DNA of 64,000 bases, taken from the IMG/VR virus record IMGVR_UViG_3300044673_000278, positions 1-64,000 of that record; one strand, 5' to 3'. The notes under the pieces were generated by a model. That model did no database searches and was not told the DNA's origin. It was given only the letters and a program-made list of their open reading frames with translations. Position 1 is the stretch's first letter. Every line of letters begins with the position of its first letter. Source of the DNA: a virus. The position numbers and the translations under genes are program-made. This document shows, one piece after another, positions 1-64,000 of the stretch.

Positions 1-115
1 CTTTGCTTTGTTCCTGGATGGTTTGGACGCCACGGTCTAGGATTCGAGCGATACCGCCGAAGCCCACTGAAGCCACAACCAAACCCAACACAAAACCAAT
101 GATCAAATTACGCAT
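1..115 (-). CDS. small membrane protein, C-terminus outside window
   Basis: The 38 visible residues start MRNLIIGFVLG and form one hydrophobic, Gly-rich N-terminal segment followed by a polar helix (DRGVQTIQEQSK). The ATG is one base after the stop of the upstream lipoprotein gene, so the two are probably co-translated. The gene runs off the left edge. It looks like a single-span inner-membrane or signal-anchored protein; function unknown. Confidence 0.6.
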   Translation of the reverse strand, partial: MRNLIIGFVLGLVVASVGFGGIARILDRGVQTIQEQSK

Positions 116-116
116 T

Positions 117-239
117 TCAACGACTCCTAATCCATTCGCCGGCTTTGCTCAAATCAGAGCCCATGCCTGACACAGTACCACCCACAGTGCCACAGCCAGT
201 GAGCATCACGACCACAGCGGCCACAATCAGTTGTTTCAT
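117..239 (-). CDS. entericidin-like small lipoprotein
   Basis: A 40-residue protein with a positively charged start (MKQL), a short hydrophobic stretch and a lipobox LTGC at residues 13-16. After the Cys comes a Gly/Ser/Thr-rich tail with a short amphipathic helix ending in WIRSR. Length and layout match the entericidin EcnA/EcnB family of tiny bacterial lipoproteins. Its ATG overlaps the stop of the upstream gene (ATGA). A phage lipoprotein could serve in lysis (spanin-like) or envelope modification; that role is inference. Confidence 0.65.
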   Translation of the reverse strand: MKQLIVAAVVVMLTGCGTVGGTVSGMGSDLSKAGEWIRSR

Positions 240-1021
240 CACAACACCTTTACATAGTTGAGTTGGGTCAAATTGTCACGATGGGCTTTGACCTTGCCCT
301 GGATATCAAGCCATGTGCCTGCATCAAAACGTTCTTTGAGGCTGAACATCACAGGCTGATCCTGATCAGTGATGCCACGCACCCAGAAGATATTGTATTC
401 TTTGCTATAGTTGCAAGTCAACACTTCTACGTGAGTGGTAATCTTGGCACCGGGCTGAGCAATGAAGCCACCGCGGGCAAGTTGCAGTCGAGTGTCGCTG
501 TTTTGACGTTGCTGGCTACGGATCGCCGAGTTGGGCAGTGCCGCAACCACAGCCAGTTCATAATTGTGGGTCACAGTGTAAAAACGATCTTTCACAGCCA
601 GCACTCGCTGAACACTGGCGTCAAATTCAGTGAGTCGGCCTTTGAGGGCACGAAGCACAATGTCCTGCTCCAAGTAGTTGCGAACGGATTCACCTGCGTC
701 GACATCTTCGGGCAAGATGCGATCAGGGTTGTGCAGGAACTCCATCATGATGTCACGATTGCGGCGTTTGACATCGCGGGTTAAGCCAGTGTCTTTGTCA
801 AACACGCGAATGGACTCTTTGACATACTCACCATTCACACGTTGAGCAGCCGATGCCGCGGCCCAAACATCACTCACGCTATGACCAGTTTGGAGCACAG
901 TATTGCGACGAGCAGGAGTACGACGCGGCTGATGATCAACGTCGTTGTAGTCATCAGCATGACCCATGCGACGAACATCTTCGTATGTCATACCACTCAC
1001 GTCTACAAATCCTGGCATCAT
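239..1021 (-). CDS. conserved phage protein of unknown function, OB-like C-terminus
   Basis: 260 residues from the first of two adjacent ATGs. AAGGAG lies just upstream, and the second ATG at 1018 has better spacing. The centre is a charged helical stretch. The C-terminal 60 residues are beta-rich and end in a pattern (GKVKAHRDNLTQLNY) typical of OB-fold tails in phage DNA-metabolism proteins. An open frame continues 50 codons further upstream, but it runs through the promoter, so it is rejected. First gene of its operon; overlaps the lipoprotein gene by 1 nt. Function unknown. Confidence 0.7.
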   Translation of the reverse strand: MMPGFVDVSGMTYEDVRRMGHADDYNDVDHQPRRTPARRNTVLQTGHSVSDVWAAASAAQRVNGEYVKESIRVFDKDTGLTRDVKRRNRDIMMEFLHNPDRILPEDVDAGESVRNYLEQDIVLRALKGRLTEFDASVQRVLAVKDRFYTVTHNYELAVVAALPNSAIRSQQRQNSDTRLQLARGGFIAQPGAKITTHVEVLTCNYSKEYNIFWVRGITDQDQPVMFSLKERFDAGTWLDIQGKVKAHRDNLTQLNYVKVL

Positions 1022-1048
1022 CAACTCCTTGTTTCTTACTATACCTAT

Positions 1049-1077
1049 ATTATAGCAGTTCGGGAATTTCGGGTCAA
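1049..1077 (-). promoter_or_regulatory. early sigma70-type promoter P1
   Basis: On the minus strand TTGACC (1077-1072), a 17-bp spacer and TATAAT (1054-1049). It is followed by a leader with AAGGAG and the start of the 239-1021 gene. It is one of about a dozen near-copies in this window. Confidence 0.85.
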
Positions 1078-1085
1078 CCGTTTTC

Positions 1086-1328
1086 TTAGATGTAAAACGG
1101 CTCGTCTCGGAAGCCCAGAGCATCGTAAACGAATTCACGCACCATAGTGTCCATGGCTTCACCAAATCCATCTTGTTCTGCTAGCTTGCGCAGAGCCCGG
1201 AGAGTCTGTTCCCAATTCATTTTGTTGGCGCGAGCTTTTTCAACTACAGCATGCACAGCGGCATTGCCGAGATCAGTGTACATAGCATAGTCGGGCACAG
1301 CGCCGTTGAGATTGATATTCAGTTCCAT
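1086..1328 (-). CDS. hypothetical protein
   Basis: 80 residues, mostly alpha-helical (VEKARANKMNWEQTLRALRKL), acidic, no membrane segment. SD AAGGA lies 6 nt before the ATG. It ends just before promoter P1. Co-transcribed with the 69-residue gene upstream from promoter P2. Not recognised. Confidence 0.6.
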   Translation of the reverse strand: MELNINLNGAVPDYAMYTDLGNAAVHAVVEKARANKMNWEQTLRALRKLAEQDGFGEAMDTMVREFVYDALGFRDEPFYI

Positions 1329-1337
1329 AGCAGTTCC

Positions 1338-1547
1338 TTAGGCAGTGAAGTCGAAGATGTAACCGTAGGAGCCATCTTTGCTGATTTGGACTTTGCCCAC
1401 GCCGTAGTCTTTGGACAGTTTGTGAAACACTTTGCGAGCTTCTGCTTCAGTGCAGATCACACTCAGTGAGCCGCAAAAGAAGCTGGCGGCGTGGTTGTTT
1501 TTGAGAACTTTTGCAACCTTTTCCAGAACTACTGTTTCGAAACCCAT
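1338..1547 (-). CDS. hypothetical protein
   Basis: 69 residues starting MGFETVVLEKV, with a strong AAGGAG. The open frame continues upstream through an in-frame ATG that falls right at the expected transcription start of P2, giving a 9-residue extension (MFSKKEST). The downstream ATG has the proper SD and is preferred. Predicted alpha/beta fold with two cysteines. Unknown function. Confidence 0.6.
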   Translation of the reverse strand: MGFETVVLEKVAKVLKNNHAASFFCGSLSVICTEAEARKVFHKLSKDYGVGKVQISKDGSYGYIFDFTA

Positions 1548-1577
1548 GGTGGACTCCTTTTTGCTGAACATGTGTAT

Positions 1578-1606
1578 ATTATAGCAAATTGGGCAATTTC
1601 GGTCAA
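1578..1606 (-). promoter_or_regulatory. early promoter P2
   Basis: TTGACC (1606-1601), 17-bp spacer, TATAAT (1583-1578) on the minus strand. The leader ATACACAT..CAGCAAAAAGGAG is shared with the promoters at 48787 and, more loosely, 18956. Confidence 0.85.
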
Positions 1607-1609
1607 CCA

Positions 1610-1651
1610 AAAATGTAGTACTTGAGTATTAGTCTTTTTGTACTACTTTTT
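1610..1651 (-). terminator. AT-rich hairpin between operons
   Basis: GTAGTAC (1615-1621) pairs with GTACTAC (1640-1646), flanked by A and T runs, and overlaps the stop of the 1629-1976 gene. Related GTA(A/G)TAC hairpins occur next to promoters at 17587, 18647 and 28243. Probably an intrinsic terminator joined to promoter P2. Confidence 0.55.
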
Positions 1652-1976
1652 CGCTTTTTAGCAGTTGCATCATGTGCCGATTGCGAACGTCTTGCTCTTT
1701 TCTAACACGGCGCTTTTCGTCACTGACCTTGAGTAACATGTCGTAATCTCGTGCCCACTTCACACCACGCAACCACACCTCTAGCTGTTCCAAGGTGCCG
1801 CAAAAGATCTCAGCATCTCGACTGTAGATTGGCACCGTGTCAGAATCCAAGGGCCGCAATGCAACCACGTCCTGTTCATCACCGTAGCGATGTTTGGGGT
1901 ATGCAAACATGAAGCCTAGTTTGGCAACATCTTCTTCCAGGCGCCGCAGGCGCAGGATGGTCTGGTAGCCGCTCAT
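1629..1976 (-). CDS. hypothetical protein
   Basis: 115 residues. The N-terminus has charged helices (LRLRRLEEDVAKLGF); the middle resembles a small beta domain with a Tyr-rich strand; the C-terminus is a strongly basic/acidic helix (DEKRRVRKEQD). Overlaps the upstream gene by 4 nt (ATGA). Last gene of its operon. Function unknown. Confidence 0.65.
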   Translation of the reverse strand: MSGYQTILRLRRLEEDVAKLGFMFAYPKHRYGDEQDVVALRPLDSDTVPIYSRDAEIFCGTLEQLEVWLRGVKWARDYDMLLKVSDEKRRVRKEQDVRNRHMMQLLKSEKVVQKD

Positions 1977-2194
1977 GACAGTAGATCCTCTAGATTGTTG
2001 TCTTCAGGAAGGTTAACAAGAAGATACAGCATTTGACGCTCGTCTACAATGACTTCCTCATCTGCGCCACGGGGGCTTTCTGCAATCTTTTGATTGATAA
2101 AGCGAACCTGATGGCTGGACTCGCCAAACACTGCGGTGGCCAGGAACAAATAAGTGCCAAGGGTGCTGTCTTGGCCAGTGCTGATTTTCATCAT
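1973..2194 (-). CDS. hypothetical protein
   Basis: 73 residues, soluble, acidic C-terminus (LPEDNNLEDLLS). Coupled on both sides by ATGA overlaps. Not recognised. Confidence 0.6.
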   Translation of the reverse strand: MMKISTGQDSTLGTYLFLATAVFGESSHQVRFINQKIAESPRGADEEVIVDERQMLYLLVNLPEDNNLEDLLS

Positions 2195-2370
2195 CGCGAG
2201 TAGTCTTTCTTCAGTGCATCTATTGTTTCTTGGTGCTGTTGATCGATGTAGTTTTGTGCTATAAGAATCATGTGTTTAGCATGTTCTATGCTAGAGGGGA
2301 GAACAATCCTGTCACCGCGATGCAATTCATCCAGCAATAATCTGCATTCGTAGTCAGTGTAGGGAATCAT
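2191..2370 (-). CDS. hypothetical small protein
   Basis: 59 residues (MIPYTDYECRLLLDELH...KKDYSR), helical and soluble. Both ends overlap neighbours by 4 nt (ATGA), exactly filling what would otherwise be a 170-nt gap, which strongly supports it as a real gene. Confidence 0.7.
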   Translation of the reverse strand: MIPYTDYECRLLLDELHRGDRIVLPSSIEHAKHMILIAQNYIDQQHQETIDALKKDYSR

Positions 2371-2606
2371 GATTGGTTTTGTTTTGACAACAAGAAAAAT
2401 GTTAGATCAGGTCCTTCGACACGCACACACTCAGTTGACTTGCGAGTAGTAGAAGTCATTTCGCCAGCACGCCAACTGGGATATTCTACACGAATATTCT
2501 GAGGCGTAAACTTAATGACTTTTCCTAGTTTGAGACTAGCACTGTAAGGACTTTTAAAGATCACGTAGTCATCCAGTGCCAGGTCGCGGTTGAGAAAGTC
2601 TTTCAT
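2367..2606 (-). CDS. small beta-barrel protein, paralogue of the 25755 gene
   Basis: 79 residues. The N-terminus FLNRDLALDDYVIF matches DLIDRELAIGDFVVF of the protein at 25755-25997, and both end in (F/W)LL.K. The pattern (charged lead, a DY/DFV(I/V)F strand, a GKV strand) suggests an SH3/KOW-like barrel. Overlaps both neighbours. Function unknown. Confidence 0.65.
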   Translation of the reverse strand: MKDFLNRDLALDDYVIFKSPYSASLKLGKVIKFTPQNIRVEYPSWRAGEMTSTTRKSTECVRVEGPDLTFFLLSKQNQS

Positions 2607-3082
2607 GCGCCCACCAATTTCTTGATCAACACAGATTCAGCAGGCAGTGCATCTTCTGCTTTTTCGATGTCCAGCTCGGCCAGGGCCACAGCTAGTTCGC
2701 GCCACTCGGTACCTTCACCTTCGCTGACATACCACACGCCATCACGCATGATGTAGAAGTATTCGCACCAGCCGAACTTGTCATACATTTCAGCGTCTGA
2801 GAAGCACACAGAAAACTCGTTGCTTTTTTCGCCGCGGTCACGATCGTAGAACACAGTGATGCCCGGGGCAGGATTGTCAAAGGTGTGCTCTACACCTTCG
2901 GGGATCTCAATGTTGGGCTTGAGAGAGCTGATGCCACCCAGAGCCACCAGGTGGTTGGCTTTGGCACTGTCATAGTGATCAAACAAGATGCGGCCGTTGT
3001 GTTCCAAGTAGCCATCCCAGTGGCAGTACACCACTTTGGCTTTGTCACCATGCATCACACCAATAGCAGAACGAGTACCCAT
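2603..3082 (-). CDS. conserved phage/bacterial protein of the MGTRSxIG type
   Basis: 159 residues beginning MGTRSAIGVMHGDKAKVVYCHWDGY. The opening and the YCHWDGY..HNG..L..HY stretch are hallmarks of a widespread uncharacterised family found in phages and bacteria. SD AAAGGAGATCAAC. No known catalytic motif. Lies in the P3 operon between two small genes. Confidence 0.75.
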   Translation of the reverse strand: MGTRSAIGVMHGDKAKVVYCHWDGYLEHNGRILFDHYDSAKANHLVALGGISSLKPNIEIPEGVEHTFDNPAPGITVFYDRDRGEKSNEFSVCFSDAEMYDKFGWCEYFYIMRDGVWYVSEGEGTEWRELAVALAELDIEKAEDALPAESVLIKKLVGA

Positions 3083-3099
3083 GTTGATCTCCTTTGAAT

Positions 3100-3339
3100 T
3101 TAAGCCACAACAATGATTCGAGGTGCGGCATCATTGTCCATGAAATGGTTGCCTTGCACAGGGGCAGTGAAGAAATCGGTTTTGAACTTTTTGTCCACAG
3201 CACCTTGCCACACACGTTCAATGAAACGAGCACGGAAGTCGCCAAACTCTTTGCTGACGCTGACCACCTGGCCCAGCATGTAGCAGTCATCAATGCCGTT
3301 GAAGTCCAGGCTCTTGACAATGTCACCAACTTTCAGCAT
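3100..3339 (-). CDS. hypothetical protein, KOW/SH3-like
   Basis: 79 residues starting MLKVGDIVKSLDF; the GDIVKSL...GQVVSV pattern suggests a small beta-barrel. AGGAG lies 6 nt before the ATG. An in-frame ATG further up (MVNKQELK) coincides with the P3 transcription start and lacks an SD. First gene after P3. Confidence 0.65.
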   Translation of the reverse strand: MLKVGDIVKSLDFNGIDDCYMLGQVVSVSKEFGDFRARFIERVWQGAVDKKFKTDFFTAPVQGNHFMDNDAAPRIIVVA

Positions 3340-3369
3340 TTTGAGCTCCTGTTTGTTTACCATGTGTAT

Positions 3370-3398
3370 ATTGTAACAAATTGGGAATTTTGGGTCAA
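3370..3398 (-). promoter_or_regulatory. early promoter P3, -35 contains upstream stop codon
   Basis: TTGACC (3398-3393), 17 bp, TACAAT (3375-3370). The TGA inside TTGACC is the stop codon of the membrane-protein gene 3395-3628. Confidence 0.8.
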
Positions 3399-3628
3399 CC
3401 AAAAGCTCGCACCATGCCCAAGACGCCAATTGCAACACTCACAACATTTACAGTGATCTGTGGCTTGTTTGCAACACGCACAGCCCAGGCCAGGAACATC
3501 ACAGTGCCCAGCAGGAATGTAAGAATGTTGTAGGGATACACAGCCGGGCCCACAGCGTTCAAACTGTGACCTGCAATGATCAACACTGCCCCGGCCCACT
3601 GCAAAATTTCGTTGATGTTTTGTTTCAT
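3395..3628 (-). CDS. small polytopic membrane protein, possibly leaderless
   Basis: 77 residues (MKQNINEILQWAG...) with three hydrophobic segments (about 10-27, 34-52 and 57-74), the second and third joined by a short basic loop (RVANKPQ). The ATG sits 7 nt after the -10 box of P4, where transcription should start, and there is no room for an SD, so the mRNA is probably leaderless. Its stop lies inside the -35 box of P3. Function unknown. Confidence 0.65.
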   Translation of the reverse strand: MKQNINEILQWAGAVLIIAGHSLNAVGPAVYPYNILTFLLGTVMFLAWAVRVANKPQITVNVVSVAIGVLGMVRAFG

Positions 3629-3634
3629 ACCCAA

Positions 3635-3663
3635 ATTATAGCATTTTGGGTATTTCTGGTCAA
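3635..3663 (-). promoter_or_regulatory. early promoter P4
   Basis: TTGACC (3663-3658), 17 bp, TATAAT (3640-3635). The TGA within the -35 box ends the 3660-4082 gene. The -10 box is only 6 nt from the next ATG. Confidence 0.85.
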
Positions 3664-4082
3664 GCCAAAATTGTAGTACTAAAGTTTAAACTATTTTCCA
3701 GCTGATCTGTGGGCACACTGTGAGCACGATAACCCTCTGTGACCAGGTTGTAGTAGCCCAGAGTAGGCTCACTGATTTCGCGTCCGGGTTGCATGCGATA
3801 CACCAAGGCGTGATAGGTACGGGCGCCATGCACCACACTAGCAACCACGCGGTTGTAGTAGTAAGGATAGCCTTCCAGGTTGTCCAAAGCTCGCAGGTTA
3901 TCTTCGTTGATTTCCCACAGCACGCCATCTACGTAACTGTCAGCACAGGGTTCCACGTCTGCATGTTGCGCAAAGCGAAAACTGTGATTCACAAGTCGAG
4001 CATGACCCAGGCTCACAGCCTCTGGGCACCGCAGTGCCATTTCTCGTGGATTGGTGTTCATACCATAAGCAAAGTACAACAT
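3660..4082 (-). CDS. gamma-glutamylcyclotransferase-like (AIG2/GGCT fold)
   Basis: 140 residues. The start LYFAYGMNTN is the phosphate-binding loop YxxYGSN of the GGCT/AIG2 family. LDNLEGYPYYYNR matches the conserved LDxxEG motif, whose Glu is the catalytic residue in the family. The family releases 5-oxoproline from gamma-glutamyl amines or peptides; phage copies are of unknown substrate. Length fits a single-domain member. Cytosolic. Overlaps the upstream gene by 1 nt. Confidence 0.8.
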   Translation of the reverse strand: MLYFAYGMNTNPREMALRCPEAVSLGHARLVNHSFRFAQHADVEPCADSYVDGVLWEINEDNLRALDNLEGYPYYYNRVVASVVHGARTYHALVYRMQPGREISEPTLGYYNLVTEGYRAHSVPTDQLENSLNFSTTILA

Positions 4083-4300
4083 CAGCGTTTCCTTTTCTTG
4101 AATTCTTGTTTGACGTAATATTCAACCAGCTTGCGTTGAATCATGGTAATGAGATTGCCGTGATCGTCGGGAATCACAAACCTCACAGGGCATCGGCCCC
4201 AGGTGCCTGTTTCTACAAAGTTTGCGTACCACTGTCGATGCTCGGGATTACCAGCATCAAACACTACCCAGGGACGACCATGCAAAGCAAGTTGACTCAT
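4082..4300 (-). CDS. conserved small phage protein
   Basis: 72 residues, with WVVFDAGNPEHRQWYANF, GTWGRCPVRF and a basic C-terminus (YYVKQEFKKRKR). The pattern W.vFd..n.eHR..y..F...W..cPvrF is common to many T4-type phages; function unknown. Stop overlaps the ATG of the cyclotransferase gene. Confidence 0.7.
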   Translation of the reverse strand: MSQLALHGRPWVVFDAGNPEHRQWYANFVETGTWGRCPVRFVIPDDHGNLITMIQRKLVEYYVKQEFKKRKR

Positions 4301-4301
4301 A

Positions 4302-4664
4302 TTAACCTTCTACTTTAGAAATGTTACCAAAGGTGTTTTCTACTTCCCACTCGACCCATTTTACAATGTTTTCAAATGGCACTGTTTCATCAATCCACTC
4401 GTAACGGAAACCACCTGTGCCCACTACAATGTGTTGATAGAAATCGCTTTTGACTCGAGTTTCAAGTTCTCGGATCAGTCTCTCAGGTCCGGTCCATAGG
4501 TGAGCAAATTTTACAACATGCCCAACATGTCCTTCGTAGCCCTGTGTTCGGTGTGCAGGGTTGCTGGTAATACCAAAGCAAGTACGAGCAACAATTTGAT
4601 CTGTAGCATCGTCTACGAAACGATGCCGCCAGAGATAAAAGTAATATGTCTTGGCGGCAGTCAT
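4302..4664 (-). CDS. GIY-YIG-like domain protein
   Basis: 120 residues. YYFYLWRH and ARTCFGITSNPAHR occupy the positions of the GIY and YIG strands with the following TxxxxxR pattern of GIY-YIG nucleases; RELE may hold the metal-binding Glu. The tyrosine motifs are degenerate, so activity is uncertain. The alternative is an unrelated alpha/beta protein. Two bases downstream of the ParB-like gene. Confidence 0.5.
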   Translation of the reverse strand: MTAAKTYYFYLWRHRFVDDATDQIVARTCFGITSNPAHRTQGYEGHVGHVVKFAHLWTGPERLIRELETRVKSDFYQHIVVGTGGFRYEWIDETVPFENIVKWVEWEVENTFGNISKVEG

Positions 4665-4665
4665 T

Positions 4666-5835
4666 TCAATACCCCACGTACTTCTTCATGTCGGGCACAA
4701 CAGGCAGGGTCAGCTTGCCAGCATGTTTGCTAGGGCTGTAGTAATCCATGACCAGCATGGGAGTCAAGCAACTGTCGCTCCAGCTACGAACAAGATCGTT
4801 GTCATCTTGAAAGGTTTCCAGACGTTGCTTGCAGTCTTTGTGGAAGCCCTTGGGCGAGCCGTAGTGGTTCTGGAACAACTTATACAGATCTGCTTCAACA
4901 GCGGAATCCAGCTTCACAGGATTCTTGCCAGTACGTGCATGATATGCCAAGCGTCCAAACGCAAGGATAAAACCACCATCCACGCCCTTTTCAGCAGGAT
5001 AGTATCGATCGTGCCAGGCCAGTGCCCATTCCAAGTCAGCAATCTGCTTCTTGAACGTTTTCATTTCTGTGCCGTGTCCAGCAATGGTGTTGAGACCGTG
5101 AATGTACGTGACCATGCCAGGGGTGGCCATTTGTCCACGTGCATCTGATGCCTTGGCAGGGAACATGTTGTGTTTTTCCAACACGCACTGAATCATTTCG
5201 CTTTGCACATCTTCGTCAAAGTCGGAGTTATACAAACGAACACCTTGCACACGACTGCGATGCAGGTGATAGGCATCGATGCCCTTGCGGCCACCGCCGT
5301 TGATTTGTCGGAAACCATAGTTACCCACAGCTTCACCTTGCAGTTGAGTGCCAGGTACTTCAAGATCCTCGTCAAAGGCTTTGACTTGCACCAGGAAGTC
5401 GCCGTCGATCAAACCAGCAGTGTACAGGTGGTAGTACAGACAGGAAGTTTGTTGGCCCTCCCACACACTGTAACGACCATTCTTGAGTCGAGTCGCCATC
5501 ACAGGCAGTGCAATACGGGGGTCAAACTTTTCCAGCACATTGGCTTGGTGTTCAGCATCTTCGTCGCGCTGAATTTCGATGTTGATGTCAAGCTCGGAAA
5601 TGGGAACCCACAACAGTTCGCCAAAGTCCTTGTGAGTATACTTTTTGCCGCCCAGTCGAATTCGAAGGTTGTTCAGAGCTTGCTGAACATGGGCGTTGGT
5701 ATGAGCTCGTGCGCCACGAGTGGTCAGGGGCTCATAGATGTTGTTGGAGTTTGCGGGCGCCAGGGCCACGTTTTGTTGAATTACCATGGGCGCATAGGGA
5801 TTGGCGCCGCGGTTGATTGTGCGTTGAGCTGTCAT
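4666..5835 (-). CDS. ParB-like domain phage protein
   Basis: 389 residues from the ATG with AAAGG at -12; an in-frame ATG at 5868 lacks an SD. Residues about 70-140 carry the ParB-like layout: WVPISELDI, IQRDED, then RYSVWEGQQTSCL in place of the usual v.dGqHR box. The rest is helical. Related large phage proteins are annotated ParB-like nucleases of unknown role; there is no partner ParA here, so plasmid partition is unlikely. Led by promoter P14. Confidence 0.6.
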   Translation of the reverse strand: MTAQRTINRGANPYAPMVIQQNVALAPANSNNIYEPLTTRGARAHTNAHVQQALNNLRIRLGGKKYTHKDFGELLWVPISELDINIEIQRDEDAEHQANVLEKFDPRIALPVMATRLKNGRYSVWEGQQTSCLYYHLYTAGLIDGDFLVQVKAFDEDLEVPGTQLQGEAVGNYGFRQINGGGRKGIDAYHLHRSRVQGVRLYNSDFDEDVQSEMIQCVLEKHNMFPAKASDARGQMATPGMVTYIHGLNTIAGHGTEMKTFKKQIADLEWALAWHDRYYPAEKGVDGGFILAFGRLAYHARTGKNPVKLDSAVEADLYKLFQNHYGSPKGFHKDCKQRLETFQDDNDLVRSWSDSCLTPMLVMDYYSPSKHAGKLTLPVVPDMKKYVGY

Positions 5836-5888
5836 AAATTTACCTTTAAAGTGAATGAAATGTCTCATAACTTAAACAAGACAAACAT

Positions 5889-5917
5889 AGTATAGCACTC
5901 TAGGAAATAAATGTCAA
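5889..5917 (-). promoter_or_regulatory. early promoter P14
   Basis: TTGACA (5917-5912), 17 bp, TATACT (5894-5889), directly after a terminator hairpin. It drives the ParB-like gene and those behind it. Confidence 0.8.
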
Positions 5918-5924
5918 CTGTGCA

Positions 5925-5955
5925 AAATAAAAAACCCTACACTTGGTAGGGTTTT
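5925..5955 (-). terminator. intrinsic terminator
   Basis: Perfect 10-bp stem AAAACCCTAC (5931-5940) / GTAGGGTTTT (5946-5955) with a 5-nt loop. Read on the minus strand it ends in a T run, closing the 6317-5967 operon just before promoter P14. Symmetric enough to work both ways. Confidence 0.85.
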
Positions 5956-5966
5956 AAAAACTAATA

Positions 5967-6317
5967 CTATCGTATTACAACTCGTTCTTCCCGTGCGCGA
6001 TCACTGTAAACACATTCGCCGATTCGACGAATTGTGTCCGCGGCACCTTGCGGATTGGCCTCAAACATTCTTTCGATGTCCTCTTTTTCGACGCCAGGCA
6101 CAGCAGAGATAGCATAGATCTCATAATGTCGTTGCGGGTTGAACCTAGCCCGCAACTTCCAGTGATTGAGATTTGGGCCTTGCTGATGCGGCAAGTTTTG
6201 CAAAGCTCGCCAACTCTGCATGGCAGGGTCGGGTATTGATTGCACTGCCTCTAGTCCGTGGCAGTCCCACATAATGGCAAAGTAGCCAACACGGCCAGTT
6301 TCTTCGGAGTCTTCCAT
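5967..6317 (-). CDS. conserved phage protein
   Basis: 116 residues from ATG 6317 (MEDSEETGRVGYF); a GTG two codons earlier would overlap the previous stop. GYFAIMWDCHGLEAV, NLNHWKLRARFNPQRHYEIY and the final ADTIRRIGECVYSDR are the conserved blocks of a phage family without assigned function. It precedes the terminator at 5931. Confidence 0.7.
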   Translation of the reverse strand: MEDSEETGRVGYFAIMWDCHGLEAVQSIPDPAMQSWRALQNLPHQQGPNLNHWKLRARFNPQRHYEIYAISAVPGVEKEDIERMFEANPQGAADTIRRIGECVYSDRAREERVVIR

Positions 6318-6319
6318 GA

Positions 6320-6556
6320 TCACAGGCGGAAGCGTTGTAGGTATTCTGCGGCTGCACTGACGTCTTCTTCGGCAGTGACATCGAACAGTTCCAACAGCTC
6401 TATTTCGATTTGATTACGAGCAGCCCACAGCAGCTGATTGGCATACTCGATTTCGCTGATATCTCCAAACTCATTCAGTGCCGACAGCCACTGCTCCAAT
6501 GCTTCAGGCGCAAGGTTTCGAATGAATTTAATGTTTTGACGGTCTTGATCGTTCAC
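6320..6556 (-). CDS. hypothetical helical protein, GTG start
   Basis: 78 residues. The start codon is GTG with GGGAG 6 nt upstream. All-helical, acidic (LLWAARNQIEIELLELFD). First gene after promoter P15. Function unknown. Confidence 0.65.
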   Translation of the reverse strand: MNDQDRQNIKFIRNLAPEALEQWLSALNEFGDISEIEYANQLLWAARNQIEIELLELFDVTAEEDVSAAAEYLQRFRL

Positions 6557-6580
6557 ACAAATCTCCCACTAGGAAATTGT

Positions 6581-6609
6581 ATTGTATACTAGAGAGATTT
6601 AGTGGTCAA
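6581..6609 (-). promoter_or_regulatory. early promoter P15, -35 contains upstream stop codon
   Basis: TTGACC (6609-6604), 17 bp, TACAAT (6586-6581). TGA inside the -35 box terminates the 6606-6842 gene, the last of the preceding long operon. Confidence 0.8.
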
Positions 6610-6842
6610 GCCCACTTTAGGGTAAATGCGCAGAAGTCGCGCTCAGAATCAAAGTAAAAGGTGTAGCGGCCAGGACGAACGTCCGAACTCACCTCAATCA
6701 GTTGCCAGCGCCACTCGTCTTGCATTTCGCTTTTGCACCAGTTTATCACTGAATCAATGGTGCCAAAAGGTTTGGTGATTTCCCGTGCATGACGGAAACT
6801 TTCTCGATCCCTAATCTGATGAGCAGTGGCTACAGCGGTCAT
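6606..6842 (-). CDS. LKW-family array protein
   Basis: 78 residues. It shows the family layout: a central helix with W-C (SVINWCKSE), a W-rich strand, then YTFYFDSERDF and the terminal AFTLKWA. Last member of the 6.6-8.4 kb array; its stop lies in the -35 box of P15. Cytosolic; function unknown. Confidence 0.7.
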   Translation of the reverse strand: MTAVATAHQIRDRESFRHAREITKPFGTIDSVINWCKSEMQDEWRWQLIEVSSDVRPGRYTFYFDSERDFCAFTLKWA

Positions 6843-6851
6843 TTACATTAG

Positions 6852-7208
6852 TTATGCATGATTCCGGCGCCCTAACATTTTCCACGCAATAACTTGTTCC
6901 ATGCGATACACAAAATCTTCTGCGTATTTGAGTTCAGTAAATGCCACGGCTGTTAGTTCAGCGGTTCGACCAAACATATGATCAAGAAACTCAGGGCTCC
7001 ATGAATGACTCAGTACTATATCGGCGTTGACCCTAACACATTCAAAACCGTTGGTGATTCCCACACAGTAGTCACCAGTTTTGAATGCCTGCTCTAGCAT
7101 GATATATCGGTGTTCGCGCACAGAACCGCGGCCAGGCCAAGACACAGAATAGTGCAAGCCTTCCCATGGCGCAGACATTTGTCCAATATGAAAAATGTTG
7201 CTATTCAT
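6852..7208 (-). CDS. hypothetical protein inside array 1
   Basis: 118 residues from the ATG that overlaps (ATGA) the stop of the preceding array member. Longer upstream reading is a shadow of that gene. Contains a Trp/His-rich first half and a long C-terminal helix (YAEDFVYRMEQVIAWKML). It lacks the LKW tail, so it looks inserted between family members. Confidence 0.6.
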   Translation of the reverse strand: MNSNIFHIGQMSAPWEGLHYSVSWPGRGSVREHRYIMLEQAFKTGDYCVGITNGFECVRVNADIVLSHSWSPEFLDHMFGRTAELTAVAFTELKYAEDFVYRMEQVIAWKMLGRRNHA

Positions 7209-7438
7209 GACCAACGTAGACAAAAAGCAGTTAATGTAGGAGCATCGGGCAAGGTCAGTCCCATGCCTTGGATAAAGCCATTGTTTTGTTTGATCCAATC
7301 TTGTAGTTCATCGTAGTGATCGTTCCAGTATTCAAAATCACTGAGAATAACCACGTGTTCGCTGGGGTTGTCTAACAGGTCAGCAGGTGCCACTACAAAC
7401 CGAACGTTCTTAAACTCAGCCATGACGTCATCGGCCAT
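7205..7438 (-). CDS. LKW-family array protein
   Basis: 77 residues from 7438 (a shorter start exists at 7423; neither has a clear SD). Core VVILSDFEYWNDHYDELQDWIKQ, terminal TAFCLRWS. The last codons CGT TGG TCA TGA overlap the next start. Confidence 0.65.
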   Translation of the reverse strand: MADDVMAEFKNVRFVVAPADLLDNPSEHVVILSDFEYWNDHYDELQDWIKQNNGFIQGMGLTLPDAPTLTAFCLRWS

Positions 7439-7685
7439 ATTTCAACGCAAATGCCACGGCTTCGGCATCGTCTTCAAATTGTATAAACTTTTCTTTGAGG
7501 TAGCCTGGGCCGTGATAATATGGACTACGGCAGTTGGCTTCCAACCATGCATCTACCTTGTGATCCAGGTAACTGCGCTGATAAAAAGCATCCACGTGAT
7601 CCACAGTGTGAGCATACACCACTTTATGCAACACAGGAGTCTTGATGCCCGGAAAGCCCGGCATGGGTTTATAGGTTATAGTCAT
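7428..7685 (-). CDS. LKW-family array protein, variant tail
   Basis: 85 residues from the ATG overlapping the previous stop. A Tyr/His-rich core with DAWLEANCR, then FEDDAEAVAFALKYGR: the W of the usual tail is replaced by Y plus GR. A GTG three codons earlier is possible. Confidence 0.65.
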   Translation of the reverse strand: MTITYKPMPGFPGIKTPVLHKVVYAHTVDHVDAFYQRSYLDHKVDAWLEANCRSPYYHGPGYLKEKFIQFEDDAEAVAFALKYGR

Positions 7686-7909
7686 TGTGCCCACTTGAGT
7701 TGATAGTATGTTGCCAGCATGGGATCTTGAAATCTAAATATCACTTGCCTGGGAGTCACTGCTGACCCAAACAAAACATTGAGATCATACTCGGCCTGCC
7801 GATATTCCCATTCAAAATCCCTATCCATTATCAATCCAGCATCAGTTAACTGATCTCGCAGCTCTAGAGCTTGCACAGCACTGACATGCAGGATTTGCAC
7901 TGGAGTCAT
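7682..7909 (-). CDS. LKW-family array protein
   Basis: 75 residues. N-terminal helix ALELRDQLTDAGL, strand VIFRFQDP, tail YYQLKWAQ. Codons CTC AAG TGG GCA CAA TGA overlap the next ATG by 4 nt. Confidence 0.65.
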   Translation of the reverse strand: MTPVQILHVSAVQALELRDQLTDAGLIMDRDFEWEYRQAEYDLNVLFGSAVTPRQVIFRFQDPMLATYYQLKWAQ

Positions 7910-8151
7910 CTTACATAATGCTTTCGAATGTAGTTGTCGGCCCAGTCACGGTCTTTTTCGTAGAACAACACGTTGTCAGTGATGTCAAATGCATTGCAAA
8001 AGCTCTGACCATATCTGAGATTTTGCAGTGCATCAAACAAGTAACCATAACGCCATGCTTCGTAATCTTCAACACTCACTGTGTAAAATTTGACCACACC
8101 GTAAGTCTGTTTGAGATCTTGTGTCATGGCAGCAAACACACCATTACCCAT
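7906..8151 (-). CDS. hypothetical protein in array 1
   Basis: 81 residues starting MGNGVFAAMTQDL. The open frame runs further up to 8283, but that part overlaps, in another frame, the better-conserved gene 8144-8356, so the short start (overlapping that gene's stop by 8 nt) is chosen. The C-terminus FYEKDRDWADNYIRKHYV resembles the family's F.f.r..DA segment but lacks LKW. Confidence 0.55.
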   Translation of the reverse strand: MGNGVFAAMTQDLKQTYGVVKFYTVSVEDYEAWRYGYLFDALQNLRYGQSFCNAFDITDNVLFYEKDRDWADNYIRKHYVR

Positions 8152-8356
8152 GCTTGAGACGCCAGATAAGGTGCTCGTCTCTGCGATGCCAGCGGTGCTC
8201 AAAAACTGGCTCACCGGGCCCGGTGTACATTGCTGTTCCACGATATGCATATTCAAACCAAATTTTCCTTCCTGAAATTTCACAAGTTCTGGGCCACAGC
8301 GCCAGTTTCAATTGCCAACCACGACAAAATGTATGAAACGAGTCGCTGTACATCAT
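8144..8356 (-). CDS. small conserved phage protein related to the array family
   Basis: 70 residues (MMYSDSFHTFCRGWQ...). The block IWFEYAYRGTAMYTGPGEPV followed by HRWHRRDEHLIWRLKHG ends like an LKW tail. ATG overlaps the stop of the 8353-9057 gene; stop overlaps the next ATG. It is hidden inside a longer open frame and would be missed if the longest start were taken. Confidence 0.6.
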   Translation of the reverse strand: MMYSDSFHTFCRGWQLKLALWPRTCEISGRKIWFEYAYRGTAMYTGPGEPVFEHRWHRRDEHLIWRLKHG

Positions 8357-9057
8357 GCCAACTCGATGTCGCCCAGCATGTAATATGCCCAGCCACGATG
8401 ATGGCCCTGGTGATATTTGCCATGTGCCCAGGCGTTGAGTTCTCTGGGCTGTTCTAGTAGATTCACTACCAGCCTGTGATAAGGATTGTCTGCTTTGATG
8501 GTAAGCATGTAAGGTGCTGTGCTGCCTTCTCGTGTCATCCACAGTTGAGTGTAATCGCCTGACCGGCGACTGCGATATATGCGTTCGATCACTGTGAATC
8601 GGCCTTGCACACGCTCAGTGGGTTCTCGTCGAGTCACAGATTGTGTTTGCTCTACCACACGATCCAGTGCCAGATCTTCTTCATAGAAGTAAGGCAGTCT
8701 GTACAGCAAACCAATGTCGCTTTTGTTTAGGCTCAGCGAGTTGGTGACCACGCCATACAACTTGCGCCGAAAGGTACTGATATTGTTGTTGCTCAACATA
8801 GTCAACATGATACGATCAGCATAGTACTTACGAAGTTCTACACTGACCCGCCGATCCCCTTCAGTGACCGGGACGGTTTCAAGATCAGCCCAACGATCAC
8901 CGGTGCGATTGGCTTCCTTCCAACGTCGATGCACAGCAATGGCCATGGCCACTGGATCGTCTTTGAACACCACTGGTTCTTCAGACTTGAGTTCTAGGCG
9001 CTCAAGGTCTTGTTTCCAATCGTCGATTTTTTCCAGCAAGACATTTACAGAATTCAT
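8353..9057 (-). CDS. conserved phage protein of unknown function
   Basis: 234 residues from MNSVNVLLEKIDDW. The N-terminal half is helical and charged (RRWKEANRTGDRWADLE); the C-terminal half is beta-rich, with WAHGKYHQGHHRGWAYYMLGD containing a His-rich patch. No catalytic motif recognised. ATG is 3 nt after the preceding stop. Confidence 0.65.
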   Translation of the reverse strand: MNSVNVLLEKIDDWKQDLERLELKSEEPVVFKDDPVAMAIAVHRRWKEANRTGDRWADLETVPVTEGDRRVSVELRKYYADRIMLTMLSNNNISTFRRKLYGVVTNSLSLNKSDIGLLYRLPYFYEEDLALDRVVEQTQSVTRREPTERVQGRFTVIERIYRSRRSGDYTQLWMTREGSTAPYMLTIKADNPYHRLVVNLLEQPRELNAWAHGKYHQGHHRGWAYYMLGDIELA

Positions 9058-9059
9058 AG

Positions 9060-9797
9060 TCAGTCCCACAGTGCTTGATAGTATTTGCCAAACAGTCGGA
9101 AGCCGTTTTGGATTCGCTTTTCTACCACCTGCATGCCTTCGTAATCACATTCGTAAGTGTCGTTGGGGCCGCGATCCATACGATAATGTGTGTGCTCACC
9201 TTTGGGTACCACATTGCCATTGATATCAACTGGCACAGACACAAAATCAATTTCGCCAGAACGGAACTCATCTTCCCACGAATCATCTGCTTTGTGTTCA
9301 AACGCAAAGATCATTTCGTCCATGACCCAATCCCATCGAGCATGATGATTGTCATCAGTATCCCAGTCATTTTGTTTGGGAGGAGCAGCAGTGCTACGCA
9401 AGTGTTCGGGCACATCCTCGTCATCCACAAACGGTGAGCCGTGCTTGGTTGCCTTGAGTTGCTTCAACATAGGCAAGATAATAGGAGTCAAGGTATAATC
9501 CATGCTCCAGCTATCCCAGCGATCGATTTTGATATACTTGATTTCAGGATGCACACGATCCAACACCCATTGAATTGCTCGGCTGATGGGTGTCAAGTAA
9601 TCTGATGCTTTTTCCACCCACTCAGGACGTTCTACATACTGGCGCTTTTCTCCGCGTCGGGCTCGTGCCTCGTCCTCAAGACTTTGCTCAAGAGTCCAGC
9701 GGCTGCACTTTGACCACTCGGTCCAGAAGAATAGGTAGTCCAACATGGTATATGGACTGATCCAGTGATCACGGGGCTTGCTGAGATATACTTTCAT
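9060..9797 (-). CDS. conserved phage protein (MKVYLSKPRDHWISPY family)
   Basis: 245 residues. Strongly conserved blocks of a family found in many tailed phages: MKVYLSKPRDHWISPYT, IKIDRWDSWSMDYTL, PMLKQLKATKHGSPFVDDED, and the C-terminal LFGKYYQALWD. No enzyme motif; role unknown. Its ATG overlaps the stop of an HFGVE-family gene, whose GGAG serves as SD. Confidence 0.8.
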   Translation of the reverse strand: MKVYLSKPRDHWISPYTMLDYLFFWTEWSKCSRWTLEQSLEDEARARRGEKRQYVERPEWVEKASDYLTPISRAIQWVLDRVHPEIKYIKIDRWDSWSMDYTLTPIILPMLKQLKATKHGSPFVDDEDVPEHLRSTAAPPKQNDWDTDDNHHARWDWVMDEMIFAFEHKADDSWEDEFRSGEIDFVSVPVDINGNVVPKGEHTHYRMDRGPNDTYECDYEGMQVVEKRIQNGFRLFGKYYQALWD

Positions 9798-10039
9798 TGT
9801 TCGACTCCGAAATGTTCTCTAATCTTTTGATACAGAGCATGTTGGTTGTATCCGTAACCATCGTGCCTGATAGTTTCTTTGCTCAACACTTGACAACATT
9901 CTTCTACGATCAACTCAGCGAACTTGGCCACATCCAGTTTTTCTGTGGGTTCAACTAACCCTTTGTCAAGAGCATAGTCCCCTGCTTGATCAGCAGAAAC
10001 AGCACTTTGCCTAATCAGTTCATAAATTCGTTCGTTCAT
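9794..10039 (-). CDS. HFGVEE-family small protein
   Basis: 81 residues: MNERIYELIRQ, then FAELIVEECCQVL, ending REHFGVEQ. Shares all three blocks with proteins at 16557, 26976 and 27227. The codons of FGV (TTC GGA GTC) place GGAG 7 nt before the next ATG. Function unknown. Confidence 0.7.
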   Translation of the reverse strand: MNERIYELIRQSAVSADQAGDYALDKGLVEPTEKLDVAKFAELIVEECCQVLSKETIRHDGYGYNQHALYQKIREHFGVEQ

Positions 10040-10233
10040 TACCAGGCATTCACATCAGTTATGTTTTCACTAAAATCACGCTCAACTCGGTTGGTGTGAT
10101 ACACTGCCCAATGATCGGCTCCAAGGCCAGTTTCATTGGTTTCTTGTATTGTAACACGTTCTACATTTTGTTGTAAAGCCAAAAACACAGCAAGACGCTC
10201 AATTTGGTGTCGGGTCAGTGTAACTTTGTTCAT
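10039..10233 (-). CDS. hypothetical small protein
   Basis: 64 residues, starting MNKVTLTRHQIERL, then WAVYHTNRVERDFSENI. Stop overlaps the next ATG (TAATG). Function unknown; this type of small protein recurs in T4-type phages. Confidence 0.65.
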   Translation of the reverse strand: MNKVTLTRHQIERLAVFLALQQNVERVTIQETNETGLGADHWAVYHTNRVERDFSENITDVNAW

Positions 10234-10466
10234 TTTGAAGGCGTCATGCTTTCGGTTGTGTAGTCCAAAAAGTCCCCAGCATCGTTGCGTATTAAGGCAG
10301 CCGATGCATCAATGATCACAATCTCACAGTCATGGTGGGTGATTTCATAGTCCACAAAATCACCCGAACCGTCCTGTGCATAGATCCTAAACCATACTTC
10401 GTCGTTGATGCCACGAATCAAGAATCCCCGTGATCCAATGGCGTTGGTTTCTGTCGTATTTCCCAT
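10230..10466 (-). CDS. hypothetical protein, overlaps AbrB-like gene
   Basis: 78 residues from ATG 10466, chosen because GAGGAG lies 7 nt upstream; it overlaps the preceding gene by 49 nt. Beta-rich (GFLIRGINDEVWFRIY, YEITHHDCEIVII). Function unknown. Confidence 0.6.
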   Translation of the reverse strand: MGNTTETNAIGSRGFLIRGINDEVWFRIYAQDGSGDFVDYEITHHDCEIVIIDASAALIRNDAGDFLDYTTESMTPSK

Positions 10467-10627
10467 GTTCCGTCTCCTCGGTCTACCCATTCCAAATTGT
10501 CACCGGGCTTCCAGCCTACTTCGTCTAACAGTTCTTGCGGGAATGGCAACACCAACTCACCATTCTCGTCCTCTTGCACAGTTTCAATCCAGTACTTTTT
10601 TACACTTCCACTGTTTGTAGAGTCCAT
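10418..10627 (-). CDS. AbrB/MazE-like swapped-hairpin protein
   Basis: 69 residues. YWIETVQEDENGELVLPFP, QELLDEVGWKPGDNLEW, then DGTWEI follows the AbrB/SpoVT pattern (v..dG.i.iP..ll..lgw..Gd.l.w). Such domains bind DNA in antitoxins and regulators; no toxin neighbour is evident, and similar phage proteins have unknown roles. Overlaps the phosphoesterase gene by 28 nt. Confidence 0.6.
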   Translation of the reverse strand: MDSTNSGSVKKYWIETVQEDENGELVLPFPQELLDEVGWKPGDNLEWVDRGDGTWEIRQKPTPLDHGDS

Positions 10628-11487
10628 GTGTCCGCCTGTGTTTCATAGTTGATGTACCCACGTGGGTTGCACACAATTCTGGTTGAACCAATACAGTAAT
10701 CAAAATTGTGATGTGTGTGCCCGTGTGTCCATAGTTTGATCTGGGGATGATCCAAAATAAACTCATTCAAGTCTGAGCTGTAGCCACCATTCATGATAGT
10801 GTCGTTGGCATACTGTGAGTGGATACTCAGCGGGCTGGGGGCATGGTGTCCTACTACCACAAACTTCTGATCTGCCTTGCCTTCCACAATCTGCTGAATG
10901 TAGCCTTTCATTTTGATGTGTTCTTCGAACGCATCTTCGGGGCTAAATTTAGCAGTACGAGTCTTGAAGATTGGCCGCTCGCGATTGTCTACACCATTGA
11001 TCTGCTCATAGGCTTTGTAGTTTACAACACGGTTGGAGTTTTCCACAACACGGAAATCGTTCATCATTGTACGCATGTGATACAGGGTGAGTTGATCACC
11101 ATTGTTCATGTCGGTCCACAGAGTTCCGCCAATGAACGTCACATCATCAATGATCTTGACTTCACGCTCCAGCAAATACACATTGCTCAAGCAGTTGTAA
11201 TTCAGCATGTCCTGAATTTTGTTTTTGGTAGTGGCAAAGTCGCCGTGATAGTGTTCGTGGTTGCCCAGCACATAGATCACATGCGGAAACTGAAAACTGC
11301 AACGTTTAAAGAAGTCTACAATGCGATTGCTACGAGCATCATCAAGAAAATTGTGGGGGTCCGGGCGGCCGAGGTCAGCAGCCACACAGATGTCCCCGGA
11401 TAGAATCAGCACATCTGCTGAGTCAGTGTTTTGAATGTTGATATCGCCGAATTCAAGATGTAGATCCGACGCTACGGCTATTTTCAT
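10600..11487 (-). CDS. calcineurin-like metallophosphoesterase
   Basis: 295 residues. All motifs are present in order: SDLHLEF (DxH, residue about 9), LSGD, GNHEHYHGD, VVGHHAP and WTHGHTHHNFDY. These bind two metal ions and hydrolyse phosphoesters; the substrate is unknown. A second, shorter homologue is at 38878-39672. ATG chosen over a TTG one codon earlier. Overlaps the upstream gene by 35 nt. Confidence 0.85.
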   Translation of the reverse strand: MKIAVASDLHLEFGDINIQNTDSADVLILSGDICVAADLGRPDPHNFLDDARSNRIVDFFKRCSFQFPHVIYVLGNHEHYHGDFATTKNKIQDMLNYNCLSNVYLLEREVKIIDDVTFIGGTLWTDMNNGDQLTLYHMRTMMNDFRVVENSNRVVNYKAYEQINGVDNRERPIFKTRTAKFSPEDAFEEHIKMKGYIQQIVEGKADQKFVVVGHHAPSPLSIHSQYANDTIMNGGYSSDLNEFILDHPQIKLWTHGHTHHNFDYCIGSTRIVCNPRGYINYETQADTWTLQTVEV

Positions 11488-11815
11488 CAAAGTCCTTGAG
11501 TTGTTGTTTTAGTTGCTCCATTGCTGTGGCGTTGCCTTTGACAATGGTAATGGTGCGATTGGGGAATCGCTGGCGCAGATTGTCGCGCAGGTCCGTTAAG
11601 TTGTTGCCCTGGGCAACAAACGATCCATCATCGCTATTGTACAGGAAAAAGATATTTTGTTCAAACTCTACATCCACACGCAGTTGGTTGTCTGCTTCGG
11701 GTTCTTTTTCGTTTTCAATTTGATCGAGGATTTTGGTAATGGCTTGTTGAGCCATCCAGCGAATCAGCAGTGTGGCAATCAGCATGCCCAGCACAAGTCC
11801 AATGATGAATTCCAT
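11453..11815 (-). CDS. membrane-anchored phage protein
   Basis: 120 residues: one N-terminal membrane span (EFIIGLVLGMLIATLLI), then an acidic linker and a soluble alpha/beta domain (FFLYNSDDGSFVAQG, LTDLRDNLRQRFPNR). N-in/C-out or the reverse cannot be told. Function unknown. Confidence 0.65.
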   Translation of the reverse strand: MEFIIGLVLGMLIATLLIRWMAQQAITKILDQIENEKEPEADNQLRVDVEFEQNIFFLYNSDDGSFVAQGNNLTDLRDNLRQRFPNRTITIVKGNATAMEQLKQQLKDFDENSRSVGSTS

Positions 11816-11816
11816 G

Positions 11817-12107
11817 TTAACCTCGCATGCTTTCCATAGTGATAATCTTGCCCAGTTCGCGTTCGAAATCTTGTTCGTCTGTGATAATGTACACTGCTCT
11901 GCTTTCGCGATCTGTTCGTCGATCGTAGTGATTGAAACTCACGATGCGACCGCCATTGGCCTTGAACACACGCATATTTAAGCCGCCGTCAGCATCAAAG
12001 CTGTCATTGACCCGAACTTTCGAGGAACTGATAGCCATATCAGACTCCCTTGGTTCATTGCCAATTTCTTTCATCTTACGCCACACATAACGCCAAATAA
12101 ACTTCAT
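11817..12107 (-). CDS. conserved phage protein
   Basis: 96 residues from the ATG overlapping the preceding stop, SD AAAGG. Basic N-terminal helix (MKFIWRYVWRKMKEIG), then SSKVRVNDSFDADGG, VSFNHYDRRTD and YIITDEQDFERELG. The second half is a conserved T4-type phage domain without known function. Confidence 0.65.
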   Translation of the reverse strand: MKFIWRYVWRKMKEIGNEPRESDMAISSSKVRVNDSFDADGGLNMRVFKANGGRIVSFNHYDRRTDRESRAVYIITDEQDFERELGKIITMESMRG

Positions 12108-12568
12108 ACTTTTGCCTTTCGTTGATTCAAATATTCTTGCCACTGGATCCAGCGACCTTTGCTGAGGAAACCCCATTCACGTTGTTTGACACCGGGCATG
12201 AACAATGTCCAACAATCCACATCGGGATCTAGTTCAATTCTGTGAAAGCTCCGGGCACTGCACCAACGGAAATGTCCCGGAGCACGCCATTTGGCGATCT
12301 CGCCTGTTCGCTGTCCTTGAGAGTTGAACTGCGGTACCCACTCCCAATAACCACCCTTTAAGATAATGGTAAAGTAGGGCCATGGATGATCATGCACATC
12401 ATCGGGATCACTGCACAGGAAGTGGTGCAGGAAAATGTTGAACGGAAAGTTGTCGCGGTCCTTCAAAAACAGGTAGTAGCGTTCCAGGTACGGACGGTCT
12501 TCCACACGGTCCATCACAATACGCTTGCGACCCCAACGCTCCAGCAGCTTGAGAAATTTGTTGAACAT
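12104..12568 (-). CDS. cupin-fold phage protein
   Basis: 154 residues. HHFLCSDPDDVHDHPWPYFTIIL..GGYWEW contains the HDHP..y motif of cupin metal-binding loops, and APGHFRWCSARSFHRIEL the second box. A widespread phage protein; possible metal-dependent sugar or small-molecule enzyme, substrate unknown. SD AAGGAG; first gene of a 6-kb operon from promoter P5. Confidence 0.75.
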   Translation of the reverse strand: MFNKFLKLLERWGRKRIVMDRVEDRPYLERYYLFLKDRDNFPFNIFLHHFLCSDPDDVHDHPWPYFTIILKGGYWEWVPQFNSQGQRTGEIAKWRAPGHFRWCSARSFHRIELDPDVDCWTLFMPGVKQREWGFLSKGRWIQWQEYLNQRKAKV

Positions 12569-12588
12569 AATTGCTCCTTTGCAGAACA

Positions 12589-12617
12589 ATTATACTACAT
12601 CGCGAATTATTGGTCAA
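12589..12617 (-). promoter_or_regulatory. early promoter P5
   Basis: TTGACC (12617-12612), 17 bp, TATAAT (12594-12589). Its -35 box starts within two bases of the T run of the terminator at 12621, giving a stem-loop plus promoter cassette. Confidence 0.85.
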
Positions 12618-12619
12618 TA

Positions 12620-12646
12620 AAAAACCCGCCTAAGTAGCGGGTTTTT
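12620..12646 (-). terminator. intrinsic terminator
   Basis: AAAACCCGC (12621-12629) pairs with GCGGGTTTT (12637-12645). On the minus strand the stem is followed by TTTTTTATT. Ends the 12666-12935 transcript. Confidence 0.85.
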
Positions 12647-12665
12647 CACGTCCTACCAGGTCTGA

Positions 12666-12935
12666 TTAGTCGACCAAACCCAGGGCCATGGCCTTGTAAC
12701 CAGCAGCGATCAGCTTGCGGCTGGGCTTGCCCATTTGGTACTCGGTGACCTTGACGCCATTTCCAGCAACACGCTGGTTGGCATAAACTGCAAAGCCGTT
12801 TTGACGGATACGGCTAACTTCGGCGCTCATGTTCTTGATGCCGAAACGCTTGGCAGCAGCGGCGGGGGTAATTGCTTCGCCGGTACGCAGAGCGCTGAAC
12901 AGTTTGAAAGTCTTAGTGTCTTCATTGAAACGCAT
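12666..12935 (-). CDS. helix-turn-helix DNA-binding protein
   Basis: 89 residues. FKLFSALRTGEAITPAAAAKRFGIKNMSAEVSRI reads as helix, turn and recognition helix of a winged-helix domain; YQMGKPSRKLIAAG forms the wing/tail. A conserved family in T4-type phages, presumably a transcription regulator. Monocistronic between promoter at 12980 and terminator at 12621. Confidence 0.75.
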   Translation of the reverse strand: MRFNEDTKTFKLFSALRTGEAITPAAAAKRFGIKNMSAEVSRIRQNGFAVYANQRVAGNGVKVTEYQMGKPSRKLIAAGYKAMALGLVD

Positions 12936-12979
12936 TTGATAATCTCCTATGTAAGATGCTGTTGCGTCAGCATAGAGTT

Positions 12980-13009
12980 ATTGTAGCAAATAGTGTTGGT
13001 TGGGTGCAA
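12980..13009 (-). promoter_or_regulatory. promoter of the HTH gene
   Basis: TTGCAC (13009-13004), 18-bp spacer, TACAAT (12985-12980); leader with AGGAG. Weaker match than the TTGACC family. Confidence 0.65.
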
Positions 13010-13072
13010 TACAAAAAGGCAAGAAATTTTGGCAAAGTTCGCCATTTGTCACAGAATTTTAATATACGCAGA

Positions 13073-13080
13073 TATAAATA
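13073..13080 (+). promoter_or_regulatory. T4-type late promoter
   Basis: TATAAATA, the exact T4 late-promoter -10 element, 24 nt before the ATG at 13104, with no -35 box. Confidence 0.65.
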
Positions 13081-13103
13081 AGGTTGCAATAGGAGAGCGT
13101 AAC

Positions 13104-13535
13104 ATGTTGCAAGCATACACCACCATTACCAACGAATTAGAAACCCTGATCAAGGACGATCCTGTGCGTCCTGAGATTCCTGTTGACCGCAGAGTCAATG
13201 CCAACAGTCGCATTTATGTGCTCAAAGAAGGTGAACAAACGCAGGCCGTGACTTGCGTGAAGTTTTTGAACTCGGTGCCCTCGGCTGTGGATGAATTGGT
13301 GGACACAGTGGAATCGGCTACCACTGCGGTATTCTATACCATTTGGAGTTATGCTGCCGGTGCTGGACGTACCTTGATTCAAGAAGCCCAAAAAAGCATT
13401 GAAGCAGAATTTCCAGGGATCAACACCTATGTTACGCTGAGCCCAAAAACCGAAATGGCTCGTCGATTCCATTTGAAAAATGGTGCTGGTATCTACAGAG
13501 AAAACTCTGACACTGTGAACTACATCTATCGCTAA
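13104..13535 (+). CDS. late-expressed protein, possible GNAT-like fold
   Basis: 143 residues; SD AGGAG 8 nt before ATG. Central helices AVFYTIWSYAAGAGR; C-terminal TYVTLSPKTEMARRFHLKNGA and TVNYIYR resemble the acyl-CoA-binding end of GNAT-like decarboxylase/acetyltransferase folds, but the fit is partial. Preceded by a TATAAATA late element. Convergent with the array gene 13532, stops overlapping. Confidence 0.6.
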   Translation: MLQAYTTITNELETLIKDDPVRPEIPVDRRVNANSRIYVLKEGEQTQAVTCVKFLNSVPSAVDELVDTVESATTAVFYTIWSYAAGAGRTLIQEAQKSIEAEFPGINTYVTLSPKTEMARRFHLKNGAGIYRENSDTVNYIYR

Positions 13536-13741
13536 CACCAACGCAGTGTGAACATCACAGCATGTTCATGCTGACGAAAAAGCCAAGTGGTTCTGGTTCT
13601 GCCGTCAATGACATACTCAGCGGGATCTATGCCCAGTTTATACCAGTCACGATCAAACTCGCCAATGGTGGCTTCGCACCATAACTGCACTGAATACCAG
13701 TCTGGATTTTCTATGGTGATGCGATAAGGCCAGTCGTTCAT
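13532..13741 (-). CDS. LKW-family array protein (array 2, last)
   Basis: 69 residues. WYSVQLWCEATIG core, TTWLFRQHEHAVMFTLRWC tail. Start overlaps the preceding stop by ATGA; the upstream open frame is a shadow. Confidence 0.7.
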   Translation of the reverse strand: MNDWPYRITIENPDWYSVQLWCEATIGEFDRDWYKLGIDPAEYVIDGRTRTTWLFRQHEHAVMFTLRWC

Positions 13742-13968
13742 GCCCATTTCAATGCACATGCCACAGCATGCCTTTCTTCTTCGAACCAAATGTCCAATCG
13801 CTCGGTGGCTGACAGATAGCGTATATAAAATTTGTCCTTGTTCCACTCTACCAGTTCTAAGATCCAATCCCTAATATCTGCCACTTCATCTAGACGAGAT
13901 TTAATATTCCAAAGGCCTTTGCTCTTTAGAGTTACAAACACGCGATGATTGAGATTGTCGTTGATCAT
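13738..13968 (-). CDS. LKW-family array protein
   Basis: 76 residues. Core IRDWILELVEWNKD, tail DIWFEEERHAVACALKWA. Codons TTG AAA TGG GCA TGA overlap the next start. Confidence 0.7.
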   Translation of the reverse strand: MINDNLNHRVFVTLKSKGLWNIKSRLDEVADIRDWILELVEWNKDKFYIRYLSATERLDIWFEEERHAVACALKWA

Positions 13969-14216
13969 GACCACCTCAACACGAACCAATCACGGTCAGC
14001 AGGGTCTTTGAACCAGAATTTGGCACTGTTGACATACCACCGAGCCGCAGGCGTCCACACGCCATCTTCGGGAGTGGGCCCAAATGTGCTCACACACCAG
14101 GCCAACATTTCGTCCCAATCTTTTCTGAACCACGTGGGTGCAGGTGCAAAAAACAAAGGACGCACTGTCCAATACTGTTGTCCATACACCACACCTTCGC
14201 TGAGTTCGAGTTTCAT
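13965..14216 (-). CDS. LKW-family array protein
   Basis: 83 residues. One of the clearest members: WDEMLAWCVSTFGPTPEDGVW, then KFWFKDPADRDWFVLRWS. TTG AGG TGG TCA TGA gives a GAGG SD for the next gene. Confidence 0.75.
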   Translation of the reverse strand: MKLELSEGVVYGQQYWTVRPLFFAPAPTWFRKDWDEMLAWCVSTFGPTPEDGVWTPAARWYVNSAKFWFKDPADRDWFVLRWS

Positions 14217-14464
14217 GTCCATTTCAAACACAGCATGGTATAGGTTGGTTCATCGACATCAAAGATGCGGCCGTATCGTTCTTCGCCGCCACCGTACTCG
14301 TGCCACTGATCCCGGGGCTGACTTCTTAACCAAGCAGCAATATCTGTGCGGTAAGTGCGAATCACGTACCAAGGCTGATCGTCCACAGTGCCAGTGTTGA
14401 CCAATTCAAATGGTGGCAGATGATTAGCATTGACCCAACCGCCAGGAACAGAAACCAGTTTCAT
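14213..14464 (-). CDS. LKW-family array protein
   Basis: 83 residues. Core IAAWLRSQPRDQWHEY, tail FDVDEPTYTMLCLKWT. Start set at the ATGA overlap with the preceding gene. Confidence 0.7.
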   Translation of the reverse strand: MKLVSVPGGWVNANHLPPFELVNTGTVDDQPWYVIRTYRTDIAAWLRSQPRDQWHEYGGGEERYGRIFDVDEPTYTMLCLKWT

Positions 14465-14673
14465 ACCCACTTTAGTTTGCACAGCGTAATCATTTCTTCT
14501 GTGGTGTACAACACTGCACCAGGTGTGGTACGCCAACACAGTCCCCTCACATGTTGTTTGGCCCAGGCAACAATTTGTTCAGCAGTGCCAACTTCGCAAC
14601 AAAACTCTACCCGATAGTTGTACGGGTATTTGGGCGTTGGTTTATACATCAATTGTTGGACTTGGATCTTCAT
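14461..14673 (-). CDS. LKW-family array protein
   Basis: 70 residues. Core TAEQIVAWAKQHVRGLCW, tail LYTTEEMITLCKLKWV; the usual WC is WA here. Confidence 0.7.
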   Translation of the reverse strand: MKIQVQQLMYKPTPKYPYNYRVEFCCEVGTAEQIVAWAKQHVRGLCWRTTPGAVLYTTEEMITLCKLKWV

Positions 14674-14864
14674 GACCATTTCAATGCAAATAACACGGCA
14701 TCTGCCTCGTTGTGAAACCAAAAGGTGCGAAAAGTATCCCAGGCCCAACGGGTTCCGTTGGGTTCCGGTGGTCCGAAGTTTTGCACACACCACTTCCAAA
14801 CAGGATTAAGTCCGTCTGGACTGTATGTTTGGCGTGCTTTCTTGCTGACTTTGATTTCAATCAT
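14670..14864 (-). CDS. LKW-family array protein
   Basis: 64 residues. A minimal member: MIEIKVSKK strand, VWKWCVQNFGPPEPNGTRW, FRTFWFHNEADAVLFALKWS. Good reference for the family consensus. Confidence 0.75.
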   Translation of the reverse strand: MIEIKVSKKARQTYSPDGLNPVWKWCVQNFGPPEPNGTRWAWDTFRTFWFHNEADAVLFALKWS

Positions 14865-15085
14865 AACCACTTCAACTTAAACATCACAGCATCTTGCTCG
14901 CGAGCAAAATGATACTCAAGATAATCTGTGTAGTGATCCACATGCCACGGTTGTTGTTCTGTGACACTATCCCTAAACCTAGCATGAACTCCGACATTGG
15001 TCAACAACCACTTGTTGATAGGACTTTCGTCAATCCATCGGTTGCGTTGTTGTGGATGATACAGTCGAACGCTGGCCGCAATCAT
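14861..15085 (-). CDS. LKW-family array protein
   Basis: 74 residues. INKWLLTNVGV core, EYHFAREQDAVMFKLKWL tail. TTG AAG TGG TTA TGA junction. Confidence 0.7.
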   Translation of the reverse strand: MIAASVRLYHPQQRNRWIDESPINKWLLTNVGVHARFRDSVTEQQPWHVDHYTDYLEYHFAREQDAVMFKLKWL

Positions 15086-15369
15086 GACCACCTCAACTTC
15101 AAAAAAGCAGCCATTTCTGGCGGCACTACGAAAACACTTTCGAACCACAGATACCACGTGTACTTTTCTTTGGGAAAAGCTTCATTCATCCACGCAAACT
15201 CTTCGCCAATGACATCTACACAATAGTGCCCTTCGTATCCACTGGGCACTTCGTCTCTAAACGAATTAGGAAGTTTAAAAATGCTTGGTTTCGAGAGCCA
15301 ATCAGCATGTTGATCTAATTCTAAATCAGAGATAATAGTGCCAGGCATGGCTCGGAAATTTGCTTTCAT
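15082..15369 (-). CDS. LKW-family array protein, long variant
   Basis: 95 residues, with an extra N-terminal segment (DLELDQHADWLSKPS) before FAWMNEAFPKEKYTW and the tail FVVPPEMAAFLKLRWS. TTG AGG TGG TCA TGA junction with embedded GAGG. Confidence 0.7.
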   Translation of the reverse strand: MKANFRAMPGTIISDLELDQHADWLSKPSIFKLPNSFRDEVPSGYEGHYCVDVIGEEFAWMNEAFPKEKYTWYLWFESVFVVPPEMAAFLKLRWS

Positions 15370-15578
15370 GACCACCTCAATGCGAACATCACAGCATCTC
15401 GATGTGAGCGAAAATGCCACACAGTTTCGGACCGATTGAACATACCGCCGCGATAGTCGTCCTCACAGTTTTGCCGGCACCACTCAAACCTCTGATCTTT
15501 ACCCCACACCCAGCCGCCCGAATGTGGCACTGTCACACGGTGCTGGAGATCTCGGCTGCGACTGTATTTTGCTGTCAT
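15366..15578 (-). CDS. LKW-family array protein
   Basis: 70 residues. DQRFEWCRQNCEDDY core, TVWHFRSHRDAVMFALRWS tail, GAGG-bearing junction. Confidence 0.7.
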   Translation of the reverse strand: MTAKYSRSRDLQHRVTVPHSGGWVWGKDQRFEWCRQNCEDDYRGGMFNRSETVWHFRSHRDAVMFALRWS

Positions 15579-15766
15579 AACCACTTCAATGCAAACCACG
15601 CAAAGTTTTTTTCTCTGACACTGAATCCATAGCCATGCGGACCGCTGTATTCGTGCAAGTATTTGATATCGTTTTTTGTCATCCAAGATATTATATCTAA
15701 AAATTCTTGGAATGTTTTTACAAAATAATGGTTATCAGGATAACCTCTAACTTGATAAACTTTCAT
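15575..15766 (-). CDS. LKW-family array protein
   Basis: 63 residues. FLDIISWMTKNDIKYLHEY core, YGFSVREKNFAWFALKWL tail. Lower GC than its neighbours. Confidence 0.7.
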   Translation of the reverse strand: MKVYQVRGYPDNHYFVKTFQEFLDIISWMTKNDIKYLHEYSGPHGYGFSVREKNFAWFALKWL

Positions 15767-16047
15767 GCCCACCTCAACATAAATGCAGTGCGGTCGCGCT
15801 CGTGCTTGAAGTAGATGGTTTCCCAGTTCCAAATCCAGTCGTTGCCAAAATGCTGTTCACACCACTCGGCAACCTCCTCAAACGGAGCCACACCGTTGTA
15901 TTGCCAGCTAGGAAAGCGGTCTTTGACATAGCAAATAACAGCCCAAGAATCGGCAGTCATACGGTGACCGTCACCAACAAAGTTCATCAACTTGTCTTGC
16001 AAAGTTGCATGAATCAAATCAATTTTGAGCGTGTCCCGAACTTTCAT
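15763..16047 (-). CDS. LKW-family array protein, long variant
   Basis: 94 residues. N-terminal helical extension, then FEEVAEWCEQHFGNDWIW and TIYFKHERDRTAFMLRWA. TTG AGG TGG GCA TGA junction with embedded GAGG. Confidence 0.7.
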   Translation of the reverse strand: MKVRDTLKIDLIHATLQDKLMNFVGDGHRMTADSWAVICYVKDRFPSWQYNGVAPFEEVAEWCEQHFGNDWIWNWETIYFKHERDRTAFMLRWA

Positions 16048-16313
16048 GACCACCTCAAGCAGAACAGCAGATATTCTTTTTCGTCAGTGAAGTAGAATGT
16101 AGGATACTGATGGTGCCAGTTGGGCTCGTAGTAGCCGCCGTGGTAGAGGTTGTTGTAGCACCAGTCGGCCATGTCTTGCCACTGAGCTATTGGCACACTG
16201 TCAAACCGCCGAACGAATACTTGGGTCTTTGACGTGCTTACAGTCGCCACGGAATCGGAAGCCGGAACATGTGCATGATAGATTTCCACTGTGCTCTGTG
16301 ATTCGGTATTCAT
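16044..16313 (-). CDS. LKW-family array protein (array 2, first)
   Basis: 89 residues if started at ATG 16313, which overlaps the SWIM-protein gene by 113 nt; a GTG further in would give about 65-70 residues and a more usual overlap. Core WQDMADWCYNNLYHGGYY, tail TFYFTDEKEYLLFCLRWS. Confidence 0.6.
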   Translation of the reverse strand: MNTESQSTVEIYHAHVPASDSVATVSTSKTQVFVRRFDSVPIAQWQDMADWCYNNLYHGGYYEPNWHHQYPTFYFTDEKEYLLFCLRWS

Positions 16314-16560
16314 CGCCTTTGCTGCCTTTCACAATCCAATAACGGCCTTCAGGTTCTGGTTCCTTGAGCTTGGTCTTAAACTGCACAGGGTTGACCACAA
16401 ACTTACGCCCACGAGTATCAATTTTGATGGGATTCTTAAATGTTTTGATCTCCCCACCAGCGGGACGAAACGCATACATCTTGGTCTTTGAATCATCCAG
16501 CAAGTAGATGCCGTTGGGCACACTGTCCTTGTAGTCAGTGGTTTCAGCAAACCATTTCAT
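16201..16560 (-). CDS. SWIM-type zinc-finger phage protein
   Basis: 119 residues. The C-terminus CTCSGFRFRGDCKH is a CxC...CxH SWIM zinc site; upstream RYWIVKGSKGDEYRI is its usual lead-in. SWIM domains bind DNA or proteins. Overlaps the HFGLEE gene by 4 nt. Specific role unknown. Confidence 0.75.
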   Translation of the reverse strand: MKWFAETTDYKDSVPNGIYLLDDSKTKMYAFRPAGGEIKTFKNPIKIDTRGRKFVVNPVQFKTKLKEPEPEGRYWIVKGSKGDEYRITEHSGNLSCTCSGFRFRGDCKHVKDPSIRSAV

Positions 16561-16796
16561 TCTTCTTCTAATCCAAAATGTTCTAGGATTTGACGTGGGA
16601 CTTCATAGTTACCGTCAGCATAGCGTTCACCAACATCGGCACATGCCCGAACAATCAACTCGGCGAACTTTAGGTCTCGGGCTTTTTGAATTGTAGCCTC
16701 CCATGTCAAGCCATTCTCTATACCACGAAAGAAGGGAATCTCTACAGCAATTGCCGAACATTGACTAGCAATTTCTTGAATTCGTTGTTCGTTCAT
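16557..16796 (-). CDS. HFGVEE-family small protein
   Basis: 79 residues: MNEQRIQEIAS, KFAELIVRACADVGERY, ending ILEHFGLEEE. Its tail codons provide GGA upstream of the next ATG. ATG overlaps the preceding stop. Confidence 0.7.
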   Translation of the reverse strand: MNEQRIQEIASQCSAIAVEIPFFRGIENGLTWEATIQKARDLKFAELIVRACADVGERYADGNYEVPRQILEHFGLEEE

Positions 16797-16903
16797 AGTG
16801 CCATGATCCTTGCCAACACTTCACGGGCTTGAGTGAGATCCACAATCTCGGGTTCGGGCCAACCCTGATAGGGCTGGCTCCAGGATATAGTATACAGCAT
16901 CAT
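16793..16903 (-). CDS. very small protein
   Basis: 36 residues (MMLYTISWSQPYQGW...). SD GAGG 7 nt before the first ATG; stop overlaps the next start (ATGA). Fills the gap between two genes exactly. Function unknown. Confidence 0.55.
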   Translation of the reverse strand: MMLYTISWSQPYQGWPEPEIVDLTQAREVLARIMAL

Positions 16904-16906
16904 TGG

Positions 16907-17128
16907 TTATCCTCTAACGTACTTACGACCCAGTGGGACGTTGACTACATCATCCCAGAATTCATCCCAGTAGGTTTTGCTAACATTTTGAAAACGTTGG
17001 TACATTGTACCTTTTGCTTGTTTCAATGTTGCACCTTTGAGCAATTCTCTCAGCAGTTGCTCTCGACATTCGCTGACTGTTGGATGCCAGTTATCACGTT
17101 CAGGCCTCACATAAAAATATTCTGTCAT
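16907..17128 (-). CDS. hypothetical protein
   Basis: 73 residues from MTEYFYVRPERDNW, GGAG embedded in the last codons of the upstream gene. Helical, basic; TYWDEFWDDVVNVPLGRKYVRG end. Function unknown. Confidence 0.65.
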   Translation of the reverse strand: MTEYFYVRPERDNWHPTVSECREQLLRELLKGATLKQAKGTMYQRFQNVSKTYWDEFWDDVVNVPLGRKYVRG

Positions 17129-17129
17129 C

Positions 17130-17510
17130 TCATTTCTCCAGAGCGTAGGGTTGGTCCCAACGACCGATGTTGACATCAATGTAGTGACTGCAATGGAAGT
17201 AATCAGTTTGAGCGTCCGACTCGTCAAAGTAGTCCGGACCGTACATGGCCGGAATCACTTCGCTCAGAAAGTCTCGGGCACGGCCAGTGAAATGGCTTTG
17301 GTAGTGATAGGGGTTGACTTGGATGTGAAACTTGCGGTTAGCACCTTCAAGGTTCATGTCTGAGTAGAAGTCAATGTTGCCTTGCTTGACTGTGAGCACC
17401 AGACTCATATGATTGCGAACACTGAGCGTGGCCTTGACGCCATACTTTTTGCAAATAGCCTTGATGGCGGGGGCCAACTTTGCCTTGTGCTCTTGACTCA
17501 TGTATGCCAT
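17130..17510 (-). CDS. conserved phage/plasmid protein (SxRNHMSLVLTV family)
   Basis: 126 residues. KLAPAIKAICKKYGVKATLSVRN, HMSLVLTVKQG, QVNPYHYQSHF, FLSEVIPAMYG and YFHCSHYIDVNIGRW are blocks of a highly conserved family in mobile elements and phages with unknown function. SD GGAG, first gene after P6. The in-frame upstream extension crosses the promoter and is rejected. Confidence 0.8.
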   Translation of the reverse strand: MAYMSQEHKAKLAPAIKAICKKYGVKATLSVRNHMSLVLTVKQGNIDFYSDMNLEGANRKFHIQVNPYHYQSHFTGRARDFLSEVIPAMYGPDYFDESDAQTDYFHCSHYIDVNIGRWDQPYALEK

Positions 17511-17540
17511 GTTGGGCTCCTGTTTGTTTACTATGTCTAT

Positions 17541-17569
17541 ATTATAGCAAAAGACGAATTTCGGGTCAA
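17541..17569 (-). promoter_or_regulatory. early promoter P6
   Basis: TTGACC (17569-17564), 17 bp, TATAAT (17546-17541). Likely drives about 17 genes down to 13532, including array 2. Confidence 0.85.
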
Positions 17570-17586
17570 CCAAAAATGCCTGTAGC

Positions 17587-17626
17587 AAAAAGTACTACTT
17601 TTTCTTTAAGCCTAGTAGTACTTTTT
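17587..17626 (-). terminator. terminator overlapping gene end
   Basis: Perfect 13-bp inverted repeat AAAAAGTACTACT (17587-17599) / AGTAGTACTTTTT (17614-17626), 14-nt loop. It contains the last codons and stop of the 17595-17909 gene and lies just upstream of P6. Confidence 0.75.
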
Positions 17627-17909
17627 CTTCGTCGCTTAGTTTGGCAAGAGCGCGAGCCTTGGCTTCGGCTTTGGCACGTTTGGCTTCTTCGGCAGCACGA
17701 GCTTTACGGTCAGCTTCTTGATGAGCTTGCCACCACTCGCGAACTTCGTCATCCTTGAGCAGTAAGAAATCTTCTTTACCCATGTCCTCAAGAGCTTGCA
17801 GTGCTTTACAGGCAATGCGGGCCAGTTTGTCGGCTTCTTTTTTCAGCACCCGAATATCTCGGTCGCTACTGCGATTTGCCCACTCGGTATCATAACTCAT
17901 GCATGGCAT
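17595..17909 (-). CDS. helical Ala/Lys-rich phage protein
   Basis: 104 residues from MPCMSYDTEWANRSSD, SD GGAGG. Long helix with coiled-coil character (EADRKARAAEEAKRAKAEAK) ending GLKKK; the last residues are encoded in the terminator stem. Function unknown. Confidence 0.7.
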   Translation of the reverse strand: MPCMSYDTEWANRSSDRDIRVLKKEADKLARIACKALQALEDMGKEDFLLLKDDEVREWWQAHQEADRKARAAEEAKRAKAEAKARALAKLSDEEKVLLGLKKK

Positions 17910-17910
17910 T

Positions 17911-18330
17911 TTAAGCCTCCTGTTCTTCGTCCTCTTCGTCCCAGTCGTAGTCGCCAGCAGTTTCGATCTCGACATGGCCAAAAATCAACAGTCCTTGATC
18001 TTTGCTGACTTCAAAGGGCCGGTCAAACTCCACAATGGCACCCAGCTCTTCAATATTGTCATACTGGTCATCACGGATGTCTTCTACACGAATACAACCG
18101 ATAGAGCCCGAATCCACAGCATGATCAGTGCCGATATTGCTACGGTAGGTGCCGTCGCCGTAAGCGGTGCCAAAACTGGCAAAGCGCCGACCATCTCGGA
18201 GTGCGAATTCTCCCTCCGTTTGCCCCGGGTAACTAGAGGCAGGGAAGAACAAGTCACAGACTTCGTCCCATTCGTCGTGCATGACATAACACAGGTCACC
18301 AATGTAGTAACGGCCAGCGGGCATGGTCAT
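17911..18330 (-). CDS. conserved phage protein (GRYYIGDLCYVM family)
   Basis: 139 residues. GRYYIGDLCYVM, DGRRFASFGTAYGDGTY, DHAVDSGSIGCIRVEDI and LLIFGHVEIET define a recurring phage/bacterial family; DSG.IG may be an active-site-like turn, but no function is known. Very acidic C-terminus. SD GGAG. Confidence 0.75.
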   Translation of the reverse strand: MTMPAGRYYIGDLCYVMHDEWDEVCDLFFPASSYPGQTEGEFALRDGRRFASFGTAYGDGTYRSNIGTDHAVDSGSIGCIRVEDIRDDQYDNIEELGAIVEFDRPFEVSKDQGLLIFGHVEIETAGDYDWDEEDEEQEA

Positions 18331-18341
18331 GACGTTTCTCC

Positions 18342-18578
18342 TTAGGCGATATTGAGTTGAACTTGCAGACCTTCCCAGGTTCCGGCTAGACCTGTGGAGC
18401 AGGCCTCTACACCAGAGCCGCTACGGTATGCTTCAAATGCATCCAAGGCCTTTTGGGTAGCGGCATTGCAGGTAGCAAAGTCGCCTACACCCCAGCGGAT
18501 TTGTTTTGCAGTGGCATAGAAGCTCACTGCACCAATGCAGATACGAAACCGTTGGGATTGTTTAAAACGCTTGATCAT
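18342..18578 (-). CDS. hypothetical protein
   Basis: 78 residues, basic N-terminus (MIKRFKQSQRFR), beta strand, then helix NAATQKALDAFEAYR. SD AAAGGAG. First gene after promoter at 18610. Not recognised. Confidence 0.65.
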   Translation of the reverse strand: MIKRFKQSQRFRICIGAVSFYATAKQIRWGVGDFATCNAATQKALDAFEAYRSGSGVEACSTGLAGTWEGLQVQLNIA

Positions 18579-18609
18579 TGCAGGCTCCTTTGTTGCTGTC
18601 TATGTGTGT

Positions 18610-18638
18610 ATTATAGCAGTTCGGGAATTTCGGCACAA
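18610..18638 (-). promoter_or_regulatory. early promoter P7 (weak -35)
   Basis: TATAAT (18615-18610), 17-bp spacer identical to P1's, and TTGTGC as degenerate -35 (18638-18633). Confidence 0.7.
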
Positions 18639-18646
18639 CCGAAATT

Positions 18647-18666
18647 TGTAATACTTGGGTATTACA
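18647..18666 (-). terminator. small hairpin at gene end
   Basis: TGTAATAC (18647-18654) / GTATTACA (18659-18666), 4-nt loop TTGG, containing the stop codon of the 18662 gene. Same motif as the 28243 hairpin. Confidence 0.55.
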
Positions 18667-18925
18667 TCGACCAGAACGATTCTGAAGCAGGGTTGCAACA
18701 CCACGGGGTGTCTTCGGCAATCACAACGTCTTGGCCAGTCATCAAGCTCTTGACAACCCGGGTGCCCACTGGAAACTTCAGGGCAAACAGGGTAGACTCC
18801 ATGAAGTCGTACACGGCACGACCTGCGTTACGATTGCCACAGGTTGCGCTACGTTTGGCGCCGGCAGCGCTCTTGAAGTAACGCTTGTCGGCATGCGGAT
18901 CTGCGGTGTGAAAAACTACGTACAT
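18662..18925 (-). CDS. hypothetical protein
   Basis: 87 residues, monocistronic between P8 and the hairpin at 18647. Cys/Arg-rich middle (RSATCGNRNAGRAVYDF) and a WCC motif near the end. SD AGGAG. Function unknown. Confidence 0.65.
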   Translation of the reverse strand: MYVVFHTADPHADKRYFKSAAGAKRSATCGNRNAGRAVYDFMESTLFALKFPVGTRVVKSLMTGQDVVIAEDTPWCCNPASESFWSM

Positions 18926-18955
18926 CGTGGCTCCTTTTTTGCTGTCTATGTGTGT

Positions 18956-18984
18956 ATTATAGCAGCCTGCCCTTTTTTGGTCAA
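18956..18984 (-). promoter_or_regulatory. early promoter P8
   Basis: TTGACC (18984-18979), 17 bp, TATAAT (18961-18956). It marks the upstream end of the 1-19 kb minus-strand block. Confidence 0.85.
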
Positions 18985-19000
18985 ATCGGCAAAAGTAATA

Positions 19001-19040
19001 CTTTCTCAGTAGAAACCACTAGTGGTAAATACTGAGAAAG
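19001..19040 (+). promoter_or_regulatory. 40-bp palindrome carrying a late-type promoter
   Basis: CTTTCTCAGTA (19001-19011) is mirrored by TACTGAGAAAG (19030-19040) around a central palindrome ACCACTAGTGGT. TAAATA at 19026-19031 is a late-type -10 element for the gene at 19050. Either an operator-like site or a hairpin in divergent intergenic space. Confidence 0.5.
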
Positions 19041-19049
19041 GAACATATC

Positions 19050-19205
19050 ATGCAATTATTAAAATGGATCAAAAGTCTATTTTCTGCACCTGTTTATCGC
19101 GACAGTTTGGAACATTATGTTGCCAGCAAATATCCAAAAAACAGTGCCGATGTAGAATACTGGATCACAGTATACAATCAGGAGAAAAAGCAATGGATTT
19201 TCTAA
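19050..19205 (+). CDS. small conserved protein
   Basis: 51 residues: a hydrophobic N-terminus (MQLLKWIKSLFS) then SLEHYVASKYPKNSADVEYWITVYNQ, a pattern seen in small phage and bacterial proteins (SLE.fi..k.P...adVeyWi..y). SD GAAAGGAA. Overlaps the next ORF. Function unknown. Confidence 0.65.
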   Translation: MQLLKWIKSLFSAPVYRDSLEHYVASKYPKNSADVEYWITVYNQEKKQWIF

Positions 19206-19294
19206 AAAAGATTTATCGCGCTGCCTGGAACTTTTTTATTGAGTGGGGTAAGCATAAAGCCAAACTGGCTATGCGTCACCAATATTTTTATTAA
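19193..19294 (+). CDS. very small amphipathic protein
   Basis: 33 residues (MDFLKKIYRAAWNFF...), SD AGGAG 8 nt before ATG inside the previous gene. Basic amphipathic helix; membrane-active or regulatory role possible. Convergent with the gene at 19291. Confidence 0.5.
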   Translation: MDFLKKIYRAAWNFFIEWGKHKAKLAMRHQYFY

Positions 19295-20439
19295 AATATT
19301 CTAACCAAATTGGATAGCATATTTTTAGTATTTTTGCTATCGCTTATTGCCGCACTTAACCCGGGACAATTTTGTTCAATTAACTGAATCGAAAACTCAC
19401 TGTTCATGATCTGAGCCATTAGATAATCTGTTGGTAATCTAAGCATGATTTTGAAAATCTCAAGATCTCGCAGTGGGGTCCAGGTTATAGTATTACCCAG
19501 GTGCCAATGCTGCCAATCATTGACAACAATATTGCACAAACTATGCTGCATCTGCTCAAGTGATTGAGCTGGAGCCTGTTGATTATCGAATATCTCAATA
19601 TGCTTGGATTTGGAAAAATAGTCATAATGAAGACAATTTTTCCATTTTTCTTCTTGCAGCATTTGAGAAATTTTGATACCGTGGTGCTTTAAAAACAAAT
19701 CGGCTGTGACAGGGCTTCGTAACATAAATTCATCACCGGGTGTGCCCGAAGTTAGCACACACGGATCATTCCAATGATGAATTTGTTTGTAGCCCCAATG
19801 CTGTGTAATATCTCCAGAATTTTTAAGCCAAAAGTAGTCATAGTCTACATGAGAGCACTTGATCATTTCAAAACGGTCAGTGTGCTTCTTTAACAAGCTA
19901 TAAACCAACATAGAATCAACTCCGCCGCTTAGAAAAACTCGAACAGGAAGTTGATTATGTTTTACAAAAGAAATTGTTTTTTGATCAAGTATGCTTGATA
20001 TTTTTTCCAGTGCTTGGTCAGGGCTCAGCGGACTAGAATCAATTTGACCTATTGCATCAAATTTGTTTTCAGTCACTGTCAGATCAGCATGCACTGAAAT
20101 CAAGCTATCTGCCCAGGCGGTGTGTGCTGTGGGCACTAGATTGTTGACACCGGTACCGACGTAAATGGGAAAACTTCTGTATCGATCTGTTTGTATCACA
20201 ATGGTGTCATTGACCAATACCATCGCACAAAAATTGCCAGTTAGCCTTGGCTCAGTTTGAAACATTATCTGTTCCATCAACTGGTCCAGTGGTGCTGAAT
20301 CAGCATACCCTTTGTAAAGAATTTGCTTTGAATTCTGGGTGGTCAATTTCCAACCCTGGTCAGTACTGACACAAAAACTACCCAGCTGCCAATGGCAGGG
20401 GTAGTTTTCCAAGGGTGTATGACCAATATTAAAAAACAT
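19291..20439 (-). CDS. asparagine-synthetase-like ATP pyrophosphatase
   Basis: 382 residues. The PP-loop FLSGGVDS at 169-176 defines an N-type ATP-PPase. The N-terminal 110 residues resemble a glutaminase (Ntn) domain (TGNFCAMVLVNDTIVIQTDR, FPIYVG) but the start MFFN lacks the Cys nucleophile at position 2, as in beta-lactam-synthetase-type relatives, so ammonia or an amine rather than glutamine is the likely donor. Starts by TAATG overlap with clpP. Lower GC than neighbours, suggesting recent gain. Substrate unknown. Confidence 0.7.
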   Translation of the reverse strand: MFFNIGHTPLENYPCHWQLGSFCVSTDQGWKLTTQNSKQILYKGYADSAPLDQLMEQIMFQTEPRLTGNFCAMVLVNDTIVIQTDRYRSFPIYVGTGVNNLVPTAHTAWADSLISVHADLTVTENKFDAIGQIDSSPLSPDQALEKISSILDQKTISFVKHNQLPVRVFLSGGVDSMLVYSLLKKHTDRFEMIKCSHVDYDYFWLKNSGDITQHWGYKQIHHWNDPCVLTSGTPGDEFMLRSPVTADLFLKHHGIKISQMLQEEKWKNCLHYDYFSKSKHIEIFDNQQAPAQSLEQMQHSLCNIVVNDWQHWHLGNTITWTPLRDLEIFKIMLRLPTDYLMAQIMNSEFSIQLIEQNCPGLSAAISDSKNTKNMLSNLVRIF

Positions 20440-21062
20440 TAAACTCGTTTCTCTACGATCTTGTCGGCTAGACCCATATTTACTGCGTCTTGTGCGGACA
20501 GGAAAGTATCAAACTTCATGAGTTCATAGAATTCGTCGTAGGTTTTGCCTGCGGTGTTGTGTTTGACATACAGCTCAGTGAGGCGCTGATTGACACGTTT
20601 GCTTTCTTCAAATGCGCGGCGAGCGTCTTCAAACTCCAGTTCTTGCACATGCACAGAACCCGATGTACCTGGAGTACCAGAACTCACACGATGAATCATG
20701 GTGCGGCTTTCGGGCAGCACAAAACGCTTGCCAGGCGCACCTGCTTGAGCCAAGAAACTGCCCATGCTGGCTGCTTGGCCAATCACAATGGTCTGCACAT
20801 CACACTTGATAAACTGCATGGTATCGTAGATTGCAAGGCCTGCTGTCACAGAACCGCCGGGGCTGTTGATATAAAGGCTGATGTCCTTGTCGGGATTCTC
20901 ACTTTCCAAGAACAGCATCTGTGCCACAATTAGACTGGCCACGTGCTGGTTTACGTCGGTGTCCAACATGACCACACGATCTTTGAGCAATCGGCTGTAG
21001 ATATCATAGCTACGCTCACCTTTTGCGGTCTGTTCAACAACCATTGGAATCAAACTGGGCAT
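20439..21062 (-). CDS. clpP: ATP-dependent Clp protease proteolytic subunit ClpP
   Basis: 207 residues, the length of E. coli ClpP. The catalytic triad is intact: Ser99 in GQAASMG, His124 in RTMIHR, Asp185 in [19 protein letters not shown] is the conserved handle region. Start chosen at the ATG with GGAG; the longer frame upstream reads through a promoter. It should form tetradecamers fed by ClpX; a phage ClpX with an IGF loop is encoded at 41029. Unlike head-maturation ClpP relatives, it looks like a housekeeping-type enzyme. Confidence 0.92.
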
Positions 21063-21095
21063 ATAATCTCCTGTGTTAAGTAATGCTCTAGCATA

Positions 21096-21124
21096 AGTAT
21101 AACATAACTCTTGGAAAAAACCAA
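21096..21124 (-). promoter_or_regulatory. probable clpP promoter
   Basis: TTGGTT (21124-21119), 17 bp, TATACT (21101-21096), 34 nt before the clpP ATG and overlapping the start of the divergent gene at 21124. Confidence 0.55.
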
Positions 21125-22716
21125 TGCGCGATCTACTCAATCTACTCGATAATGTCCTTGTTGAAGGCGTGGGACTGTCAAATCGAAAACCCGGAGAAAA
21201 GTTCAAAAACTCTGTGGACGATGTGATTACATTTCAGGGACTGGAATTTTTCCCTAAATCTGGTTCATACCCTGCTGATCAGCTGGAACAGGCCATTGCC
21301 GATGCTGCTGCACAGTTAGGCACAACACCGGATCGCATACACTGGACCAACTCATTCACAGGTGCTGGTGCTGGTTTTGGTATTGCCACTTTCAACAGCG
21401 AAACCGGTGACCCGTACTATCTGGGCAGATATTTCAAAACGGTCAGCCCAAACCGTGTGCAAAACAATTTCCCGCACGATGCAATTCCGGGCGGATTCAA
21501 GTTTCAGAGCCGTGTGGGGCAAAAAGAAGCCAGCCCTCTCAAGCCATCAGCAGTGCTGACTCAGTTCCAAAACAACACCCCTGAAACAATTTATCAACAG
21601 GTAGTAACCAAATTTGGTGCAGATTCAGACGAAGCACGTGCCATGAAGATTTTCATGGAGTCGGACATTCCTTGCAAAATTCCCAAGGGCAACATGAACC
21701 CCGATGCATTCCGCGATTACTTTGCTGAAATGCTGCAACCCATGGCTCTGGTCATGGGCAAAAATGTAGCCGGCAATGCTGCCGAAGCTGCAAAAATATT
21801 CTTTGGCGACAGTGGTTACGAAGATTGCACAATCAGTTTCAACAACAATACCATTGGTGGACTGTACGACAGTCTGTTGGTCAACCCCGACGGTCGTCAG
21901 ATCAAACTGAGTAGCAAAGGCAAAGACGGAGCTTCTGCATCTGTGGTCAACTTGTTAAAGAGTGTAAAGGAACTTGAAAGCACACCCAACGGTCAGAAGT
22001 TGTTGAAGAAACATGCTGAAGTAATTGAAATCCTCAACATAATCAACAAGGATGGACACTTCGGAGCTCCGCTGAAACTGGCAGTGAAGTATGATATGAT
22101 CACTCCCGAAGAAGCCACACAAGTATTGAAACTCAAGGACAAAGGTCCCGGCGATGAAATCGTTGGCACAGGACAACTCAGCAAACGCCTAGAGAAAATG
22201 TATCAAGGTCGCAAGGCCAAGGATCCTTCAAGAATCATTCCCATTGAGCACATGATCTCGGCCATTGCTTATCCTGTGGCCGATCACATCAACAAGACCA
22301 CTAACTTTGGTGAAGCTGCTGCTGAAATTCTCAACAATGCTGCGTTGGTACAGATGTACACAGATACCTCAGTCAGCGGAGATACCATTACAATCACACG
22401 TTTGACTGCGGTGTACCCATCTAAAACAGTTACTGGTGTGCTGTTGGATGCTTCAAAAGTGTACTTCTCTACTGGCGGCAAAGGCAACTACACATTCACA
22501 ATCTTGAAGAATGGTGCCAAGCCCGAAGATGTAGCAGATGCAGACGGTGTGGAAGTAGACACCACTCCTGGTCCCGAAAACGATCAAGAACTCACTGACA
22601 AATTAGATGCTGTGAGCCAGGGCCGACTCAAAGGTCCCGGTGTACGAGCAGCACGTGATACTTCGGAACCCAAGTTGGATGCAGGTACCTTGGGCAGAGA
22701 ACGTCGTCGACGTTAA
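21124..22716 (+). CDS. large phage protein of unknown function
   Basis: 530 residues. Gly/Asn-rich globular blocks, including [39 protein letters not shown] and [20 protein letters not shown]. The SSKGKxGAxASV block recurs in uncharacterised T4-type phage proteins. The C-terminus is disordered and Arg-rich (GRERRRR). No signal peptide or membrane span. A virion or DNA-associated role is possible. SD is weak. Stop overlaps the convergent gene's stop. Confidence 0.7.
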
Positions 22717-23297
22717 CGTTGTACCTGGCTGATAACGTCACACACGTTTAGGGCCAGGGCCTCTTCGGCTGTGAGATATACGTCATGGGGCGGCAGCAGG
22801 GCAGTTTTGATTTGTTCTTCGGTGAGCCCTGTACACTTTTTGTAGTGCTCAACCATGCGCTTGTGTGTAAGCTCAAACTCTTTCATTGTGGCAAACAGTT
22901 CATGTGCCTTGCCATCAGATCCCCAGCTGAATTGATGACTGAGTATACTTGTGTTGGGTGTGAGCACTCTGCGACCACGCTCGCCTGCCAAGAATATCAG
23001 CAGACCTGCACTTGCTATCTGTCCCAAGCCCACTGTTTTGATTGGTAGTCGGCTACTGCGCATGACATCAATCAAGGCAAAAGCAGCGGCGACATCGCCC
23101 CCTTCACTGCAAATCATCAACAAGAGCTCGGTACGCTTTTTCTTGCTGACATAATTTTCGTGAAGGATCCACTCGATCACGGGCTTGATTGAATCGGCTT
23201 CAATGTCCCCCATGAGTACCATCAAGCCTGCATCTGCAAGCTCTTGGCCATGTGATGTTGTAGATTCTACTGCTGATGTCATGTTGGGATCGGTCAT
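22713..23297 (-). CDS. ClpP-fold serine protease-like protein (second copy)
   Basis: 194 residues from ATG 23297 (a GTG at 23312 is possible). LLLMICSEGGDVAAAFALID is the ClpP handle; Ser in GQIASAG, His in ILSHQFSWG, and Asp or Glu in HDVYLTAEEAL match the triad order. Diverged from the copy at 20439, closer to SDH/ClpP-like phage proteases. Could form mixed rings with ClpP or act in head maturation. Follows two exported-protein genes in the same operon. Confidence 0.8.
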   Translation of the reverse strand: MTDPNMTSAVESTTSHGQELADAGLMVLMGDIEADSIKPVIEWILHENYVSKKKRTELLLMICSEGGDVAAAFALIDVMRSSRLPIKTVGLGQIASAGLLIFLAGERGRRVLTPNTSILSHQFSWGSDGKAHELFATMKEFELTHKRMVEHYKKCTGLTEEQIKTALLPPHDVYLTAEEALALNVCDVISQVQR

Positions 23298-23302
23298 AAT
23301 AT

Positions 23303-24355
23303 TTAGCTGCACCTAGTTTGACGCACAATGTCCACTGTGGCTTGTGTAATGTCCTGCACAGGCAGTTGAGTTAACGGCACAGTTAATACAATGCGTTCGC
23401 GGTTGAGCCCATTTACCCGAATCAAACCAGGACCAATGTTGGCAAAATATCTGGGCCTGTACTCAAATCCATCCACAAGTTCGGGCGCATTGTAGCAGTA
23501 AATCAGCTTTCTACCGCTGACTGTGTTCAATGTCATGCGGTACACAGGACGGTCTTCGGTCATGTGTTTCACGGAAATGTTCCATGCAAAGTCGTCATTG
23601 AACCAAGCACCCGGATCCCTGGCTATCATGTTTACAGCCAACTCAAAACGGCTACGAGCTCGAGTGCAATCTGCACCCATGCTGGTGCATTGCGGGTATT
23701 GATTGATGTTGCGTAGAGTTTCTTCCAACGCCTTGAGGTACGTCTTGCTCCAAGTCACTGAAAACGGCACTTGCAGTTGTCCTTGGCGCTGAGTGTCCAC
23801 AATCACTCTAGCAGGTTCCATGCCAACGTCAAACGCACGATGCGGAAAATCCTGCAACACTGTGCTGAGCACACGATCGCCGGACTGTTGCTGTTGTTGA
23901 AAAGACTGTATCTGTGCGGCAATAGTGCTGCCGCTGATTTCACGCGGTTGGGCTTGCTGGTGTAGCAGACGTCCAGCAATGGCACTGTGGGCCACCCATA
24001 CTTGCATACGCAGTCGAGTTTCACCAGCAAATTGACGGCGATCTGTGATCTCAAAACGATCTACGTAACCCGAAGCATAGGTCACAATGTCATTTCGCCT
24101 CAGGCGATAGTTTTGAGATTCGGTTTCGCTGAGAATCAGTGTTCCCACTGCTTGCTCAATGGCCAGCTTGAATGCTTCGTTTTTTGCATCTTCAAACGTG
24201 TCGCCGCGGCTTTCTACTTCAATATAGTAAACACGTTTGGTGTTTAGCACAACCCATTGGCCCACTGTGATCACAGTGCCAATGGCGCTGAGTGTTTGAG
24301 CCTGGGCCAGCGCGGAGGCCAGCACCAAGGCAAGAGCAGCAATGGTGCGGCGCAT
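23303..24355 (-). CDS. exported protein with FlgT-N-like domain
   Basis: 350 residues with a Sec signal peptide (MRRTIAALALVLASALAQA, cleavage before QT). VESRGDTFEDAKNEAFKLAIEQAVGTLI...IVTYASGYVDRFEI matches the N-terminal fold of FlgT/LPP20-type periplasmic proteins. Gln-rich linker, then a beta-rich C-terminal domain with Cys pairs. Periplasmic or outer-membrane associated. Follows a lipoprotein gene by 1 nt, suggesting a complex. Function in the phage unknown. Confidence 0.7.
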   Translation of the reverse strand: MRRTIAALALVLASALAQAQTLSAIGTVITVGQWVVLNTKRVYYIEVESRGDTFEDAKNEAFKLAIEQAVGTLILSETESQNYRLRRNDIVTYASGYVDRFEITDRRQFAGETRLRMQVWVAHSAIAGRLLHQQAQPREISGSTIAAQIQSFQQQQQSGDRVLSTVLQDFPHRAFDVGMEPARVIVDTQRQGQLQVPFSVTWSKTYLKALEETLRNINQYPQCTSMGADCTRARSRFELAVNMIARDPGAWFNDDFAWNISVKHMTEDRPVYRMTLNTVSGRKLIYCYNAPELVDGFEYRPRYFANIGPGLIRVNGLNRERIVLTVPLTQLPVQDITQATVDIVRQTRCS

Positions 24356-24356
24356 G

Positions 24357-25025
24357 TTACTGCATCATTTGTTGACGGATGTTGGTGCGCAGTGCGTTGT
24401 TCTTTTGATCCCAACGATACACCACACGCACAGTTCGACCGCCGTCTACAACATCACCTTCCACAAGGTACAGTCCGCCTAGGATACCTTGATTGCGAGT
24501 TTTGATTGAGTTGTTGACCACAGTGGCAATGCTCAGTGCGTCATTGCGAGTAGCAGTGTTGGTTTCACGATTGAAGTTGTTGGCATCCTGCGGTTGTTCG
24601 TCGGATTCTACAGATGCCACAATGTCACGACTGCGGTTGGTAGCAAAGTCGTTGACCTTGTTGTCACGAGCACGTTCCAGATTGCGGCTGACCATTCGTA
24701 CCGAAGTCTCAGAGCTGATGACTTCTTGGTTGATAAAGTCGTTGAGGCTTTTCTTGGCTTCCAGTTCGGCCACACGGTATGCTTCGCGCACAGAGTTTTG
24801 ACTGCGACCCCAGATAGGAGCATAGCCCACAGTTTCAATGGCTTCCAGTTTACCAGTTAGGCTGTAAACAACCCGGATCCCACGGCGCTTGAAGTCGCTC
24901 ACAGCCAGTTGCTCGCTGATTGCAGTTTGCGGTCCGGGATTGACGCCGGCAGCTGGCGGTGCATTTTTGGTTGAACCACAGGCAGTCAGTGCCAGCACAG
25001 CAGCCACAACAAGAACTCGTTTCAT
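24357..25025 (-). CDS. predicted lipoprotein
   Basis: 222 residues. Lipobox LTAC at 13-16 after a hydrophobic leader; Gly after the Cys, so not an inner-membrane-retention Asp. Central helical region AYRVAELEAKKSLNDFINQEV resembles LPP20/FlgP-type lipoproteins; C-terminal GLYLVEGDVVDGGRTVRVVYRW is beta-rich. Encoded directly upstream of the FlgT-N-like protein. SD AAAGGA, own early promoter. Confidence 0.75.
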   Translation of the reverse strand: MKRVLVVAAVLALTACGSTKNAPPAAGVNPGPQTAISEQLAVSDFKRRGIRVVYSLTGKLEAIETVGYAPIWGRSQNSVREAYRVAELEAKKSLNDFINQEVISSETSVRMVSRNLERARDNKVNDFATNRSRDIVASVESDEQPQDANNFNRETNTATRNDALSIATVVNNSIKTRNQGILGGLYLVEGDVVDGGRTVRVVYRWDQKNNALRTNIRQQMMQ

Positions 25026-25061
25026 CGTTAGATCCTTTCTAGATCAGGTTAAAGATACGTT

Positions 25062-25090
25062 ATTGTACACAAAAAATCATTTCTGGTCAA
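25062..25090 (-). promoter_or_regulatory. early promoter P18
   Basis: TTGACC (25090-25085), 17 bp, TACAAT (25067-25062). The -35 box lies in the last codons (Phe-Asp-Gln) of the 25077 array gene, which has lost the LKW ending. Confidence 0.75.
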
Positions 25091-25289
25091 ATGCCAGCGA
25101 AAACCACACAGCATCTTCCTTGCGTTCAAACCACACTGTGTTGGAACCATAATACAAGTAGAACCGACCTGGACTATCCATGAGTTGGAGTTGGCGTTTG
25201 ACCGCAGAGTACGGCTGGGTGCCAGGTACTCGTTGGACTTTGAACCAATGTTCCTGACGAATCCGTTTGTCTTTGTTCCAATACTTCAT
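25077..25289 (-). CDS. LKW-family array protein, altered tail
   Basis: 70 residues. Family layout with YYGSNTVWFERKEDAVWFSL, but the tail is AFDQK instead of LKW; the changed codons contain the -35 box of P18. Start at the ATGA overlap. Confidence 0.65.
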   Translation of the reverse strand: MKYWNKDKRIRQEHWFKVQRVPGTQPYSAVKRQLQLMDSPGRFYLYYGSNTVWFERKEDAVWFSLAFDQK

Positions 25290-25516
25290 GACCATTTCAA
25301 CTTAAACAAGGTTACAGCCGCGTCTGAATTCAACTTCCACATGTCGTAACTGGTGCGCAGTCCCAATTGGTTTGCTTGCACAAACTGATCGATTTCAGCG
25401 GCTTCGTGCTCATCAATTGCATAGCCCATGGGCGCTCCTGCACTACTGGCCGGACGCACACGCACCTTGCGCCGCAGCCAACTGAAGTGAAACCGCTGGC
25501 GTGGTGGCAATGTCAT
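25286..25516 (-). CDS. LKW-family array protein
   Basis: 76 residues from ATG 25516 (25522 also possible). IDQFVQANQLG core, tail NSDAAVTLFKLKWS. Basic N-terminus (LRRKVRVRP). Confidence 0.65.
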   Translation of the reverse strand: MTLPPRQRFHFSWLRRKVRVRPASSAGAPMGYAIDEHEAAEIDQFVQANQLGLRTSYDMWKLNSDAAVTLFKLKWS

Positions 25517-25755
25517 CCCCATCGCAGTTTGAATGCAGTGGCATCTGCACCCGATTCAAAAGCAAATTCACGACGTTGAAAACTGCTGACCCAATAGCTG
25601 CTCATTTGCTGTTCACACCAAATATTCAATCCCATCCAGGATGCCTTGGCTTCGTAACCATTTTGAGCCTGAACAACATGCCACCCGCGCTTTTGGGCAC
25701 CACGTACAGTGCGTGGGTTGGTGGGTCGATAGGGTTTGGAAAGACAGCGAGCCAT
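25513..25755 (-). CDS. LKW-family array protein
   Basis: 80 residues. MGLNIWCEQQMSSYW core, EFAFESGADATAFKLRWG tail. Starts by TAATG overlap with the upstream gene; longer open frame is a shadow. Confidence 0.7.
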   Translation of the reverse strand: MARCLSKPYRPTNPRTVRGAQKRGWHVVQAQNGYEAKASWMGLNIWCEQQMSSYWVSSFQRREFAFESGADATAFKLRWG

Positions 25756-25997
25756 TACCGGTAACCTTTCTTCAACAGCCAAATAGTAACTTCGTGAGGA
25801 TCCAGTTTGCAAAGCTCTCCACTGTGTTTATTCACAGGGCGAGTGGTTTTGCTAGGATTGATCAGCATGATCTTGACATAGCCCTTGCCGCTAGCGGGAT
25901 GGGCTTTGCCTAGGCCGCGAACTTCGTAGATGTTGTTGTGAAACACCACAAAATCACCTATTGCAAGTTCCCGGTCAATCAAGTCAGTGGGCGTCAT
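25755..25997 (-). CDS. small beta-barrel protein, paralogue of the 2367 gene
   Basis: 80 residues. DLIDRELAIGDFVVFHNNIYEVRGLGKA, then IWLLKKGYR. Same layout as the 2367-2606 protein; SH3/KOW-like. Overlaps both neighbours. Confidence 0.65.
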   Translation of the reverse strand: MTPTDLIDRELAIGDFVVFHNNIYEVRGLGKAHPASGKGYVKIMLINPSKTTRPVNKHSGELCKLDPHEVTIWLLKKGYR

Positions 25998-26209
25998 AGC
26001 ATGTTCAGCTGGTTGTAACGATCCAACAGATCAGACTCGGCCTGGTTAACTTCGTCCAGGGCCTGTTGCAAAGTGCGACCAGTGGTACCTACGTACTGCA
26101 CACCATCGCGCCAATGAGCATACTTGTGGATGCCATCACGCAGGCCTTCGTAGTAAGCACGGCTCTGGGCCAGTTGCAGATACTGATCTTGTTCAGGACT
26201 GAAATTCAT
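25994..26209 (-). CDS. hypothetical protein
   Basis: 71 residues from MNFSPEQDQYLQLAQ; GAG 6 nt before ATG. Helical, YYEGLRDGIHKYAHWRDGVQYVG, Gln/Glu-rich. Function unknown. Confidence 0.65.
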   Translation of the reverse strand: MNFSPEQDQYLQLAQSRAYYEGLRDGIHKYAHWRDGVQYVGTTGRTLQQALDEVNQAESDLLDRYNQLNML

Positions 26210-26348
26210 CACGATCTCGATGTTTGGGTTTACGACGATAGTCGGTTTTGGGACGTTCCACACGCGGGCGGAACGGCAGTTCTTCGTCAAACAATGCACG
26301 GTGTCGGCGTTGCTTCACCGGTGCCAGTTTGAATTGTATGGGTTTCAC
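26193..26348 (-). CDS. small basic protein, GTG start
   Basis: 51 residues, very Arg/Lys-rich (VKQRRHRALFDEE, DYRRKPKHRDRDEF). GTG overlaps the preceding stop (GTGA) with GGAG 7 nt upstream inside that gene. Could bind nucleic acid; unknown. Confidence 0.6.
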   Translation of the reverse strand: MKPIQFKLAPVKQRRHRALFDEELPFRPRVERPKTDYRRKPKHRDRDEFQS

Positions 26349-26503
26349 GATTCTACTCCAAGGTAGATCTGCTCGTAGAGTTCAAACAGATCCAGATCAG
26401 ACATTGATTCAACTTCATCCTCGGTAAGATGATATTGTTGTTCCAGTTCTTCGGGCGTGACTGCAAATAGCACACGCTCAGTCAGCAGTTGTCGCAGGTT
26501 CAT
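26345..26503 (-). CDS. small acidic protein
   Basis: 52 residues (MNLRQLLTERVLFAV...), acidic helical, ending YLGVES whose codons include GGAG for the next gene. ATGA overlap at the start. Unknown. Confidence 0.65.
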   Translation of the reverse strand: MNLRQLLTERVLFAVTPEELEQQYHLTEDEVESMSDLDLFELYEQIYLGVES

Positions 26504-26670
26504 TTTCTAACCTCACAGTAGGCTTTGTAGCCGTCTTTGAAAAAACCATTGTTGTAGCCTTCAGGGTGATCGGCGCAAGCAACTATGCCCATTCCAATAC
26601 CTGCCCAAAAAGCAAACAGCATCATGGCAATTAGACCTATGAAAAGAGCCATACCATGCCATGCTTTCAT
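26500..26670 (-). CDS. small membrane protein
   Basis: 56 residues: one membrane span (ALFIGLIAMMLFAFWAGIGMGIV), then a short polar tail with two Cys. Stop overlaps the next start by 4 nt. Unknown. Confidence 0.6.
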   Translation of the reverse strand: MKAWHGMALFIGLIAMMLFAFWAGIGMGIVACADHPEGYNNGFFKDGYKAYCEVRK

Positions 26671-26671
26671 T

Positions 26672-26755
26672 TTAGAACCTATCCTTCAACAGAATTGCCA
26701 GGTCCATGACAATCACGGGCATCATAACGATAATCAAATTTACAATAGCAGTCAT
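26672..26755 (-). CDS. tiny membrane peptide
   Basis: 27 residues (MTAIVNLIIVIMPVIVMDL...), almost wholly hydrophobic. ATG overlaps the preceding stop; GGAG 7 nt upstream. Length and coupling fit a regulatory or toxin-like membrane peptide, but no relative is recognised. Confidence 0.5.
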   Translation of the reverse strand: MTAIVNLIIVMMPVIVMDLAILLKDRF

Positions 26756-26979
26756 TCTTCAACTCCAAATTTTGCGTTTTCTTGACAGGCTTCAATGACA
26801 CCGGGTGTCAGACAGAGTTTGAGAATGTTACCCATCATTACTTGATTGTGTTGCATGGAAGAATCTAGTAACTTATGGTATTCTTCTTTAAACCAACTAA
26901 GTTGTTCGTTCTCGATTTCAAGTTGAGCGATTCGTTCTTGCATTTCAATAACTTGATATGCGAAATCTACAATATTCAT
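26752..26979 (-). CDS. coiled-coil protein with HFGVEE-like tail
   Basis: 75 residues. Leucine-rich coiled coil (VIEMQERIAQLEIENEQL), ending ENAKFGVEE, so the family tail is kept though the body differs. This suggests body replacement upstream of a conserved junction. Confidence 0.65.
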   Translation of the reverse strand: MNIVDFAYQVIEMQERIAQLEIENEQLSWFKEEYHKLLDSSMQHNQVMMGNILKLCLTPGVIEACQENAKFGVEE

Positions 26980-27230
26980 TCTTCAACTCCGAAATGTTGT
27001 TTGACAACTGCTTGACATGATTCAACACCCCATGTAAACCCTTCGTCTACTAGTTTGTTTTGCTTGTCTGTGTATTGTGGTTGTGCATTGAAATAGGCGC
27101 CTGCTTGTTCAATCTTGTTCAAACATTCCTGAACAATCAACTCGGCGAACTCTTGTTTATCTTCTTCGGTCCAAAGTAGACCTCTAAACCCATTTTGGGC
27201 CTGAATAAGTTCAAAAATTCGTTGGTTCAT
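26976..27230 (-). CDS. HFGVEE-family small protein
   Basis: 84 residues: MNQRIFELIQ, EFAELIVQECLNKI, tail VVKQHFGVEE. GGA GTT GAA GAA TGA overlaps the next ATG with GGAG as SD. Confidence 0.7.
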   Translation of the reverse strand: MNQRIFELIQAQNGFRGLLWTEEDKQEFAELIVQECLNKIEQAGAYFNAQPQYTDKQNKLVDEGFTWGVESCQAVVKQHFGVEE

Positions 27231-27454
27231 TCTTCAATTCCAAAATGCTTCTTTGCCACTGCAACACCTTCATCTACATCAGTGTAATGCAATACAATAT
27301 TGGTACATTCCCTGACAATCAACTCGGCGAACTTTTCAATTCGATCATCCCAGAGCTCGTGCGTTTCTACAACCTGGATCGGATTGCTTGCAAGATTGCG
27401 AGAGGATGTTTTGCCGCCTGCACGTTTAAAGAGTTCCTGAATTCGCTCGTTCAT
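27227..27454 (-). CDS. HFGVEE-family small protein
   Basis: 75 residues: MNERIQELFKR, KFAELIVRECTNIV, tail AKKHFGIEE. ATGA overlaps at both ends. Confidence 0.7.
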   Translation of the reverse strand: MNERIQELFKRAGGKTSSRNLASNPIQVVETHELWDDRIEKFAELIVRECTNIVLHYTDVDEGVAVAKKHFGIEE

Positions 27455-27639
27455 TTCACTTCTCCATATACGGCTTCGTAATCTTCGACACGCTTACGCA
27501 TTTCAGCAATGGCTTTTTCTTGTGCCGCAGGGTATCCACTGGCGGGACGATTGCGGTCAAGTCCTTGTAGGACAGATTTGTCTAGACTGATAGTTGCGTG
27601 ATTGTTTGTGCTAGGACTAGTCCCTCGTCCAATAATCAT
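27451..27639 (-). CDS. hypothetical protein
   Basis: 62 residues from MIIGRGTSPST; AGGAG 7 nt upstream. Disordered N-terminus, C-terminal helix EKAIAEMRKRVEDYEAVYG. Function unknown. Confidence 0.6.
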   Translation of the reverse strand: MIIGRGTSPSTNNHATISLDKSVLQGLDRNRPASGYPAAQEKAIAEMRKRVEDYEAVYGEVK

Positions 27640-27692
27640 TCCCGTTCTCCTGTTGCCGCGTTGACCCGACCAAGGTAGACAGCCTGTTTCAT
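27636..27692 (-). CDS. tiny ORF, 18 codons
   Basis: MKQAVYLGRVNAATGERE, GGAG 7 nt upstream (in the relic HFGVE sequence) and ATGA overlap with the next start. It may be a translated peptide or only a coupling leader. Confidence 0.4.
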   Translation of the reverse strand: MKQAVYLGRVNAATGERE

Positions 27693-27712
27693 TTTTCAAC
27701 TCCAAAATGTTT
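27689..27712 (-). other. out-of-frame HFGVE junction relic
   Basis: AAACATTTTGGAGTTGAA would encode KHFGVE as in the neighbouring family, but it follows a TAA stop and is not in any gene's frame. It now acts only as an SD region for the tiny ORF. Confidence 0.6.
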
Positions 27713-27914
27713 AGCGTGTTTTGATATCAACACGGTCTCCGGTCCAACCGTCAATACACACAACTGGCAATTGATTATACAATGCTGGGGTTTTGTGAAC
27801 CCGTTCACAAAGTGCCGCATACTCTGATTGCGACATTCCAAGAGCCGACTTGGGATTTTGTCCAATCGCTTGAACCTTGGCTGTAAGTTCTTTACCATAT
27901 CTACGGGGCATCAT
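27711..27914 (-). CDS. hypothetical protein
   Basis: 67 residues (MMPRRYGKELTAKV...). Basic helical start, then LPVVCIDGWTGDRVDI. Stops just before the HFGVE relic, as though its body replaced an HFGVEE-family gene. Unknown. Confidence 0.6.
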   Translation of the reverse strand: MMPRRYGKELTAKVQAIGQNPKSALGMSQSEYAALCERVHKTPALYNQLPVVCIDGWTGDRVDIKTR

Positions 27915-27985
27915 TCAACCTTACTCAAGTTAGGTTCACCGTTTTCTACGGGGTGGACTTGGACGATGTGTACATATTTGCTCAT
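27911..27985 (-). CDS. very small ORF, 24 codons
   Basis: MSKYVHIVQVHPVENGEPNL plus SKVE; AAGGA 8 nt upstream and ATGA overlap with the next gene. Plausible but unproven. Confidence 0.45.
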   Translation of the reverse strand: MSKYVHIVQVHPVENGEPNLSKVE

Positions 27986-27986
27986 T

Positions 27987-28163
27987 TCAACGATCCTTCA
28001 TACGCTCAAACACAGCCTTGACTTCAGGGTCGCTCAGGACCTCGGTCAGCTTCTCAAAAGCAAAGTCTTGGATGAAGTCTTCTTCCTCGACGGACAGAGC
28101 ATCGCCTCGGCGCTTGATGGCGCACAGCATTTCGTAACGTTGTTCACGGGTGAAAAAGCTCAC
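27987..28163 (-). CDS. small helical protein, GTG start
   Basis: 58 residues (MSFFTREQRYEMLCAIKRRG...), GGAG 6 nt before GTG. First gene of the 28.2-25.1 kb operon behind P9. Acidic helical; unknown. Confidence 0.6.
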   Translation of the reverse strand: MSFFTREQRYEMLCAIKRRGDALSVEEEDFIQDFAFEKLTEVLSDPEVKAVFERMKDR

Positions 28164-28186
28164 GTCTTTCTCCTTACTATGCGTTA

Positions 28187-28215
28187 ATTATAGCAAATGG
28201 TGAATTTTTGGTCAA
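28187..28215 (-). promoter_or_regulatory. early promoter P9
   Basis: TTGACC (28215-28210), 17 bp, TATAAT (28192-28187), 5 nt after a terminator hairpin; drives about 17 small genes to 25077. Confidence 0.85.
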
Positions 28216-28220
28216 GAAAA

Positions 28221-28270
28221 AGCCCTGATCAACAGGGCTCTCAAAAAGTAATACTTGAGTATTACTTTTT
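28221..28270 (-). terminator. double terminator
   Basis: First hairpin AAAAAGTAATAC (28243-28254) / GTATTACTTTTT (28259-28270), perfect 12-bp stem that includes the stop of the phasin-like gene. Second hairpin AGCCCTG (28221-28227) / CAGGGCT (28233-28239) followed by a T run on the minus strand. Confidence 0.85.
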
Positions 28271-28534
28271 AGCAGTGGCGCTGTAGGCCTTCATCACGCC
28301 TTCGCCGAACTTGGCATAGTCAAACTTCACAGCCGATTCCATGGCTTTGACGCTTTCTTGTGTGAGCACTGTAGCAGTGTCAGTGGCAACTTTTACAGCC
28401 TTTTTGGTGTACTCAGTTTGAGCGTCAATGAATGTGTTCAATGCGGCTGCAACGTTTTCGTTGCTGACAAAAGTTTGAACAAAAGTCTTTTTACCGGTTT
28501 GAATGGTATCGATCACGGGGTCTAGTGTAAACAT
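28262..28534 (-). CDS. phasin-like protein
   Basis: 90 residues, fully helical, no Cys: TFVSNENVAAALNTFIDAQTEYTKKAVKVATDTATVLTQE fits the phasin pattern (FVDAQTxYTKA), proteins that coat polyhydroxyalkanoate granules in proteobacteria. Small size and amphipathic helices agree; family assignment by eye is moderate. Monocistronic with its own promoter and double terminator, so probably highly expressed. Confidence 0.55.
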   Translation of the reverse strand: MFTLDPVIDTIQTGKKTFVQTFVSNENVAAALNTFIDAQTEYTKKAVKVATDTATVLTQESVKAMESAVKFDYAKFGEGVMKAYSATAKK

Positions 28535-28593
28535 GGTTTTCTCCTTATAAAGCGAGTTTACGGTATAGGGCCTGGTACAGCGTCCTATGAGTT

Positions 28594-28623
28594 ATTGTAA
28601 CAGATATTTATGTTGCACTGCAA
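28594..28623 (-). promoter_or_regulatory. promoter of the phasin-like gene
   Basis: TTGCAG (28623-28618), 18 bp, TACAAT (28599-28594). The -35 box lies inside the palindrome at 28606. Confidence 0.6.
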
Positions 28624-28630
28624 CATAAAT
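28606..28630. repeat. 25-bp perfect palindrome, operator candidate
   Basis: ATTTATGTTGCA, one base, TGCAACATAAAT. It covers the -35 region of the phasin-like promoter in a divergent intergenic region; a symmetric protein-binding site is likely. Confidence 0.55.
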
Positions 28631-28665
28631 CTGGATTTTTTTCTAGTGAATGGTCACTAATTCAG

Positions 28666-28671
28666 TAAATA
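28666..28671 (+). promoter_or_regulatory. late-type promoter element
   Basis: TAAATA 18 nt upstream of the ATG at 28689, with an SD (TAGGAG) near the expected start. A short inverted repeat TAGTGA/TCACTA precedes it. Confidence 0.5.
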
Positions 28672-28688
28672 CATCATAGGAGAAAACT

Positions 28689-29054
28689 ATGTTACGATTT
28701 CTAAAGAGCTTTTTCGGTAAGACTTCCGAACCTGCCGAACAGGCACCTTACAAGGTTGAAACACCTGTGGTCACACCCATTATGATTCCACCTGCACCAG
28801 AACCAGTGAAGTGCGGCTGCGGTCGCAGTGCATCCGGACTGTGTGTTGGCTTGCACAAACTGTCGCAAGAAGAATGGGCAGCACACCCAGACAATCCTCG
28901 AGCAGTTACCCCGCCTGCTGAAAAGCCTGTGGCCAAAAAAGCTGCTGCCAAAAAGGCGCCAGCAAAGAAAAAAGCCGAAGGTGACAAGCCAGCAGCCAAG
29001 CCTGCTGCAATGACTGCCACCAAAAAGCGCACCAACAAAAAAACACCAGGTTAA
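28689..29054 (+). CDS. Cys-rich motif protein with histone-H1-like tail
   Basis: 121 residues. CGCGRSASGLCVGLH at about 43-57 is a CxC..C..H metal-binding box seen in small phage and bacterial proteins. Residues 75-121 are Lys/Ala/Pro repeats (VAKKAAAKKAPAKKKA) as in histone H1 tails, likely DNA-binding. First gene of the plus-strand operon. Confidence 0.65.
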   Translation: MLRFLKSFFGKTSEPAEQAPYKVETPVVTPIMIPPAPEPVKCGCGRSASGLCVGLHKLSQEEWAAHPDNPRAVTPPAEKPVAKKAAAKKAPAKKKAEGDKPAAKPAAMTATKKRTNKKTPG

Positions 29055-29065
29055 TTTTCTGCGTT

Positions 29066-29120
29066 CGGCCCCATAAGTAACTGTAAGCCATCAAAGAATG
29101 GCTGCTATTATGAAGGGCCG
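29066..29120 (+). promoter_or_regulatory. structured leader that may mask the SD
   Basis: CGGCCC (29066-29071) can pair with GGGCCG (29115-29120), closing over an inner hairpin AGCCAT (29086-29091) / ATGGCT (29098-29103). The AAGGG ribosome site of the next gene (29113-29117) lies in the outer stem. Confidence 0.5.
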
Positions 29121-29125
29121 GAGCC

Positions 29126-30163
29126 ATGAAAAAAACTATCTTGGCAGCAATGTTATCCAGCATTGCTGTTTTTTCTGCATCAGCGCAGACATTAATCAAT
29201 CAACAAGCCACTGTGACTGGAGGCTATGGGACCACCAGTCTAGTAGACACCAACAGCACCAGCAACAGTGTTAGTTCGGTCACTACTACCAACAACAGTA
29301 CCACAAACAACACCAGTACCAGTACCAGTACTGTGAACAGTACCAGCGTCAATACCAACAACAACGTCAACAGCGGAACAATAACTTACAACAATAACAA
29401 TGTTCAAAGCGGTACATTGACCAATAACAACAACAATGCCATGAGTGGCACTGTGACTTACAACAACAACAATGCCATGAGTGGCACTGTGACTTACAAC
29501 AACAACAATGTTCAAAGCGGTACGCTGACCAACAATAACAACAACGTCAATACCAGTACCAGTACCAATGTTAATACCAACAACAATATTAATAGTGGTA
29601 CTCAAACATTTAACAACAACAATGTAAGTACATCAACTAGTACCAACAACAATGTTAATACAGGTACTATGACCTACAATAATAACAATGCTAGCACCAG
29701 CACAGCAGTTAACACCAACAACAATGTTAATACTAGCACAGCTACAAACGTAAATCAAAACGTTCAAACTGGTGACATGACCAATCGCAACATCAACGAT
29801 TCCAACATTACACAAAAGATCATTCAGCCACCACCAACAGCAATTGCTCCTGCAATGATGAGCATGGGCACTGACCTGTGTGTCACAGGTGTTTCGGGTG
29901 CCACACAAACTCAGATTTTTGGTATCAGTTTCGGTGCCACCAAGCGAGACCCCAACTGTGAACGCTTGAAGTTAAGCAAAACCCTGTTTGACATGGGCAT
30001 GAAAGTTGCTGCTGTTGCTACAATGTGTCAAGACCGTAGAATTTGGGACGCTATGATGGCAGCAGGTACACCATGCCCATACGAGGGGTTGATTGGTGAG
30101 CAAGCCCGAGCTGCATGGGAAGCCAATCCTAAAAAGATTCCTACTATTGGTCTAAAGGAGTAA
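29126..30163 (+). CDS. secreted Asn/Thr repeat protein
   Basis: 345 residues. Signal peptide 1-20 (MKKTILAAML...SASA). Residues about 78-225 are 12-residue repeats of the type YNNNNxxSGTxT, suggesting a beta-solenoid or amyloid-like fibre. The C-terminal 100 residues form a folded domain with three Cys (DPNCERLKLSKTLFDMGMKVAAVATMCQD). Antisense open frames here are shadows of the repeat. Exported; role unknown. Confidence 0.75.
   Translation: MKKTILAAMLSSIAVFSASAQTLINQQATVTGGYGTTSLVDTNSTSNSVSSVTTTNNSTTNNTSTSTSTVNSTSVNTNNNVNSGTITYNNNNVQSGTLTNNNNNAMSGTVTYNNNNAMSGTVTYNNNNVQSGTLTNNNNNVNTSTSTNVNTNNNINSGTQTFNNNNVSTSTSTNNNVNTGTMTYNNNNASTSTAVNTNNNVNTSTATNVNQNVQTGDMTNRNINDSNITQKIIQPPPTAIAPAMMSMGTDLCVTGVSGATQTQIFGISFGATKRDPNCERLKLSKTLFDMGMKVAAVATMCQDRRIWDAMMAAGTPCPYEGLIGEQARAAWEANPKKIPTIGLKE
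29357..29800 (+). repeat. 36-nt coding repeats
   Basis: Degenerate tandem units within the 29126 gene; one unit around 29430-29510 is duplicated exactly. No direct repeat/spacer organisation, so not a CRISPR. Confidence 0.75.
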
Positions 30164-30164
30164 G

Positions 30165-32087
30165 ATGACTAGGTTTGTATGTGCGGTTTTGATGCTATTG
30201 ACTTTTGCTAGTTTTGCTCAAAACACAACTCTAGATCCAGCCACTGGCAACCTAGTGTATACCACTGTGAATCCTGCGCCGCAAGGTGCAGATCCTCACT
30301 CTTGGTCTGGGTTTGGTAGCAGTAGCACTGCTACCAGTGGAGGCTTCAGTGGAGGTCATATGCCTGCATACAATACCACTACAGGTACTTTTATGTTTGG
30401 CTATAATCAGGGCACAGTGGCATACACCACAGCAGTCAATCAAGCGTTGGCAATTGCAGGTACAGGAATTCAAGTCAAAGGTTTAAGATACTCTTGGGAA
30501 TATTTCAATCAAGACATGAGTAGAGGCACATTGACAGGCAACATCAGTTTGACTAGTAATACAGGACAAACACTGCAAAGCTACACTTACAACATGCCAC
30601 AAACAACCACTGGTTGGACAAGAATGAGTGGCACAGAAAATTTCAGCACACTATATGCTCCAACTAGTTTGGGCAATCTTAATGTAAGTTTCACAGGCAA
30701 AGATGATCGTTGGTGGGCTGGATACTACGGTCCACAGATCAGAGACATTGGTGTGAATCTATTGTTTAGTGTGGCCACACCTCCACCTATACCCACAGAT
30801 TTTTTACGTTGGGTTAGACTCGCTGATGAAAATGGTGAATTCACATTGACTAAGCCTGGTGTGGTTCGTTATGGTGCGCAAGACTCGTACATATACAGAA
30901 GTTTTGAACCTGGCACATATAGCTGTAGCAACGGCGCCTGGGGCAACGATCCCATAGGTGGCGTTTACAAATCTTGTTCGCTAGGATCAAACACTACTAC
31001 CACCACACCCACTGTTCCTACTACAAACACCAATACAGTAACCACAGTGGTAGTGGAGCCTACTACATTGTTAGAACCAGTAACTACAACAACAACAACA
31101 ACTACAACTACAGCATCACCCACATCAACTGTGACTGACCCTGTTGCAGCCGTGTCTTCGACATCAACCGCAGCAACCAACAATACTTCTCAACCTGGTG
31201 CTGTTGCGTCAGTTGTTTCGGCACCAGCTCCTGCTACAACATCGTCAAACGCTTCAACCAGCAGTTCATCTACCACGGCCAGTGCTGCACAAGCTACAAG
31301 AGAATCCAGTCAGTCAGGCGGCAGCAATGTTGGATTGGCATTGAGTATTATCAGTAGAAATCAAGAACGCGATGCAGCTGGTGCAGCAGTAGCAGCCTCA
31401 GCTGTGTCGCAAGCGCAACAAGCCGCACAATCTGCTCAACAAGAAGCCGCTGCCGTAGCTACAGCAGCAGTGGCCAACAGTACTGCAAACAATGCTGTTG
31501 CCAGTGTAGGCAGTGTTGGAGGTCCAGGTTTTAGAATCAATACTGCTGCTGTTGTTAATACTGCGTCGCAGACGTCAACTGTGCAAAATCTGCCTGGTGT
31601 GGCTGCTGTGTCAGCAATGGGTCCACAGTCCCAAACTGTGTCAACATCAGCAGTTGCACCAATTGCCAGCGTAGGAAGTACGTCGGTTGCACCAACACAG
31701 TCTTTAATTACTACTGGCACAGGATCATCCGTGGTTGAAACCAACGTTGCAATGCCTTCTAACTTCTTGACAGATCGAACCAACCCAATCAATGCCATAA
31801 TTGAGCAACGACTATCATTGCCAAACACTGTTGCTGCTACAACAGGTCCCAGTGTTAATACACGAGCCAGTGACAACGAAGCAGCAGCCGGCGTAAACAT
31901 CGCTACCATGGCCGTGGCGCCTATTGGGTACGGAGACTATTTGAATTTAACTTTGAGAGATGCAGCATTTTATGCACCACGAGAAGTTTATAGAAACCAA
32001 CGTAATGTAGACAACCAACGAGCATTGCGTCAGTTAACCAACGACAGCCGACATCGTGACATGGTCGAGCAACAATACAGGAGATAA
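30165..32087 (+). CDS. large secreted Thr/Ser/Ala-rich protein
   Basis: 640 residues, signal peptide MTRFVCAVLMLLTFASFA. A folded N-terminal domain (about 20-260; WEYFNQDMSRGTLTGNISL, WWAGYYGPQIRDIGVNLLF, SYSCSNGAWGN), then 250 residues of low-complexity Thr/Ser/Ala including a poly-Thr run, then a C-terminal block YLNLTLRDAAFYAPREVYRNQRNVDN. Exported, perhaps a surface or fibre protein. AAAGGAG SD, 1 nt after the previous stop. Confidence 0.7.
   Translation: MTRFVCAVLMLLTFASFAQNTTLDPATGNLVYTTVNPAPQGADPHSWSGFGSSSTATSGGFSGGHMPAYNTTTGTFMFGYNQGTVAYTTAVNQALAIAGTGIQVKGLRYSWEYFNQDMSRGTLTGNISLTSNTGQTLQSYTYNMPQTTTGWTRMSGTENFSTLYAPTSLGNLNVSFTGKDDRWWAGYYGPQIRDIGVNLLFSVATPPPIPTDFLRWVRLADENGEFTLTKPGVVRYGAQDSYIYRSFEPGTYSCSNGAWGNDPIGGVYKSCSLGSNTTTTTPTVPTTNTNTVTTVVVEPTTLLEPVTTTTTTTTTTASPTSTVTDPVAAVSSTSTAATNNTSQPGAVASVVSAPAPATTSSNASTSSSSTTASAAQATRESSQSGGSNVGLALSIISRNQERDAAGAAVAASAVSQAQQAAQSAQQEAAAVATAAVANSTANNAVASVGSVGGPGFRINTAAVVNTASQTSTVQNLPGVAAVSAMGPQSQTVSTSAVAPIASVGSTSVAPTQSLITTGTGSSVVETNVAMPSNFLTDRTNPINAIIEQRLSLPNTVAATTGPSVNTRASDNEAAAGVNIATMAVAPIGYGDYLNLTLRDAAFYAPREVYRNQRNVDNQRALRQLTNDSRHRDMVEQQYRR
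31084..31113 (+). repeat. ACA trinucleotide run
   Basis: About ten ACA/ACT codons encoding poly-Thr within the 30165 gene; prone to slippage. Confidence 0.7.
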
Positions 32088-32089
32088 AA

Positions 32090-32707
32090 ATGTCAGACAA
32101 CAAAGATATCAACGCCAAGATTGATGAAGCTGAAGCAGCGATGAAAAAGTATGCCAGCAAAGATACCGTGATATCCATTGGTGGCTACGAATTTACGCCG
32201 GCCAAACTCATGGTAGCATTTACACTGGTAAGTTCAACCCTGGGTGGACTGTACGGCGCATTTGAAGTGTACAAAGACTATCAGTCAATGAAGAAAAAGA
32301 TTGCCGAATACTCTGCACCTGATTTGAGTGGCTTTGACAAGCGTCTGGCAGTGATTGAAGAAAACAGTCAAAAGACCAGCGACTACACTCGTGACATCAA
32401 AGTAGATCTAAAGAACGATCTTCGTCGCAATGAAAGTGTCACAGAGCAAGTAGAGCGCAGTGTCAAACAGGCTCAGCGCGAAACCGAAGCTGAAATGCGT
32501 GACATGCGCAAGGCAGTTCGCGAAGACCTAGAGCGAGCCCGCGCTGAAGCCAACCAAATTCGCAAGGACATGGAACAAACACGCAAAGAAATCAACTCAG
32601 AGTTTACATCTGCACGTAGAGAAATCAACCGCGAAGTTGAAACACTCAAGCGAGAAGTCGACACCAAGATTCAGCGAGCCATGGACAATCCTTTGGCCAA
32701 TAAATAA
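32090..32707 (+). CDS. membrane-anchored coiled-coil protein
   Basis: 205 residues. One membrane span around 38-62 (LMVAFTLVSSTLGGLYGAF), then about 120 residues of coiled coil with regular charge (VKQAQRETEAEMRDMRKAV). SD AGGAG. Confidence 0.7.
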   Translation: MSDNKDINAKIDEAEAAMKKYASKDTVISIGGYEFTPAKLMVAFTLVSSTLGGLYGAFEVYKDYQSMKKKIAEYSAPDLSGFDKRLAVIEENSQKTSDYTRDIKVDLKNDLRRNESVTEQVERSVKQAQRETEAEMRDMRKAVREDLERARAEANQIRKDMEQTRKEINSEFTSARREINREVETLKREVDTKIQRAMDNPLANK

Positions 32708-32722
32708 ATCAAAGGAGCCACT

Positions 32723-33238
32723 ATGAGCGAAGAAAAGAAACCCCTGAGCCGCAGCGAGCGCGAGGCCAAGATCAAAGACAAAGCAGGATTTGTTATTGTG
32801 GTACTGGCAGCACTGCTGGCTATTAACACCATGATCGGCGGACAAAACTCTAGCAAGATCATGAACAATACCATTGCTGCCAATAATCAGTGGGCTTGGT
32901 ATCAAGCCAAGAACGTGCGTCAAGTGCTATACGAAACCGCAGCAGTGGAATCTAAGATTCCTGCCAACAAAGAAAAGTTTGAAGCCGAAGCCAAACGCAT
33001 GGCCGATGACAAAAAAGAAATCATGGAAAAGGCCAAGGCTTTGGAAGCTGAGCGCGATGTAGCTCGTAAAAAGAGCCCATGGTTTACATGGGGCGGTAGT
33101 GTGCTACAGATTGGTATTGTGTTGCTCACCGCCAGTATTCTTGCTGTGAGCATGCCTATGTTCTGGATCAGTGTTGTAGTGGGATCTGTGGGATCTGTGC
33201 TAGTTAGCCAGGCTCTGTGGATGTGGCTACCCGTTTAA
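32723..33238 (+). CDS. DUF4337-like membrane protein
   Basis: 171 residues. N-terminal span (AGFVIVVLAALLAINTMI), the signature ANNQWAWYQAKNVRQVLYE, a charged helix, and two C-terminal spans. Matches the layout of DUF4337 proteins, whose function is unknown. Last gene of the plus-strand operon, convergent overlap with 33235. Confidence 0.7.
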   Translation: MSEEKKPLSRSEREAKIKDKAGFVIVVLAALLAINTMIGGQNSSKIMNNTIAANNQWAWYQAKNVRQVLYETAAVESKIPANKEKFEAEAKRMADDKKEIMEKAKALEAERDVARKKSPWFTWGGSVLQIGIVLLTASILAVSMPMFWISVVVGSVGSVLVSQALWMWLPV

Positions 33239-33525
33239 AAAAATATCATCTTAGCCAAGGCCACACTGTCTATTGTTACCAGCAATAGATAGTTGGCCAA
33301 CATACCTGAACTGCGTCGAGTCCAAGCTGCCCAGCCAAAAATTGCACATTGCAAGATAAACAGAGGGTACAGTATTAGAAAAGGTGGCGTGGGCACTGTA
33401 AGCATCATTGTAAAACTACAACCAATACTCAAAAACCACGCCAGAATTTCCAGCACACAGCGAATAGGATTACTGTGCCAATCCTCCCGGACCCAACGTA
33501 CTACCCCTGATATCAATTCACGCAT
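33235..33525 (-). CDS. conserved phage membrane protein
   Basis: 96 residues. N-terminal VRWVREDWHSNPIRCVLEI then three hydrophobic segments including PTPPFLILYP and GMLANYLLLVTIDSVAL. A recurrent small membrane protein of T4-type phages, function unknown. Overlaps uvsE by 8 nt. Confidence 0.7.
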   Translation of the reverse strand: MRELISGVVRWVREDWHSNPIRCVLEILAWFLSIGCSFTMMLTVPTPPFLILYPLFILQCAIFGWAAWTRRSSGMLANYLLLVTIDSVALAKMIFF

Positions 33526-34546
33526 TCTCTAACCACTGTTGATGTAACTGATCCGTGGCCAAGTTCTTGCCTTTGGCTTCGACTTCAGTGTCGAAATAAG
33601 GACTAAACGACAGAGCCCAGTCGTTCACAGCACGATTCCAGCAGAAGTCACTGTGAGCACGGAGTTGCTGCTTCTTAAAACCTCTAGCAACAAGAGAATC
33701 AAGGTCTGGTCTAGTGTTTGGATCATGGTCAACCAAAAGATCTTCGCGGCTAACACTAAAGTGCATGCCAGGGCGAACGTCACGCCAAGACTCAATAACC
33801 CGCAAAACACGAGAGTCTTGAGGATTGATATATTCTCCTGTTTTGACCCAGTGGTGATGAATATCCAAAACAAGAGCAACATGCTCAGCCACACCAAGAG
33901 TAATGTCAAGCCCATTAGATACCTCGTCGTTTTCGATTGTAATTAAGTTTCGCGCTTCAGGACTCAATCGCTTGAGTGTGCGTAGGAATTTTTCTGGTCC
34001 GCCCTTGCCGCTCAAATGTACGTTGATCATGAATCCATGATCGTGCCATGTAGAACCATAGCCCATCCAACGAGCCATGTCTGCATGGTACTCAAATTCT
34101 AGGATACTGCGTTCTACAATTTCATCCGATTCGCTAGCCAGCACACAGAACTGTCCGGGATGAAAGCTTAGGCGTACACCCAGTCGGCGTGCTGCTTCGC
34201 CTACAGGAGCAAAGATTTTCTCACAGTGATCTTGAATCTCCTGACGTTGCCACCAGTCAATCCACGAGGGTTCAGTGTAGCCTTGCAGCATTTCACTGCC
34301 CAGTCGAACCATGCGCCGTTCGGGCGCCATGGCACCCACACGCTCTACCATCATCAATGCTGCACGAGCATTGTGGTTCATGATGTCCCATTGACGCTGT
34401 TCGGCTTCGTCCTTGTGTTCGCGAAGCCAGCGCATGGTAGTTGATCTGCCGTTGATATCACGGTCCTTGGCATTGACTTTCATGCCGCCAGTTTCACTGG
34501 GGTCATTGAGCCATTTGCAACAGAAGCCAAAACGAGGTGTAGTCAT
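33518..34546 (-). CDS. uvsE: UV-damage endonuclease UvdE
   Basis: 342 residues. TIM-barrel metal ligands in the expected order: RLSFHPGQFCVL, INVHLSGKGG, NLITIENDE, VLDIHHHWV, and HSDFCWNRAV near the end. Nicks 5' to UV photoproducts for excision repair. ATG lies 7 nt after the -10 box of P12 with no SD, so it is probably a leaderless mRNA. Confidence 0.88.
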   Translation of the reverse strand: MTTPRFGFCCKWLNDPSETGGMKVNAKDRDINGRSTTMRWLREHKDEAEQRQWDIMNHNARAALMMVERVGAMAPERRMVRLGSEMLQGYTEPSWIDWWQRQEIQDHCEKIFAPVGEAARRLGVRLSFHPGQFCVLASESDEIVERSILEFEYHADMARWMGYGSTWHDHGFMINVHLSGKGGPEKFLRTLKRLSPEARNLITIENDEVSNGLDITLGVAEHVALVLDIHHHWVKTGEYINPQDSRVLRVIESWRDVRPGMHFSVSREDLLVDHDPNTRPDLDSLVARGFKKQQLRAHSDFCWNRAVNDWALSFSPYFDTEVEAKGKNLATDQLHQQWLENA

Positions 34547-34553
34547 AAGTGTA

Positions 34554-34582
34554 ATTATACACTTATTTGAATTATTGATCAA
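34554..34582 (-). promoter_or_regulatory. early promoter P12
   Basis: TTGATC (34582-34577), 17 bp, TATAAT (34559-34554). The -35 box contains the TGA stop of the amidinotransferase gene. Confidence 0.8.
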
Positions 34583-35490
34583 CCGCGTACAAGATCCAGT
34601 GTTACACAGTGAAATCCACCACCAAGAGTGCGGCTATGGCGCAGAGTCAGCGGAATGACTTCAAACTTATAACTTTTTAATGTACGAATCAGATCGGTTT
34701 GGGCAGCATCCACAATCACTGTATTGGGATCAACCACTAACATGTTCATAGCAATCCATTTTGATGCGTAGGGATATTCGTGGAAGCCTTGAGCAACCAC
34801 ATCACCTACCCAAATCTTTTGCCAACCGTCAAACACTCGCGGGCAGTTATCCAAATTGACTCTGCTGGCATTCAGCATCACAAGACCTTCACGCAATGGT
34901 ACAATGGTCGAGTCGATGTGTACACCAGCATAAAAGTTGCAAAGTTCAATTGTGACATCTGGGAATTGTTCACACAGCCAATTGTAAGCAGCACGATTGC
35001 CCGATGCTGATTCCAAAAACAGCATTTTGTCGCCTAATCTGGCCACATTGGCTGCATCCAAAATCATGCCTTCGTTTCGGGGCATGTGCAAGTAGTTGGC
35101 AGCAGAATCCACAACGTCATGATAGCATTGAAGTTCCATGTTGCGGCATGGATACATCATGGCAGGATCCACAATGGTATCGCCGTACACAAGGAAACGA
35201 TCTCTGGGACAGTAGTTGTACATGCCATCGTGTGCCTGGAAGTTCAGTGATTCTGGGCGCAGGACTTCTACGCCCAATTTGGTCAGTGTTGTGGCCAATC
35301 TATCCAAATCTTCGTTGGCTTCGTCGATGATCCACTGTGGCACAGCACCGCTGGGCACAGGTGTTTCTTTCCATGAAGTTTTTTCGCTTTCCAGTTTGAA
35401 CACTGGATCATGCACAGGCCAGTTGGCATGTGTGGCATCTCCCACAATGATTTTTCGCAGTGGACTCCACTCGTTGTAACTTGATATCAT
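34579..35490 (-). CDS. amidinotransferase (glycine/inosamine amidinotransferase-like)
   Basis: 303 residues. Motifs of the AGAT superfamily: NEWSPLRKIIVGDATHANWP, CPRDRFLVYGDTIVD, LDAANVARLG, AGVHIDSTIVPL (catalytic His) and TLGGGFHCVTLDL (catalytic Cys). Transfers an amidino group from arginine; the acceptor may be glycine or another amine. Follows an oxygenase-like gene with ATGA overlap. Phage role unknown. Confidence 0.82.
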   Translation of the reverse strand: MISSYNEWSPLRKIIVGDATHANWPVHDPVFKLESEKTSWKETPVPSGAVPQWIIDEANEDLDRLATTLTKLGVEVLRPESLNFQAHDGMYNYCPRDRFLVYGDTIVDPAMMYPCRNMELQCYHDVVDSAANYLHMPRNEGMILDAANVARLGDKMLFLESASGNRAAYNWLCEQFPDVTIELCNFYAGVHIDSTIVPLREGLVMLNASRVNLDNCPRVFDGWQKIWVGDVVAQGFHEYPYASKWIAMNMLVVDPNTVIVDAAQTDLIRTLKSYKFEVIPLTLRHSRTLGGGFHCVTLDLVRG

Positions 35491-36005
35491 AAATGTCCTG
35501 TTATTTGCAGTGTGTAACGATCTTCTAGGCCAATGTTGGCCGCCATGTGTGGTGTGCTATAAACCCATTCTACAGTGTCCCCGGCACGCCAATTTACATA
35601 ACCTCGACCTTCGACTTCTAAGTAATGCCCGGGCTTCCAGTCCTCTAACAACAGCAAGGCTCTGCGTATGGTGTGCTCTCGACCTTGTAAGTCAAACAGT
35701 TCAATATAGCGTTTGTATAGATCGCTGTGTACTGGCATCACCGTGCCTGTGCTCATACGATAAAAAGCAAGGCCAATGTCCTTCCAACCTTGCTCGGCAT
35801 AGATTTTAATGAAATTGTCGGCCCACTTGGGCAGTCGATGTCGCATGTCACACAGGTCGCCGCAGAATTTTTCTGGATATCCCTGTTGTAGCCAGCGGTT
35901 TACGGTTTCCGGGTCGTTGAACGGTTCTTGAATGTAGTCCAGAGTTTTGAACTCATCATCCCAGAACCGTTCGATGTGATACTTAATGCTTGCGGGTGTT
36001 GCCAT
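35487..36005 (-). CDS. 2-oxoglutarate/Fe(II) oxygenase-like protein
   Basis: 172 residues. PVHSDLYKRYIELF gives HxD, TPHMAANIG the distal His, and RYTLQITGHL the 2OG-binding Arg of the double-stranded beta-helix fold, as in Asp/Asn hydroxylase-like enzymes. Cytosolic. Overlaps UDP-glucose dehydrogenase by 23 nt. Confidence 0.7.
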   Translation of the reverse strand: MATPASIKYHIERFWDDEFKTLDYIQEPFNDPETVNRWLQQGYPEKFCGDLCDMRHRLPKWADNFIKIYAEQGWKDIGLAFYRMSTGTVMPVHSDLYKRYIELFDLQGREHTIRRALLLLEDWKPGHYLEVEGRGYVNWRAGDTVEWVYSTPHMAANIGLEDRYTLQITGHL

Positions 36006-37224
36006 AGTGAATTACTTCAACACCATTGGCAGATTCAAGTTTACGCCAGGGATCAACAATAATGCTGCCTGCAGGAATAGCACAGTATGCCTGAGTGCGA
36101 CTTTGTTCGCCGGTGTATTCGTATGTGATCTGTCGATCGTGTGCCCACAAAATAACCGATGAATCTTTGATACCGTCTACAACGTCTGTGGGGTCGTCTG
36201 CCAATGGATCGATGTATTTAACCGATACACCCAATTCTTTAAGGTAGTGCCCAACCAGGGTTGAGTAACTGCCAATGCAGTAGGGAACGTCGGGCTTGTA
36301 TGCTTTGCCGTGAATTACCACAGGCATGTGATTGTTTGCAACCGCAGTGTCAAACAAGAACTGTGCAAGGTTCTTGGCTTGAATTTCGCGAGCATGCATT
36401 ACAGTGTCAAACAGGTCATAGCCAATGTTGTATTCTTGAGCAAGCCAACGCAGTGCAATGTTGTCACGTGGATGACAAGCACCTGCATCGCCCATACCTG
36501 CGGTCATGTACTTGGGTCCCATGATACGCATGGTACTTCGGGCCAGTGCATTGGTAACAACGTCAACATTGATATTGCCAATCTTCATGGCAAAGTCCTG
36601 CACCATGTTCACAAGACCCACCTTGGCTGAAATGAATGTGTTGTAGAAGATCTTGATGGCTTCGCATTCGTCCCAGGTGCCCACTTCGTAACGAGGATCG
36701 TTTTCCATCACTGTTTTGTAAAGTTCGATCAGCTCACCAGCAATGCCAGTGAGGCTACCGTCTTCGGTACCAATCATGACCATCTCGGGGTTGACCATAT
36801 CCCACTTCACGGAACCCATGGCAATGAGATAAGGATTGTACACAAACTCGTGCTTGGGATCTAGCAAGGGCACAAACTTGCGACGAGTAGTACCCGGTAG
36901 CACAGTGGAGATCAGCACAATTTTCTTGCTGGTCTTGGCATATCGGTTGATGTTGTTGATAGCATCAATCACGGCTTCGTGGCCAAAGTCACGAGGTTCC
37001 ATGTGACTGCTGGGCACACTACCGTCGTAACCTTCGGTGTGCGGAGTAGGCACTGCAATAAAGATCCAGTCGCTGTCGTTGACCAATTCTTCAATTCCGC
37101 AAACTTTTACAGAGTTGCTGGTTCGTGGGTAAATATCATAACCACGCACTTCGTGCTTTTCTGCCATTACTTCGGCACAATCAAGTCCAAGTTTACCAAT
37201 TCCGATAAAACCAATTTTTTTCAT
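35983..37224 (-). CDS. UDP-glucose/UDP-sugar 6-dehydrogenase
   Basis: 413 residues. NAD-binding GIGKLG at 8-13, AVPTP, STVLPGTTR, and the catalytic Cys box GMGDAGACHPRDN. The C-terminal domain has KAYKPDVPYCIGS. Oxidises a UDP-hexose to the uronic acid, supplying capsule or glycan precursors. Its ATG is 2 bp from the divergent glycosyltransferase gene. Confidence 0.85.
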   Translation of the reverse strand: MKKIGFIGIGKLGLDCAEVMAEKHEVRGYDIYPRTSNSVKVCGIEELVNDSDWIFIAVPTPHTEGYDGSVPSSHMEPRDFGHEAVIDAINNINRYAKTSKKIVLISTVLPGTTRRKFVPLLDPKHEFVYNPYLIAMGSVKWDMVNPEMVMIGTEDGSLTGIAGELIELYKTVMENDPRYEVGTWDECEAIKIFYNTFISAKVGLVNMVQDFAMKIGNINVDVVTNALARSTMRIMGPKYMTAGMGDAGACHPRDNIALRWLAQEYNIGYDLFDTVMHAREIQAKNLAQFLFDTAVANNHMPVVIHGKAYKPDVPYCIGSYSTLVGHYLKELGVSVKYIDPLADDPTDVVDGIKDSSVILWAHDRQITYEYTGEQSRTQAYCAIPAGSIIVDPWRKLESANGVEVIHYGNTRKH

Positions 37225-37226
37225 GT

Positions 37227-38510
37227 ATGAATATTCCTTTAGATAGATTATACAATTTCATTGACGGTCTTTGCAACCATGATGTTTTAATTTATGGCTT
37301 TTTCCCGCACGGTTCTAAAAATCTCGACGACCTTGGACTGGTTGTTGATTGCGCGGATTGGTTTGAGTTGATGTCTAAACCAACATTGATTTGTCACGAC
37401 CAGGAGCCTTTGAATTTTGATCTATATCAACTCAGCGATTTTCAACAAGCAATTAAATTGAAAACTCAAAGCCACAGCGTTAATCAACAGATCCAACAAA
37501 TGCATCTACGTAGTTTGATTCGTTTGCCTTATAACTGTTTTGAAAAAACGCTGTTGTTGCACAGCGAAGTCAATAGCACAGAACTAGACAAGTATGAACA
37601 GCACGGGTTCATAGGGGTATACTGGTGGAGCCATGCCATGATAGCAAGAGATTGGTATCGATACGCCGAGTACGATCGTTCGTTACAGTATTCCTCTGGC
37701 AACAAAGATTTTTTAATCTACAATAGAGCATGGTCGGGCACCAGAGAATATAGATTGAAGTTTTCCGAGTTGCTTGTTGATGCAGACATTGTAGACCATT
37801 GCTTGACAAGGTTTAATCCTGTGGATCATGTGCATTATTCTGACCATGCCTACAACAACGTAGATTTTTCTGTGACAAGACTTGACCTAGAGTCGTTTTT
37901 TGAAAGAAATACATACTCATCGGCGTCAAGTGCAGAATACAACTCTTTTGAGTACGCTACCTGCGGAATAGAAGTTGTACTAGAAACACTGTTTGATGAT
38001 TCCCGAAATCATCTTACAGAAAAAATTCTTCGACCCATTGCTTGTGGTTGCCCATTTATTCTGGCCAGCACGCCGGGTAGCTTGCAGTACCTCAGAGATT
38101 ACGGATTTGAAACTTTTGGGCAATTCATAGACGAAAGCTACGATAGTATCCAAGATCCAATACTAAGATTACAAGCAATTGTTCAAGAAATGAAAAGGAT
38201 CTCAATGCTGGATCCTGCCCAAAAACAAAAGTTGTTTAGAGATCTCAGAACAATTGCTGCTAGAAACAAAGAAGTATTTTTTAGTAAAAAATGGGCTGAC
38301 AAGATTGCCAATGAGCTAGTTGAAAATCTCAATCATGCACTAGAAGCAATTTGGTCCAGTAGAACTGGGTCTTTGTGGAAAAAACTCAAAGCTGAAACAA
38401 CTGGTAATTTTTGCAATCAGAAGGGCAATATAATCCACAAAGAAGGTGACACAGATCGTTTAATTGCGTGGCTTGAGCAGCCATTGGATCCATTGAAAAT
38501 TAGTTTTTGA
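37227..38510 (+). CDS. glycosyltransferase-like protein
   Basis: 427 residues. HLTEKILRPIACGCPFILASTPGSLQYLRDYGFETF resembles the donor-binding end of fucosyltransferase-like (GT10) enzymes (TEKl..al..g.pPv); the N-terminal half is AT-rich and diverged. Divergent from UDP-sugar dehydrogenase, so probably uses its product. No SD. Low GC, likely horizontally gained. Confidence 0.6.
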   Translation: MNIPLDRLYNFIDGLCNHDVLIYGFFPHGSKNLDDLGLVVDCADWFELMSKPTLICHDQEPLNFDLYQLSDFQQAIKLKTQSHSVNQQIQQMHLRSLIRLPYNCFEKTLLLHSEVNSTELDKYEQHGFIGVYWWSHAMIARDWYRYAEYDRSLQYSSGNKDFLIYNRAWSGTREYRLKFSELLVDADIVDHCLTRFNPVDHVHYSDHAYNNVDFSVTRLDLESFFERNTYSSASSAEYNSFEYATCGIEVVLETLFDDSRNHLTEKILRPIACGCPFILASTPGSLQYLRDYGFETFGQFIDESYDSIQDPILRLQAIVQEMKRISMLDPAQKQKLFRDLRTIAARNKEVFFSKKWADKIANELVENLNHALEAIWSSRTGSLWKKLKAETTGNFCNQKGNIIHKEGDTDRLIAWLEQPLDPLKISF

Positions 38511-38853
38511 CCACACAACCATCCCACTCATCGGCTGGTGCGGTTTCTTTGTGTTGCTGTACTCGTTGATAGAGATGTTCGTAAAAGGAATCAACTTCTC
38601 CGTTCCATTTACCCATGAGTCCTTTGATTGCTGTTTCAACATATTCCCAATTTTGATCTCGATATGCTTGCATCATGTCATGATGTACCTTTACATATGC
38701 ATCAATCACAGGGAAATCACCCAAGGGAATATTCTCTACAACACAGTAAGATGTAACTTTTTGACCAGTGTTTTGAAACTTAATGGTATCTAGTTCCAAC
38801 ACTGTGAACTTGTCATTTAGGTTTTTTGCTGACTCTCCAAATATAATGTGCAT
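38500..38853 (-). CDS. conserved phage protein
   Basis: 117 residues. KFTVLELDTIKF, YCVVENIPLGDFP, then a helical half with HHDMMQAYRDQNWEYVETAIKGLMGKWNGEVDSFYEHL. Pattern recurs in T4-type phages; function unknown. SD AAAAGGA. Ends overlap the convergent gene. Confidence 0.7.
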   Translation of the reverse strand: MHIIFGESAKNLNDKFTVLELDTIKFQNTGQKVTSYCVVENIPLGDFPVIDAYVKVHHDMMQAYRDQNWEYVETAIKGLMGKWNGEVDSFYEHLYQRVQQHKETAPADEWDGCVVKN

Positions 38854-38877
38854 GTTAAATCCTTTTAAATATGTATC

Positions 38878-39672
38878 ATGAGTATTGCGTTTGATTTAAT
38901 TTCTGATTTGCATGTTGACACCTGGGAACATGAATTTGATTGGACTGGTTGTGCTACCAGCCCTTATTGTATTGTAGCAGGTGATATATCTAAAAATCGA
39001 CAGCAAATGGTCCAGGTACTGCGACACTTAGGTCAATGCTATCAAGCAGTGTTTTTCATTGATGGCAACGACGAGCATGTTGAACACTTGGAACACCTCA
39101 GTCCCAGTTATTCTAGCCTAGCTAGACAAATACAAAAAATTCCCAATGTTGTATACTTACAGGACAATGTAGTTGTAGTGGACGGAGTAGCCGTGGTAGG
39201 AACCAACGGATGGTGGGGCTATGATCTTGATCTAAGCATTGATCCTGTGAGTGTGGCTTCATGGTGGCAGGACAAAGCTCAAGTATCTGACTCTGCTGTC
39301 AAAGCTGTGGCAAAAATGGCCACAACAGATGCAACATACTTGGTCAGCAGTGTGCGTAGATTACAATCGCACCAAGATGTTAAAAAGATTGTGGTAGTAA
39401 CTCACACAGTGCCACTCAGTGAACTAATCGAGCACGACATTGAACTAGAAGGGACCATGCGTTTCAACTGCATGGGCAATGCCTATATGCAACAGGTTTT
39501 AATGGCCGATCACACAGACAAAATACACACCTGGTGCTTTGGACATTACCATGGATCAATTGATCAAATTCGCCACGGCGTGCGCTTTGTCAGCAATTGC
39601 AGGGGTCGGGGTAATACACCCTGGAATCAATATGTGTATCATCCCCGCCGAATTGTTGTGGATCTCAATTAA
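38878..39672 (+). CDS. metallophosphoesterase
   Basis: 264 residues. ISDLHVDTW, VAGDISK, GNDEH (N in GNHE kept, H replaced by D), VTHTVP and FGHYHG. Related to the protein at 10600 but shorter. TAAATA lies 7 nt before the ATG and there is no SD, so it may be leaderless and late-expressed. Confidence 0.8.
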   Translation: MSIAFDLISDLHVDTWEHEFDWTGCATSPYCIVAGDISKNRQQMVQVLRHLGQCYQAVFFIDGNDEHVEHLEHLSPSYSSLARQIQKIPNVVYLQDNVVVVDGVAVVGTNGWWGYDLDLSIDPVSVASWWQDKAQVSDSAVKAVAKMATTDATYLVSSVRRLQSHQDVKKIVVVTHTVPLSELIEHDIELEGTMRFNCMGNAYMQQVLMADHTDKIHTWCFGHYHGSIDQIRHGVRFVSNCRGRGNTPWNQYVYHPRRIVVDLN

Positions 39673-39976
39673 CTGTTTCGGGCTCTAGCTTGATCTGCAA
39701 AGGATAGCTTTGAGCTCGGGCACTGATCAATACTTCAGAACCTTTTTGCTCTGCCACTTCAAACGGTAGCACAGCTACCACAGCAGAACCTTCTTCGTGA
39801 ATGTCCAGAGTAATTTCAGCTGCTGAATCTGCGGTATAATCAAAAAACTCCATGAGGCTTTCGATCACAAACTCCATGCTAGTGGTGTTGTCATTGAGAT
39901 AGATGACTTTGAATCGAGGGGGTTCTTGCACCATTTCTTGGGTGCGAGTGCGACTTTTTGTTTCAGCTTGTGCCAT
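39665..39976 (-). CDS. clpS: Clp protease adaptor ClpS
   Basis: 103 residues. FKVIYLNDNTTSMEFVIESL and DIHEEGSAVVAVLPFEVAEQK match ClpS; the Asn/Asp of LND, Met of TSMEF and His of DIHEEG form the N-degron pocket. Acidic flexible N-terminus. Delivers N-end-rule substrates to a Clp unfoldase; ClpA is its usual partner, and only ClpX is encoded here. Confidence 0.88.
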   Translation of the reverse strand: MAQAETKSRTRTQEMVQEPPRFKVIYLNDNTTSMEFVIESLMEFFDYTADSAAEITLDIHEEGSAVVAVLPFEVAEQKGSEVLISARAQSYPLQIKLEPETVN

Positions 39977-39992
39977 GTTGTTTCCTTGATAG

Positions 39993-40018
39993 CAGTGGCA
40001 GCACCATTGCTGCCACTG
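39993..40018 (-). other. perfect 11-bp hairpin before clpS
   Basis: CAGTGGCAGCA (39993-40003) / TGCTGCCACTG (40008-40018), 4-nt loop, no T run. It lies in the clpS leader just before AAGGA; may stabilise mRNA or modulate translation. Confidence 0.6.
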
Positions 40019-40057
40019 TATTTACACTATTATATCAGTTTTGATATGTGATAGCAA
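40019..40057 (-). promoter_or_regulatory. clpS early plus late-type promoter
   Basis: TTGCTA (40057-40052), 17 bp, TATAAT (40034-40029), immediately followed by TAAATA (40024-40019). Confidence 0.6.
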
Positions 40058-40481
40058 TAGCTTTAGGCTTGGCTTCTTCGGGAACCTCGCGCTCAAGATA
40101 TACGCTAAGAATACCATTGACCACAGTAGCACTCTTGACTTCGACGTGCTCTGCCAGTGTAAATGTGTGACGGAAGTCACGGCTGCTGATACCACGATGT
40201 AGATATTGGTGGTCAGCAAGTTCATCGCGTTTGCGTTCACCAGCAATGGTCAACACACGTTTTTCCAAGCTGATGTCAATTTCACCTTCTGCAAAACCAG
40301 CCACAGCCACTTCGATCGTAACTGTGTTTTCACCAGTTTTGATCACATTGTGTGGGGGATAATTAGAGTTGGTTTGTTGAGCTGTGACACGCATGAGTTC
40401 GTCGAACATTGAGTCAAAGCCAATTCCAAACTTGTGCAGTTGGGGAATATCGAAACTACGAAGGGTGAGAGTTTTTGTCAT
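40035..40481 (-). CDS. small heat-shock protein Hsp20 (IbpA type)
   Basis: 148 residues. Alpha-crystallin domain: NYPPHNVIKTGENTVTIEVAVAGF at the start, YLHRGISSRDFRHTFTLAEHVEV in the middle, GILSVYLEREVPEE at the end with the conserved G-x-L box. Holds unfolded proteins; same region as clpS and clpX. SD AAAGGAG. Confidence 0.9.
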   Translation of the reverse strand: MTKTLTLRSFDIPQLHKFGIGFDSMFDELMRVTAQQTNSNYPPHNVIKTGENTVTIEVAVAGFAEGEIDISLEKRVLTIAGERKRDELADHQYLHRGISSRDFRHTFTLAEHVEVKSATVVNGILSVYLEREVPEEAKPKAIAITYQN

Positions 40482-40512
40482 GTTGATCTCCTTTATTAAG
40501 CAAGTATGACAT

Positions 40513-40540
40513 AATGTAGCCCGACCATCGGCGCTACATT
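40513..40540 (-). other. hairpin in the hsp20 leader
   Basis: AATGTAGCCCGA (40513-40524) pairs with TCGG(C)GCTACATT (40528-40540), 12 bp with one bulge. No T run. Placed like the hairpin before clpS. Confidence 0.55.
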
Positions 40541-40542
40541 GT

Positions 40543-40575
40543 TATTTATTATACATGATTCATTGGTTCTATCAA
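40543..40575 (-). promoter_or_regulatory. hsp20 early plus late-type promoter
   Basis: TTGATA (40575-40570), 16 bp, TATAAT (40553-40548), overlapping TAAATA (40548-40543). Confidence 0.55.
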
Positions 40576-40812
40576 ACGATAATTGAGCAAATAGCTTTCA
40601 AAATTACTGGGTTTGGGATTCCAAGTCAGAGCAAAAAAGCTATAGGTAGTGTTGTCGTCAAACGTAACTCGTTTGGTGTATTTGATGTTTTTGGTGTTGT
40701 AGGCAATGCCGTGTTGCTTTGACCAACGATTGAGTTCTCTAGTGAGAATTTGATTCACATAAATGGCCGCTTGTCCAGCTGCATCTTTTGGCAAGCTGAA
40801 TTCGATGTACAT
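40549..40812 (-). CDS. hypothetical protein
   Basis: 87 residues. MYIEFSLPKDAAGQ, then a helix and YSFFALTWNPKPSNFESYLL. TGATG overlap with the S21 gene. Function unknown. Confidence 0.65.
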   Translation of the reverse strand: MYIEFSLPKDAAGQAAIYVNQILTRELNRWSKQHGIAYNTKNIKYTKRVTFDDNTTYSFFALTWNPKPSNFESYLLNYRLIEPMNHV

Positions 40813-41036
40813 CAGTACAGTTTTTTGGGCAAGGCCTGAGCTTCAAGCTGTTTTTGCCAACGATTTTTGGCAGCACTGCGTTTGCGTTTGCGAGTGGTAG
40901 TAGGCTTCTCGTAGAATTCGCGGTCACGCAAATCATTGAGTACGCCCGATGCTTGAATTTTCTTTTTGAACTTTCGCAATGCTCGTTCAACATTGCCATC
41001 TTGTACTAAGACACTGCGACCGTATAACTTACTCAT
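40812..41036 (-). CDS. rpsU: ribosomal protein bS21
   Basis: 74 residues. SVLVQDGNVERALRKFKKKIQASG, LNDLRDREFYEKPTTTRKRKRSAAKNR is the bS21 signature (ALRRFKR..E..G...E.R.R.fYEKP). Small-subunit protein near the anti-Shine-Dalgarno site; phage copies have been reported and are thought to bias initiation. Overlaps clpX by 8 nt. Confidence 0.88.
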   Translation of the reverse strand: MSKLYGRSVLVQDGNVERALRKFKKKIQASGVLNDLRDREFYEKPTTTRKRKRSAAKNRWQKQLEAQALPKKLY

Positions 41037-42237
41037 TTACTTGTTTTAACTCCTTGGGAGTATTTACCATGTGTTCATCAATTTCTACGCGGTTAATACC
41101 CTTGCGAGCATATTCGGCCAATCGATACATGTGTGGCATCAACACACGTTCCAGTTCGCTGTGCAGGCCTCGGGCACCTGTTTTGTTCTTCATGGTGTTG
41201 TCAGCAATGGTTTCCAGCGCGGCCTGTGTGAATTCCAGTTCCACTTGATCCTGACGGAACAGCCACTGATACTGCTCAATGTAGCTGTGTTTGATATCAA
41301 TGAGAATACGGATCAAATCTTCGCGGGTGAGTTCTTCCAGTGCGACCCAGGCAGGGAAACGACCCACAAATTCTGGAATCATACCAAACTTGATAATGTC
41401 TTCGGGGTTGACTTCGGCCAAGCTAGCTTTGTCGTTGGCGGACTTTACTTGTCCACTAAAGCCAATGCTGGTGCCGCGGGTGCGATTCTTGACCATGGTG
41501 TCTAGGCCCACAAATGCACCTCCAGCAATGAACAGGATGTTTGTGGTATCAATTTCCACAGTTTCGCCTGAAGGATGCTTGCGACCGCCTTGTGGTACAA
41601 TCCTGCACTTGGTGCCTTCTACCAGCTTGAGCAGGGCTTGCTGTACACCTTCGCCCGACACGTCACGTGTGATACTGGCGCTTTCGCTGCGACGGCTGAT
41701 CTTGTCAACTTCGTCCAGGAACACAATACCACGTTCGCAACGTTTGACATCGTAGTCAGCAGCAGCAAACAGTCGGCTGATTAGGCTTTCAACATCGTCG
41801 CCTACATAACCTGCTTCTGTGAGGCTAGTAGCATCTGCAATCACAAAGGGCACATCAAGATAACGTGCCACTGATCGTGCCAACAGAGTCTTGCCTGAAC
41901 CTGTGGGGCCCAACATGAGAATGTTGACTTTTTCGATTTCAGTGTTCTTGTCTGTGTTGTTGATGCGCTTGTAGTGGTTGGCAATGGCCACACTCAGCAC
42001 TTTTTTAGCAGCGTCTTGTCCAATCACGTACTGATCAAGATGCGCTTTGATAGCCACCGGATCCAGTGTGGGTGTGGTAGGAGGCTTGCGCAAATCAATA
42101 TCTTCTTTGAGCAAGTTCTCACAAAGATCGACACATTCATTGCATATAGCAACGTCTGCGCCCACAATCAGTTTGGCCACTGCATCTTTGTGCTTGCCGC
42201 AAAAGCTACAGGTTTCAAGTGTTTCAGTTTGTTTCAT
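41029..42237 (-). CDS. clpX: ATP-dependent unfoldase ClpX
   Basis: 402 residues. Zinc-binding domain Cys10/13/32/35; Walker A GPTGSGKT at 110-117; pore loop GYVG at 143; Walker B IVFLDE at 171; RKH loop at 219; IGF loop at 258-260, the ClpP docking motif; sensor-2 GARGLHSELE. A complete ClpX, so it can pair with the phage or host ClpP. Confidence 0.93.
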   Translation of the reverse strand: MKQTETLETCSFCGKHKDAVAKLIVGADVAICNECVDLCENLLKEDIDLRKPPTTPTLDPVAIKAHLDQYVIGQDAAKKVLSVAIANHYKRINNTDKNTEIEKVNILMLGPTGSGKTLLARSVARYLDVPFVIADATSLTEAGYVGDDVESLISRLFAAADYDVKRCERGIVFLDEVDKISRRSESASITRDVSGEGVQQALLKLVEGTKCRIVPQGGRKHPSGETVEIDTTNILFIAGGAFVGLDTMVKNRTRGTSIGFSGQVKSANDKASLAEVNPEDIIKFGMIPEFVGRFPAWVALEELTREDLIRILIDIKHSYIEQYQWLFRQDQVELEFTQAALETIADNTMKNKTGARGLHSELERVLMPHMYRLAEYARKGINRVEIDEHMVNTPKELKQVNE

Positions 42238-43679
42238 GTGTTTCTAGTTTGTAGGCGTTGTGCAATCTGCTCGCGTTCGTTGTCGCTCAGCAGGTCGATG
42301 TCGTATTCACCTGTATCAATCTTTGAGATCAAATGATCAATATAGGCTTCGTTGTAAGTATAGTTAGCTGTTTGATTTTTGTCAACTAAAATCCAGTCTG
42401 TGCCATTGTGTTTAAACACCTGATTGGGCATCTTGTCTGTGCGAACATGACTGTCACCCTTTTTGGCATCATCCGGAAATACAGGACCAAACGTGCTCAG
42501 TGGCTCTCTGGGCAACTCATTGTCTGCTACCAACTTCATCCATGGCAGGATGTCAATTTCTCCTCGCACTAGTTTAGCACGTTCTCCTTTGAGAGTGGAT
42601 TCAGGATTTTGTTCCTTCCACAGCTTCATTGCAGCTTTGACATCGGGGTGATCTTCATTGAGCTCTTCTTCGTCATCTTCTGGCTCAGGCTCTGGTCGGT
42701 AAACCATGGGCTTGAGATCTTTGAAGTGATCAAAACCTTTTGTGAGATATGGATGCTGTTCTAGTATTGACTTTTCTGATTCTGGCTCTTTGGGTGGTGC
42801 GAACATCCAACCTGTAGGGTGTGGATCTTCGCTGGCTTTTTGTTCCGCAACATCCTCTGTTGGCGCTGGTACTTCTGCAGGCTCGGGCTCAGCAGGTGCT
42901 AATTTCAATGCTTCAAACACTCGCTGACGTTCCCACTTCAAACTCTCTGTGGCGGCCAATAACATCATGATAGCCAAAGGGTCAAACACCACAACCAACA
43001 GTATGATTACCCAGCGTACCGCTGCTTCCAACAAGTTCGCGTCAGCAGTGTCGCCATAGACCAAGGCGGCAATATATTTGATCGGGCCCACTTCGGCCTC
43101 GACCTTGCGTACTTCAGCTGCAATAGGCGCTCGTTCTTCGTTGAGTGCGGCAATCCTTTTTTGACTCTCTGCAATTTCTTTAAGTAAGCGACCACGCTCG
43201 GCCTGTTGGCTGCGACGAATTTGAACTGCTTTGTCTGCACCTTTTTCATCTGTTGAGCGGCCCATAACTTGGTCCACTGCTTCGTCAAGTTGTTTAAGCG
43301 CCTTACGGTTCGCATCTATGTTGTCCCGTTCTGTTCGTATCTTTTCGTCGTACACAGCAATCTTGGCCTGTACGTCTCCGCTGATCATGCCTTGGTCTGA
43401 GTGTGCCTTTGATAGAAATCCAAAGATACCCATTGATGTGATCAGCATCAACACTGCCACAGCAGGCACTAGGTACACTTTCATCAAGAATCGGCACTGG
43501 CGCCAATACTCGTGTAACCACAGTGTGACTACTACTTTGCCCAGTTCTAGGATTGAACCCATGACAATGATAGGCACAACCGCAGCAGCAAAAATAGCGG
43601 CTAGACCAGCTATTGAGTAGAAAGCGGCGATAATTGACAGGCTCAGGGCTACTGCCAATGTAATGTAACTTAGAAACAT
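42234..43679 (-). CDS. large membrane/coiled-coil phage protein
   Basis: 481 residues. Three to four membrane spans (about 1-50, 70-88 and 218-242) flank a coiled coil (IRTERDNIDANRKALKQLDEA). The C-terminal half is acidic and Pro-rich with EDDEEELNEDHPDVKAAMKLW. Common in T4-type phages of aquatic bacteria; role unknown. ATGA overlap with clpX. Confidence 0.7.
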   Translation of the reverse strand: MFLSYITLAVALSLSIIAAFYSIAGLAAIFAAAVVPIIVMGSILELGKVVVTLWLHEYWRQCRFLMKVYLVPAVAVLMLITSMGIFGFLSKAHSDQGMISGDVQAKIAVYDEKIRTERDNIDANRKALKQLDEAVDQVMGRSTDEKGADKAVQIRRSQQAERGRLLKEIAESQKRIAALNEERAPIAAEVRKVEAEVGPIKYIAALVYGDTADANLLEAAVRWVIILLVVVFDPLAIMMLLAATESLKWERQRVFEALKLAPAEPEPAEVPAPTEDVAEQKASEDPHPTGWMFAPPKEPESEKSILEQHPYLTKGFDHFKDLKPMVYRPEPEPEDDEEELNEDHPDVKAAMKLWKEQNPESTLKGERAKLVRGEIDILPWMKLVADNELPREPLSTFGPVFPDDAKKGDSHVRTDKMPNQVFKHNGTDWILVDKNQTANYTYNEAYIDHLISKIDTGEYDIDLLSDNEREQIAQRLQTRNT

Positions 43680-43683
43680 AGGA

Positions 43684-43971
43684 TTATTTAGTGCCCGCTA
43701 CACGGGCAATCACACTATGCTTTACTGATACCCAAGTAGCAAAGTTTGGATCGGGTACATCAAACCAAACACGTACAGACTTGCTGCCCCAGTTGTTTAT
43801 GAGTTTGCGTTTGACTCTGGGTTGGCCGCGCCAGTTATGAGTACCGTACAAGGTATTGGCTTCACGAATCAAAGCGTACCATGTATCAGTGTCGGTGATT
43901 TCCACCCACACTCTGTGGTAAGGGTGCATACCAGAAGCCGTTTCTTTAAGCGAATCAAGGGATGATGACAT
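43684..43971 (-). CDS. hypothetical protein
   Basis: 95 residues. YHRVWVEITDTDTWYALIREAN, GQPRVKRKLINNWGSKSVRVWFD, beta-rich. Directly downstream of the structured-RNA region and its promoter. Function unknown. Confidence 0.6.
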   Translation of the reverse strand: MSSSLDSLKETASGMHPYHRVWVEITDTDTWYALIREANTLYGTHNWRGQPRVKRKLINNWGSKSVRVWFDVPDPNFATWVSVKHSVIARVAGTK

Positions 43972-43999
43972 AATAAAGAGGTCACTATTTTAATAAACA

Positions 44000-44140
44000 C
44001 AAGGTTCTTTCCACTGCTTTGTTCCCATCTGGGCTTACTCCCGGGTACCAGCCCGGTTTTGACTTTCGTCAGGGGCAGTGTCGCACCTACTGGACTTACA
44101 CTGTTAGCCACGGACAGGCGTCCCTGTCCACAGTACCAAA
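44000..44140 (-). ncRNA. candidate structured RNA or leader
   Basis: On the minus strand from about 44140: hairpin GGACAGG/CCTGTCC (44123-44129 with 44112-44118); hairpin CAGTGT/ACACTG (44098-44103 with 44076-44081); TGAC-GAAA-GTCA with a GNRA tetraloop (44071-44060); then CCGGG/CCCGG (44052-44056 with 44041-44045), which competes with an alternative GGGCT/AGCCC pairing (44031-44035 with 44050-44054). No ORF with an SD covers it. Identity unknown; not a hammerhead by core test. Confidence 0.5.
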
Positions 44141-44163
44141 TATACTTCCGATATGCAAACTAT

Positions 44164-44192
44164 ATTTTATGAGAATGCTACCGGCAAGTCAA
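44164..44192 (-). promoter_or_regulatory. sigma70 promoter before the structured RNA
   Basis: TTGACT (44192-44187), 17 bp, TAAAAT (44169-44164); transcript would start near 44157 and cross the structured region before reaching the 43684-43971 gene. Confidence 0.7.
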
Positions 44193-44196
44193 TGAT

Positions 44197-45108
44197 TTAG
44201 GCATTGACTTCGAGAATAATTTGATCCAATTCTTTGCGAATGAAATGTTCGTCGGGGTTATAGGCCACACCTTGCCAACGTTTGATTTTGATCGGCTCTC
44301 CAGGATTCCAATCATTGTGCCAGAAGTTGCCATTCCATACAGCATGGTATTCATGACCGCTTTGGGTTTCCACATTGTATTTGCCTTCGCGCACAGGCTT
44401 GACTTTGCCTGGGAACCAATCGGTCAGTGGATACTTGATGTCGTCCATGTCTCGATAACGTTCGTAGCCCGAACCTTGATTGGAGCCAGCAATGTAGAAA
44501 GCGTGGTCTGAGCCCTTGCCGTTGGTATCGCCGCCGTAGTTTTCTAGTTCTTCGTCGTCGTACTCAACACCAACAATGATTTCGTTGCTGTCAAAGTCTG
44601 AAATATTCAGCAGTAGTTTTTCGGGGTCAAACGGCTCCCGGAGATTGATGTCTGCTTCGAAAAAGGTACCCTTTTCTGATATATAACCAAAGTATACCAC
44701 AGTGCCTGAGTCCTGGCTGTCAATCCACACTTCTTCAAATGTGCTGAGTTGCACATCACAGCCATCCAAGCTGGACAGATCTCGCTCGTAGACTACAGTG
44801 CCATTTTCGTCCAAGACCTGCATGGTGCCAGCATTTTTGTCCACGCCGTGAGCATGACCTATGTTATCACACTCGAACCAGGCGCCAGGTTCAAACGGGC
44901 GCATGTCTTCGGGCACTAAATCAAACTCGTCGCCGCCCCAGGCATAGTCTGGTACGCTGAGCCTGTGCTTTCTAAAGTAGTTGTAGACTTCGGGCTCCAC
45001 GTTGCCCATGACGTATTCACCGCCATAGCCCCACAGTTGAATCTTGTAAGTACGTGGAGTGAATTTTAGATGTTCGATGAGTTTTTGTTGTTCTTCAGCT
45101 GTGGCCAT
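44197..45108 (-). CDS. conserved phage protein
   Basis: 303 residues from MATAEEQQKLIEH (SD AAGGA). Beta-rich: KIQLWGYGGEYVMGNV, FEPGAWFECDNIGHAHGVD, HEYHAVWNGNFWHNDWNPGEP. Acidic overall. Recurs in T4-type phages without known function. Confidence 0.7.
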   Translation of the reverse strand: MATAEEQQKLIEHLKFTPRTYKIQLWGYGGEYVMGNVEPEVYNYFRKHRLSVPDYAWGGDEFDLVPEDMRPFEPGAWFECDNIGHAHGVDKNAGTMQVLDENGTVVYERDLSSLDGCDVQLSTFEEVWIDSQDSGTVVYFGYISEKGTFFEADINLREPFDPEKLLLNISDFDSNEIIVGVEYDDEELENYGGDTNGKGSDHAFYIAGSNQGSGYERYRDMDDIKYPLTDWFPGKVKPVREGKYNVETQSGHEYHAVWNGNFWHNDWNPGEPIKIKRWQGVAYNPDEHFIRKELDQIILEVNA

Positions 45109-45562
45109 TTTGTTGTTCCTTTGTGAGTTTGCATACCAGTTGGAACTGTTCGTAGGCATCTCGAACAGCAGGATGTGCCATTAATTTGTCAGCCTCGTCT
45201 TGCATAGCCTGAATGCCTGCTTCAGCAAGATCCCGAGTGCTTGAGAAAGTCAAACTAAAGAATTCGTCGCCAAATGCAGCTTTCATTTCTTCCCAGGCAG
45301 CACGTTGGCGCTCTGTGATAGGATGCTCTTTGGGTCGGGCTTCGCTTTCTTTATACATAGCGGCGCAGATAGCATCTTCGGCCACACGCCCGGCAGCAAT
45401 CATAGCAGCATAGTTGGGATCTATTCCGTAGCGGCGACTGGCGCCGCCTGGGTAGACCATTACTAGATGTGCGCCCTTGGGAAAGCTATCCAACAGCTCG
45501 TTGTCATATTCGCTCACAGGCACGTACCTGCGGCCGCGTTTTTCGTAGAAAATCTTTTTCAT
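45095..45562 (-). CDS. conserved phage protein (MKKIFYEKRGRRYVPVSEYD family)
   Basis: 155 residues. RRYVPVSEYDNELLDSFPKG, HLVMVYPGGASRRY, DPNYAAMIAAGRVAEDAI, then helices with DLAEAGIQAMQDEADKLM. Highly conserved in T4-type phages; no function known. ATGA overlap with the upstream gene. Confidence 0.78.
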   Translation of the reverse strand: MKKIFYEKRGRRYVPVSEYDNELLDSFPKGAHLVMVYPGGASRRYGIDPNYAAMIAAGRVAEDAICAAMYKESEARPKEHPITERQRAAWEEMKAAFGDEFFSLTFSSTRDLAEAGIQAMQDEADKLMAHPAVRDAYEQFQLVCKLTKEQQNGHS

Positions 45563-45957
45563 TGATAATCTCGGTCCACACCAATATTGGCTAGGCCAGC
45601 AACGACTTGGAAACGATCCCAAGCGTCTTTGGCCGCAGGGTTGCGTTCTAGTTCAGATTCGGGCAGCACAGTTTCCAACCAGTATTCGGGTCTGCGTCGG
45701 GGATATGCACCAAACTTGCGGGGCTGGTGAATTTTGCCTTCTCCCCACAGTAGCATGACTACAGACTTTACGTCATCGTGCTCCAGTCCTTCCCATTCGG
45801 GATTGAAAGTGGTGTACCCTGCCCAAATACTTTCCCACTGTGCATCCACTGTGGGATCAAAGTCGGTGCGAGTGATCAGCACCAGCACATCGTCGATGTT
45901 TACTCGACCTTCTACGATGTCACGCACACATCGGGAGAGACTGAGACCAATTTTCAT
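45559..45957 (-). CDS. conserved phage protein (IGLSLSRCVRDIVEG family)
   Basis: 132 residues. IGLSLSRCVRDIVEGRVNIDD, ITRTDFDPTVDAQWESIWAGY, RPEYWLETVLPESELERNPA. Co-conserved with its downstream neighbour in T4-type phages, which suggests a joint role. Confidence 0.75.
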   Translation of the reverse strand: MKIGLSLSRCVRDIVEGRVNIDDVLVLITRTDFDPTVDAQWESIWAGYTTFNPEWEGLEHDDVKSVVMLLWGEGKIHQPRKFGAYPRRRPEYWLETVLPESELERNPAAKDAWDRFQVVAGLANIGVDRDYQ

Positions 45958-47339
45958 ACTTTGCTTCCTGCTTCAAAGTCGCGGAATCTCAAGAATCGCG
46001 GGAATCGGAGACTGTAGGTTCCGTCTTGGTTTTGCGTGACGGCATCAGCTTGGACTTCAACCAAGTGGCCCAATAGATCATTCCTTGCGATCCAATACTG
46101 ATCCCTGTCGCTATCAGACAAACCGCTACCAACATTAACACGAATACGACGTCCATTGTCTTCTCCTTCACAAATTATAGCACCCAACCTATTTAAATTG
46201 CGACCGGTGCCTTCTTCAAAACCCACAATGGTCAGGTCCACAGTGATTGTGGGTTTCCACTTCATCCAAGCATCTGTTCGCTTGCACCGATAGGGTGCAG
46301 TCAAATCCTTGATCATGATGCCTTCATAGCCTTGCTCCACACTGGCGTCAGCGAACCTACGCATGACATCATGCCCTTCGGCAGTGTCTAAATCTACGTT
46401 CATGCCGGGCATGATACGCAGGCAATCAGTTTGATCGTTGAGGATGCTTTGAGCAGATTCCAACCACTCCAGTCGGCTCTGTTGATCAACTTTCCAGGTG
46501 CCGTCTTTGAAACTGTCCAGGGGAATGATGTCAAAGATATGATACACCATGTTGTCAGTTTTGGCATCTGACTTACGATGTGCCTGGCGCATGAGCTTTT
46601 GAAAGCTTTCGCCCACAATCTCACCGTCCAGCACAAAGTGGCCGCCGGTGCCGCGACCATACTGAAATGCTCGACGCTGATCCAGGATGGCTTCGGCAAT
46701 CTGCGGAAAGTTTGCAAACTCTTTGCCGTTGCGGCTGTACAGTGTACACGAGTTACCACTCACCACTGCCAGCACACGCACACCATCCAGCTTGACTTCC
46801 AGTCGGCGAATACCACGTAGCTTTTTGGGGTGATCCGAACTGTCCTGTGCCAGCTGGCAACCAAACACAGGAATAGCCCACTCAGTTTTGCCCAGGACCT
46901 TGTTTAGGGTTTTTTCTGAAATACCACAACGTAGGTCTTTGGTAATCACAGGACGGCATACCAAGTTCCACTCGTTGTCGTCAAACAGTTCACTGCACTG
47001 CTCAATGGCATCGCGAGCAGCATGCCCGGTCACAGAACGAGTGCGCAGGCTTTCCAGCAGTGCCCAGAACTTGGGCCAGATGTTGGGACGGTTACTGTGC
47101 CCAGATACTTCGGGTACCTGGCGAACGTGAAATGTGTAGAAAGGATTGTAGGCTTGATAGCAGTTGAACAAGAAACACTGTGCATCGGCACTGCCCAGCT
47201 TGGCGGCCATAAGAGCTTTTTCGATAACTTTTTCCTTGTGGATACGGCTATCAGAACTGGCTAGGTCTTGAATCCAACTGGCACTCATAGCGCCATCAAA
47301 CCTCTCATCACTGAAATCAATTTTGTCGATATCACTCAT
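45954..47339 (-). CDS. ATP-dependent DNA ligase
   Basis: 461 residues. Adenylation motif KLDGVR with Lys183; RNGKEF, DGEIVG, HIFDIIPL, EGIMIKDL, then WMKWKP and an OB-fold C-terminus (GAIICEGEDNGRRIRVNVG). Seals nicks in replication and repair, like T4 gp30. ATG directly follows a TAAATA box and lacks a clear SD. Confidence 0.88.
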   Translation of the reverse strand: MSDIDKIDFSDERFDGAMSASWIQDLASSDSRIHKEKVIEKALMAAKLGSADAQCFLFNCYQAYNPFYTFHVRQVPEVSGHSNRPNIWPKFWALLESLRTRSVTGHAARDAIEQCSELFDDNEWNLVCRPVITKDLRCGISEKTLNKVLGKTEWAIPVFGCQLAQDSSDHPKKLRGIRRLEVKLDGVRVLAVVSGNSCTLYSRNGKEFANFPQIAEAILDQRRAFQYGRGTGGHFVLDGEIVGESFQKLMRQAHRKSDAKTDNMVYHIFDIIPLDSFKDGTWKVDQQSRLEWLESAQSILNDQTDCLRIMPGMNVDLDTAEGHDVMRRFADASVEQGYEGIMIKDLTAPYRCKRTDAWMKWKPTITVDLTIVGFEEGTGRNLNRLGAIICEGEDNGRRIRVNVGSGLSDSDRDQYWIARNDLLGHLVEVQADAVTQNQDGTYSLRFPRFLRFRDFEAGSKV

Positions 47340-47351
47340 ATATTTAAACTT

Positions 47352-47759
47352 TTACCAGCTGGAATTATAGAACACTTTTAGACCAAGGAACAATTCTGCA
47401 CGAGCATTCTTGATAAACTCAAGATCCTGTTCGCGATAGTACTCGTCTGAATCTTCGCCGAAGAAGAATCCACTGGTACCAGGCAGTTGTCCATGTGTTA
47501 CTGCACGTTCAAGTTCATCAAGGTCTTGCCACGTTAGCTCAAGTTCGTCACCGTTGAAGTCTCCGCTGTTGCCTCGACTTTCCCACAGCCTACGCATCCA
47601 GCCCTGAAGGTTAGGATGTTTACGCCAGTAAGCAATCTCGCGCGGCTTGGCCACCGGAGTATCCCAGTCCTTGGTATCTTCGTTGTAGGTTGCTGTTTCG
47701 TAATGTTCTTCCATGGCACCAGCCTTGGCGGCCACGTATGCGTATTGATCAAGACCCAT
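47352..47759 (-). CDS. conserved phage protein (MGLDQYAY family)
   Basis: 135 residues. MGLDQYAYVAAK, EIAYWRKHPNLQGWM, LPGTSGFFFG, EQDLEFIKNAR, LKVFYNSSW. A widespread uncharacterised phage/bacterial family. Confidence 0.78.
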   Translation of the reverse strand: MGLDQYAYVAAKAGAMEEHYETATYNEDTKDWDTPVAKPREIAYWRKHPNLQGWMRRLWESRGNSGDFNGDELELTWQDLDELERAVTHGQLPGTSGFFFGEDSDEYYREQDLEFIKNARAELFLGLKVFYNSSW

Positions 47760-47915
47760 TTACTTTCCTTGTTGATCTGCACGATAAATGCGTTTGAGCC
47801 AATATTTGTATTTGTTAAAGTAAACTCGAATATCGTAGTTTACTGGTTGTCCGTAACTTTCTGCTTCGGCTTGATGTTCAAGCCATTTTTCGTGTAGCCA
47901 ATGTCTAAAGGTCAT
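47760..47915 (-). CDS. small conserved phage protein
   Basis: 51 residues (MTFRHWLHEKWLEHQAEAES...). YDIRVYFNKYKYWLKRIYR is basic and Tyr-rich. Stop directly abuts the next ATG (TAAATG); ATG overlaps the previous stop. Confidence 0.7.
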   Translation of the reverse strand: MTFRHWLHEKWLEHQAEAESYGQPVNYDIRVYFNKYKYWLKRIYRADQQGK

Positions 47916-48187
47916 GCTGCCTCCAACATGCTAGCAGGCACGTTCCAATTGGTATTGCCTTCGCGCACAGTGATGTTCTTGATCTTGACCTTGGCCACAA
48001 CACCAATGTGAACTCGCCCTGTTCGGGGGTGAACAAATTTCACTGTATCGCCGTTCCAGAATTGACGCACATTCTCTTTGGTAATTTGGGCCTTGCGATA
48101 CTTAACTGCATTAAGGATACTCGTCAGTTGATCGTTAGTGAAGTCACCAAACATGATTGCGGAATTAACTTCTTGAATGCTAGTCAT
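47912..48187 (-). CDS. hypothetical protein, KOW-like C-terminus
   Basis: 91 residues. N-terminal helices, then FWNGDTVKFVHPRTGRVHIGVVAKV, a small-barrel pattern as in KOW/SH3 domains. Unknown. Confidence 0.65.
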   Translation of the reverse strand: MTSIQEVNSAIMFGDFTNDQLTSILNAVKYRKAQITKENVRQFWNGDTVKFVHPRTGRVHIGVVAKVKIKNITVREGNTNWNVPASMLEAA

Positions 48188-48199
48188 TGCAGTTTCTCC

Positions 48200-48541
48200 T
48201 TAGTCAATGTATTCCAAGTCAGAAAGGATTTCGGCGCAAGCGGCCAGTTCGTACTGCTCAATTAGGTTGCTGGTGGGGCTGGTGCTCTGTGCAGGATATT
48301 TGCTCTTGTGCAGAACACGATCCATCATAGTAGAGCGAATGTTTTCGGCTGTGGCATTGCCTTCTTCCAGGGCGGTCAGGATCTGCTTGAGAACTCGGAG
48401 TTTGGCAGCGGCTTGGAAAGCATCAGTGCCCCAAGTGAGTGCATAGGCAGGATCTTTGGCAAAAGCGTCGGTGAACTTGTCCAGGCGATCCTGGCAAGAT
48501 TGTGCTTGATTAAAATAGCGGGCGATCAACTTCTGCGACAT
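48200..48541 (-). CDS. hypothetical helical protein
   Basis: 113 residues, helical (AKLRVLKQILTALEEGNATAENIRSTMMDRV). First gene after P10; AGGAG in a leader like that of P3. Unknown. Confidence 0.65.
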   Translation of the reverse strand: MSQKLIARYFNQAQSCQDRLDKFTDAFAKDPAYALTWGTDAFQAAAKLRVLKQILTALEEGNATAENIRSTMMDRVLHKSKYPAQSTSPTSNLIEQYELAACAEILSDLEYID

Positions 48542-48573
48542 TTCAAGCTCCTGTTTGTTTACGCTATGTCAAT

Positions 48574-48602
48574 ATTATAGCACTTCGAGAATTTTTGGTC
48601 AA
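48574..48602 (-). promoter_or_regulatory. early promoter P10, -35 contains upstream stop codon
   Basis: TTGACC (48602-48597), 17 bp, TATAAT (48579-48574). Its TGA is the stop of the 48599-48757 gene. Confidence 0.85.
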
Positions 48603-48757
48603 ATCTTTTCAAACCACCATCCGTTGAGGCGGAATGTTTCCAGATCGCTGTCATGTGCCCAGGCTTCCATCCACAGGGAGCCGGCTTTCTGAATGTTCAG
48701 GCTAGTGTAGCGCAGGATTTCCAATGCGTCTTTTGTGTAGAACAAAATGCGTGTCAT
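48599..48757 (-). CDS. small hypothetical protein
   Basis: 52 residues from MTRILFYTKDALEIL, AAGGAG upstream; in-frame MFSKKEPA extension starts at the promoter and is not preferred. Trp-rich end (FRLNGWWFEKI). Unknown. Confidence 0.6.
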   Translation of the reverse strand: MTRILFYTKDALEILRYTSLNIQKAGSLWMEAWAHDSDLETFRLNGWWFEKI

Positions 48758-48786
48758 TGCTGGCTCCTTTTTGCTGAACATGCTGT

Positions 48787-48815
48787 ATTATAGCACGAGA
48801 GCCTTTTTTGGGCAA
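48787..48815 (-). promoter_or_regulatory. early promoter P11
   Basis: TTGCCC (48815-48810), 17 bp, TATAAT (48792-48787); GTAATAC/GTACTAC imperfect hairpin lies just upstream (48820-48846). Confidence 0.75.
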
Positions 48816-48847
48816 ATCGCAAAAAGTAATACTCAAGTACTACTGTA

Positions 48848-50932
48848 TTAGTTTACAGGTGTAACTGCGTTGGGGGGTGTAACTTCAAGCTGAGTGCTGG
48901 GTGTGATGTCTACTGCCAAACCGGCAGCAGAAAGTTGAGCTTGATTTTCGGCTTCGCGCAAGGCACCGACCACTGCTTGGCCAGTGAGTGTGGTTTGATC
49001 CACAACATTTTGCAAGAATTGGCTAGGACCGCAGGCTTGGTTTTGTGTACCAAATTGACTCAAAGCCTGTGTCAATGCATACACACTGACTTTCTCTCCT
49101 GCCAACAACTGGAAGTAGTCAATGCCGGCTTGATTCTGGTAGCCTTTTTCCCGGTTGAGATAGTTGGCTATGTAGTTCCAATCGGTGTTGAGCACAGTTA
49201 CTTGAGGGTTGGCACTGAGCGCAGCGATAGCAGAATTAGCATTGGCTATTTGTGTAAGCACCCCAGCGTCGTTGACCGCAGACAAAATTGCAATGTACGC
49301 ATTGTTTAGAGCAGTGAGACTGCCAGCGGTTTGCAAAGTATTGACCGCGGTTGTGGCAGTGGTCAAACGACTGGCATAGTCCCAATGATCAATTGCTGTG
49401 CCAATCACATCGCAAATAGTAATAGTACCGTTGGGGCCTGTGCCTGTGGCATTAGCGCTGGCATAACTGGATGCAACAGAACTGGGCACAGCAGAAGAGA
49501 GACTTTCAATCAGCGGCAAGCCAGCCATGGTGCTGAGACCGTCGGGAGTGTATGGTTGCCAGTAGGCGGTGTCAGTGATATTTGTACCCACGGGCACATC
49601 TTGCTGTGCTCTGTAAAAAGTTGTTGTTGGCAACAGTTGTGCCGGTCCAGCAGGAGAAGCCGCTGCCTCGGCAACCACATCATCAACAAGATATGGCACT
49701 GTAGGATCCCAAGCAGTGCGTGGCAGATCAGCAACAGTGGCGGCCAACACAGGGGCAGTGGGTTGATCCACATTGGTTATCTGTTGTAACGCAGACTGAA
49801 AGGCCTTGTTGGCCACAGCTTGATCGGGTGGGATTATCTTGCCTAGTTCATCACAGCCCGACGGTGTAGGCAGAATGGCGTTGACTACCGGAGCCAGTGT
49901 GAGGTTCACTGAGCCGTCGGGTAGGTAAATTGGCATTGGGCCCGATGCTGTAGGCATTTGCAGTGTTTGATAACTGTTGGGGAATATTTTTTGCAAGTTC
50001 AACAGATCCGCTGCGGTGTTGATATTGGGTGTGCTGATATCCAACACAGACAGCACGTCTTGTAAATCTGCACCGGTTACATTAGCAAGAGCTTGATAGG
50101 CAATTTTTTGCAGCTGATCAAACTCTTGTGCAGACAATCCACTGGGATTGAACAAACTCACGCGATTGTCATTGACTAGATTTCGTATTTCAGAATCTGT
50201 TAGTGCTCGTCTACTGTTGGTGTTGTTGGTGTTTTTTAGTTGTGCTACAACGGCTGGTAAAGAACTGCCTGTAGCACCAGACACCAAGGCCAGTTGCTGT
50301 AGCAAGCCTGCAGGTGTGCCAAATAATTCTAATTTTTTTGTGTTTATCAACTGACCTGTGTTGCGCAAATCCACAGCAAAGTCAGGCATGTCAGATGTAA
50401 CCAAACTGATGTTGTTGGTAATCAGGTTGTTCATGTCAGTGAATGTAGGACCGAGATAGGTCTGACTGTTTGACATGCTGTTGATAAAACTGTTTACAGT
50501 GTTTACATAACCCTGCACACCCAAGAATCCCTGTGCAAACTTGCCAACATCACCGTTGCCAAGGTATGCTGAACCAGTTTGTTCAATGAGGTTAGTGAAA
50601 CCTGATGGATCAATAGTGCTGAAATCTGTCACCGTGTTGATTGTGAGATACTCTGCAATCAAGTTTGGATACGAACCCACTGGACTGGCAGGTATGCTGT
50701 TGCCCAGGGCAGGACACACAGTACTACCAATGCTCATGAGTTGATCAAATGTGCTTTCAGTGAAGTAACTTTGTGCTTTGTAAAAGTTCACTGCTGCAAA
50801 GAAGTTTTGCATCACTGTGGTTGCGTTGTACTGATTGATTGCAGACACTAGCGCAGCTGGCAAAGTCTTTAAACCTTGATTGGCCAACAGCCCATTGGCT
50901 GCAATCAACTGCAGAGGTGTAACAATACCCAT
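48848..50932 (-). CDS. large virion structural protein with CBM-like insert
   Basis: 694 residues, Asn/Thr/Ala-rich, low Lys, typical of baseplate or tail proteins. Residues about 410-470 form a chitin-binding-like (CBM5/12) module: AWDPTVPYLVDDVV ... TFYRAQQDVP ... YWQPYTP. Starts by TAATG overlap with the PAAR gene, a context seen with baseplate hub or spike proteins. Confidence 0.7.
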   Translation of the reverse strand: MGIVTPLQLIAANGLLANQGLKTLPAALVSAINQYNATTVMQNFFAAVNFYKAQSYFTESTFDQLMSIGSTVCPALGNSIPASPVGSYPNLIAEYLTINTVTDFSTIDPSGFTNLIEQTGSAYLGNGDVGKFAQGFLGVQGYVNTVNSFINSMSNSQTYLGPTFTDMNNLITNNISLVTSDMPDFAVDLRNTGQLINTKKLELFGTPAGLLQQLALVSGATGSSLPAVVAQLKNTNNTNSRRALTDSEIRNLVNDNRVSLFNPSGLSAQEFDQLQKIAYQALANVTGADLQDVLSVLDISTPNINTAADLLNLQKIFPNSYQTLQMPTASGPMPIYLPDGSVNLTLAPVVNAILPTPSGCDELGKIIPPDQAVANKAFQSALQQITNVDQPTAPVLAATVADLPRTAWDPTVPYLVDDVVAEAAASPAGPAQLLPTTTFYRAQQDVPVGTNITDTAYWQPYTPDGLSTMAGLPLIESLSSAVPSSVASSYASANATGTGPNGTITICDVIGTAIDHWDYASRLTTATTAVNTLQTAGSLTALNNAYIAILSAVNDAGVLTQIANANSAIAALSANPQVTVLNTDWNYIANYLNREKGYQNQAGIDYFQLLAGEKVSVYALTQALSQFGTQNQACGPSQFLQNVVDQTTLTGQAVVGALREAENQAQLSAAGLAVDITPSTQLEVTPPNAVTPVN

Positions 50933-51222
50933 TATCCTACCCTTACATCAGCACTGCCACCTGCACGAGGATGACCGCAAGTATCAGAATCACCTGTTAC
51001 TACAATGGGCTGGCCACCTGCACGTACACTTGCAACACCCCCGGCAGTTTGTTGACTGCCGTTGTTGTGAGCATTACGCCCACGGCGTGGATATGGCGGA
51101 TGAGGAGTAACTGGTTGTGCAGGGATCATCACAGCTTGACCGTTGATTCGTACAGAAGGAACGCCACCTTGTGCTACTCCTCCTCCTGCATTTGAATCTC
51201 CGTTGCGCTGTGCTGCTGGCAT
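50932..51222 (-). CDS. PAAR-domain spike-tip protein
   Basis: 96 residues. MPAAQRNGDSNAGGG opens like PAAR proteins; GVPSVRINGQAVM and GVASVRAGGQPIVVTGD are the paired GxxxVxxNG repeats, CGHPRAGG the metal-binding end. Equivalent of T4 gp5.4, capping the central spike. Between the Sm-like gene and the large structural gene. Confidence 0.8.
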   Translation of the reverse strand: MPAAQRNGDSNAGGGVAQGGVPSVRINGQAVMIPAQPVTPHPPYPRRGRNAHNNGSQQTAGGVASVRAGGQPIVVTGDSDTCGHPRAGGSADVRVG

Positions 51223-51223
51223 A

Positions 51224-51532
51224 TTATCCCAATATTAGTTTCTTTTCTGGCACTTTGATGCCAGTTGTTGCTTCTAGGTATTTCATTTTGACCGAGTCAT
51301 CAGTCCTTGATACCAGCGCAACGCTGTTAGTATTTAACCGAATTTCTTCCTTGGGATCAGCAGTAAACAAACTGGGCACCAGTCCCATGCCCTGTGGGCC
51401 AGGAGCAATGCTGACTGGCTCTTCTAGGGTGATCCAGTCGCCGCCGGACATTGTTACTTTGGCTACCATTTCTTCGCCAGAGTTCATTTTGAATGTGTAT
51501 ACTTGATTTGGTTCGAGTGCGATTTGCGTCAT
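51224..51532 (-). CDS. conserved phage protein, Sm-like fold
   Basis: 102 residues. VYTFKMNSGEEMVAKVTMSGGDWITLEEP looks like the Sm1 half of an Sm/LSm barrel (l.sGeei.akV....d.i.le.P), then MKYLEATTGIKVPEKKLI. Conserved next to nrd/grx in T4-type phages. Could bind RNA or be structural. Confidence 0.65.
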   Translation of the reverse strand: MTQIALEPNQVYTFKMNSGEEMVAKVTMSGGDWITLEEPVSIAPGPQGMGLVPSLFTADPKEEIRLNTNSVALVSRTDDSVKMKYLEATTGIKVPEKKLILG

Positions 51533-51762
51533 ACTGTGCTTTCTGATAATTTGGCTCGTAGCTCCGTGAAACCACCAACAAGCTCTCCGTCAAGGAAAAT
51601 TTGTGGTACTGTGCGAGCTGTTGGCACAGCTTCTAATAGATCTTCTTTGGTATATCCGTCACCAATTTTGCGTTCTTCAAATTCGATGCCTTTGGCTGTC
51701 AACAGGGCTTTGGCTTGATCGCAATAGGGGCAGTGGTACTTGGACCATACAATGGCTTTCAT
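51529..51762 (-). CDS. glutaredoxin
   Basis: 77 residues. Active site CPYC at 11-14, cis-Pro in TVPQIF, and GGFTEL. Reduces ribonucleotide reductase; lies directly before nrdB. SD AAGGAG. Confidence 0.9.
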   Translation of the reverse strand: MKAIVWSKYHCPYCDQAKALLTAKGIEFEERKIGDGYTKEDLLEAVPTARTVPQIFLDGELVGGFTELRAKLSESTV

Positions 51763-51772
51763 AATATTCTCC

Positions 51773-52876
51773 TTATAGTTCTGGCAATGCATCGTAGTCC
51801 AGCGTGTCGCTCATGACTCCGATCACATAGTTAGTTGATTCGTTTTCCTGCAATGCAGTTTGTTTCTTGCTAGTGTCAACGTGTTTGTTGAACCATGGAA
51901 TGGGTGTAGATTTGGGTGCAGACTCAAGGTACTTGATGCCAATTTCTTTGAGGGCAGCGGCCGCAGTGTAGTCAACAAAGTCTTTCAAAATCTGTGCGTT
52001 GAGACCAATCACTGGCCCAAACTTGAATAGATAATCAGCCCAGGCTTTTTCTTCACGGATAACATCCATGTACATAGCATAGACTTCTGCTCGGCATTCA
52101 TCGGCAATGGCAGCAAAACGTGGATCTTCCTTGACCACTTGATTGATCAAGTATGCAGTCCAACCCTTGTGTAGTAGTTCGTCTTGTAGGATCAAACTGA
52201 TGATGTTGCCGTTGCCAATGAAGATCTTGTTCTCTACCATTGCTAGACTTGTAGCAAATGATACCATAAAGCGGAATGCTTCCAATGCGTAACTTGCGTG
52301 TAGTGCTAGATAGATTGCACGGATGTGTTCTTTTTCTCCCACCGATAGTGGATCAATTTCCTTCTGGCAATTTAATTTGTGCAGGTCGTCATAGTACCGG
52401 CCAACGCTGGAGGCCATGTCTACAATCTCTTTGGTGTCGTGGATGGTATTGAACACTTCCTTGGGCACGTTGTAGATGTTGCGGATAATGTGGCTGTAAC
52501 TGCGGCTGTGAATGTTGGTTTCAAAGAATGTCCAGTTGTAAACTAAACTTTCCAATTCAGGCAGACTTACCACAGGAGTAAAGATTTGACTTGGGCCGCG
52601 ACCTTGCAAACTGTCGAGAGCAGTTTGTCGCAAGAGATTGCTGGTAAAAATGTGTCGCACTGTTTCGCTGGCTTCTTTGAAGTCCACTGCATCTTTGGTC
52701 AATGAAATTTCTTCAGGAACCCAAAAGAATCCGCGGGCAGTTGTTTCAAAGTCTGCAACCTTTTTGTATTTGACTTCTTCAAACCGTTGAATAGTCACAG
52801 GACCAGCAGGATCCAAAAACATCTTGCGATTGAGATAATCTGTTTTTGTTGTTAAGTTGTATTGTTGTTTGCTCAT
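51773..52876 (-). CDS. nrdB: ribonucleotide reductase class Ia beta subunit
   Basis: 367 residues. Diiron ligands: Asp88 (ALDSLQG), Glu119 and His123, Glu199, Glu233 and His236 (DELLH); radical Tyr127 (HSRSY). The Glu119-His123 spacing is four residues (ETNIH), one longer than the usual ExxH. C-terminal DTLDYDALPEL tail docks to NrdA. Confidence 0.92.
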   Translation of the reverse strand: MSKQQYNLTTKTDYLNRKMFLDPAGPVTIQRFEEVKYKKVADFETTARGFFWVPEEISLTKDAVDFKEASETVRHIFTSNLLRQTALDSLQGRGPSQIFTPVVSLPELESLVYNWTFFETNIHSRSYSHIIRNIYNVPKEVFNTIHDTKEIVDMASSVGRYYDDLHKLNCQKEIDPLSVGEKEHIRAIYLALHASYALEAFRFMVSFATSLAMVENKIFIGNGNIISLILQDELLHKGWTAYLINQVVKEDPRFAAIADECRAEVYAMYMDVIREEKAWADYLFKFGPVIGLNAQILKDFVDYTAAAALKEIGIKYLESAPKSTPIPWFNKHVDTSKKQTALQENESTNYVIGVMSDTLDYDALPEL

Positions 52877-52880
52877 ATCG

Positions 52881-53072
52881 TTACCAATGTCTAATTGTAT
52901 TTGCCATAATAAAGAAGCAGGTTACAATGTGTATTATAACCCAAAATGTCTTGAGCCACAAGGCTATTCGGGCTTCTCGCAAAGTTAGAATGGGAACATC
53001 AGGACGATCATGATCGTCCTTGCCCATGAGGTGGCCAGTGGCTCTGGCCCAGATTTTTTCAAAACTATTCAT
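52881..53072 (-). CDS. small membrane protein between nrdA and nrdB
   Basis: 63 residues. WARATGHLMGKDDHDRPDVPIL, then a membrane span (LKTFWVIIHIVTCFFIMAN). Similar one-span proteins sit here in other T4-type phages. Starts 1 nt after the nrdA stop. Confidence 0.65.
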   Translation of the reverse strand: MNSFEKIWARATGHLMGKDDHDRPDVPILTLREARIALWLKTFWVIIHIVTCFFIMANTIRHW

Positions 53073-53073
53073 A

Positions 53074-55392
53074 TCAGAGTTTGCATGCTTCGCAGTCTGC
53101 ATCATCTAACATTTCAATGTTGTTAGGCAACTCAACCAGTTCTTCCTGTTGCTTGCTACCTTGCTTGTTGATCAAGCTGTAGTAGAAAGTCTTGATGCCC
53201 CAGTGATGTGCCAACATCAAGTTACGGGCAATCAATGTGGTAGGAACCTTGCGCTCAGGGAAGTGTGCTGGATTGTAGAATGTGTTAGTAGAAATTGACT
53301 GATCCACGTAGACCTGCAACACAGCGGCTGTCTTGAGATAACCTTCGCAATTGGTTTGATCCCACATCAGTTGATACTTGTTCTTGAGTCTGTGATACTC
53401 AGGCACAACTTGTGTGAATGATCCTGCTTTTGATTCCTTGGTAGAGATCAAACTCATGGGCATTTCGATGCCGTTGGTAGAGTTGATTACCACTGAACTA
53501 GACTCCACAGGAGCAATAGCCATCAGTGTGGCATTGCGAACGCCCCAAGACCGCATTTCTGCACGTAGACCTTCCCAGTTCAATTCTGGTTTAAAATTGG
53601 TCAGTTCGTTGACACCCTCAGAACGACGTTCCCAGGGGAAAATGCCTTGGCCATAAAATGTACGATCACTATCCTTGCAACGGCCGCGCTCTTTAGCAAG
53701 TTCAACACTGGCTTCTGTAAGATAAAACGCCTGATGTTCCATCCAAGTCTTGACTTCAGCAAGTGCATCCGACTCACCGTATTGTAGGCTTCGCTTGGCG
53801 TGCCAGTAAGCAAGATTAGTAACTCCAATGCCCAAAGGCTGGATCTCGTCGTTGGATAGCTTGCTCTGAATCGAGAGAAAGTCCTGGTAGTCAAGGATGT
53901 TGCACAGGCTTCTTTGAAGAATACGGCAAGCGCGGCGCATGTCCTCAGGATGGCGGAACGCACCCCAGTTGATAGATCCAAGTGTGCAAAGAGCGATACG
54001 TCCCTCGGCATCGTCCAGGCGTTTGAAAGGTTTTGTAGGAAGTAGAATTTCACAGCAAAGGTTACTCTGGTAAATGGTATGGTACTCAGGATCAAACGGT
54101 CCCTGGTTCATCACATTGTCGATAAACACAAGATAAATGCGACCTGTGTCTGTACGCTCTTTGAGAATGCCGCCTTTGAACACATCCTCGGCTGACATTG
54201 TTTTCTTTCTCAGCGTAGAGTCAGATTCATACTGTACATACAGTTCTTCAAACTTTGCAGTGTCTTTGTAGAATGCTTCGTACAGGTCCGGGACTTCGTT
54301 GGGGTCAAAGAAGGTAATGTTTTCTTTGTTTTTAAAACGGCGCCAGAAAAATGCACTGAGTACAACTCCGTAGTCCATGTGTCGAACACGGGTTTCTTCT
54401 GTGCCTTGATTGTTCTTGAGCACAATAAGGTCATCAAATTGATGATGCCAGATGGGATAGAAAACTGTGGCACTGGCGTTGCGAATGCCACCTTGTGAAC
54501 AACTGCGTAGGTCACCAAACCACTTCTTCAAGAAGGGAATCATGCCGGTGTGCATGATCTCGCCACCACGAATAGGGCTACCCAGCGGACGCAGACGACC
54601 AATCTCCAAGCCAATACCAGCACGTTTGCTGGCATACTTGGCCATCATTTCGCCACTAGCAAAAATGCTATCAAGGTCATCATCGCTGCGAATAAGAACA
54701 CAGGATGAGAATTGCTTAGTGGGAGTACCAAGGCCTGCCAACACAGGAGTAGCCAAAGTAAAAAGGCCGTCACTTGCCGCATTGTAATACTCTTTGATAT
54801 AGCGCATGCGAGCTGAGTTAGGTTCTTCTTTATGAAACACAGTGGCTGCTGCAACCATGTAACGAACTTGTGGTGTTTCATAGATTTGTCCTGTGGCACG
54901 ATTTTTAACTAGATATTTTTCAATCAGTTGTTCAATGGCTGCATAGCCATATTGCTCATCTTTTTCGTGATCGATGAACTCTTCCATGCGGTTCCAGTCT
55001 GCTTCTGAGTACCATTCCAGCAGCTCAGGAGTGTACAAGCCCACAGCCACATTGCGCTTGATTATTTCGTACAGGTGCGGGGGTTGATAGTCACCATACA
55101 CATCTTTGCGCAGCATTGACAGGCGCTGTTTACCAGCAACATATTGATAGTTGGTATGACCTACGTCGGGATTGGCTTCTACGTCAATCAAATCCACACA
55201 AGCTCGCAGTGTAATACCGTCAATTTCTTTGGTTGTTATACCATCATAAAAGTGCAGTTGAGCTTTGATTTCGATCATTGACTGACTGACGTCAGCAATT
55301 CCTTGGCATACTTTTGCAACTTGAGTTTGCCATTTTTCGATATGCAACGGCTCGCGGCTGCCGTCGCGTTTGACAACTGTAATTTGTTTCAT
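53074..55392 (-). CDS. nrdA: ribonucleotide reductase class Ia alpha subunit
   Basis: 772 residues. N-terminal ATP cone (VVKRDGSREPLHIEKWQ); FSSCVLI holds the first redox Cys; QSNLCCEI the Asn-x-Cys-x-Glu active site; LCTLGSINWG the partner Cys; CEACKL is the C-terminal shuttle pair, CxxC here. Makes dNDPs for replication. Confidence 0.93.
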   Translation of the reverse strand: MKQITVVKRDGSREPLHIEKWQTQVAKVCQGIADVSQSMIEIKAQLHFYDGITTKEIDGITLRACVDLIDVEANPDVGHTNYQYVAGKQRLSMLRKDVYGDYQPPHLYEIIKRNVAVGLYTPELLEWYSEADWNRMEEFIDHEKDEQYGYAAIEQLIEKYLVKNRATGQIYETPQVRYMVAAATVFHKEEPNSARMRYIKEYYNAASDGLFTLATPVLAGLGTPTKQFSSCVLIRSDDDLDSIFASGEMMAKYASKRAGIGLEIGRLRPLGSPIRGGEIMHTGMIPFLKKWFGDLRSCSQGGIRNASATVFYPIWHHQFDDLIVLKNNQGTEETRVRHMDYGVVLSAFFWRRFKNKENITFFDPNEVPDLYEAFYKDTAKFEELYVQYESDSTLRKKTMSAEDVFKGGILKERTDTGRIYLVFIDNVMNQGPFDPEYHTIYQSNLCCEILLPTKPFKRLDDAEGRIALCTLGSINWGAFRHPEDMRRACRILQRSLCNILDYQDFLSIQSKLSNDEIQPLGIGVTNLAYWHAKRSLQYGESDALAEVKTWMEHQAFYLTEASVELAKERGRCKDSDRTFYGQGIFPWERRSEGVNELTNFKPELNWEGLRAEMRSWGVRNATLMAIAPVESSSVVINSTNGIEMPMSLISTKESKAGSFTQVVPEYHRLKNKYQLMWDQTNCEGYLKTAAVLQVYVDQSISTNTFYNPAHFPERKVPTTLIARNLMLAHHWGIKTFYYSLINKQGSKQQEELVELPNNIEMLDDADCEACKL

Positions 55393-55399
55393 TTTATCC

Positions 55400-55825
55400 T
55401 TAACGAATTTTTTGTTTTAATTCTTGCTGACTAATGCGCCGCCGCAAGTTTTTGCTATTTGGACTGATATTTAATGGAGATAGGCCTGACCAATTCAATA
55501 TATATTTCCCCCGACCGATTAGGACTAAATTGTCCCCATCAACCTCGGTCAACACAGCATCCTGCAGATCTGCGCGATCAATCAATGTAATAGTATACAG
55601 GATTCCTAGGCCTCTTGCAAGCCCGCAATAGATATTGTCGTCCAATAATTGCCAGGGATCGGGCCAAGTTTCTCGATCATCCCAATGTAAATGGTAAGGG
55701 CACCAAGGTGTTTGTTGCCACCAAGCATCCAATTGTTTGATACAAGTTTCTAAGTCCGCAGACCCACACTGCTCTCGCAGTGTGTTCCAAGCCTGTAGAC
55801 GTTCAGGGAAAGTTTTATGCCACAT
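55400..55825 (-). CDS. conserved phage protein
   Basis: 141 residues. FPERLQAWNTLREQCG, WWQQTPWCPYHLHWDD, WPDPWQLLDDNIYCGLARGLGI, and RRRISQQELKQKI. Strongly conserved in T4-type phages, possibly virion-associated; function unknown. Confidence 0.75.
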   Translation of the reverse strand: MWHKTFPERLQAWNTLREQCGSADLETCIKQLDAWWQQTPWCPYHLHWDDRETWPDPWQLLDDNIYCGLARGLGILYTITLIDRADLQDAVLTEVDGDNLVLIGRGKYILNWSGLSPLNISPNSKNLRRRISQQELKQKIR

Positions 55826-57606
55826 TAAGCAAAGTGTGTGATGCTGTAGTAAATGGTTCCGTCAAATCCAGTGGATGTAGCAGTGTATGCCACAGTTATG
55901 TCATCACCTGTTTGTGACACTGACAAAGTAATACCAGTTGAACTGTTTTCGCTGTATTCGTCGTTGTAGCTCAGCACATATCCATCAGCAGCTTGAACTG
56001 CCAACACACCGGTTCTCAATGTAAATGCACCCGCAGTGGCTTCGCGTTTTATTGTGTAGTTCATAGAGAAACTACTGAATCCACCGCCGGTGACTGATGC
56101 AGCAGAATCAATTACAAACAGTGTTTGGGTGGTAGCTGCATCTTCCAGTGTGGCTTGTTGGCCAACTTCGCGAGTGTAGCTTCCAACTTGAAACTTGCTG
56201 GATCCGTTGTAGCCCACGCTCAGCGGAATAGTAGAGGTATCTGTGTTGTAGATTTGAATTCTTGGCTGAGTCAGTGCCTGTGTATCATTGCGTTGGAACA
56301 GATCGCCCACGCTGACATTGTTGTCAGCATTGATGCTGATGATTGGTGTCTGTGGCTGTGTGACGCCAAAGAAGTTGTTGCCCACGTCATAGAAAGTGTT
56401 GTAACCGCTGGCATTGAGACCGCAGTTTTCCATTACAATACCTTCGGCAAAGATCTTGTCAAATTCGTTGTGAACAATTCGCACGCCAGTTGGTCCACCG
56501 TTGTCCACAGTGACACCACCAAGATACACACCTTGGTACAGTGTGTTAAATTGTCCGTTGCTGACTGTGATGCCTCTAACTGCTTGGTCGGTGCTGACAG
56601 CATAGGTCGCGCCAAAGAACTTGCATTTGTCCAGGGTGATTTGTGTAGGTGGAACTTCAGCTGTACCGTTGAATACCACACAGCTTAGATCATCAACATC
56701 AGTGTCGAGGTCAACTTCGCCCAACGGTCCAGCAAAATTACAACTGTCAAAATATCCCTGTTGTAGTTGGTTAATACTGCAAATCTGATGATTACCTACT
56801 TCTGTGGTTTGAAAAGTAATGCCCGAGATTTCAACATTTCGAGGAGCAATCGCACCATTGGTACCAATGTTTACGCCAGTTTGTTGTAGACTGTCGGAAG
56901 TTTCAATCACAAATTCTGGCAGGGTAGTTGGATCCCAGTACGTAGTGTTGGTAATCAAAATACCAGTGGGTGGAACTGCGGCCACGGATCTATAGTAGTT
57001 AAACACACCCGGTGTCACGGACTCAACTTTGACCAACACACCTTCGGCATAGGCTGTGTTTGCTGCCCACTCTTGCACTTCAAACAAGAAAATTGTTGAG
57101 TCGGCACCTTCGCCGTAGAGCTTGGCAAAGGGAGGAATCTTTATAGTATCAGTGATAATGTATGTGCCTGCTGGGAAAAACAAGCTGCGGCGTATTTGTG
57201 TGTTTGATTGCACACAGTACATTTGAAACAATGCTCGATTGATAGCAGCAGTGTCGTCGGTGTCGCCGTTGCCAGTGACACCAAACACAGTAGACACAGC
57301 ATAGCTGTCTAGTCTACTTTGTATGCTTTGACTTACAGGATCACCCGAGGTAGGGCCTGTTTGCACAGTGTAGCCAGCAGCTTGACCTTTGTAGGTATAG
57401 GCTGACGCCAGGCTCAACACATCAGTGAATTCAGTTAGAATTTCTGTGTTTCCAACAACCGGAGCACCTTCGGCAATTTCTCCGTTGCCGATAAACAGTC
57501 TACGTTGGTCAACAGCCCAACCAAATTCGGCCGCTGCCAGCGGTTGTGGTAGGTCTTCCAGCAGACCCTGACGTTGGGTTATTCTTGATATTTGTACAAT
57601 TGCCAC
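55825..57606 (-). CDS. tail fibre/spike protein with beta-helix
   Basis: 593 residues, GTG start with AAGGA 8 nt upstream. N-terminal VQISRITQRQGLLEDLPQPL, FGWAVDQRRLFIGNG is a recurrent fibre-attachment segment. GVTGNGDTDDTAAIN..FFPAGTYIITDTI begins a pectate-lyase-like parallel beta-helix. A CBM5/12-like insert (WAANTAYAEGVLV..TYWDPT) interrupts it. Receptor binding or depolymerase role likely. Confidence 0.8.
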   Translation of the reverse strand: MAIVQISRITQRQGLLEDLPQPLAAAEFGWAVDQRRLFIGNGEIAEGAPVVGNTEILTEFTDVLSLASAYTYKGQAAGYTVQTGPTSGDPVSQSIQSRLDSYAVSTVFGVTGNGDTDDTAAINRALFQMYCVQSNTQIRRSLFFPAGTYIITDTIKIPPFAKLYGEGADSTIFLFEVQEWAANTAYAEGVLVKVESVTPGVFNYYRSVAAVPPTGILITNTTYWDPTTLPEFVIETSDSLQQTGVNIGTNGAIAPRNVEISGITFQTTEVGNHQICSINQLQQGYFDSCNFAGPLGEVDLDTDVDDLSCVVFNGTAEVPPTQITLDKCKFFGATYAVSTDQAVRGITVSNGQFNTLYQGVYLGGVTVDNGGPTGVRIVHNEFDKIFAEGIVMENCGLNASGYNTFYDVGNNFFGVTQPQTPIISINADNNVSVGDLFQRNDTQALTQPRIQIYNTDTSTIPLSVGYNGSSKFQVGSYTREVGQQATLEDAATTQTLFVIDSAASVTGGGFSSFSMNYTIKREATAGAFTLRTGVLAVQAADGYVLSYNDEYSENSSTGITLSVSQTGDDITVAYTATSTGFDGTIYYSITHFA

Positions 57607-57635
57607 AGTGTGATTCCTTACAAGGTATCACATAT

Positions 57636-58346
57636 TTAGCGTGTTAGATAGTACAATTCAACTCGCTTCATCCACTCATTGCTCCAGTGAGCAAACTCAT
57701 CTTTGTTGACTTCAAATTCCAAGTATTCCGGAGTGCTATATGTGCCATCTGCCAGCAGTTTGGGCTGACATGCCATCAAAATTACACCGTCTTGTATATT
57801 GGTACCATGCATTTCGTTGTGTGCAGCAGCATAGGCAGCAAGTTGCAAGAAATAGTCTTCGATCCACTCACGCTTTTTGGGCTTGTTGGTTTGTTTGAAG
57901 TCCATGATTGCAGGACGTCCTTTCCACACACCCAACAAGTCTGTGGTGCCTGCATATAACCCACTATAATACAGAGGAACTTCAACGCCCCAATATTCGT
58001 CCACATTCTGCAGGCCTTTGAGAATGATTTCTGCTGCCATAAACCAGCTGGGATGAGCATAGGGGTTTGAAGGCAGTGGTTTCATGTCCCCGGACATGAT
58101 GTAGGTTTCAAGATAGGCGTGCATGCGTGTGCCACGGTTAGCAGCTTCTGTGGTAATTTCTTGAGCACGTTTTTCACCCACTGCCTTTTTCCAGTTGGCC
58201 AAGGCTTCGCGTTTTTCCTGCGGTTTGGTTTTGTCAAGAATTGTAGTTACACTGGGTACCTTTGAACCGTCGGGCAAGCAATAGTGTCGTTTGCCGTCGA
58301 TGGTTGTACGGTCCAGAGGTGTGTAGTTGTATCGAGCTGTGATCAT
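57636..58346 (-). CDS. PD-(D/E)XK exonuclease
   Basis: 236 residues. E of EVPLYYSGLYAGTTDLLG, then IMDFKQTNK (D..K core) and DYFLQLAAYAAAH: the RecB/Cas4/MGME1-type nuclease core. Likely acts in DNA degradation or recombination. ATGA overlap with the deaminase gene. Confidence 0.82.
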   Translation of the reverse strand: MITARYNYTPLDRTTIDGKRHYCLPDGSKVPSVTTILDKTKPQEKREALANWKKAVGEKRAQEITTEAANRGTRMHAYLETYIMSGDMKPLPSNPYAHPSWFMAAEIILKGLQNVDEYWGVEVPLYYSGLYAGTTDLLGVWKGRPAIMDFKQTNKPKKREWIEDYFLQLAAYAAAHNEMHGTNIQDGVILMACQPKLLADGTYSTPEYLEFEVNKDEFAHWSNEWMKRVELYYLTR

Positions 58347-58792
58347 ATTTTGTTTACTTCAATTCCTGATTTTTGCAGAAAATCAATCCCGCTACTATCC
58401 CTATACTCACTGCCAAACCAAACCCTAGAAATACCGGATTGGTAGATAAGTTTGGCACAATCAAGGCAAGGAGCATGAGTAACAAATATATCAGCACCAA
58501 CCCCGCTGTTATGACTTCTAGCCAATTTTGCAATCGCGTTCGATTCAGCATGTAAAACCTCTGGTCTTGTTCGTAATTCTTTGATTTCTTTTTGTGGCAC
58601 ACCGTCGACCACAGCTACAACCACTTCATGCTCGCAGTTGTTGTCCCAACCTGCTGGCATACCGTTGTAACCATAGCTGATCACTGTGTCATCTTTGACA
58701 ATCACAGCACCTACATGCAAACGACGAGCATGACTGAGTTCGGCGGTGCGTCGAGCCCAGTCCATGTATAAATCAATGTATTTTTGTTTCAA
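58343..58792 (-). CDS. dCMP deaminase
   Basis: 149 residues, TTG start overlapping the preceding TGA. Zinc site: HAE at 81-83, PCLDC at 108-112. SYGYNGMPAGWDNNCE is the substrate loop with a further Cys. Produces dUMP for dTMP synthesis. Confidence 0.9.
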   Translation of the reverse strand: MKQKYIDLYMDWARRTAELSHARRLHVGAVIVKDDTVISYGYNGMPAGWDNNCEHEVVVAVVDGVPQKEIKELRTRPEVLHAESNAIAKLARSHNSGVGADIFVTHAPCLDCAKLIYQSGISRVWFGSEYRDSSGIDFLQKSGIEVNKI

Positions 58793-59115
58793 ACTCTAAA
58801 ACTTTCTCCGCAACCGCAGCGGTCGCGCTCATTGGGATTACTAAATTCAAAACCTTCGTTGAGCCCATTGCGCACATAGTCCACAGTCACACCTTGTAGA
58901 TATGGTAGACTTTTGGCATCAACCAACACCACAAAATCCGGCTGTGCAAAATTTGTCACGCCTGGTTCAGCTTCGTAACTGTCTACGTATTCTAACACAT
59001 AAGCAAGCCCTGAGCAACCAGTGGTTTTGACACCGATTCGGATGCCCAGACCTCGACCACGTCGTGCTAGTTGATTTCGAATTTTTCGGGCAGCAGCATC
59101 AGTGATTGTGATCAT
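58789..59115 (-). CDS. iscA: IscA/ErpA-type Fe-S carrier
   Basis: 108 residues. MITITDAAARKIR, TTGCSGLAY (Cys34), and CGCGESF (Cys100, Cys102), the three cluster-binding Cys. Transfers Fe-S clusters. One gene from iscU. Confidence 0.88.
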   Translation of the reverse strand: MITITDAAARKIRNQLARRGRGLGIRIGVKTTGCSGLAYVLEYVDSYEAEPGVTNFAQPDFVVLVDAKSLPYLQGVTVDYVRNGLNEGFEFSNPNERDRCGCGESFRV

Positions 59116-59674
59116 TGATCTTACCTGTCCAATTTTTTAGCCAGGCACGTTGCAGTTTTACCATGTCAGCTGCAAGTTCGCCCTGCTCTCTCACAAAGTT
59201 TGCAGTGTAGTCAAACACAGTGGGCTCGGGTAATTGTACTCGAGCAGTGAGTTCGTGTCCCGATCTGTCCCAGGTCTTCAATCCATGCTTGCGAGCAAGA
59301 TGTTGAATCTTTTGATTCTCTGTGATACAGTGCATGTACACAATTTCCACGCCGTGAGTTTTGCCCCAAGAAATCATGTGACTCATTAATTCATCAGCAA
59401 TGCCACGGCCCTGATACTCACGATCCACACTCACTGCCAACTCCCAGTCCGACTCCTCACGTGCCAAGTGACCGAACCCCACAATCTTAGAGTCAGTGTA
59501 GTATGTAAAAATATGATGATCTGCTTGATTGTAAACAATGTTCAAAATCATCTGATCAATGGCTTGAGTGCTGGCAGCATAGCCAAACCGAGTGTATCGA
59601 TCTTCATCGCTAAGGCTTTTTAGATGCTGAGCATATTCAGCAAGATATTCAATTCGAGTGTGTTGTATTTTCAT
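59099..59674 (-). CDS. GNAT-family acetyltransferase
   Basis: 191 residues. ELAVSVDREYQGRGIADELM is motif A with QGRGIA for acetyl-CoA; YMHCITENQKIQHLARKHGL is motif B. C-terminal extra 40 residues. Sits between iscU and iscA, overlapping both; substrate unknown. Confidence 0.82.
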   Translation of the reverse strand: MKIQHTRIEYLAEYAQHLKSLSDEDRYTRFGYAASTQAIDQMILNIVYNQADHHIFTYYTDSKIVGFGHLAREESDWELAVSVDREYQGRGIADELMSHMISWGKTHGVEIVYMHCITENQKIQHLARKHGLKTWDRSGHELTARVQLPEPTVFDYTANFVREQGELAADMVKLQRAWLKNWTGKINDHNH

Positions 59675-60044
59675 GGCGTTTTCTATAATCTTCTACAGCC
59701 GCTTTGATTGCATCCTCGGCCAGGATGGAGCAGTGAATTTTTACAGGTGGTAGGGCCAGCTCTTCAGCAATCTCACTGTTCTTAAGGGCAGCAGCTTCGT
59801 CTAGTGTCTTGCCTTTGACCCATTCGGTTACAAGGCTGCTGGATGCAATCGCACTGCCACAACCGTAAGTCTTGAATCGAGCATCAGTGATGATACCATC
59901 TTCTACTCGGATTTGCAGTTTCATTACATCCCCGCAGGCTGGCGCACCTACCATGCCTGTGCCTACGTCAGGATCGTCCTTGGCAAAGGATCCGACATTG
60001 CGTGGATTTTCATAATGATCGACTACTTGTTGCGAATACGCCAT
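59649..60044 (-). CDS. iscU: IscU Fe-S scaffold protein
   Basis: 131 residues. Cys37 (APACGD), Cys62 (YGCGSA), Cys105 (HCSILAED), Asp39, and LPPVK at 98-102, the HscA recognition loop. A complete scaffold; no IscS is encoded here, so host cysteine desulfurase would be needed. Confidence 0.92.
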   Translation of the reverse strand: MAYSQQVVDHYENPRNVGSFAKDDPDVGTGMVGAPACGDVMKLQIRVEDGIITDARFKTYGCGSAIASSSLVTEWVKGKTLDEAAALKNSEIAEELALPPVKIHCSILAEDAIKAAVEDYRKRHENTTHSN

Positions 60045-60062
60045 GAGAAAGCTCCTTATTGA

Positions 60063-60091
60063 ATTATAAGGTATTTACGCTGAATTGTCTA
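60063..60091 (-). promoter_or_regulatory. iscU promoter, early plus late-type
   Basis: TAGACA (60091-60086), 17 bp, TATAAT (60068-60063), with TAAATA (60077-60072) inside the spacer. Confidence 0.6.
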
Positions 60092-60101
60092 GAGATTTGG
60101 G

Positions 60102-60458
60102 TTAGATGCCGCGATTTTTTTTGGCAGCTTTTTTGGCAGCAGCAGCCACTATGTCCTGGGCTTTGTTAACAGGCATTTGAGTAGGACCTATGTCGGCACC
60201 CTTGAATGTGATTTGATCAGAGTTGGGATCAAAGGGTTCCAACACATTGTTCAATGGCGGCTTGTCAATGATAGCTTGCAAATTGTTGGCATTGATGTTG
60301 ATGCCAAGATTGCGAGCCATTTGTATAAATGCATCCTTGCTGATCTGCTTAGTAGCATTGGTATCTTCGGCACGACCTGCAAGAAACTCTACCAAGCCCA
60401 GGAGTTTGTCTGGGCTTGGAGTAGGAGCAGCAGAAGTGTCAACTTCAAGTATTCGCAT
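60102..60458 (-). CDS. conserved phage protein
   Basis: 118 residues. Helical with ARNLGININANNLQAII and a basic end (AAAKKAAKKNRGI). Overlaps the head-core-like gene by 1 nt. Possibly head-associated; unknown. Confidence 0.65.
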   Translation of the reverse strand: MRILEVDTSAAPTPSPDKLLGLVEFLAGRAEDTNATKQISKDAFIQMARNLGININANNLQAIIDKPPLNNVLEPFDPNSDQITFKGADIGPTQMPVNKAQDIVAAAAKKAAKKNRGI

Positions 60459-61372
60459 TATCGACGTGCGCGGCCCAGTACTTCGCCGCCGGCTTCTTCA
60501 TCATCGAGATCGGCACCAGCGTCAGCAGCCACAGCGTCTAGATCGTCTCCGACATCTGCACCAGCTTCGGCGCCAGCAGCAGCACCTAGTTCAGCACCAG
60601 CTTCGGCACCTAGTTCAGCACCCAGAGCAGCGGCACCAGGAGCAGGAGCTTGTCCAGTAACTACACCCAGGGCAGCGTCCATTTGCATCTTGGCTTGTTG
60701 CAGATTTTGCATCAATCCGCTGAGAGCAGCAGAGGCGTCTGTGTTGAATTGTTGAGCTTGATCAATGCCCACTTGATTCTTGATTGAATCAACTAGAGCA
60801 GGCAGCTCTTTGAATTGTAGTTCGGAAACATCTTCTAACATGGCTTGCATTTTGTCAACCATGTCTTGTGCAGCCAACACAACCTGAGCTTGCTGAACTT
60901 CGCTTTCTTTCAGCATTTTGTAAGCACGAGCCAACTTGCTTTCAGTTTTCATCAGTGCAGCACCAGCAACCATCTTTTGCTCGTCGGGTGTTAATGTTTG
61001 ACCTTTGCTGGCCTTGGTCAGTGCAGCCTTGAGTTTGGGATCTTTGGTTGTGGCAATTGTAGCAGCAGCTTGGCCAACTTGCTGTTGTTGAGCAGCGCCA
61101 GGTGCTGTGGGAGCCACAGGAGCCATTTCGGCTAGACGTGCAGTCAGTGCCTGCTCAACCATAACAAGCTTGAGATAACCAGGATTGCGTTCGCTGGTGT
61201 GACGAGCTGTTGAGTTACGGTGTTCGGCAATAACTCCTTGCACACGTTTCAACATGGCCTGTGCTTGTTTAGCAGTCAAGCGTTGAACATCAATGCGACT
61301 TCCAAAGTAACTTTCAAATACTTTGGAAATTTGTTGTGTAGGTTTAGCCGCGGCTATGTCTTGCAGTTTCAT
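60458..61372 (-). CDS. probable head-core/scaffold protein
   Basis: 304 residues from MKLQDIAAAKPTQQ; SD GAGGA. ISKVFESYFGSRIDVQRLTAKQA, HTSERNPGYLKLVMVEQAL is conserved in T4-type phages. Mostly helical, then an Ala/Gly/Glu/Asp-rich tail typical of scaffolds. Assignment by layout only. Confidence 0.55.
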   Translation of the reverse strand: MKLQDIAAAKPTQQISKVFESYFGSRIDVQRLTAKQAQAMLKRVQGVIAEHRNSTARHTSERNPGYLKLVMVEQALTARLAEMAPVAPTAPGAAQQQQVGQAAATIATTKDPKLKAALTKASKGQTLTPDEQKMVAGAALMKTESKLARAYKMLKESEVQQAQVVLAAQDMVDKMQAMLEDVSELQFKELPALVDSIKNQVGIDQAQQFNTDASAALSGLMQNLQQAKMQMDAALGVVTGQAPAPGAAALGAELGAEAGAELGAAAGAEAGADVGDDLDAVAADAGADLDDEEAGGEVLGRARR

Positions 61373-61817
61373 TTGAGAATCCTCTAAGTTGTAGATATTT
61401 AGCCGAATTAACACATTTTTCAAGTTCAGCTTTTATGGTATTTAAGTAACGAATCTTGGGCTCTAGTTTGGTTTCAACTATTTCACTAAACTGCTCTCTC
61501 TTGCTGCGATTGGACATTTGCTGTCTAGCATAGATGTCAGCTGAGAGTTGCGCCTTTTTGGCATCCAGAACACGGATATCAAAACTAAGTTGATGTTGGC
61601 GATAACGTTCTGCTACACACCAACTAATAGCAGTACGTTTGCTGCTGAATGTTGCCACAAAGTCTTCGTAGAGATAAACATCGTAGGAGTTACCATTGGG
61701 TTGTAAATTGTATTTTCCAAACACAAGGTATCCTGGATCCAAAGGAATGATTGCATTGTCCAACACATAACGTGCTGATCTGTGTGCAAAAGATTCTAAT
61801 TTTTGATCGTAAGTCAT
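61344..61817 (-). CDS. conserved phage protein
   Basis: 157 residues. DPGYLVFGKYNLQPNGNSYDVYLY, RTAISWCVAERYRQ, then a basic helical half. Overlaps the next gene by 29 nt. Probably virion-related; unknown. Confidence 0.65.
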   Translation of the reverse strand: MTYDQKLESFAHRSARYVLDNAIIPLDPGYLVFGKYNLQPNGNSYDVYLYEDFVATFSSKRTAISWCVAERYRQHQLSFDIRVLDAKKAQLSADIYARQQMSNRSKREQFSEIVETKLEPKIRYLNTIKAELEKCVNSAKYLQLRGFSNETARHSRG

Positions 61818-62080
61818 TTATTAAAAACGTGTGTGGCCAACAAATAACCAATGACAGTAATCAATGTACCAATGACGCCTATGCCCCAGTTGATTAGCTG
61901 TGTGTTTCTTTTTTCTGCCAACTTGTTTACCAAGTCATGGGTTTTTTCTGATAGTTCTTTGACTTCACAGATGTCTTTTTTTACTTCGGTGAACTGAGTT
62001 TCCAAGGCACGATAACGTTCTGCACAAAGCTCAACGTGTGCTTCTAGGCTTTTCTTTTCAATGTCAGTGGTCTCGGCCAT
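61814..62080 (-). CDS. XhlA-like coiled-coil membrane protein (holin-associated)
   Basis: 88 residues. HVELCAERYRALETQFTEVKKDI coiled coil and one C-terminal membrane span (WGIGVIGTLITVIGYLLATHV). This layout is that of XhlA/haemolysin-type proteins helping phage lysis. TAAATA box at 62105-62100. Confidence 0.65.
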   Translation of the reverse strand: MAETTDIEKKSLEAHVELCAERYRALETQFTEVKKDICEVKELSEKTHDLVNKLAEKRNTQLINWGIGVIGTLITVIGYLLATHVFNK

Positions 62081-62085
62081 TTCGT

Positions 62086-62514
62086 TTACTCCAATCCTAT
62101 ATTTATGGTTTCAAACCAAATGTTTTGATCCGTTCCTAGCGCACTCAGCACTGGCTCAATGTCACTGGATTCGTTGAGATTCACAATCATTGGCACACCT
62201 GTGCAGTTTTGTTTCAAACCTCCCAAGGGGTCAGAACTGTTGTTGGCAAACACATCAGCAGATTCCACACGAAATTCAAACTGCCAAACGCCGTCGTTGC
62301 ACTGCGGAGGCACAATGTCTTGCGGTTGTGTATTCAAGCTGATCAACTGCATTATGGTTTCCCAGTTGCGTTGTTGATTTCTAGACTTGTTCCAGTCTGC
62401 AACTTCGTTTATTTTTTGTCCAGCACGATCAACAAAAGGAATCTGCCCAGCCTTGAAGTTGCCGGTGACTCCTGTGTAGGTGCAATCAAACAATGTTTTA
62501 CATATGATCTTCAT
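62086..62514 (-). CDS. conserved phage protein
   Basis: 142 residues. MKIICKTLFDCTYTGVTGNF, SRNQQRNWETIMQLISL, GVWQFEFRVES, CTGVPMIVNLNE: a T4-type late protein family of unknown function. TAAATA at 62526-62521. Confidence 0.72.
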   Translation of the reverse strand: MKIICKTLFDCTYTGVTGNFKAGQIPFVDRAGQKINEVADWNKSRNQQRNWETIMQLISLNTQPQDIVPPQCNDGVWQFEFRVESADVFANNSSDPLGGLKQNCTGVPMIVNLNESSDIEPVLSALGTDQNIWFETINIGLE

Positions 62515-62534
62515 TGTTGATATTTACGCCCAAA

Positions 62535-62561
62535 AGAAAACCCTGGAATAAATCCAGGGTT
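62535..62561 (-). terminator. intrinsic terminator
   Basis: AACCCTGGA (62539-62547) / TCCAGGGTT (62553-62561), 5-nt loop, T-rich on the minus strand, closing the 62584-63000 transcript just before a late-type TAAATA. Confidence 0.85.
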
Positions 62562-62583
62562 GACTGTTAACTAAGTTTAAAAA

Positions 62584-63000
62584 TTAAACGTTAGTGAATG
62601 TGGCTGAACCAGCAACGTTGGCAGTAGGAATACCAATGTTGAGACCGCCGGTGGCGTTGGCTGTTTGAGCAGCAGCAACCAGGGTAGCGGTGGTGTAAGC
62701 GCCAGTTGGGTAGATAGCAATGTTCAACACAGCAGGTGCGCTAGGTGTAACTTGGTACATAGCGATTGTGCCGTTTTGCTGAATAGCTTGCAGAACGTTG
62801 TTGATGTAACCAGTAGCGTTGGCAGCACCAGAAGCGCTGAGGGCGCTGTTGGCTGTCAAGCTGAAGAAGTCCAGGTGAGGACCGGCAACTTGTACTGGGC
62901 CTTGAGCAGCGATGTTAGCTGTGTTAGCGATTGTACCGTTCTGTACGTCGATGGCAAACACCGGTTGGGTGGTGCCGTTTACTTTAGTGATTTGTGCCAT
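62584..63000 (-). CDS. small abundant late virion protein candidate
   Basis: 138 residues, Ala/Thr/Asn-rich, beta-rich, no Cys (MAQITKVNGTTQPVFAIDVQNG...). Own late promoter and terminator fit an abundant virion part such as a decoration or tail protein. Confidence 0.65.
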   Translation of the reverse strand: MAQITKVNGTTQPVFAIDVQNGTIANTANIAAQGPVQVAGPHLDFFSLTANSALSASGAANATGYINNVLQAIQQNGTIAMYQVTPSAPAVLNIAIYPTGAYTTATLVAAAQTANATGGLNIGIPTANVAGSATFTNV

Positions 63001-63039
63001 TTTAAGCTCCTTAATATGTGGTCTCGGTGGACCTGCTTT

Positions 63040-63047
63040 TATTTATA
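63040..63047 (-). promoter_or_regulatory. T4-type late promoter
   Basis: TATAAATA on the minus strand, 40 nt before the ATG at 63000. Confidence 0.7.
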
Positions 63048-63065
63048 CAACTGACAAAAAAACGG

Positions 63066-64000
63066 TTACTTGGGGTTGTTTCTCTGTCGGTTTTGAGCAG
63101 CAAATGCTTGGGGATCAAAGCGGCTCACAGCCTTGGCATAGCCTGCAGGGGTAGCCATGACCCAGCCTTCTTGTCCAGGATGCTGTGTATCTGCTTGGCG
63201 TAACAAGTCCATTTTGAGTTCGTGCAACAGTTCAAACGCCACAAAAGTTGAAGCCAATGCTTCTTGGTTAGTACTGGGATTTTTGAGATATTCCACAATG
63301 TTGTTGAACTTGCGTGGAGTTACTCTGCCTTGCAGCCACTCGCCAAATTCCACAATAAGCTTGTTGGCTGGGTCCAATGGGCCGCCTACTTTGGTGTTGA
63401 TAAAATCCACAGCCAATTTAAACAAGTCAGTGACTTGTTGTGCTCGCAGCTCAGCAGGGTTAAACAATGCTTTCATGTTTGCGCCCTGTGTTCTTGCAAT
63501 GGTTTTTAACTGCTTGACAATGGCTTGATTTAACTCAAGTGTGTTTGGGGTAGCAGGACGCTCCAGCATCAAACCTGGAACATCGTTGAACTTGACTCCG
63601 CTCAGGGGTTGACGTGGTTCACCTGCATCAGCATACATGGAGTGTACTGCAACACCAATGTTGCTGTTGCCTATGCGTTGACCCAAGGAACTTTTTACAG
63701 GAATCTTGTATGTCACAGTGTTGGGGCGGAACACATAGTTGCCTGCTTCAACAGGAGGCGTGTCCATGTACAGCAAATCACCCTTGACGTAGCCACGGAA
63801 GTTGGTGGGCAAACTGGCTTCCAGCACTGGCCACAGTGTCTTATACAAGTTGATTAGGCCTTCGCGTTCACCTGCACGTCGACGCTGTATGTCAGCCATC
63901 ATGGCAGGGCTGGTAGCAAGACCATCATAGCCTTTGGCTTCAAAACCTGATCCGTCAGTGAGTACAAATTCACCTGTGGAGGGCTTGCGTCCCCAGATCA
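63066..64000 (-). CDS. conserved T4-type phage protein, N-terminus outside window
   Basis: The frame stays open to the right edge (visible part about 311 residues); the ATG at 63902 is internal, since GRKPSTGEFVLTDGSGFEAKGYDG upstream is clearly coding. FRGYVKGDLLYMD, NYVFRPNTVTYKIPV and NIGVAVHSMY are blocks of a phage family possibly related to nucleotidyltransferases/ligases; the key Lys motif would lie beyond the edge. Confidence 0.65.
   Translation of the reverse strand, partial: IWGRKPSTGEFVLTDGSGFEAKGYDGLATSPAMMADIQRRRAGEREGLINLYKTLWPVLEASLPTNFRGYVKGDLLYMDTPPVEAGNYVFRPNTVTYKIPVKSSLGQRIGNSNIGVAVHSMYADAGEPRQPLSGVKFNDVPGLMLERPATPNTLELNQAIVKQLKTIARTQGANMKALFNPAELRAQQVTDLFKLAVDFINTKVGGPLDPANKLIVEFGEWLQGRVTPRKFNNIVEYLKNPSTNQEALASTFVAFELLHELKMDLLRQADTQHPGQEGWVMATPAGYAKAVSRFDPQAFAAQNRQRNNPK

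Follow-up and report, generated by a model that had tools for sequence, protein, structure and literature searches.

A lineage-specific array of small, probably translationally coupled phage genes encodes a previously undescribed family of putative binding proteins

Giant phages carry hundreds of small genes without a function. In the window, which is the whole 64,000-nucleotide stretch of DNA analysed here and the beginning of a viral record of 251.7 kb, twelve such genes stand in a row: consecutive minus-strand open reading frames (ORFs) of 63-95 codons that span 13532-16313 and all close with L(K/R)W and one further residue. Do these genes encode one protein family, how is such an array built and renewed, and what might its products do? 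An initial annotation had proposed a twelve-gene tandem array with a common layout, four more copies at 6606-7909 and three at 25077-25755. All are present, those outside the array starting at 6606, 7205, 7428 and 7682 and at 25077, 25286 and 25513, with an unrelated gene (6852-7208) interspersed among the former four. Additional distant members lie at 40549-40812 and at about 233.9 kb of the record, and across the other 188 kb of the record L(K/R)W-type ends occur at background level only. The features, all on the minus strand, are as follows.

6606..6842, minus strand: a1, 78 aa, conserved more widely than any other member, with 80 loci kept in one scan
7205..7423, minus strand: a2, 72 aa, ortholog in contig L167
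7428..7685, minus strand: a3, 85 aa, ortholog in contig L168
7682..7909, minus strand: a4, 75 aa, the second of the widely conserved types, with 41 members in its cluster
13532..13741, minus strand: m1, 69 aa, the array's last gene, ending in TAG with no coupled gene after it, LRW encoded by CTG CGT TGG; 12 matching loci in IMG/VR when searched with its ortholog in G041
13738..13968, minus strand: m2, 76 aa, held-out profile E 4e-4
13965..14216, minus strand: m3, 83 aa, orthologs in other arrays (L259-L262)
14213..14464, minus strand: m4, 83 aa, marginal alone (held-out profile 0.013)
14461..14673, minus strand: m5, 70 aa, missed by the held-out profile and placed by tail, position and layout
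14670..14864, minus strand: m6, 64 aa, held-out profile E 4e-14, and 7e-4 without the last 20 residues
14861..15085, minus strand: m7, 74 aa
15082..15369, minus strand: m8, 95 aa, marginal alone (held-out profile 0.02)
15366..15578, minus strand: m9, 70 aa, with an ortholog that comes immediately after that of m12 in L264
15575..15766, minus strand: m10, 63 aa, missing between the m12 and m9 orthologs in L264
15763..16047, minus strand: m11, 94 aa, likewise missing between those orthologs in L264
16044..16250, minus strand: m12, proposed start GTG at 16250
16044..16058, minus strand: example coupling junction TTGAGGTGGTCATGA, coding LRWS and a stop, with a GAGGT Shine-Dalgarno sequence and the next start; 10 similar junctions follow down the array
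about 16201-16560, minus strand: SWIM-zinc-finger-like gene directly upstream of the array in the same operon, score below the Pfam cut-off
17541..17569, minus strand: match to a sigma70-like extended -10 promoter (TTGACC-17-TATAAT, TG before the -10), preceding the operon of which the array is the last part
25077..25289, minus strand: c1, 70 aa, tail FSLAFDQK
25286..25516, minus strand: c2, 76 aa
25513..25755, minus strand: c3, 80 aa, ortholog in L264
40549..40812, minus strand: distant member with a C-terminal extension, adjoining a bS21-like gene, held-out profile 6e-5

Some details of the initial annotation had to be revised. The ATG at 16313 that it gave as the start of the first array gene falls inside the upstream SWIM-like gene, and the GTG at 16250 fits the family length better. 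A distant relative placed at 8144 was rejected as a member, since ORF 8144-8542 overlaps two better ORFs and is unmatched by profile. The description of the genome as compact is misleading for a record of this length.

Membership was judged with a profile trained on members from outside the window only and then run on the 19 proteins. This held-out profile recovers most of them, among them m12 (E 3e-14), m6, a1 (9e-14), m3 (3e-11), c3 (3e-10), m9 (3e-10) and m1 (1e-9). The matches of m4, m8 and m10 are marginal (0.01-0.06), a2 scores 0.4 and m5 is absent from the matches, so that these five are assigned by tail, position and layout. After trimming of the last 6 residues, 14 of the 19 are still found at E<0.01, and after trimming of the last 20 six members remain at E<1e-3; m4, m5, m8 and a2 do not individually reach significance once the last six residues are gone. 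The notion of a single family is thus upheld by the held-out profiles together with a common predicted fold; unrelated folds with similarity limited to the last six residues are not what the tail-trimmed profiles and two structure models revealed.

When other phage records are searched with a profile of the 19 proteins, relatives appear with E values down to 4.5e-17, and profile searches detect orthologs and other arrays in many IMG/VR jumbo myophage contigs. Most related records hold 2-6 copies and the number ranges between records from 2 to 41; the larger sets (16-18 in G000, 15 in G041, 21 in G083, 10 in G099, and 41 matches in Sinorhizobium phage Phosso) agree with the large lineage-specific expansion that had been proposed. 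Among cultured phages, members are found in PA5oct (3: gp209, gp210 and gp237) and Atu_ph07 (2-3) as well as in Phosso, and profile searches gave zero matches in T4, phiKZ, S-PM2, P-SSM2, CBB and six other phages tested. Single members used as protein queries returned nothing convincing from named phages, which were reached by profiles alone. A mixed-member profile contained no stretch sufficiently conserved for a pattern scan, and orthologs were therefore used in its place. The sole bacterial genome match of a1, in L271 (Chitinophaga), is spurious, falling within a transporter gene. In the PA5oct record the members carry no mass-spectrometry note, and several of their neighbours do. When 67 members were scanned against Pfam and NCBIfam, no family scored above its curated cut-off and only isolated single-member matches appeared. 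PHROG gave no consistent significant match (best phrog_19887, 4 of 67 members, E 6e-4, no function), nor a consistent one for the a1 orthologs, and PADLOC defence-system profiles yielded weak single-member matches, none consistent. A literature search found no description of the family, which is previously undescribed.

Each protein is a single domain of 60-95 residues. AlphaFold models of the two members modelled, a1 and m1, were made from non-overlapping alignments and have the same strand-helix-strand-strand-helix layout at moderate confidence (pLDDT 77 and 82). The predicted layout is that of a truncated ferredoxin-like domain: the full ferredoxin-like/ACT topology, a four-stranded sheet in the order beta-alpha-beta-beta-alpha-beta, is not reached in either model, the last strand being absent from both. 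Foldseek searches of the PDB with a1 place ACT domains and PII-like proteins among the best matches, all at E 0.04 or worse, with TM-scores of 0.5-0.6 to the ACT domain of TyrA (5v0s), VPA0419 (2jz5) and PII-like SbtB; the ACT match was not repeated at a useful score with the m1 model. In BFVD, the matches are 55-92 residue uncharacterised proteins of 'uncultured Caudovirales phage' and one of Atu_ph07 (best A0A6J5L980, E 6e-4, TM 0.77). No description, family name or function is attached to these matches, which are, judging by the models, probably members of the same family. Conserved positions are mostly hydrophobic or aromatic: helix 1 has a W, strand 3 closes with an F and helix 2 contributes A, F, L and W, besides a few D, G and K/R positions. 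The last helix is common to the paralogs and the middle is not, the initial annotation having described highly diverged middle regions and a conserved tail. The remaining positions vary, and net charge runs from -7 to +7. This range led to the rejection of DNA mimicry as a function for the family as a whole.

All eleven junctions of the array are 4-base ATGA stop/start overlaps without a spacer. Where another gene follows, the codons for L-K/R-W are biased to TTG-AGG/AAG-TGG: the LRW arginine is AGG in 40 of 59 coupled genes against 4 of 18 uncoupled ones (Fisher p 9e-4; 5.7% genome-wide). Within the array, codon identity for the same residue at L-K/R is 0.64-0.76 against 0.26 expected, and the codons just upstream are near expectation. 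With the excess confined to the L-K/R-W codons, long recombination tracts at gene ends were rejected. The LKW/LRW tail is conserved as protein and, as its codons suggest, appears to double as a Shine-Dalgarno sequence in most genes with a downstream neighbour. Some junctions in the window (GAAATGG) make poor Shine-Dalgarno sequences, and some relatives have gaps between the genes or couple them via other stops. The promoter motif upstream of the operon occurs 18 times in the record and once in a reversed control, and one copy precedes a gene in the structural region; judged by this promoter resemblance, the array operon is probably early-expressed. Inside the array region, promoter- and terminator-like sites do not exceed shuffled expectation.

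Related phages show that turnover at these junctions concerns entire genes, with gains, losses and changes of order. In L264, the m9 ortholog directly follows the m12 ortholog, m10 and m11 being missing exactly at the junction, and L259 and L261 have common members in different order. The neighbours c4-c3 and c2 enclose no inserted member in five contigs (L248, L249, L253, L254 and L255), one in four (L250, L252, L256 and L257) and nine in L247, which marks this interval as a cassette site, where 0 to 9 whole genes have been inserted between the same neighbours.

The preferred reading, given somewhat less than an even chance, is that the array consists of translationally coupled cassettes of single-domain putative binding proteins, probably early-expressed and each fixed on its own target. 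The operon would start from the sigma70-like, probably early, promoter, and its genes would be translated in series by termination-reinitiation, so that the junction stretch TTGAGGTGG would affect expression of the next cassette. The domain would offer a variable surface on a stable scaffold, and each paralog, as inhibitor or adaptor in takeover or counter-defence, would bind one fixed target of its own inside the host cell, a protein or something else; new cassettes would add targets without disturbing the expression of their neighbours. Inhibition of varied host targets is a plausible role. A bolder generalisation, doubtful at present, describes a combinatorial repertoire in which one scaffold domain would give many putative specific binders as interchangeable cassettes, the constant 3' end would serve at once as protein core, next ribosome-binding site and recombination junction, and each jumbo phage lineage would put together its own set of 2 to 40 host-directed proteins.

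The codon bias at the tail invites a simpler explanation, namely that only the last codons are alike, since they supply the next gene with its ribosome-binding site, and that the proteins have nothing else in common. However, L-R-W is kept with other codons in m1, a2 (CTA CGT TGG) and c3 (CTG CGA TGG), and Phosso keeps the LRW protein motif without codon bias (0.24 vs 0.24). Together with the tail-trimmed profiles and the common fold, this makes an RNA-level artefact highly improbable, and for most members it is already largely refuted. A continuing arms race, with effectors diversifying against host defence proteins, would fit the expansion, the extreme divergence of paralogs and the lineage-specific cassette content, and the initial annotation had invoked diversifying selection, with positive selection sought in the middle region. 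In six ortholog groups, however, dN/dS is 0.15-0.33 (a coarse pairwise estimate with dS near 1, covering members with orthologs and not the lineage-specific members lacking them), nowhere above 1, and the bodies evolve no faster than the tails in most groups; strands 2 and 3 of a1, its middle, are nearly invariant across 53 sequences and are its most conserved part. Since synonymous changes are near saturation, a recent burst confined to few sites would escape this estimate. The orthologs thus evolve under purifying selection, which, with the conserved middle of a1, fits one fixed partner per paralog and leaves the arms race unlikely.

Non-adaptive accumulation, in which an inserted copy is expressed and harmless, so that coupled cassettes spread and most array genes do little, would accommodate the wide range in copy number and the several array genes for which no ortholog was found anywhere searched. 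It is quite unlikely in view of the purifying selection on members with orthologs and of an array without any broken gene. The ACT and PII-like matches of a1 raise the prospect of small-ligand sensors or sponges, a truncated ferredoxin fold binding metabolites or signalling nucleotides and, for example, blunting nucleotide-based defence. That role is very unlikely, for the fold matches are weak, a fourth strand is lacking, the ACT match has no useful score with the other model and no polar ligand-binding motif conserved over the whole family was found.

The LKW family, present in many freshwater-type jumbo phages, brings part of the phage dark matter under one fold, with a clear gene architecture and a turnover that can be observed. 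If its members are host-directed binders, each array would be a list of probes for the weak points of the host, and cultured PA5oct, Atu_ph07 and Phosso make this reading testable.

Among known systems, the ferredoxin-like domains resemble the family in strand and helix order, but a1 lacks their last strand and shares no sequence similarity with them; the BFVD phage proteins resemble it in predicted structure. The closest parallel in genome organisation is with PeSLs, mobile regulatory cassettes of promoter and stem-loop that shuffle small genes in T4-type phages (Arbiol 2010, Comeau 2014, cited in PMC4503421). In both cases a plastic part of the genome gains, loses and reorders small genes at a regulatory element that is repeated. 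PeSLs, however, consist of promoter and stem-loop, neither of which was found between the overlapping array genes, whereas the repeat of the array is the common last codons with a ribosome-binding site, and the genes shuffled in the array all belong to one protein family. The 'ORFanage' of S-PM2, a T4-like myophage, is likewise a run of small genes without known function, absent from close relatives (PMC4503421), but its genes are described as ORFans and S-PM2 has no match to the LKW family. Although phiKZ also lacks a match, its early proteins target host ribosomes (PMC10914614), a precedent for uncharacterised early proteins of giant phages that bind host complexes.

Judged by terminase and tail sheath sequences, the 251.7 kb record, the first 64 kb of which form the window, belongs among the T4-related jumbo myophages; among named phages, its terminase comes closest to that of the PA5oct group (54%) and then to that of Sinorhizobium phage Phosso (50%), and terminases 71-88% identical occur in 80 IMG/VR contigs. 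Besides the LKW family (small proteins ending in L(K/R)W), the record encodes another repeated family of small proteins, here called FAELIV (MNxRIxELI ... FAELIVxEC ... HFGVEE), seven times in all, with some copies forming overlapping pairs. Members of both families are located as follows.

6606-7909, minus strand: LKW members a1-a4, interrupted by one unrelated gene
13532-16313, minus strand: twelve-gene LKW array, m12 first and m1 last, with ATGA overlaps at 11 of 11 junctions
25077-25755, minus strand: LKW members c1-c3
40549-40812: distant LKW member
Record 233853-234116 (L009:9853-10116; about 233.9 kb): distant member with an LKW-like body
9794-10039, 16557-16796, 26976-27230 and 27227-27493: FAELIV-family copies
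Record 79056, 79262 and 234098: FAELIV-family copies

The last array gene stops with TAG, facing a convergent plus-strand gene (12993-13532) that matches the malonyl-CoA decarboxylase C-terminal family (E 7e-8) and whose product possibly adopts an acetyltransferase-type fold. Beside c1-c3, two genes at 23303-25025 have lipoprotein or signal-peptide-like starts (MKRVLVVAAVLALTACGS, MRRTIAALALVLASALAQA) and no PHROG match. The distant member at 40549-40812 sits amid a ClpS-like protein, an Hsp20-like chaperone and a bS21-like ribosomal protein, grouped at 39665-41036 by sequence inspection. The protein at record 233853-234116 ends in DANLFKQHFGVESV, a C-terminus like that of the adjacent FAELIV family, and is possibly a chimera of the two families. 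The ORF at 8144-8542, listed as a distant relative in the initial annotation, was rejected as a member; the start given there for the first array gene falls inside a SWIM-like gene, GTG 16250 being the likelier one.

A profile built from the 19 proteins of the window, as the initial annotation had proposed, picked up relatives in 7 of the 50 related records searched, the strongest at E 4.5e-17. Iterated, it matched three proteins in PA5oct, two in Atu_ph07 and 41 in Phosso, and none in T4, S-PM2, HTVC008M, phiM12, CBB or Vibrio phage 2.275; a second profile had zero matches in phiKZ, P-SSM2, XacN1, BcepSauron and CcrColossus. Phosso (PV764938; 469 kb), which is cultured and whose matches are annotated as hypothetical where checked, offers the best system for laboratory work on the family. 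Scanning for a1 orthologs yielded at least 80 loci, and the examined loci together contain 311 members, which form 79 clusters at 38% identity. When trained on non-window members only, the profile recovered seven of the twelve array genes at E<1e-7, m2 at 4e-4, and m4, m8 and m10 at 0.01-0.06; m5 was not recovered. Fourteen of the 19 members still matched at E<0.01 without their last six residues, and six at E<1e-3 without their last 20, so the likeness extends beyond the tail, although a few members are only thinly supported by sequence on its own. A pure RNA artefact, in which only the tails are alike, is thus highly improbable.

AlphaFold models of a1 (from 53 a1 orthologs; pLDDT 77) and m1 (from 67 other members; pLDDT 82) share a strand-helix-strand-strand-helix layout, and they constitute an independent repeat since their alignments have no sequence in common. 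A shared fold, for which the initial annotation had suggested a test, is thus predicted for both members modelled; its topology is that of a ferredoxin-like fold, but without the last strand. Against the PDB, all hits (among them ACT domains, PII-like proteins and VPA0419) were weak, none better than E 0.04. The best match in a viral structure library reached E 6e-4, and nearly all top matches there were uncharacterised proteins of 55-92 residues from uncultured Caudovirales phages, with one Atu_ph07 protein as well. No fitting family was found in Pfam, NCBIfam or PADLOC, and PHROG matches were marginal and unnamed.

Conservation among the diverged members is seen at a helix 1 W, a W or Y at strand 2, an F that closes strand 3, and the helix 2 motif D-A-x-x-F-x-L-K/R-W, columns that look like core positions. 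Elsewhere paralogs differ, with net charges from -7 to +7. Among a1 orthologs the pattern is the opposite, strands 2 and 3 (WRWQLVE, GRYIFYF) being the least variable part. Pairwise comparison within six ortholog groups gives dN/dS values of 0.15-0.33, with synonymous sites near saturation. Each paralog thus keeps its own middle. For members with orthologs this contradicts diversifying selection, as first supposed, as a continuing process, and makes a true arms-race family unlikely.

Coupled genes mostly end in TTG AGG/AAG/AAA TGG followed by N-N-ATGA, so that most carry GAGGT (or GAAGT) just ahead of the following gene's start. The tail arginine is AGG in 40 of 59 genes with a gene following versus 4 of 18 without (p 9e-4; AGG makes up 5.7% of arginine codons genome-wide). 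Same-residue codon identity in the array tails is 0.64-0.76 against 0.26 expected, and 0.47-0.52 against 0.46-0.47 over the nine codons upstream. Since Phosso retains the LRW motif without the codon bias, the motif seems to be primarily a protein feature, to which this lineage added the Shine-Dalgarno role.

Comparison of related loci indicates that whole genes are gained, lost and reordered. In L264 an m9 ortholog directly follows an m12 ortholog (81% identical DNA), m11 and m10 (~470 bases) being absent with the gap exactly at TTGAGGTGGTCATGA. Between c4-c3 and c2 there is nothing in L248, L249, L253, L254 and L255, one gene, differing by locus, in L250, L252, L256 and L257, and nine in L247, two of which are those found singly elsewhere; L259 and L261 have common members in different order. 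The 15-base junction (last codons, Shine-Dalgarno, next start) may mediate this turnover or may only be where it is tolerated.

Upstream of the operon ending in the array lies TTGACC-17-TATAAT with TG before the -10 (17541-17569). Across the record there are 18 matches to TTGA(C/T)N-16/18-TATAAT, most of them a short way ahead of a start codon, versus one in a reversed control; the motif's resemblance to host sigma70 sites suggests early expression of the array. A recurrent promoter-like TTGACC..AAATTC...TGCTATAAT was seen at window 1077, 1606, 3663, 12617, 17569, 18984, 28215, 48602 and others; under a looser pattern, all 18 record copies are on the minus strand. Family members in the PA5oct record lack the mass-spectrometry note that several neighbours carry, which mildly speaks against a virion role.

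An enzymatic role is unlikely, since a conserved polar site is absent. A set of small proteins of one domain each, sharing a core but differing in surface, with coupled translation and lineage-specific content, would fit a repertoire of binders, each paralog with its own fixed target. We tentatively favour this reading, with host takeover or counter-defence as the most likely setting. That the array genes accumulated largely non-adaptively is rather improbable, and that the proteins bind ligands is slightly more so.

In the literature searched, no description was found of the family, its size, or an array in which the constant ends of the genes also serve as ribosome-binding sites. For the proposed host-takeover setting, a precedent exists in the early proteins of phiKZ that bind ribosomes (PMC10914614). 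Plastic regions made up of small accessory genes are as such already known: the S-PM2 'ORFanage' consists of small unknown genes (PMC4503421), and small-gene shuffling in T4-type phages via promoter-stem-loop elements (PeSLs) is described in work cited there.
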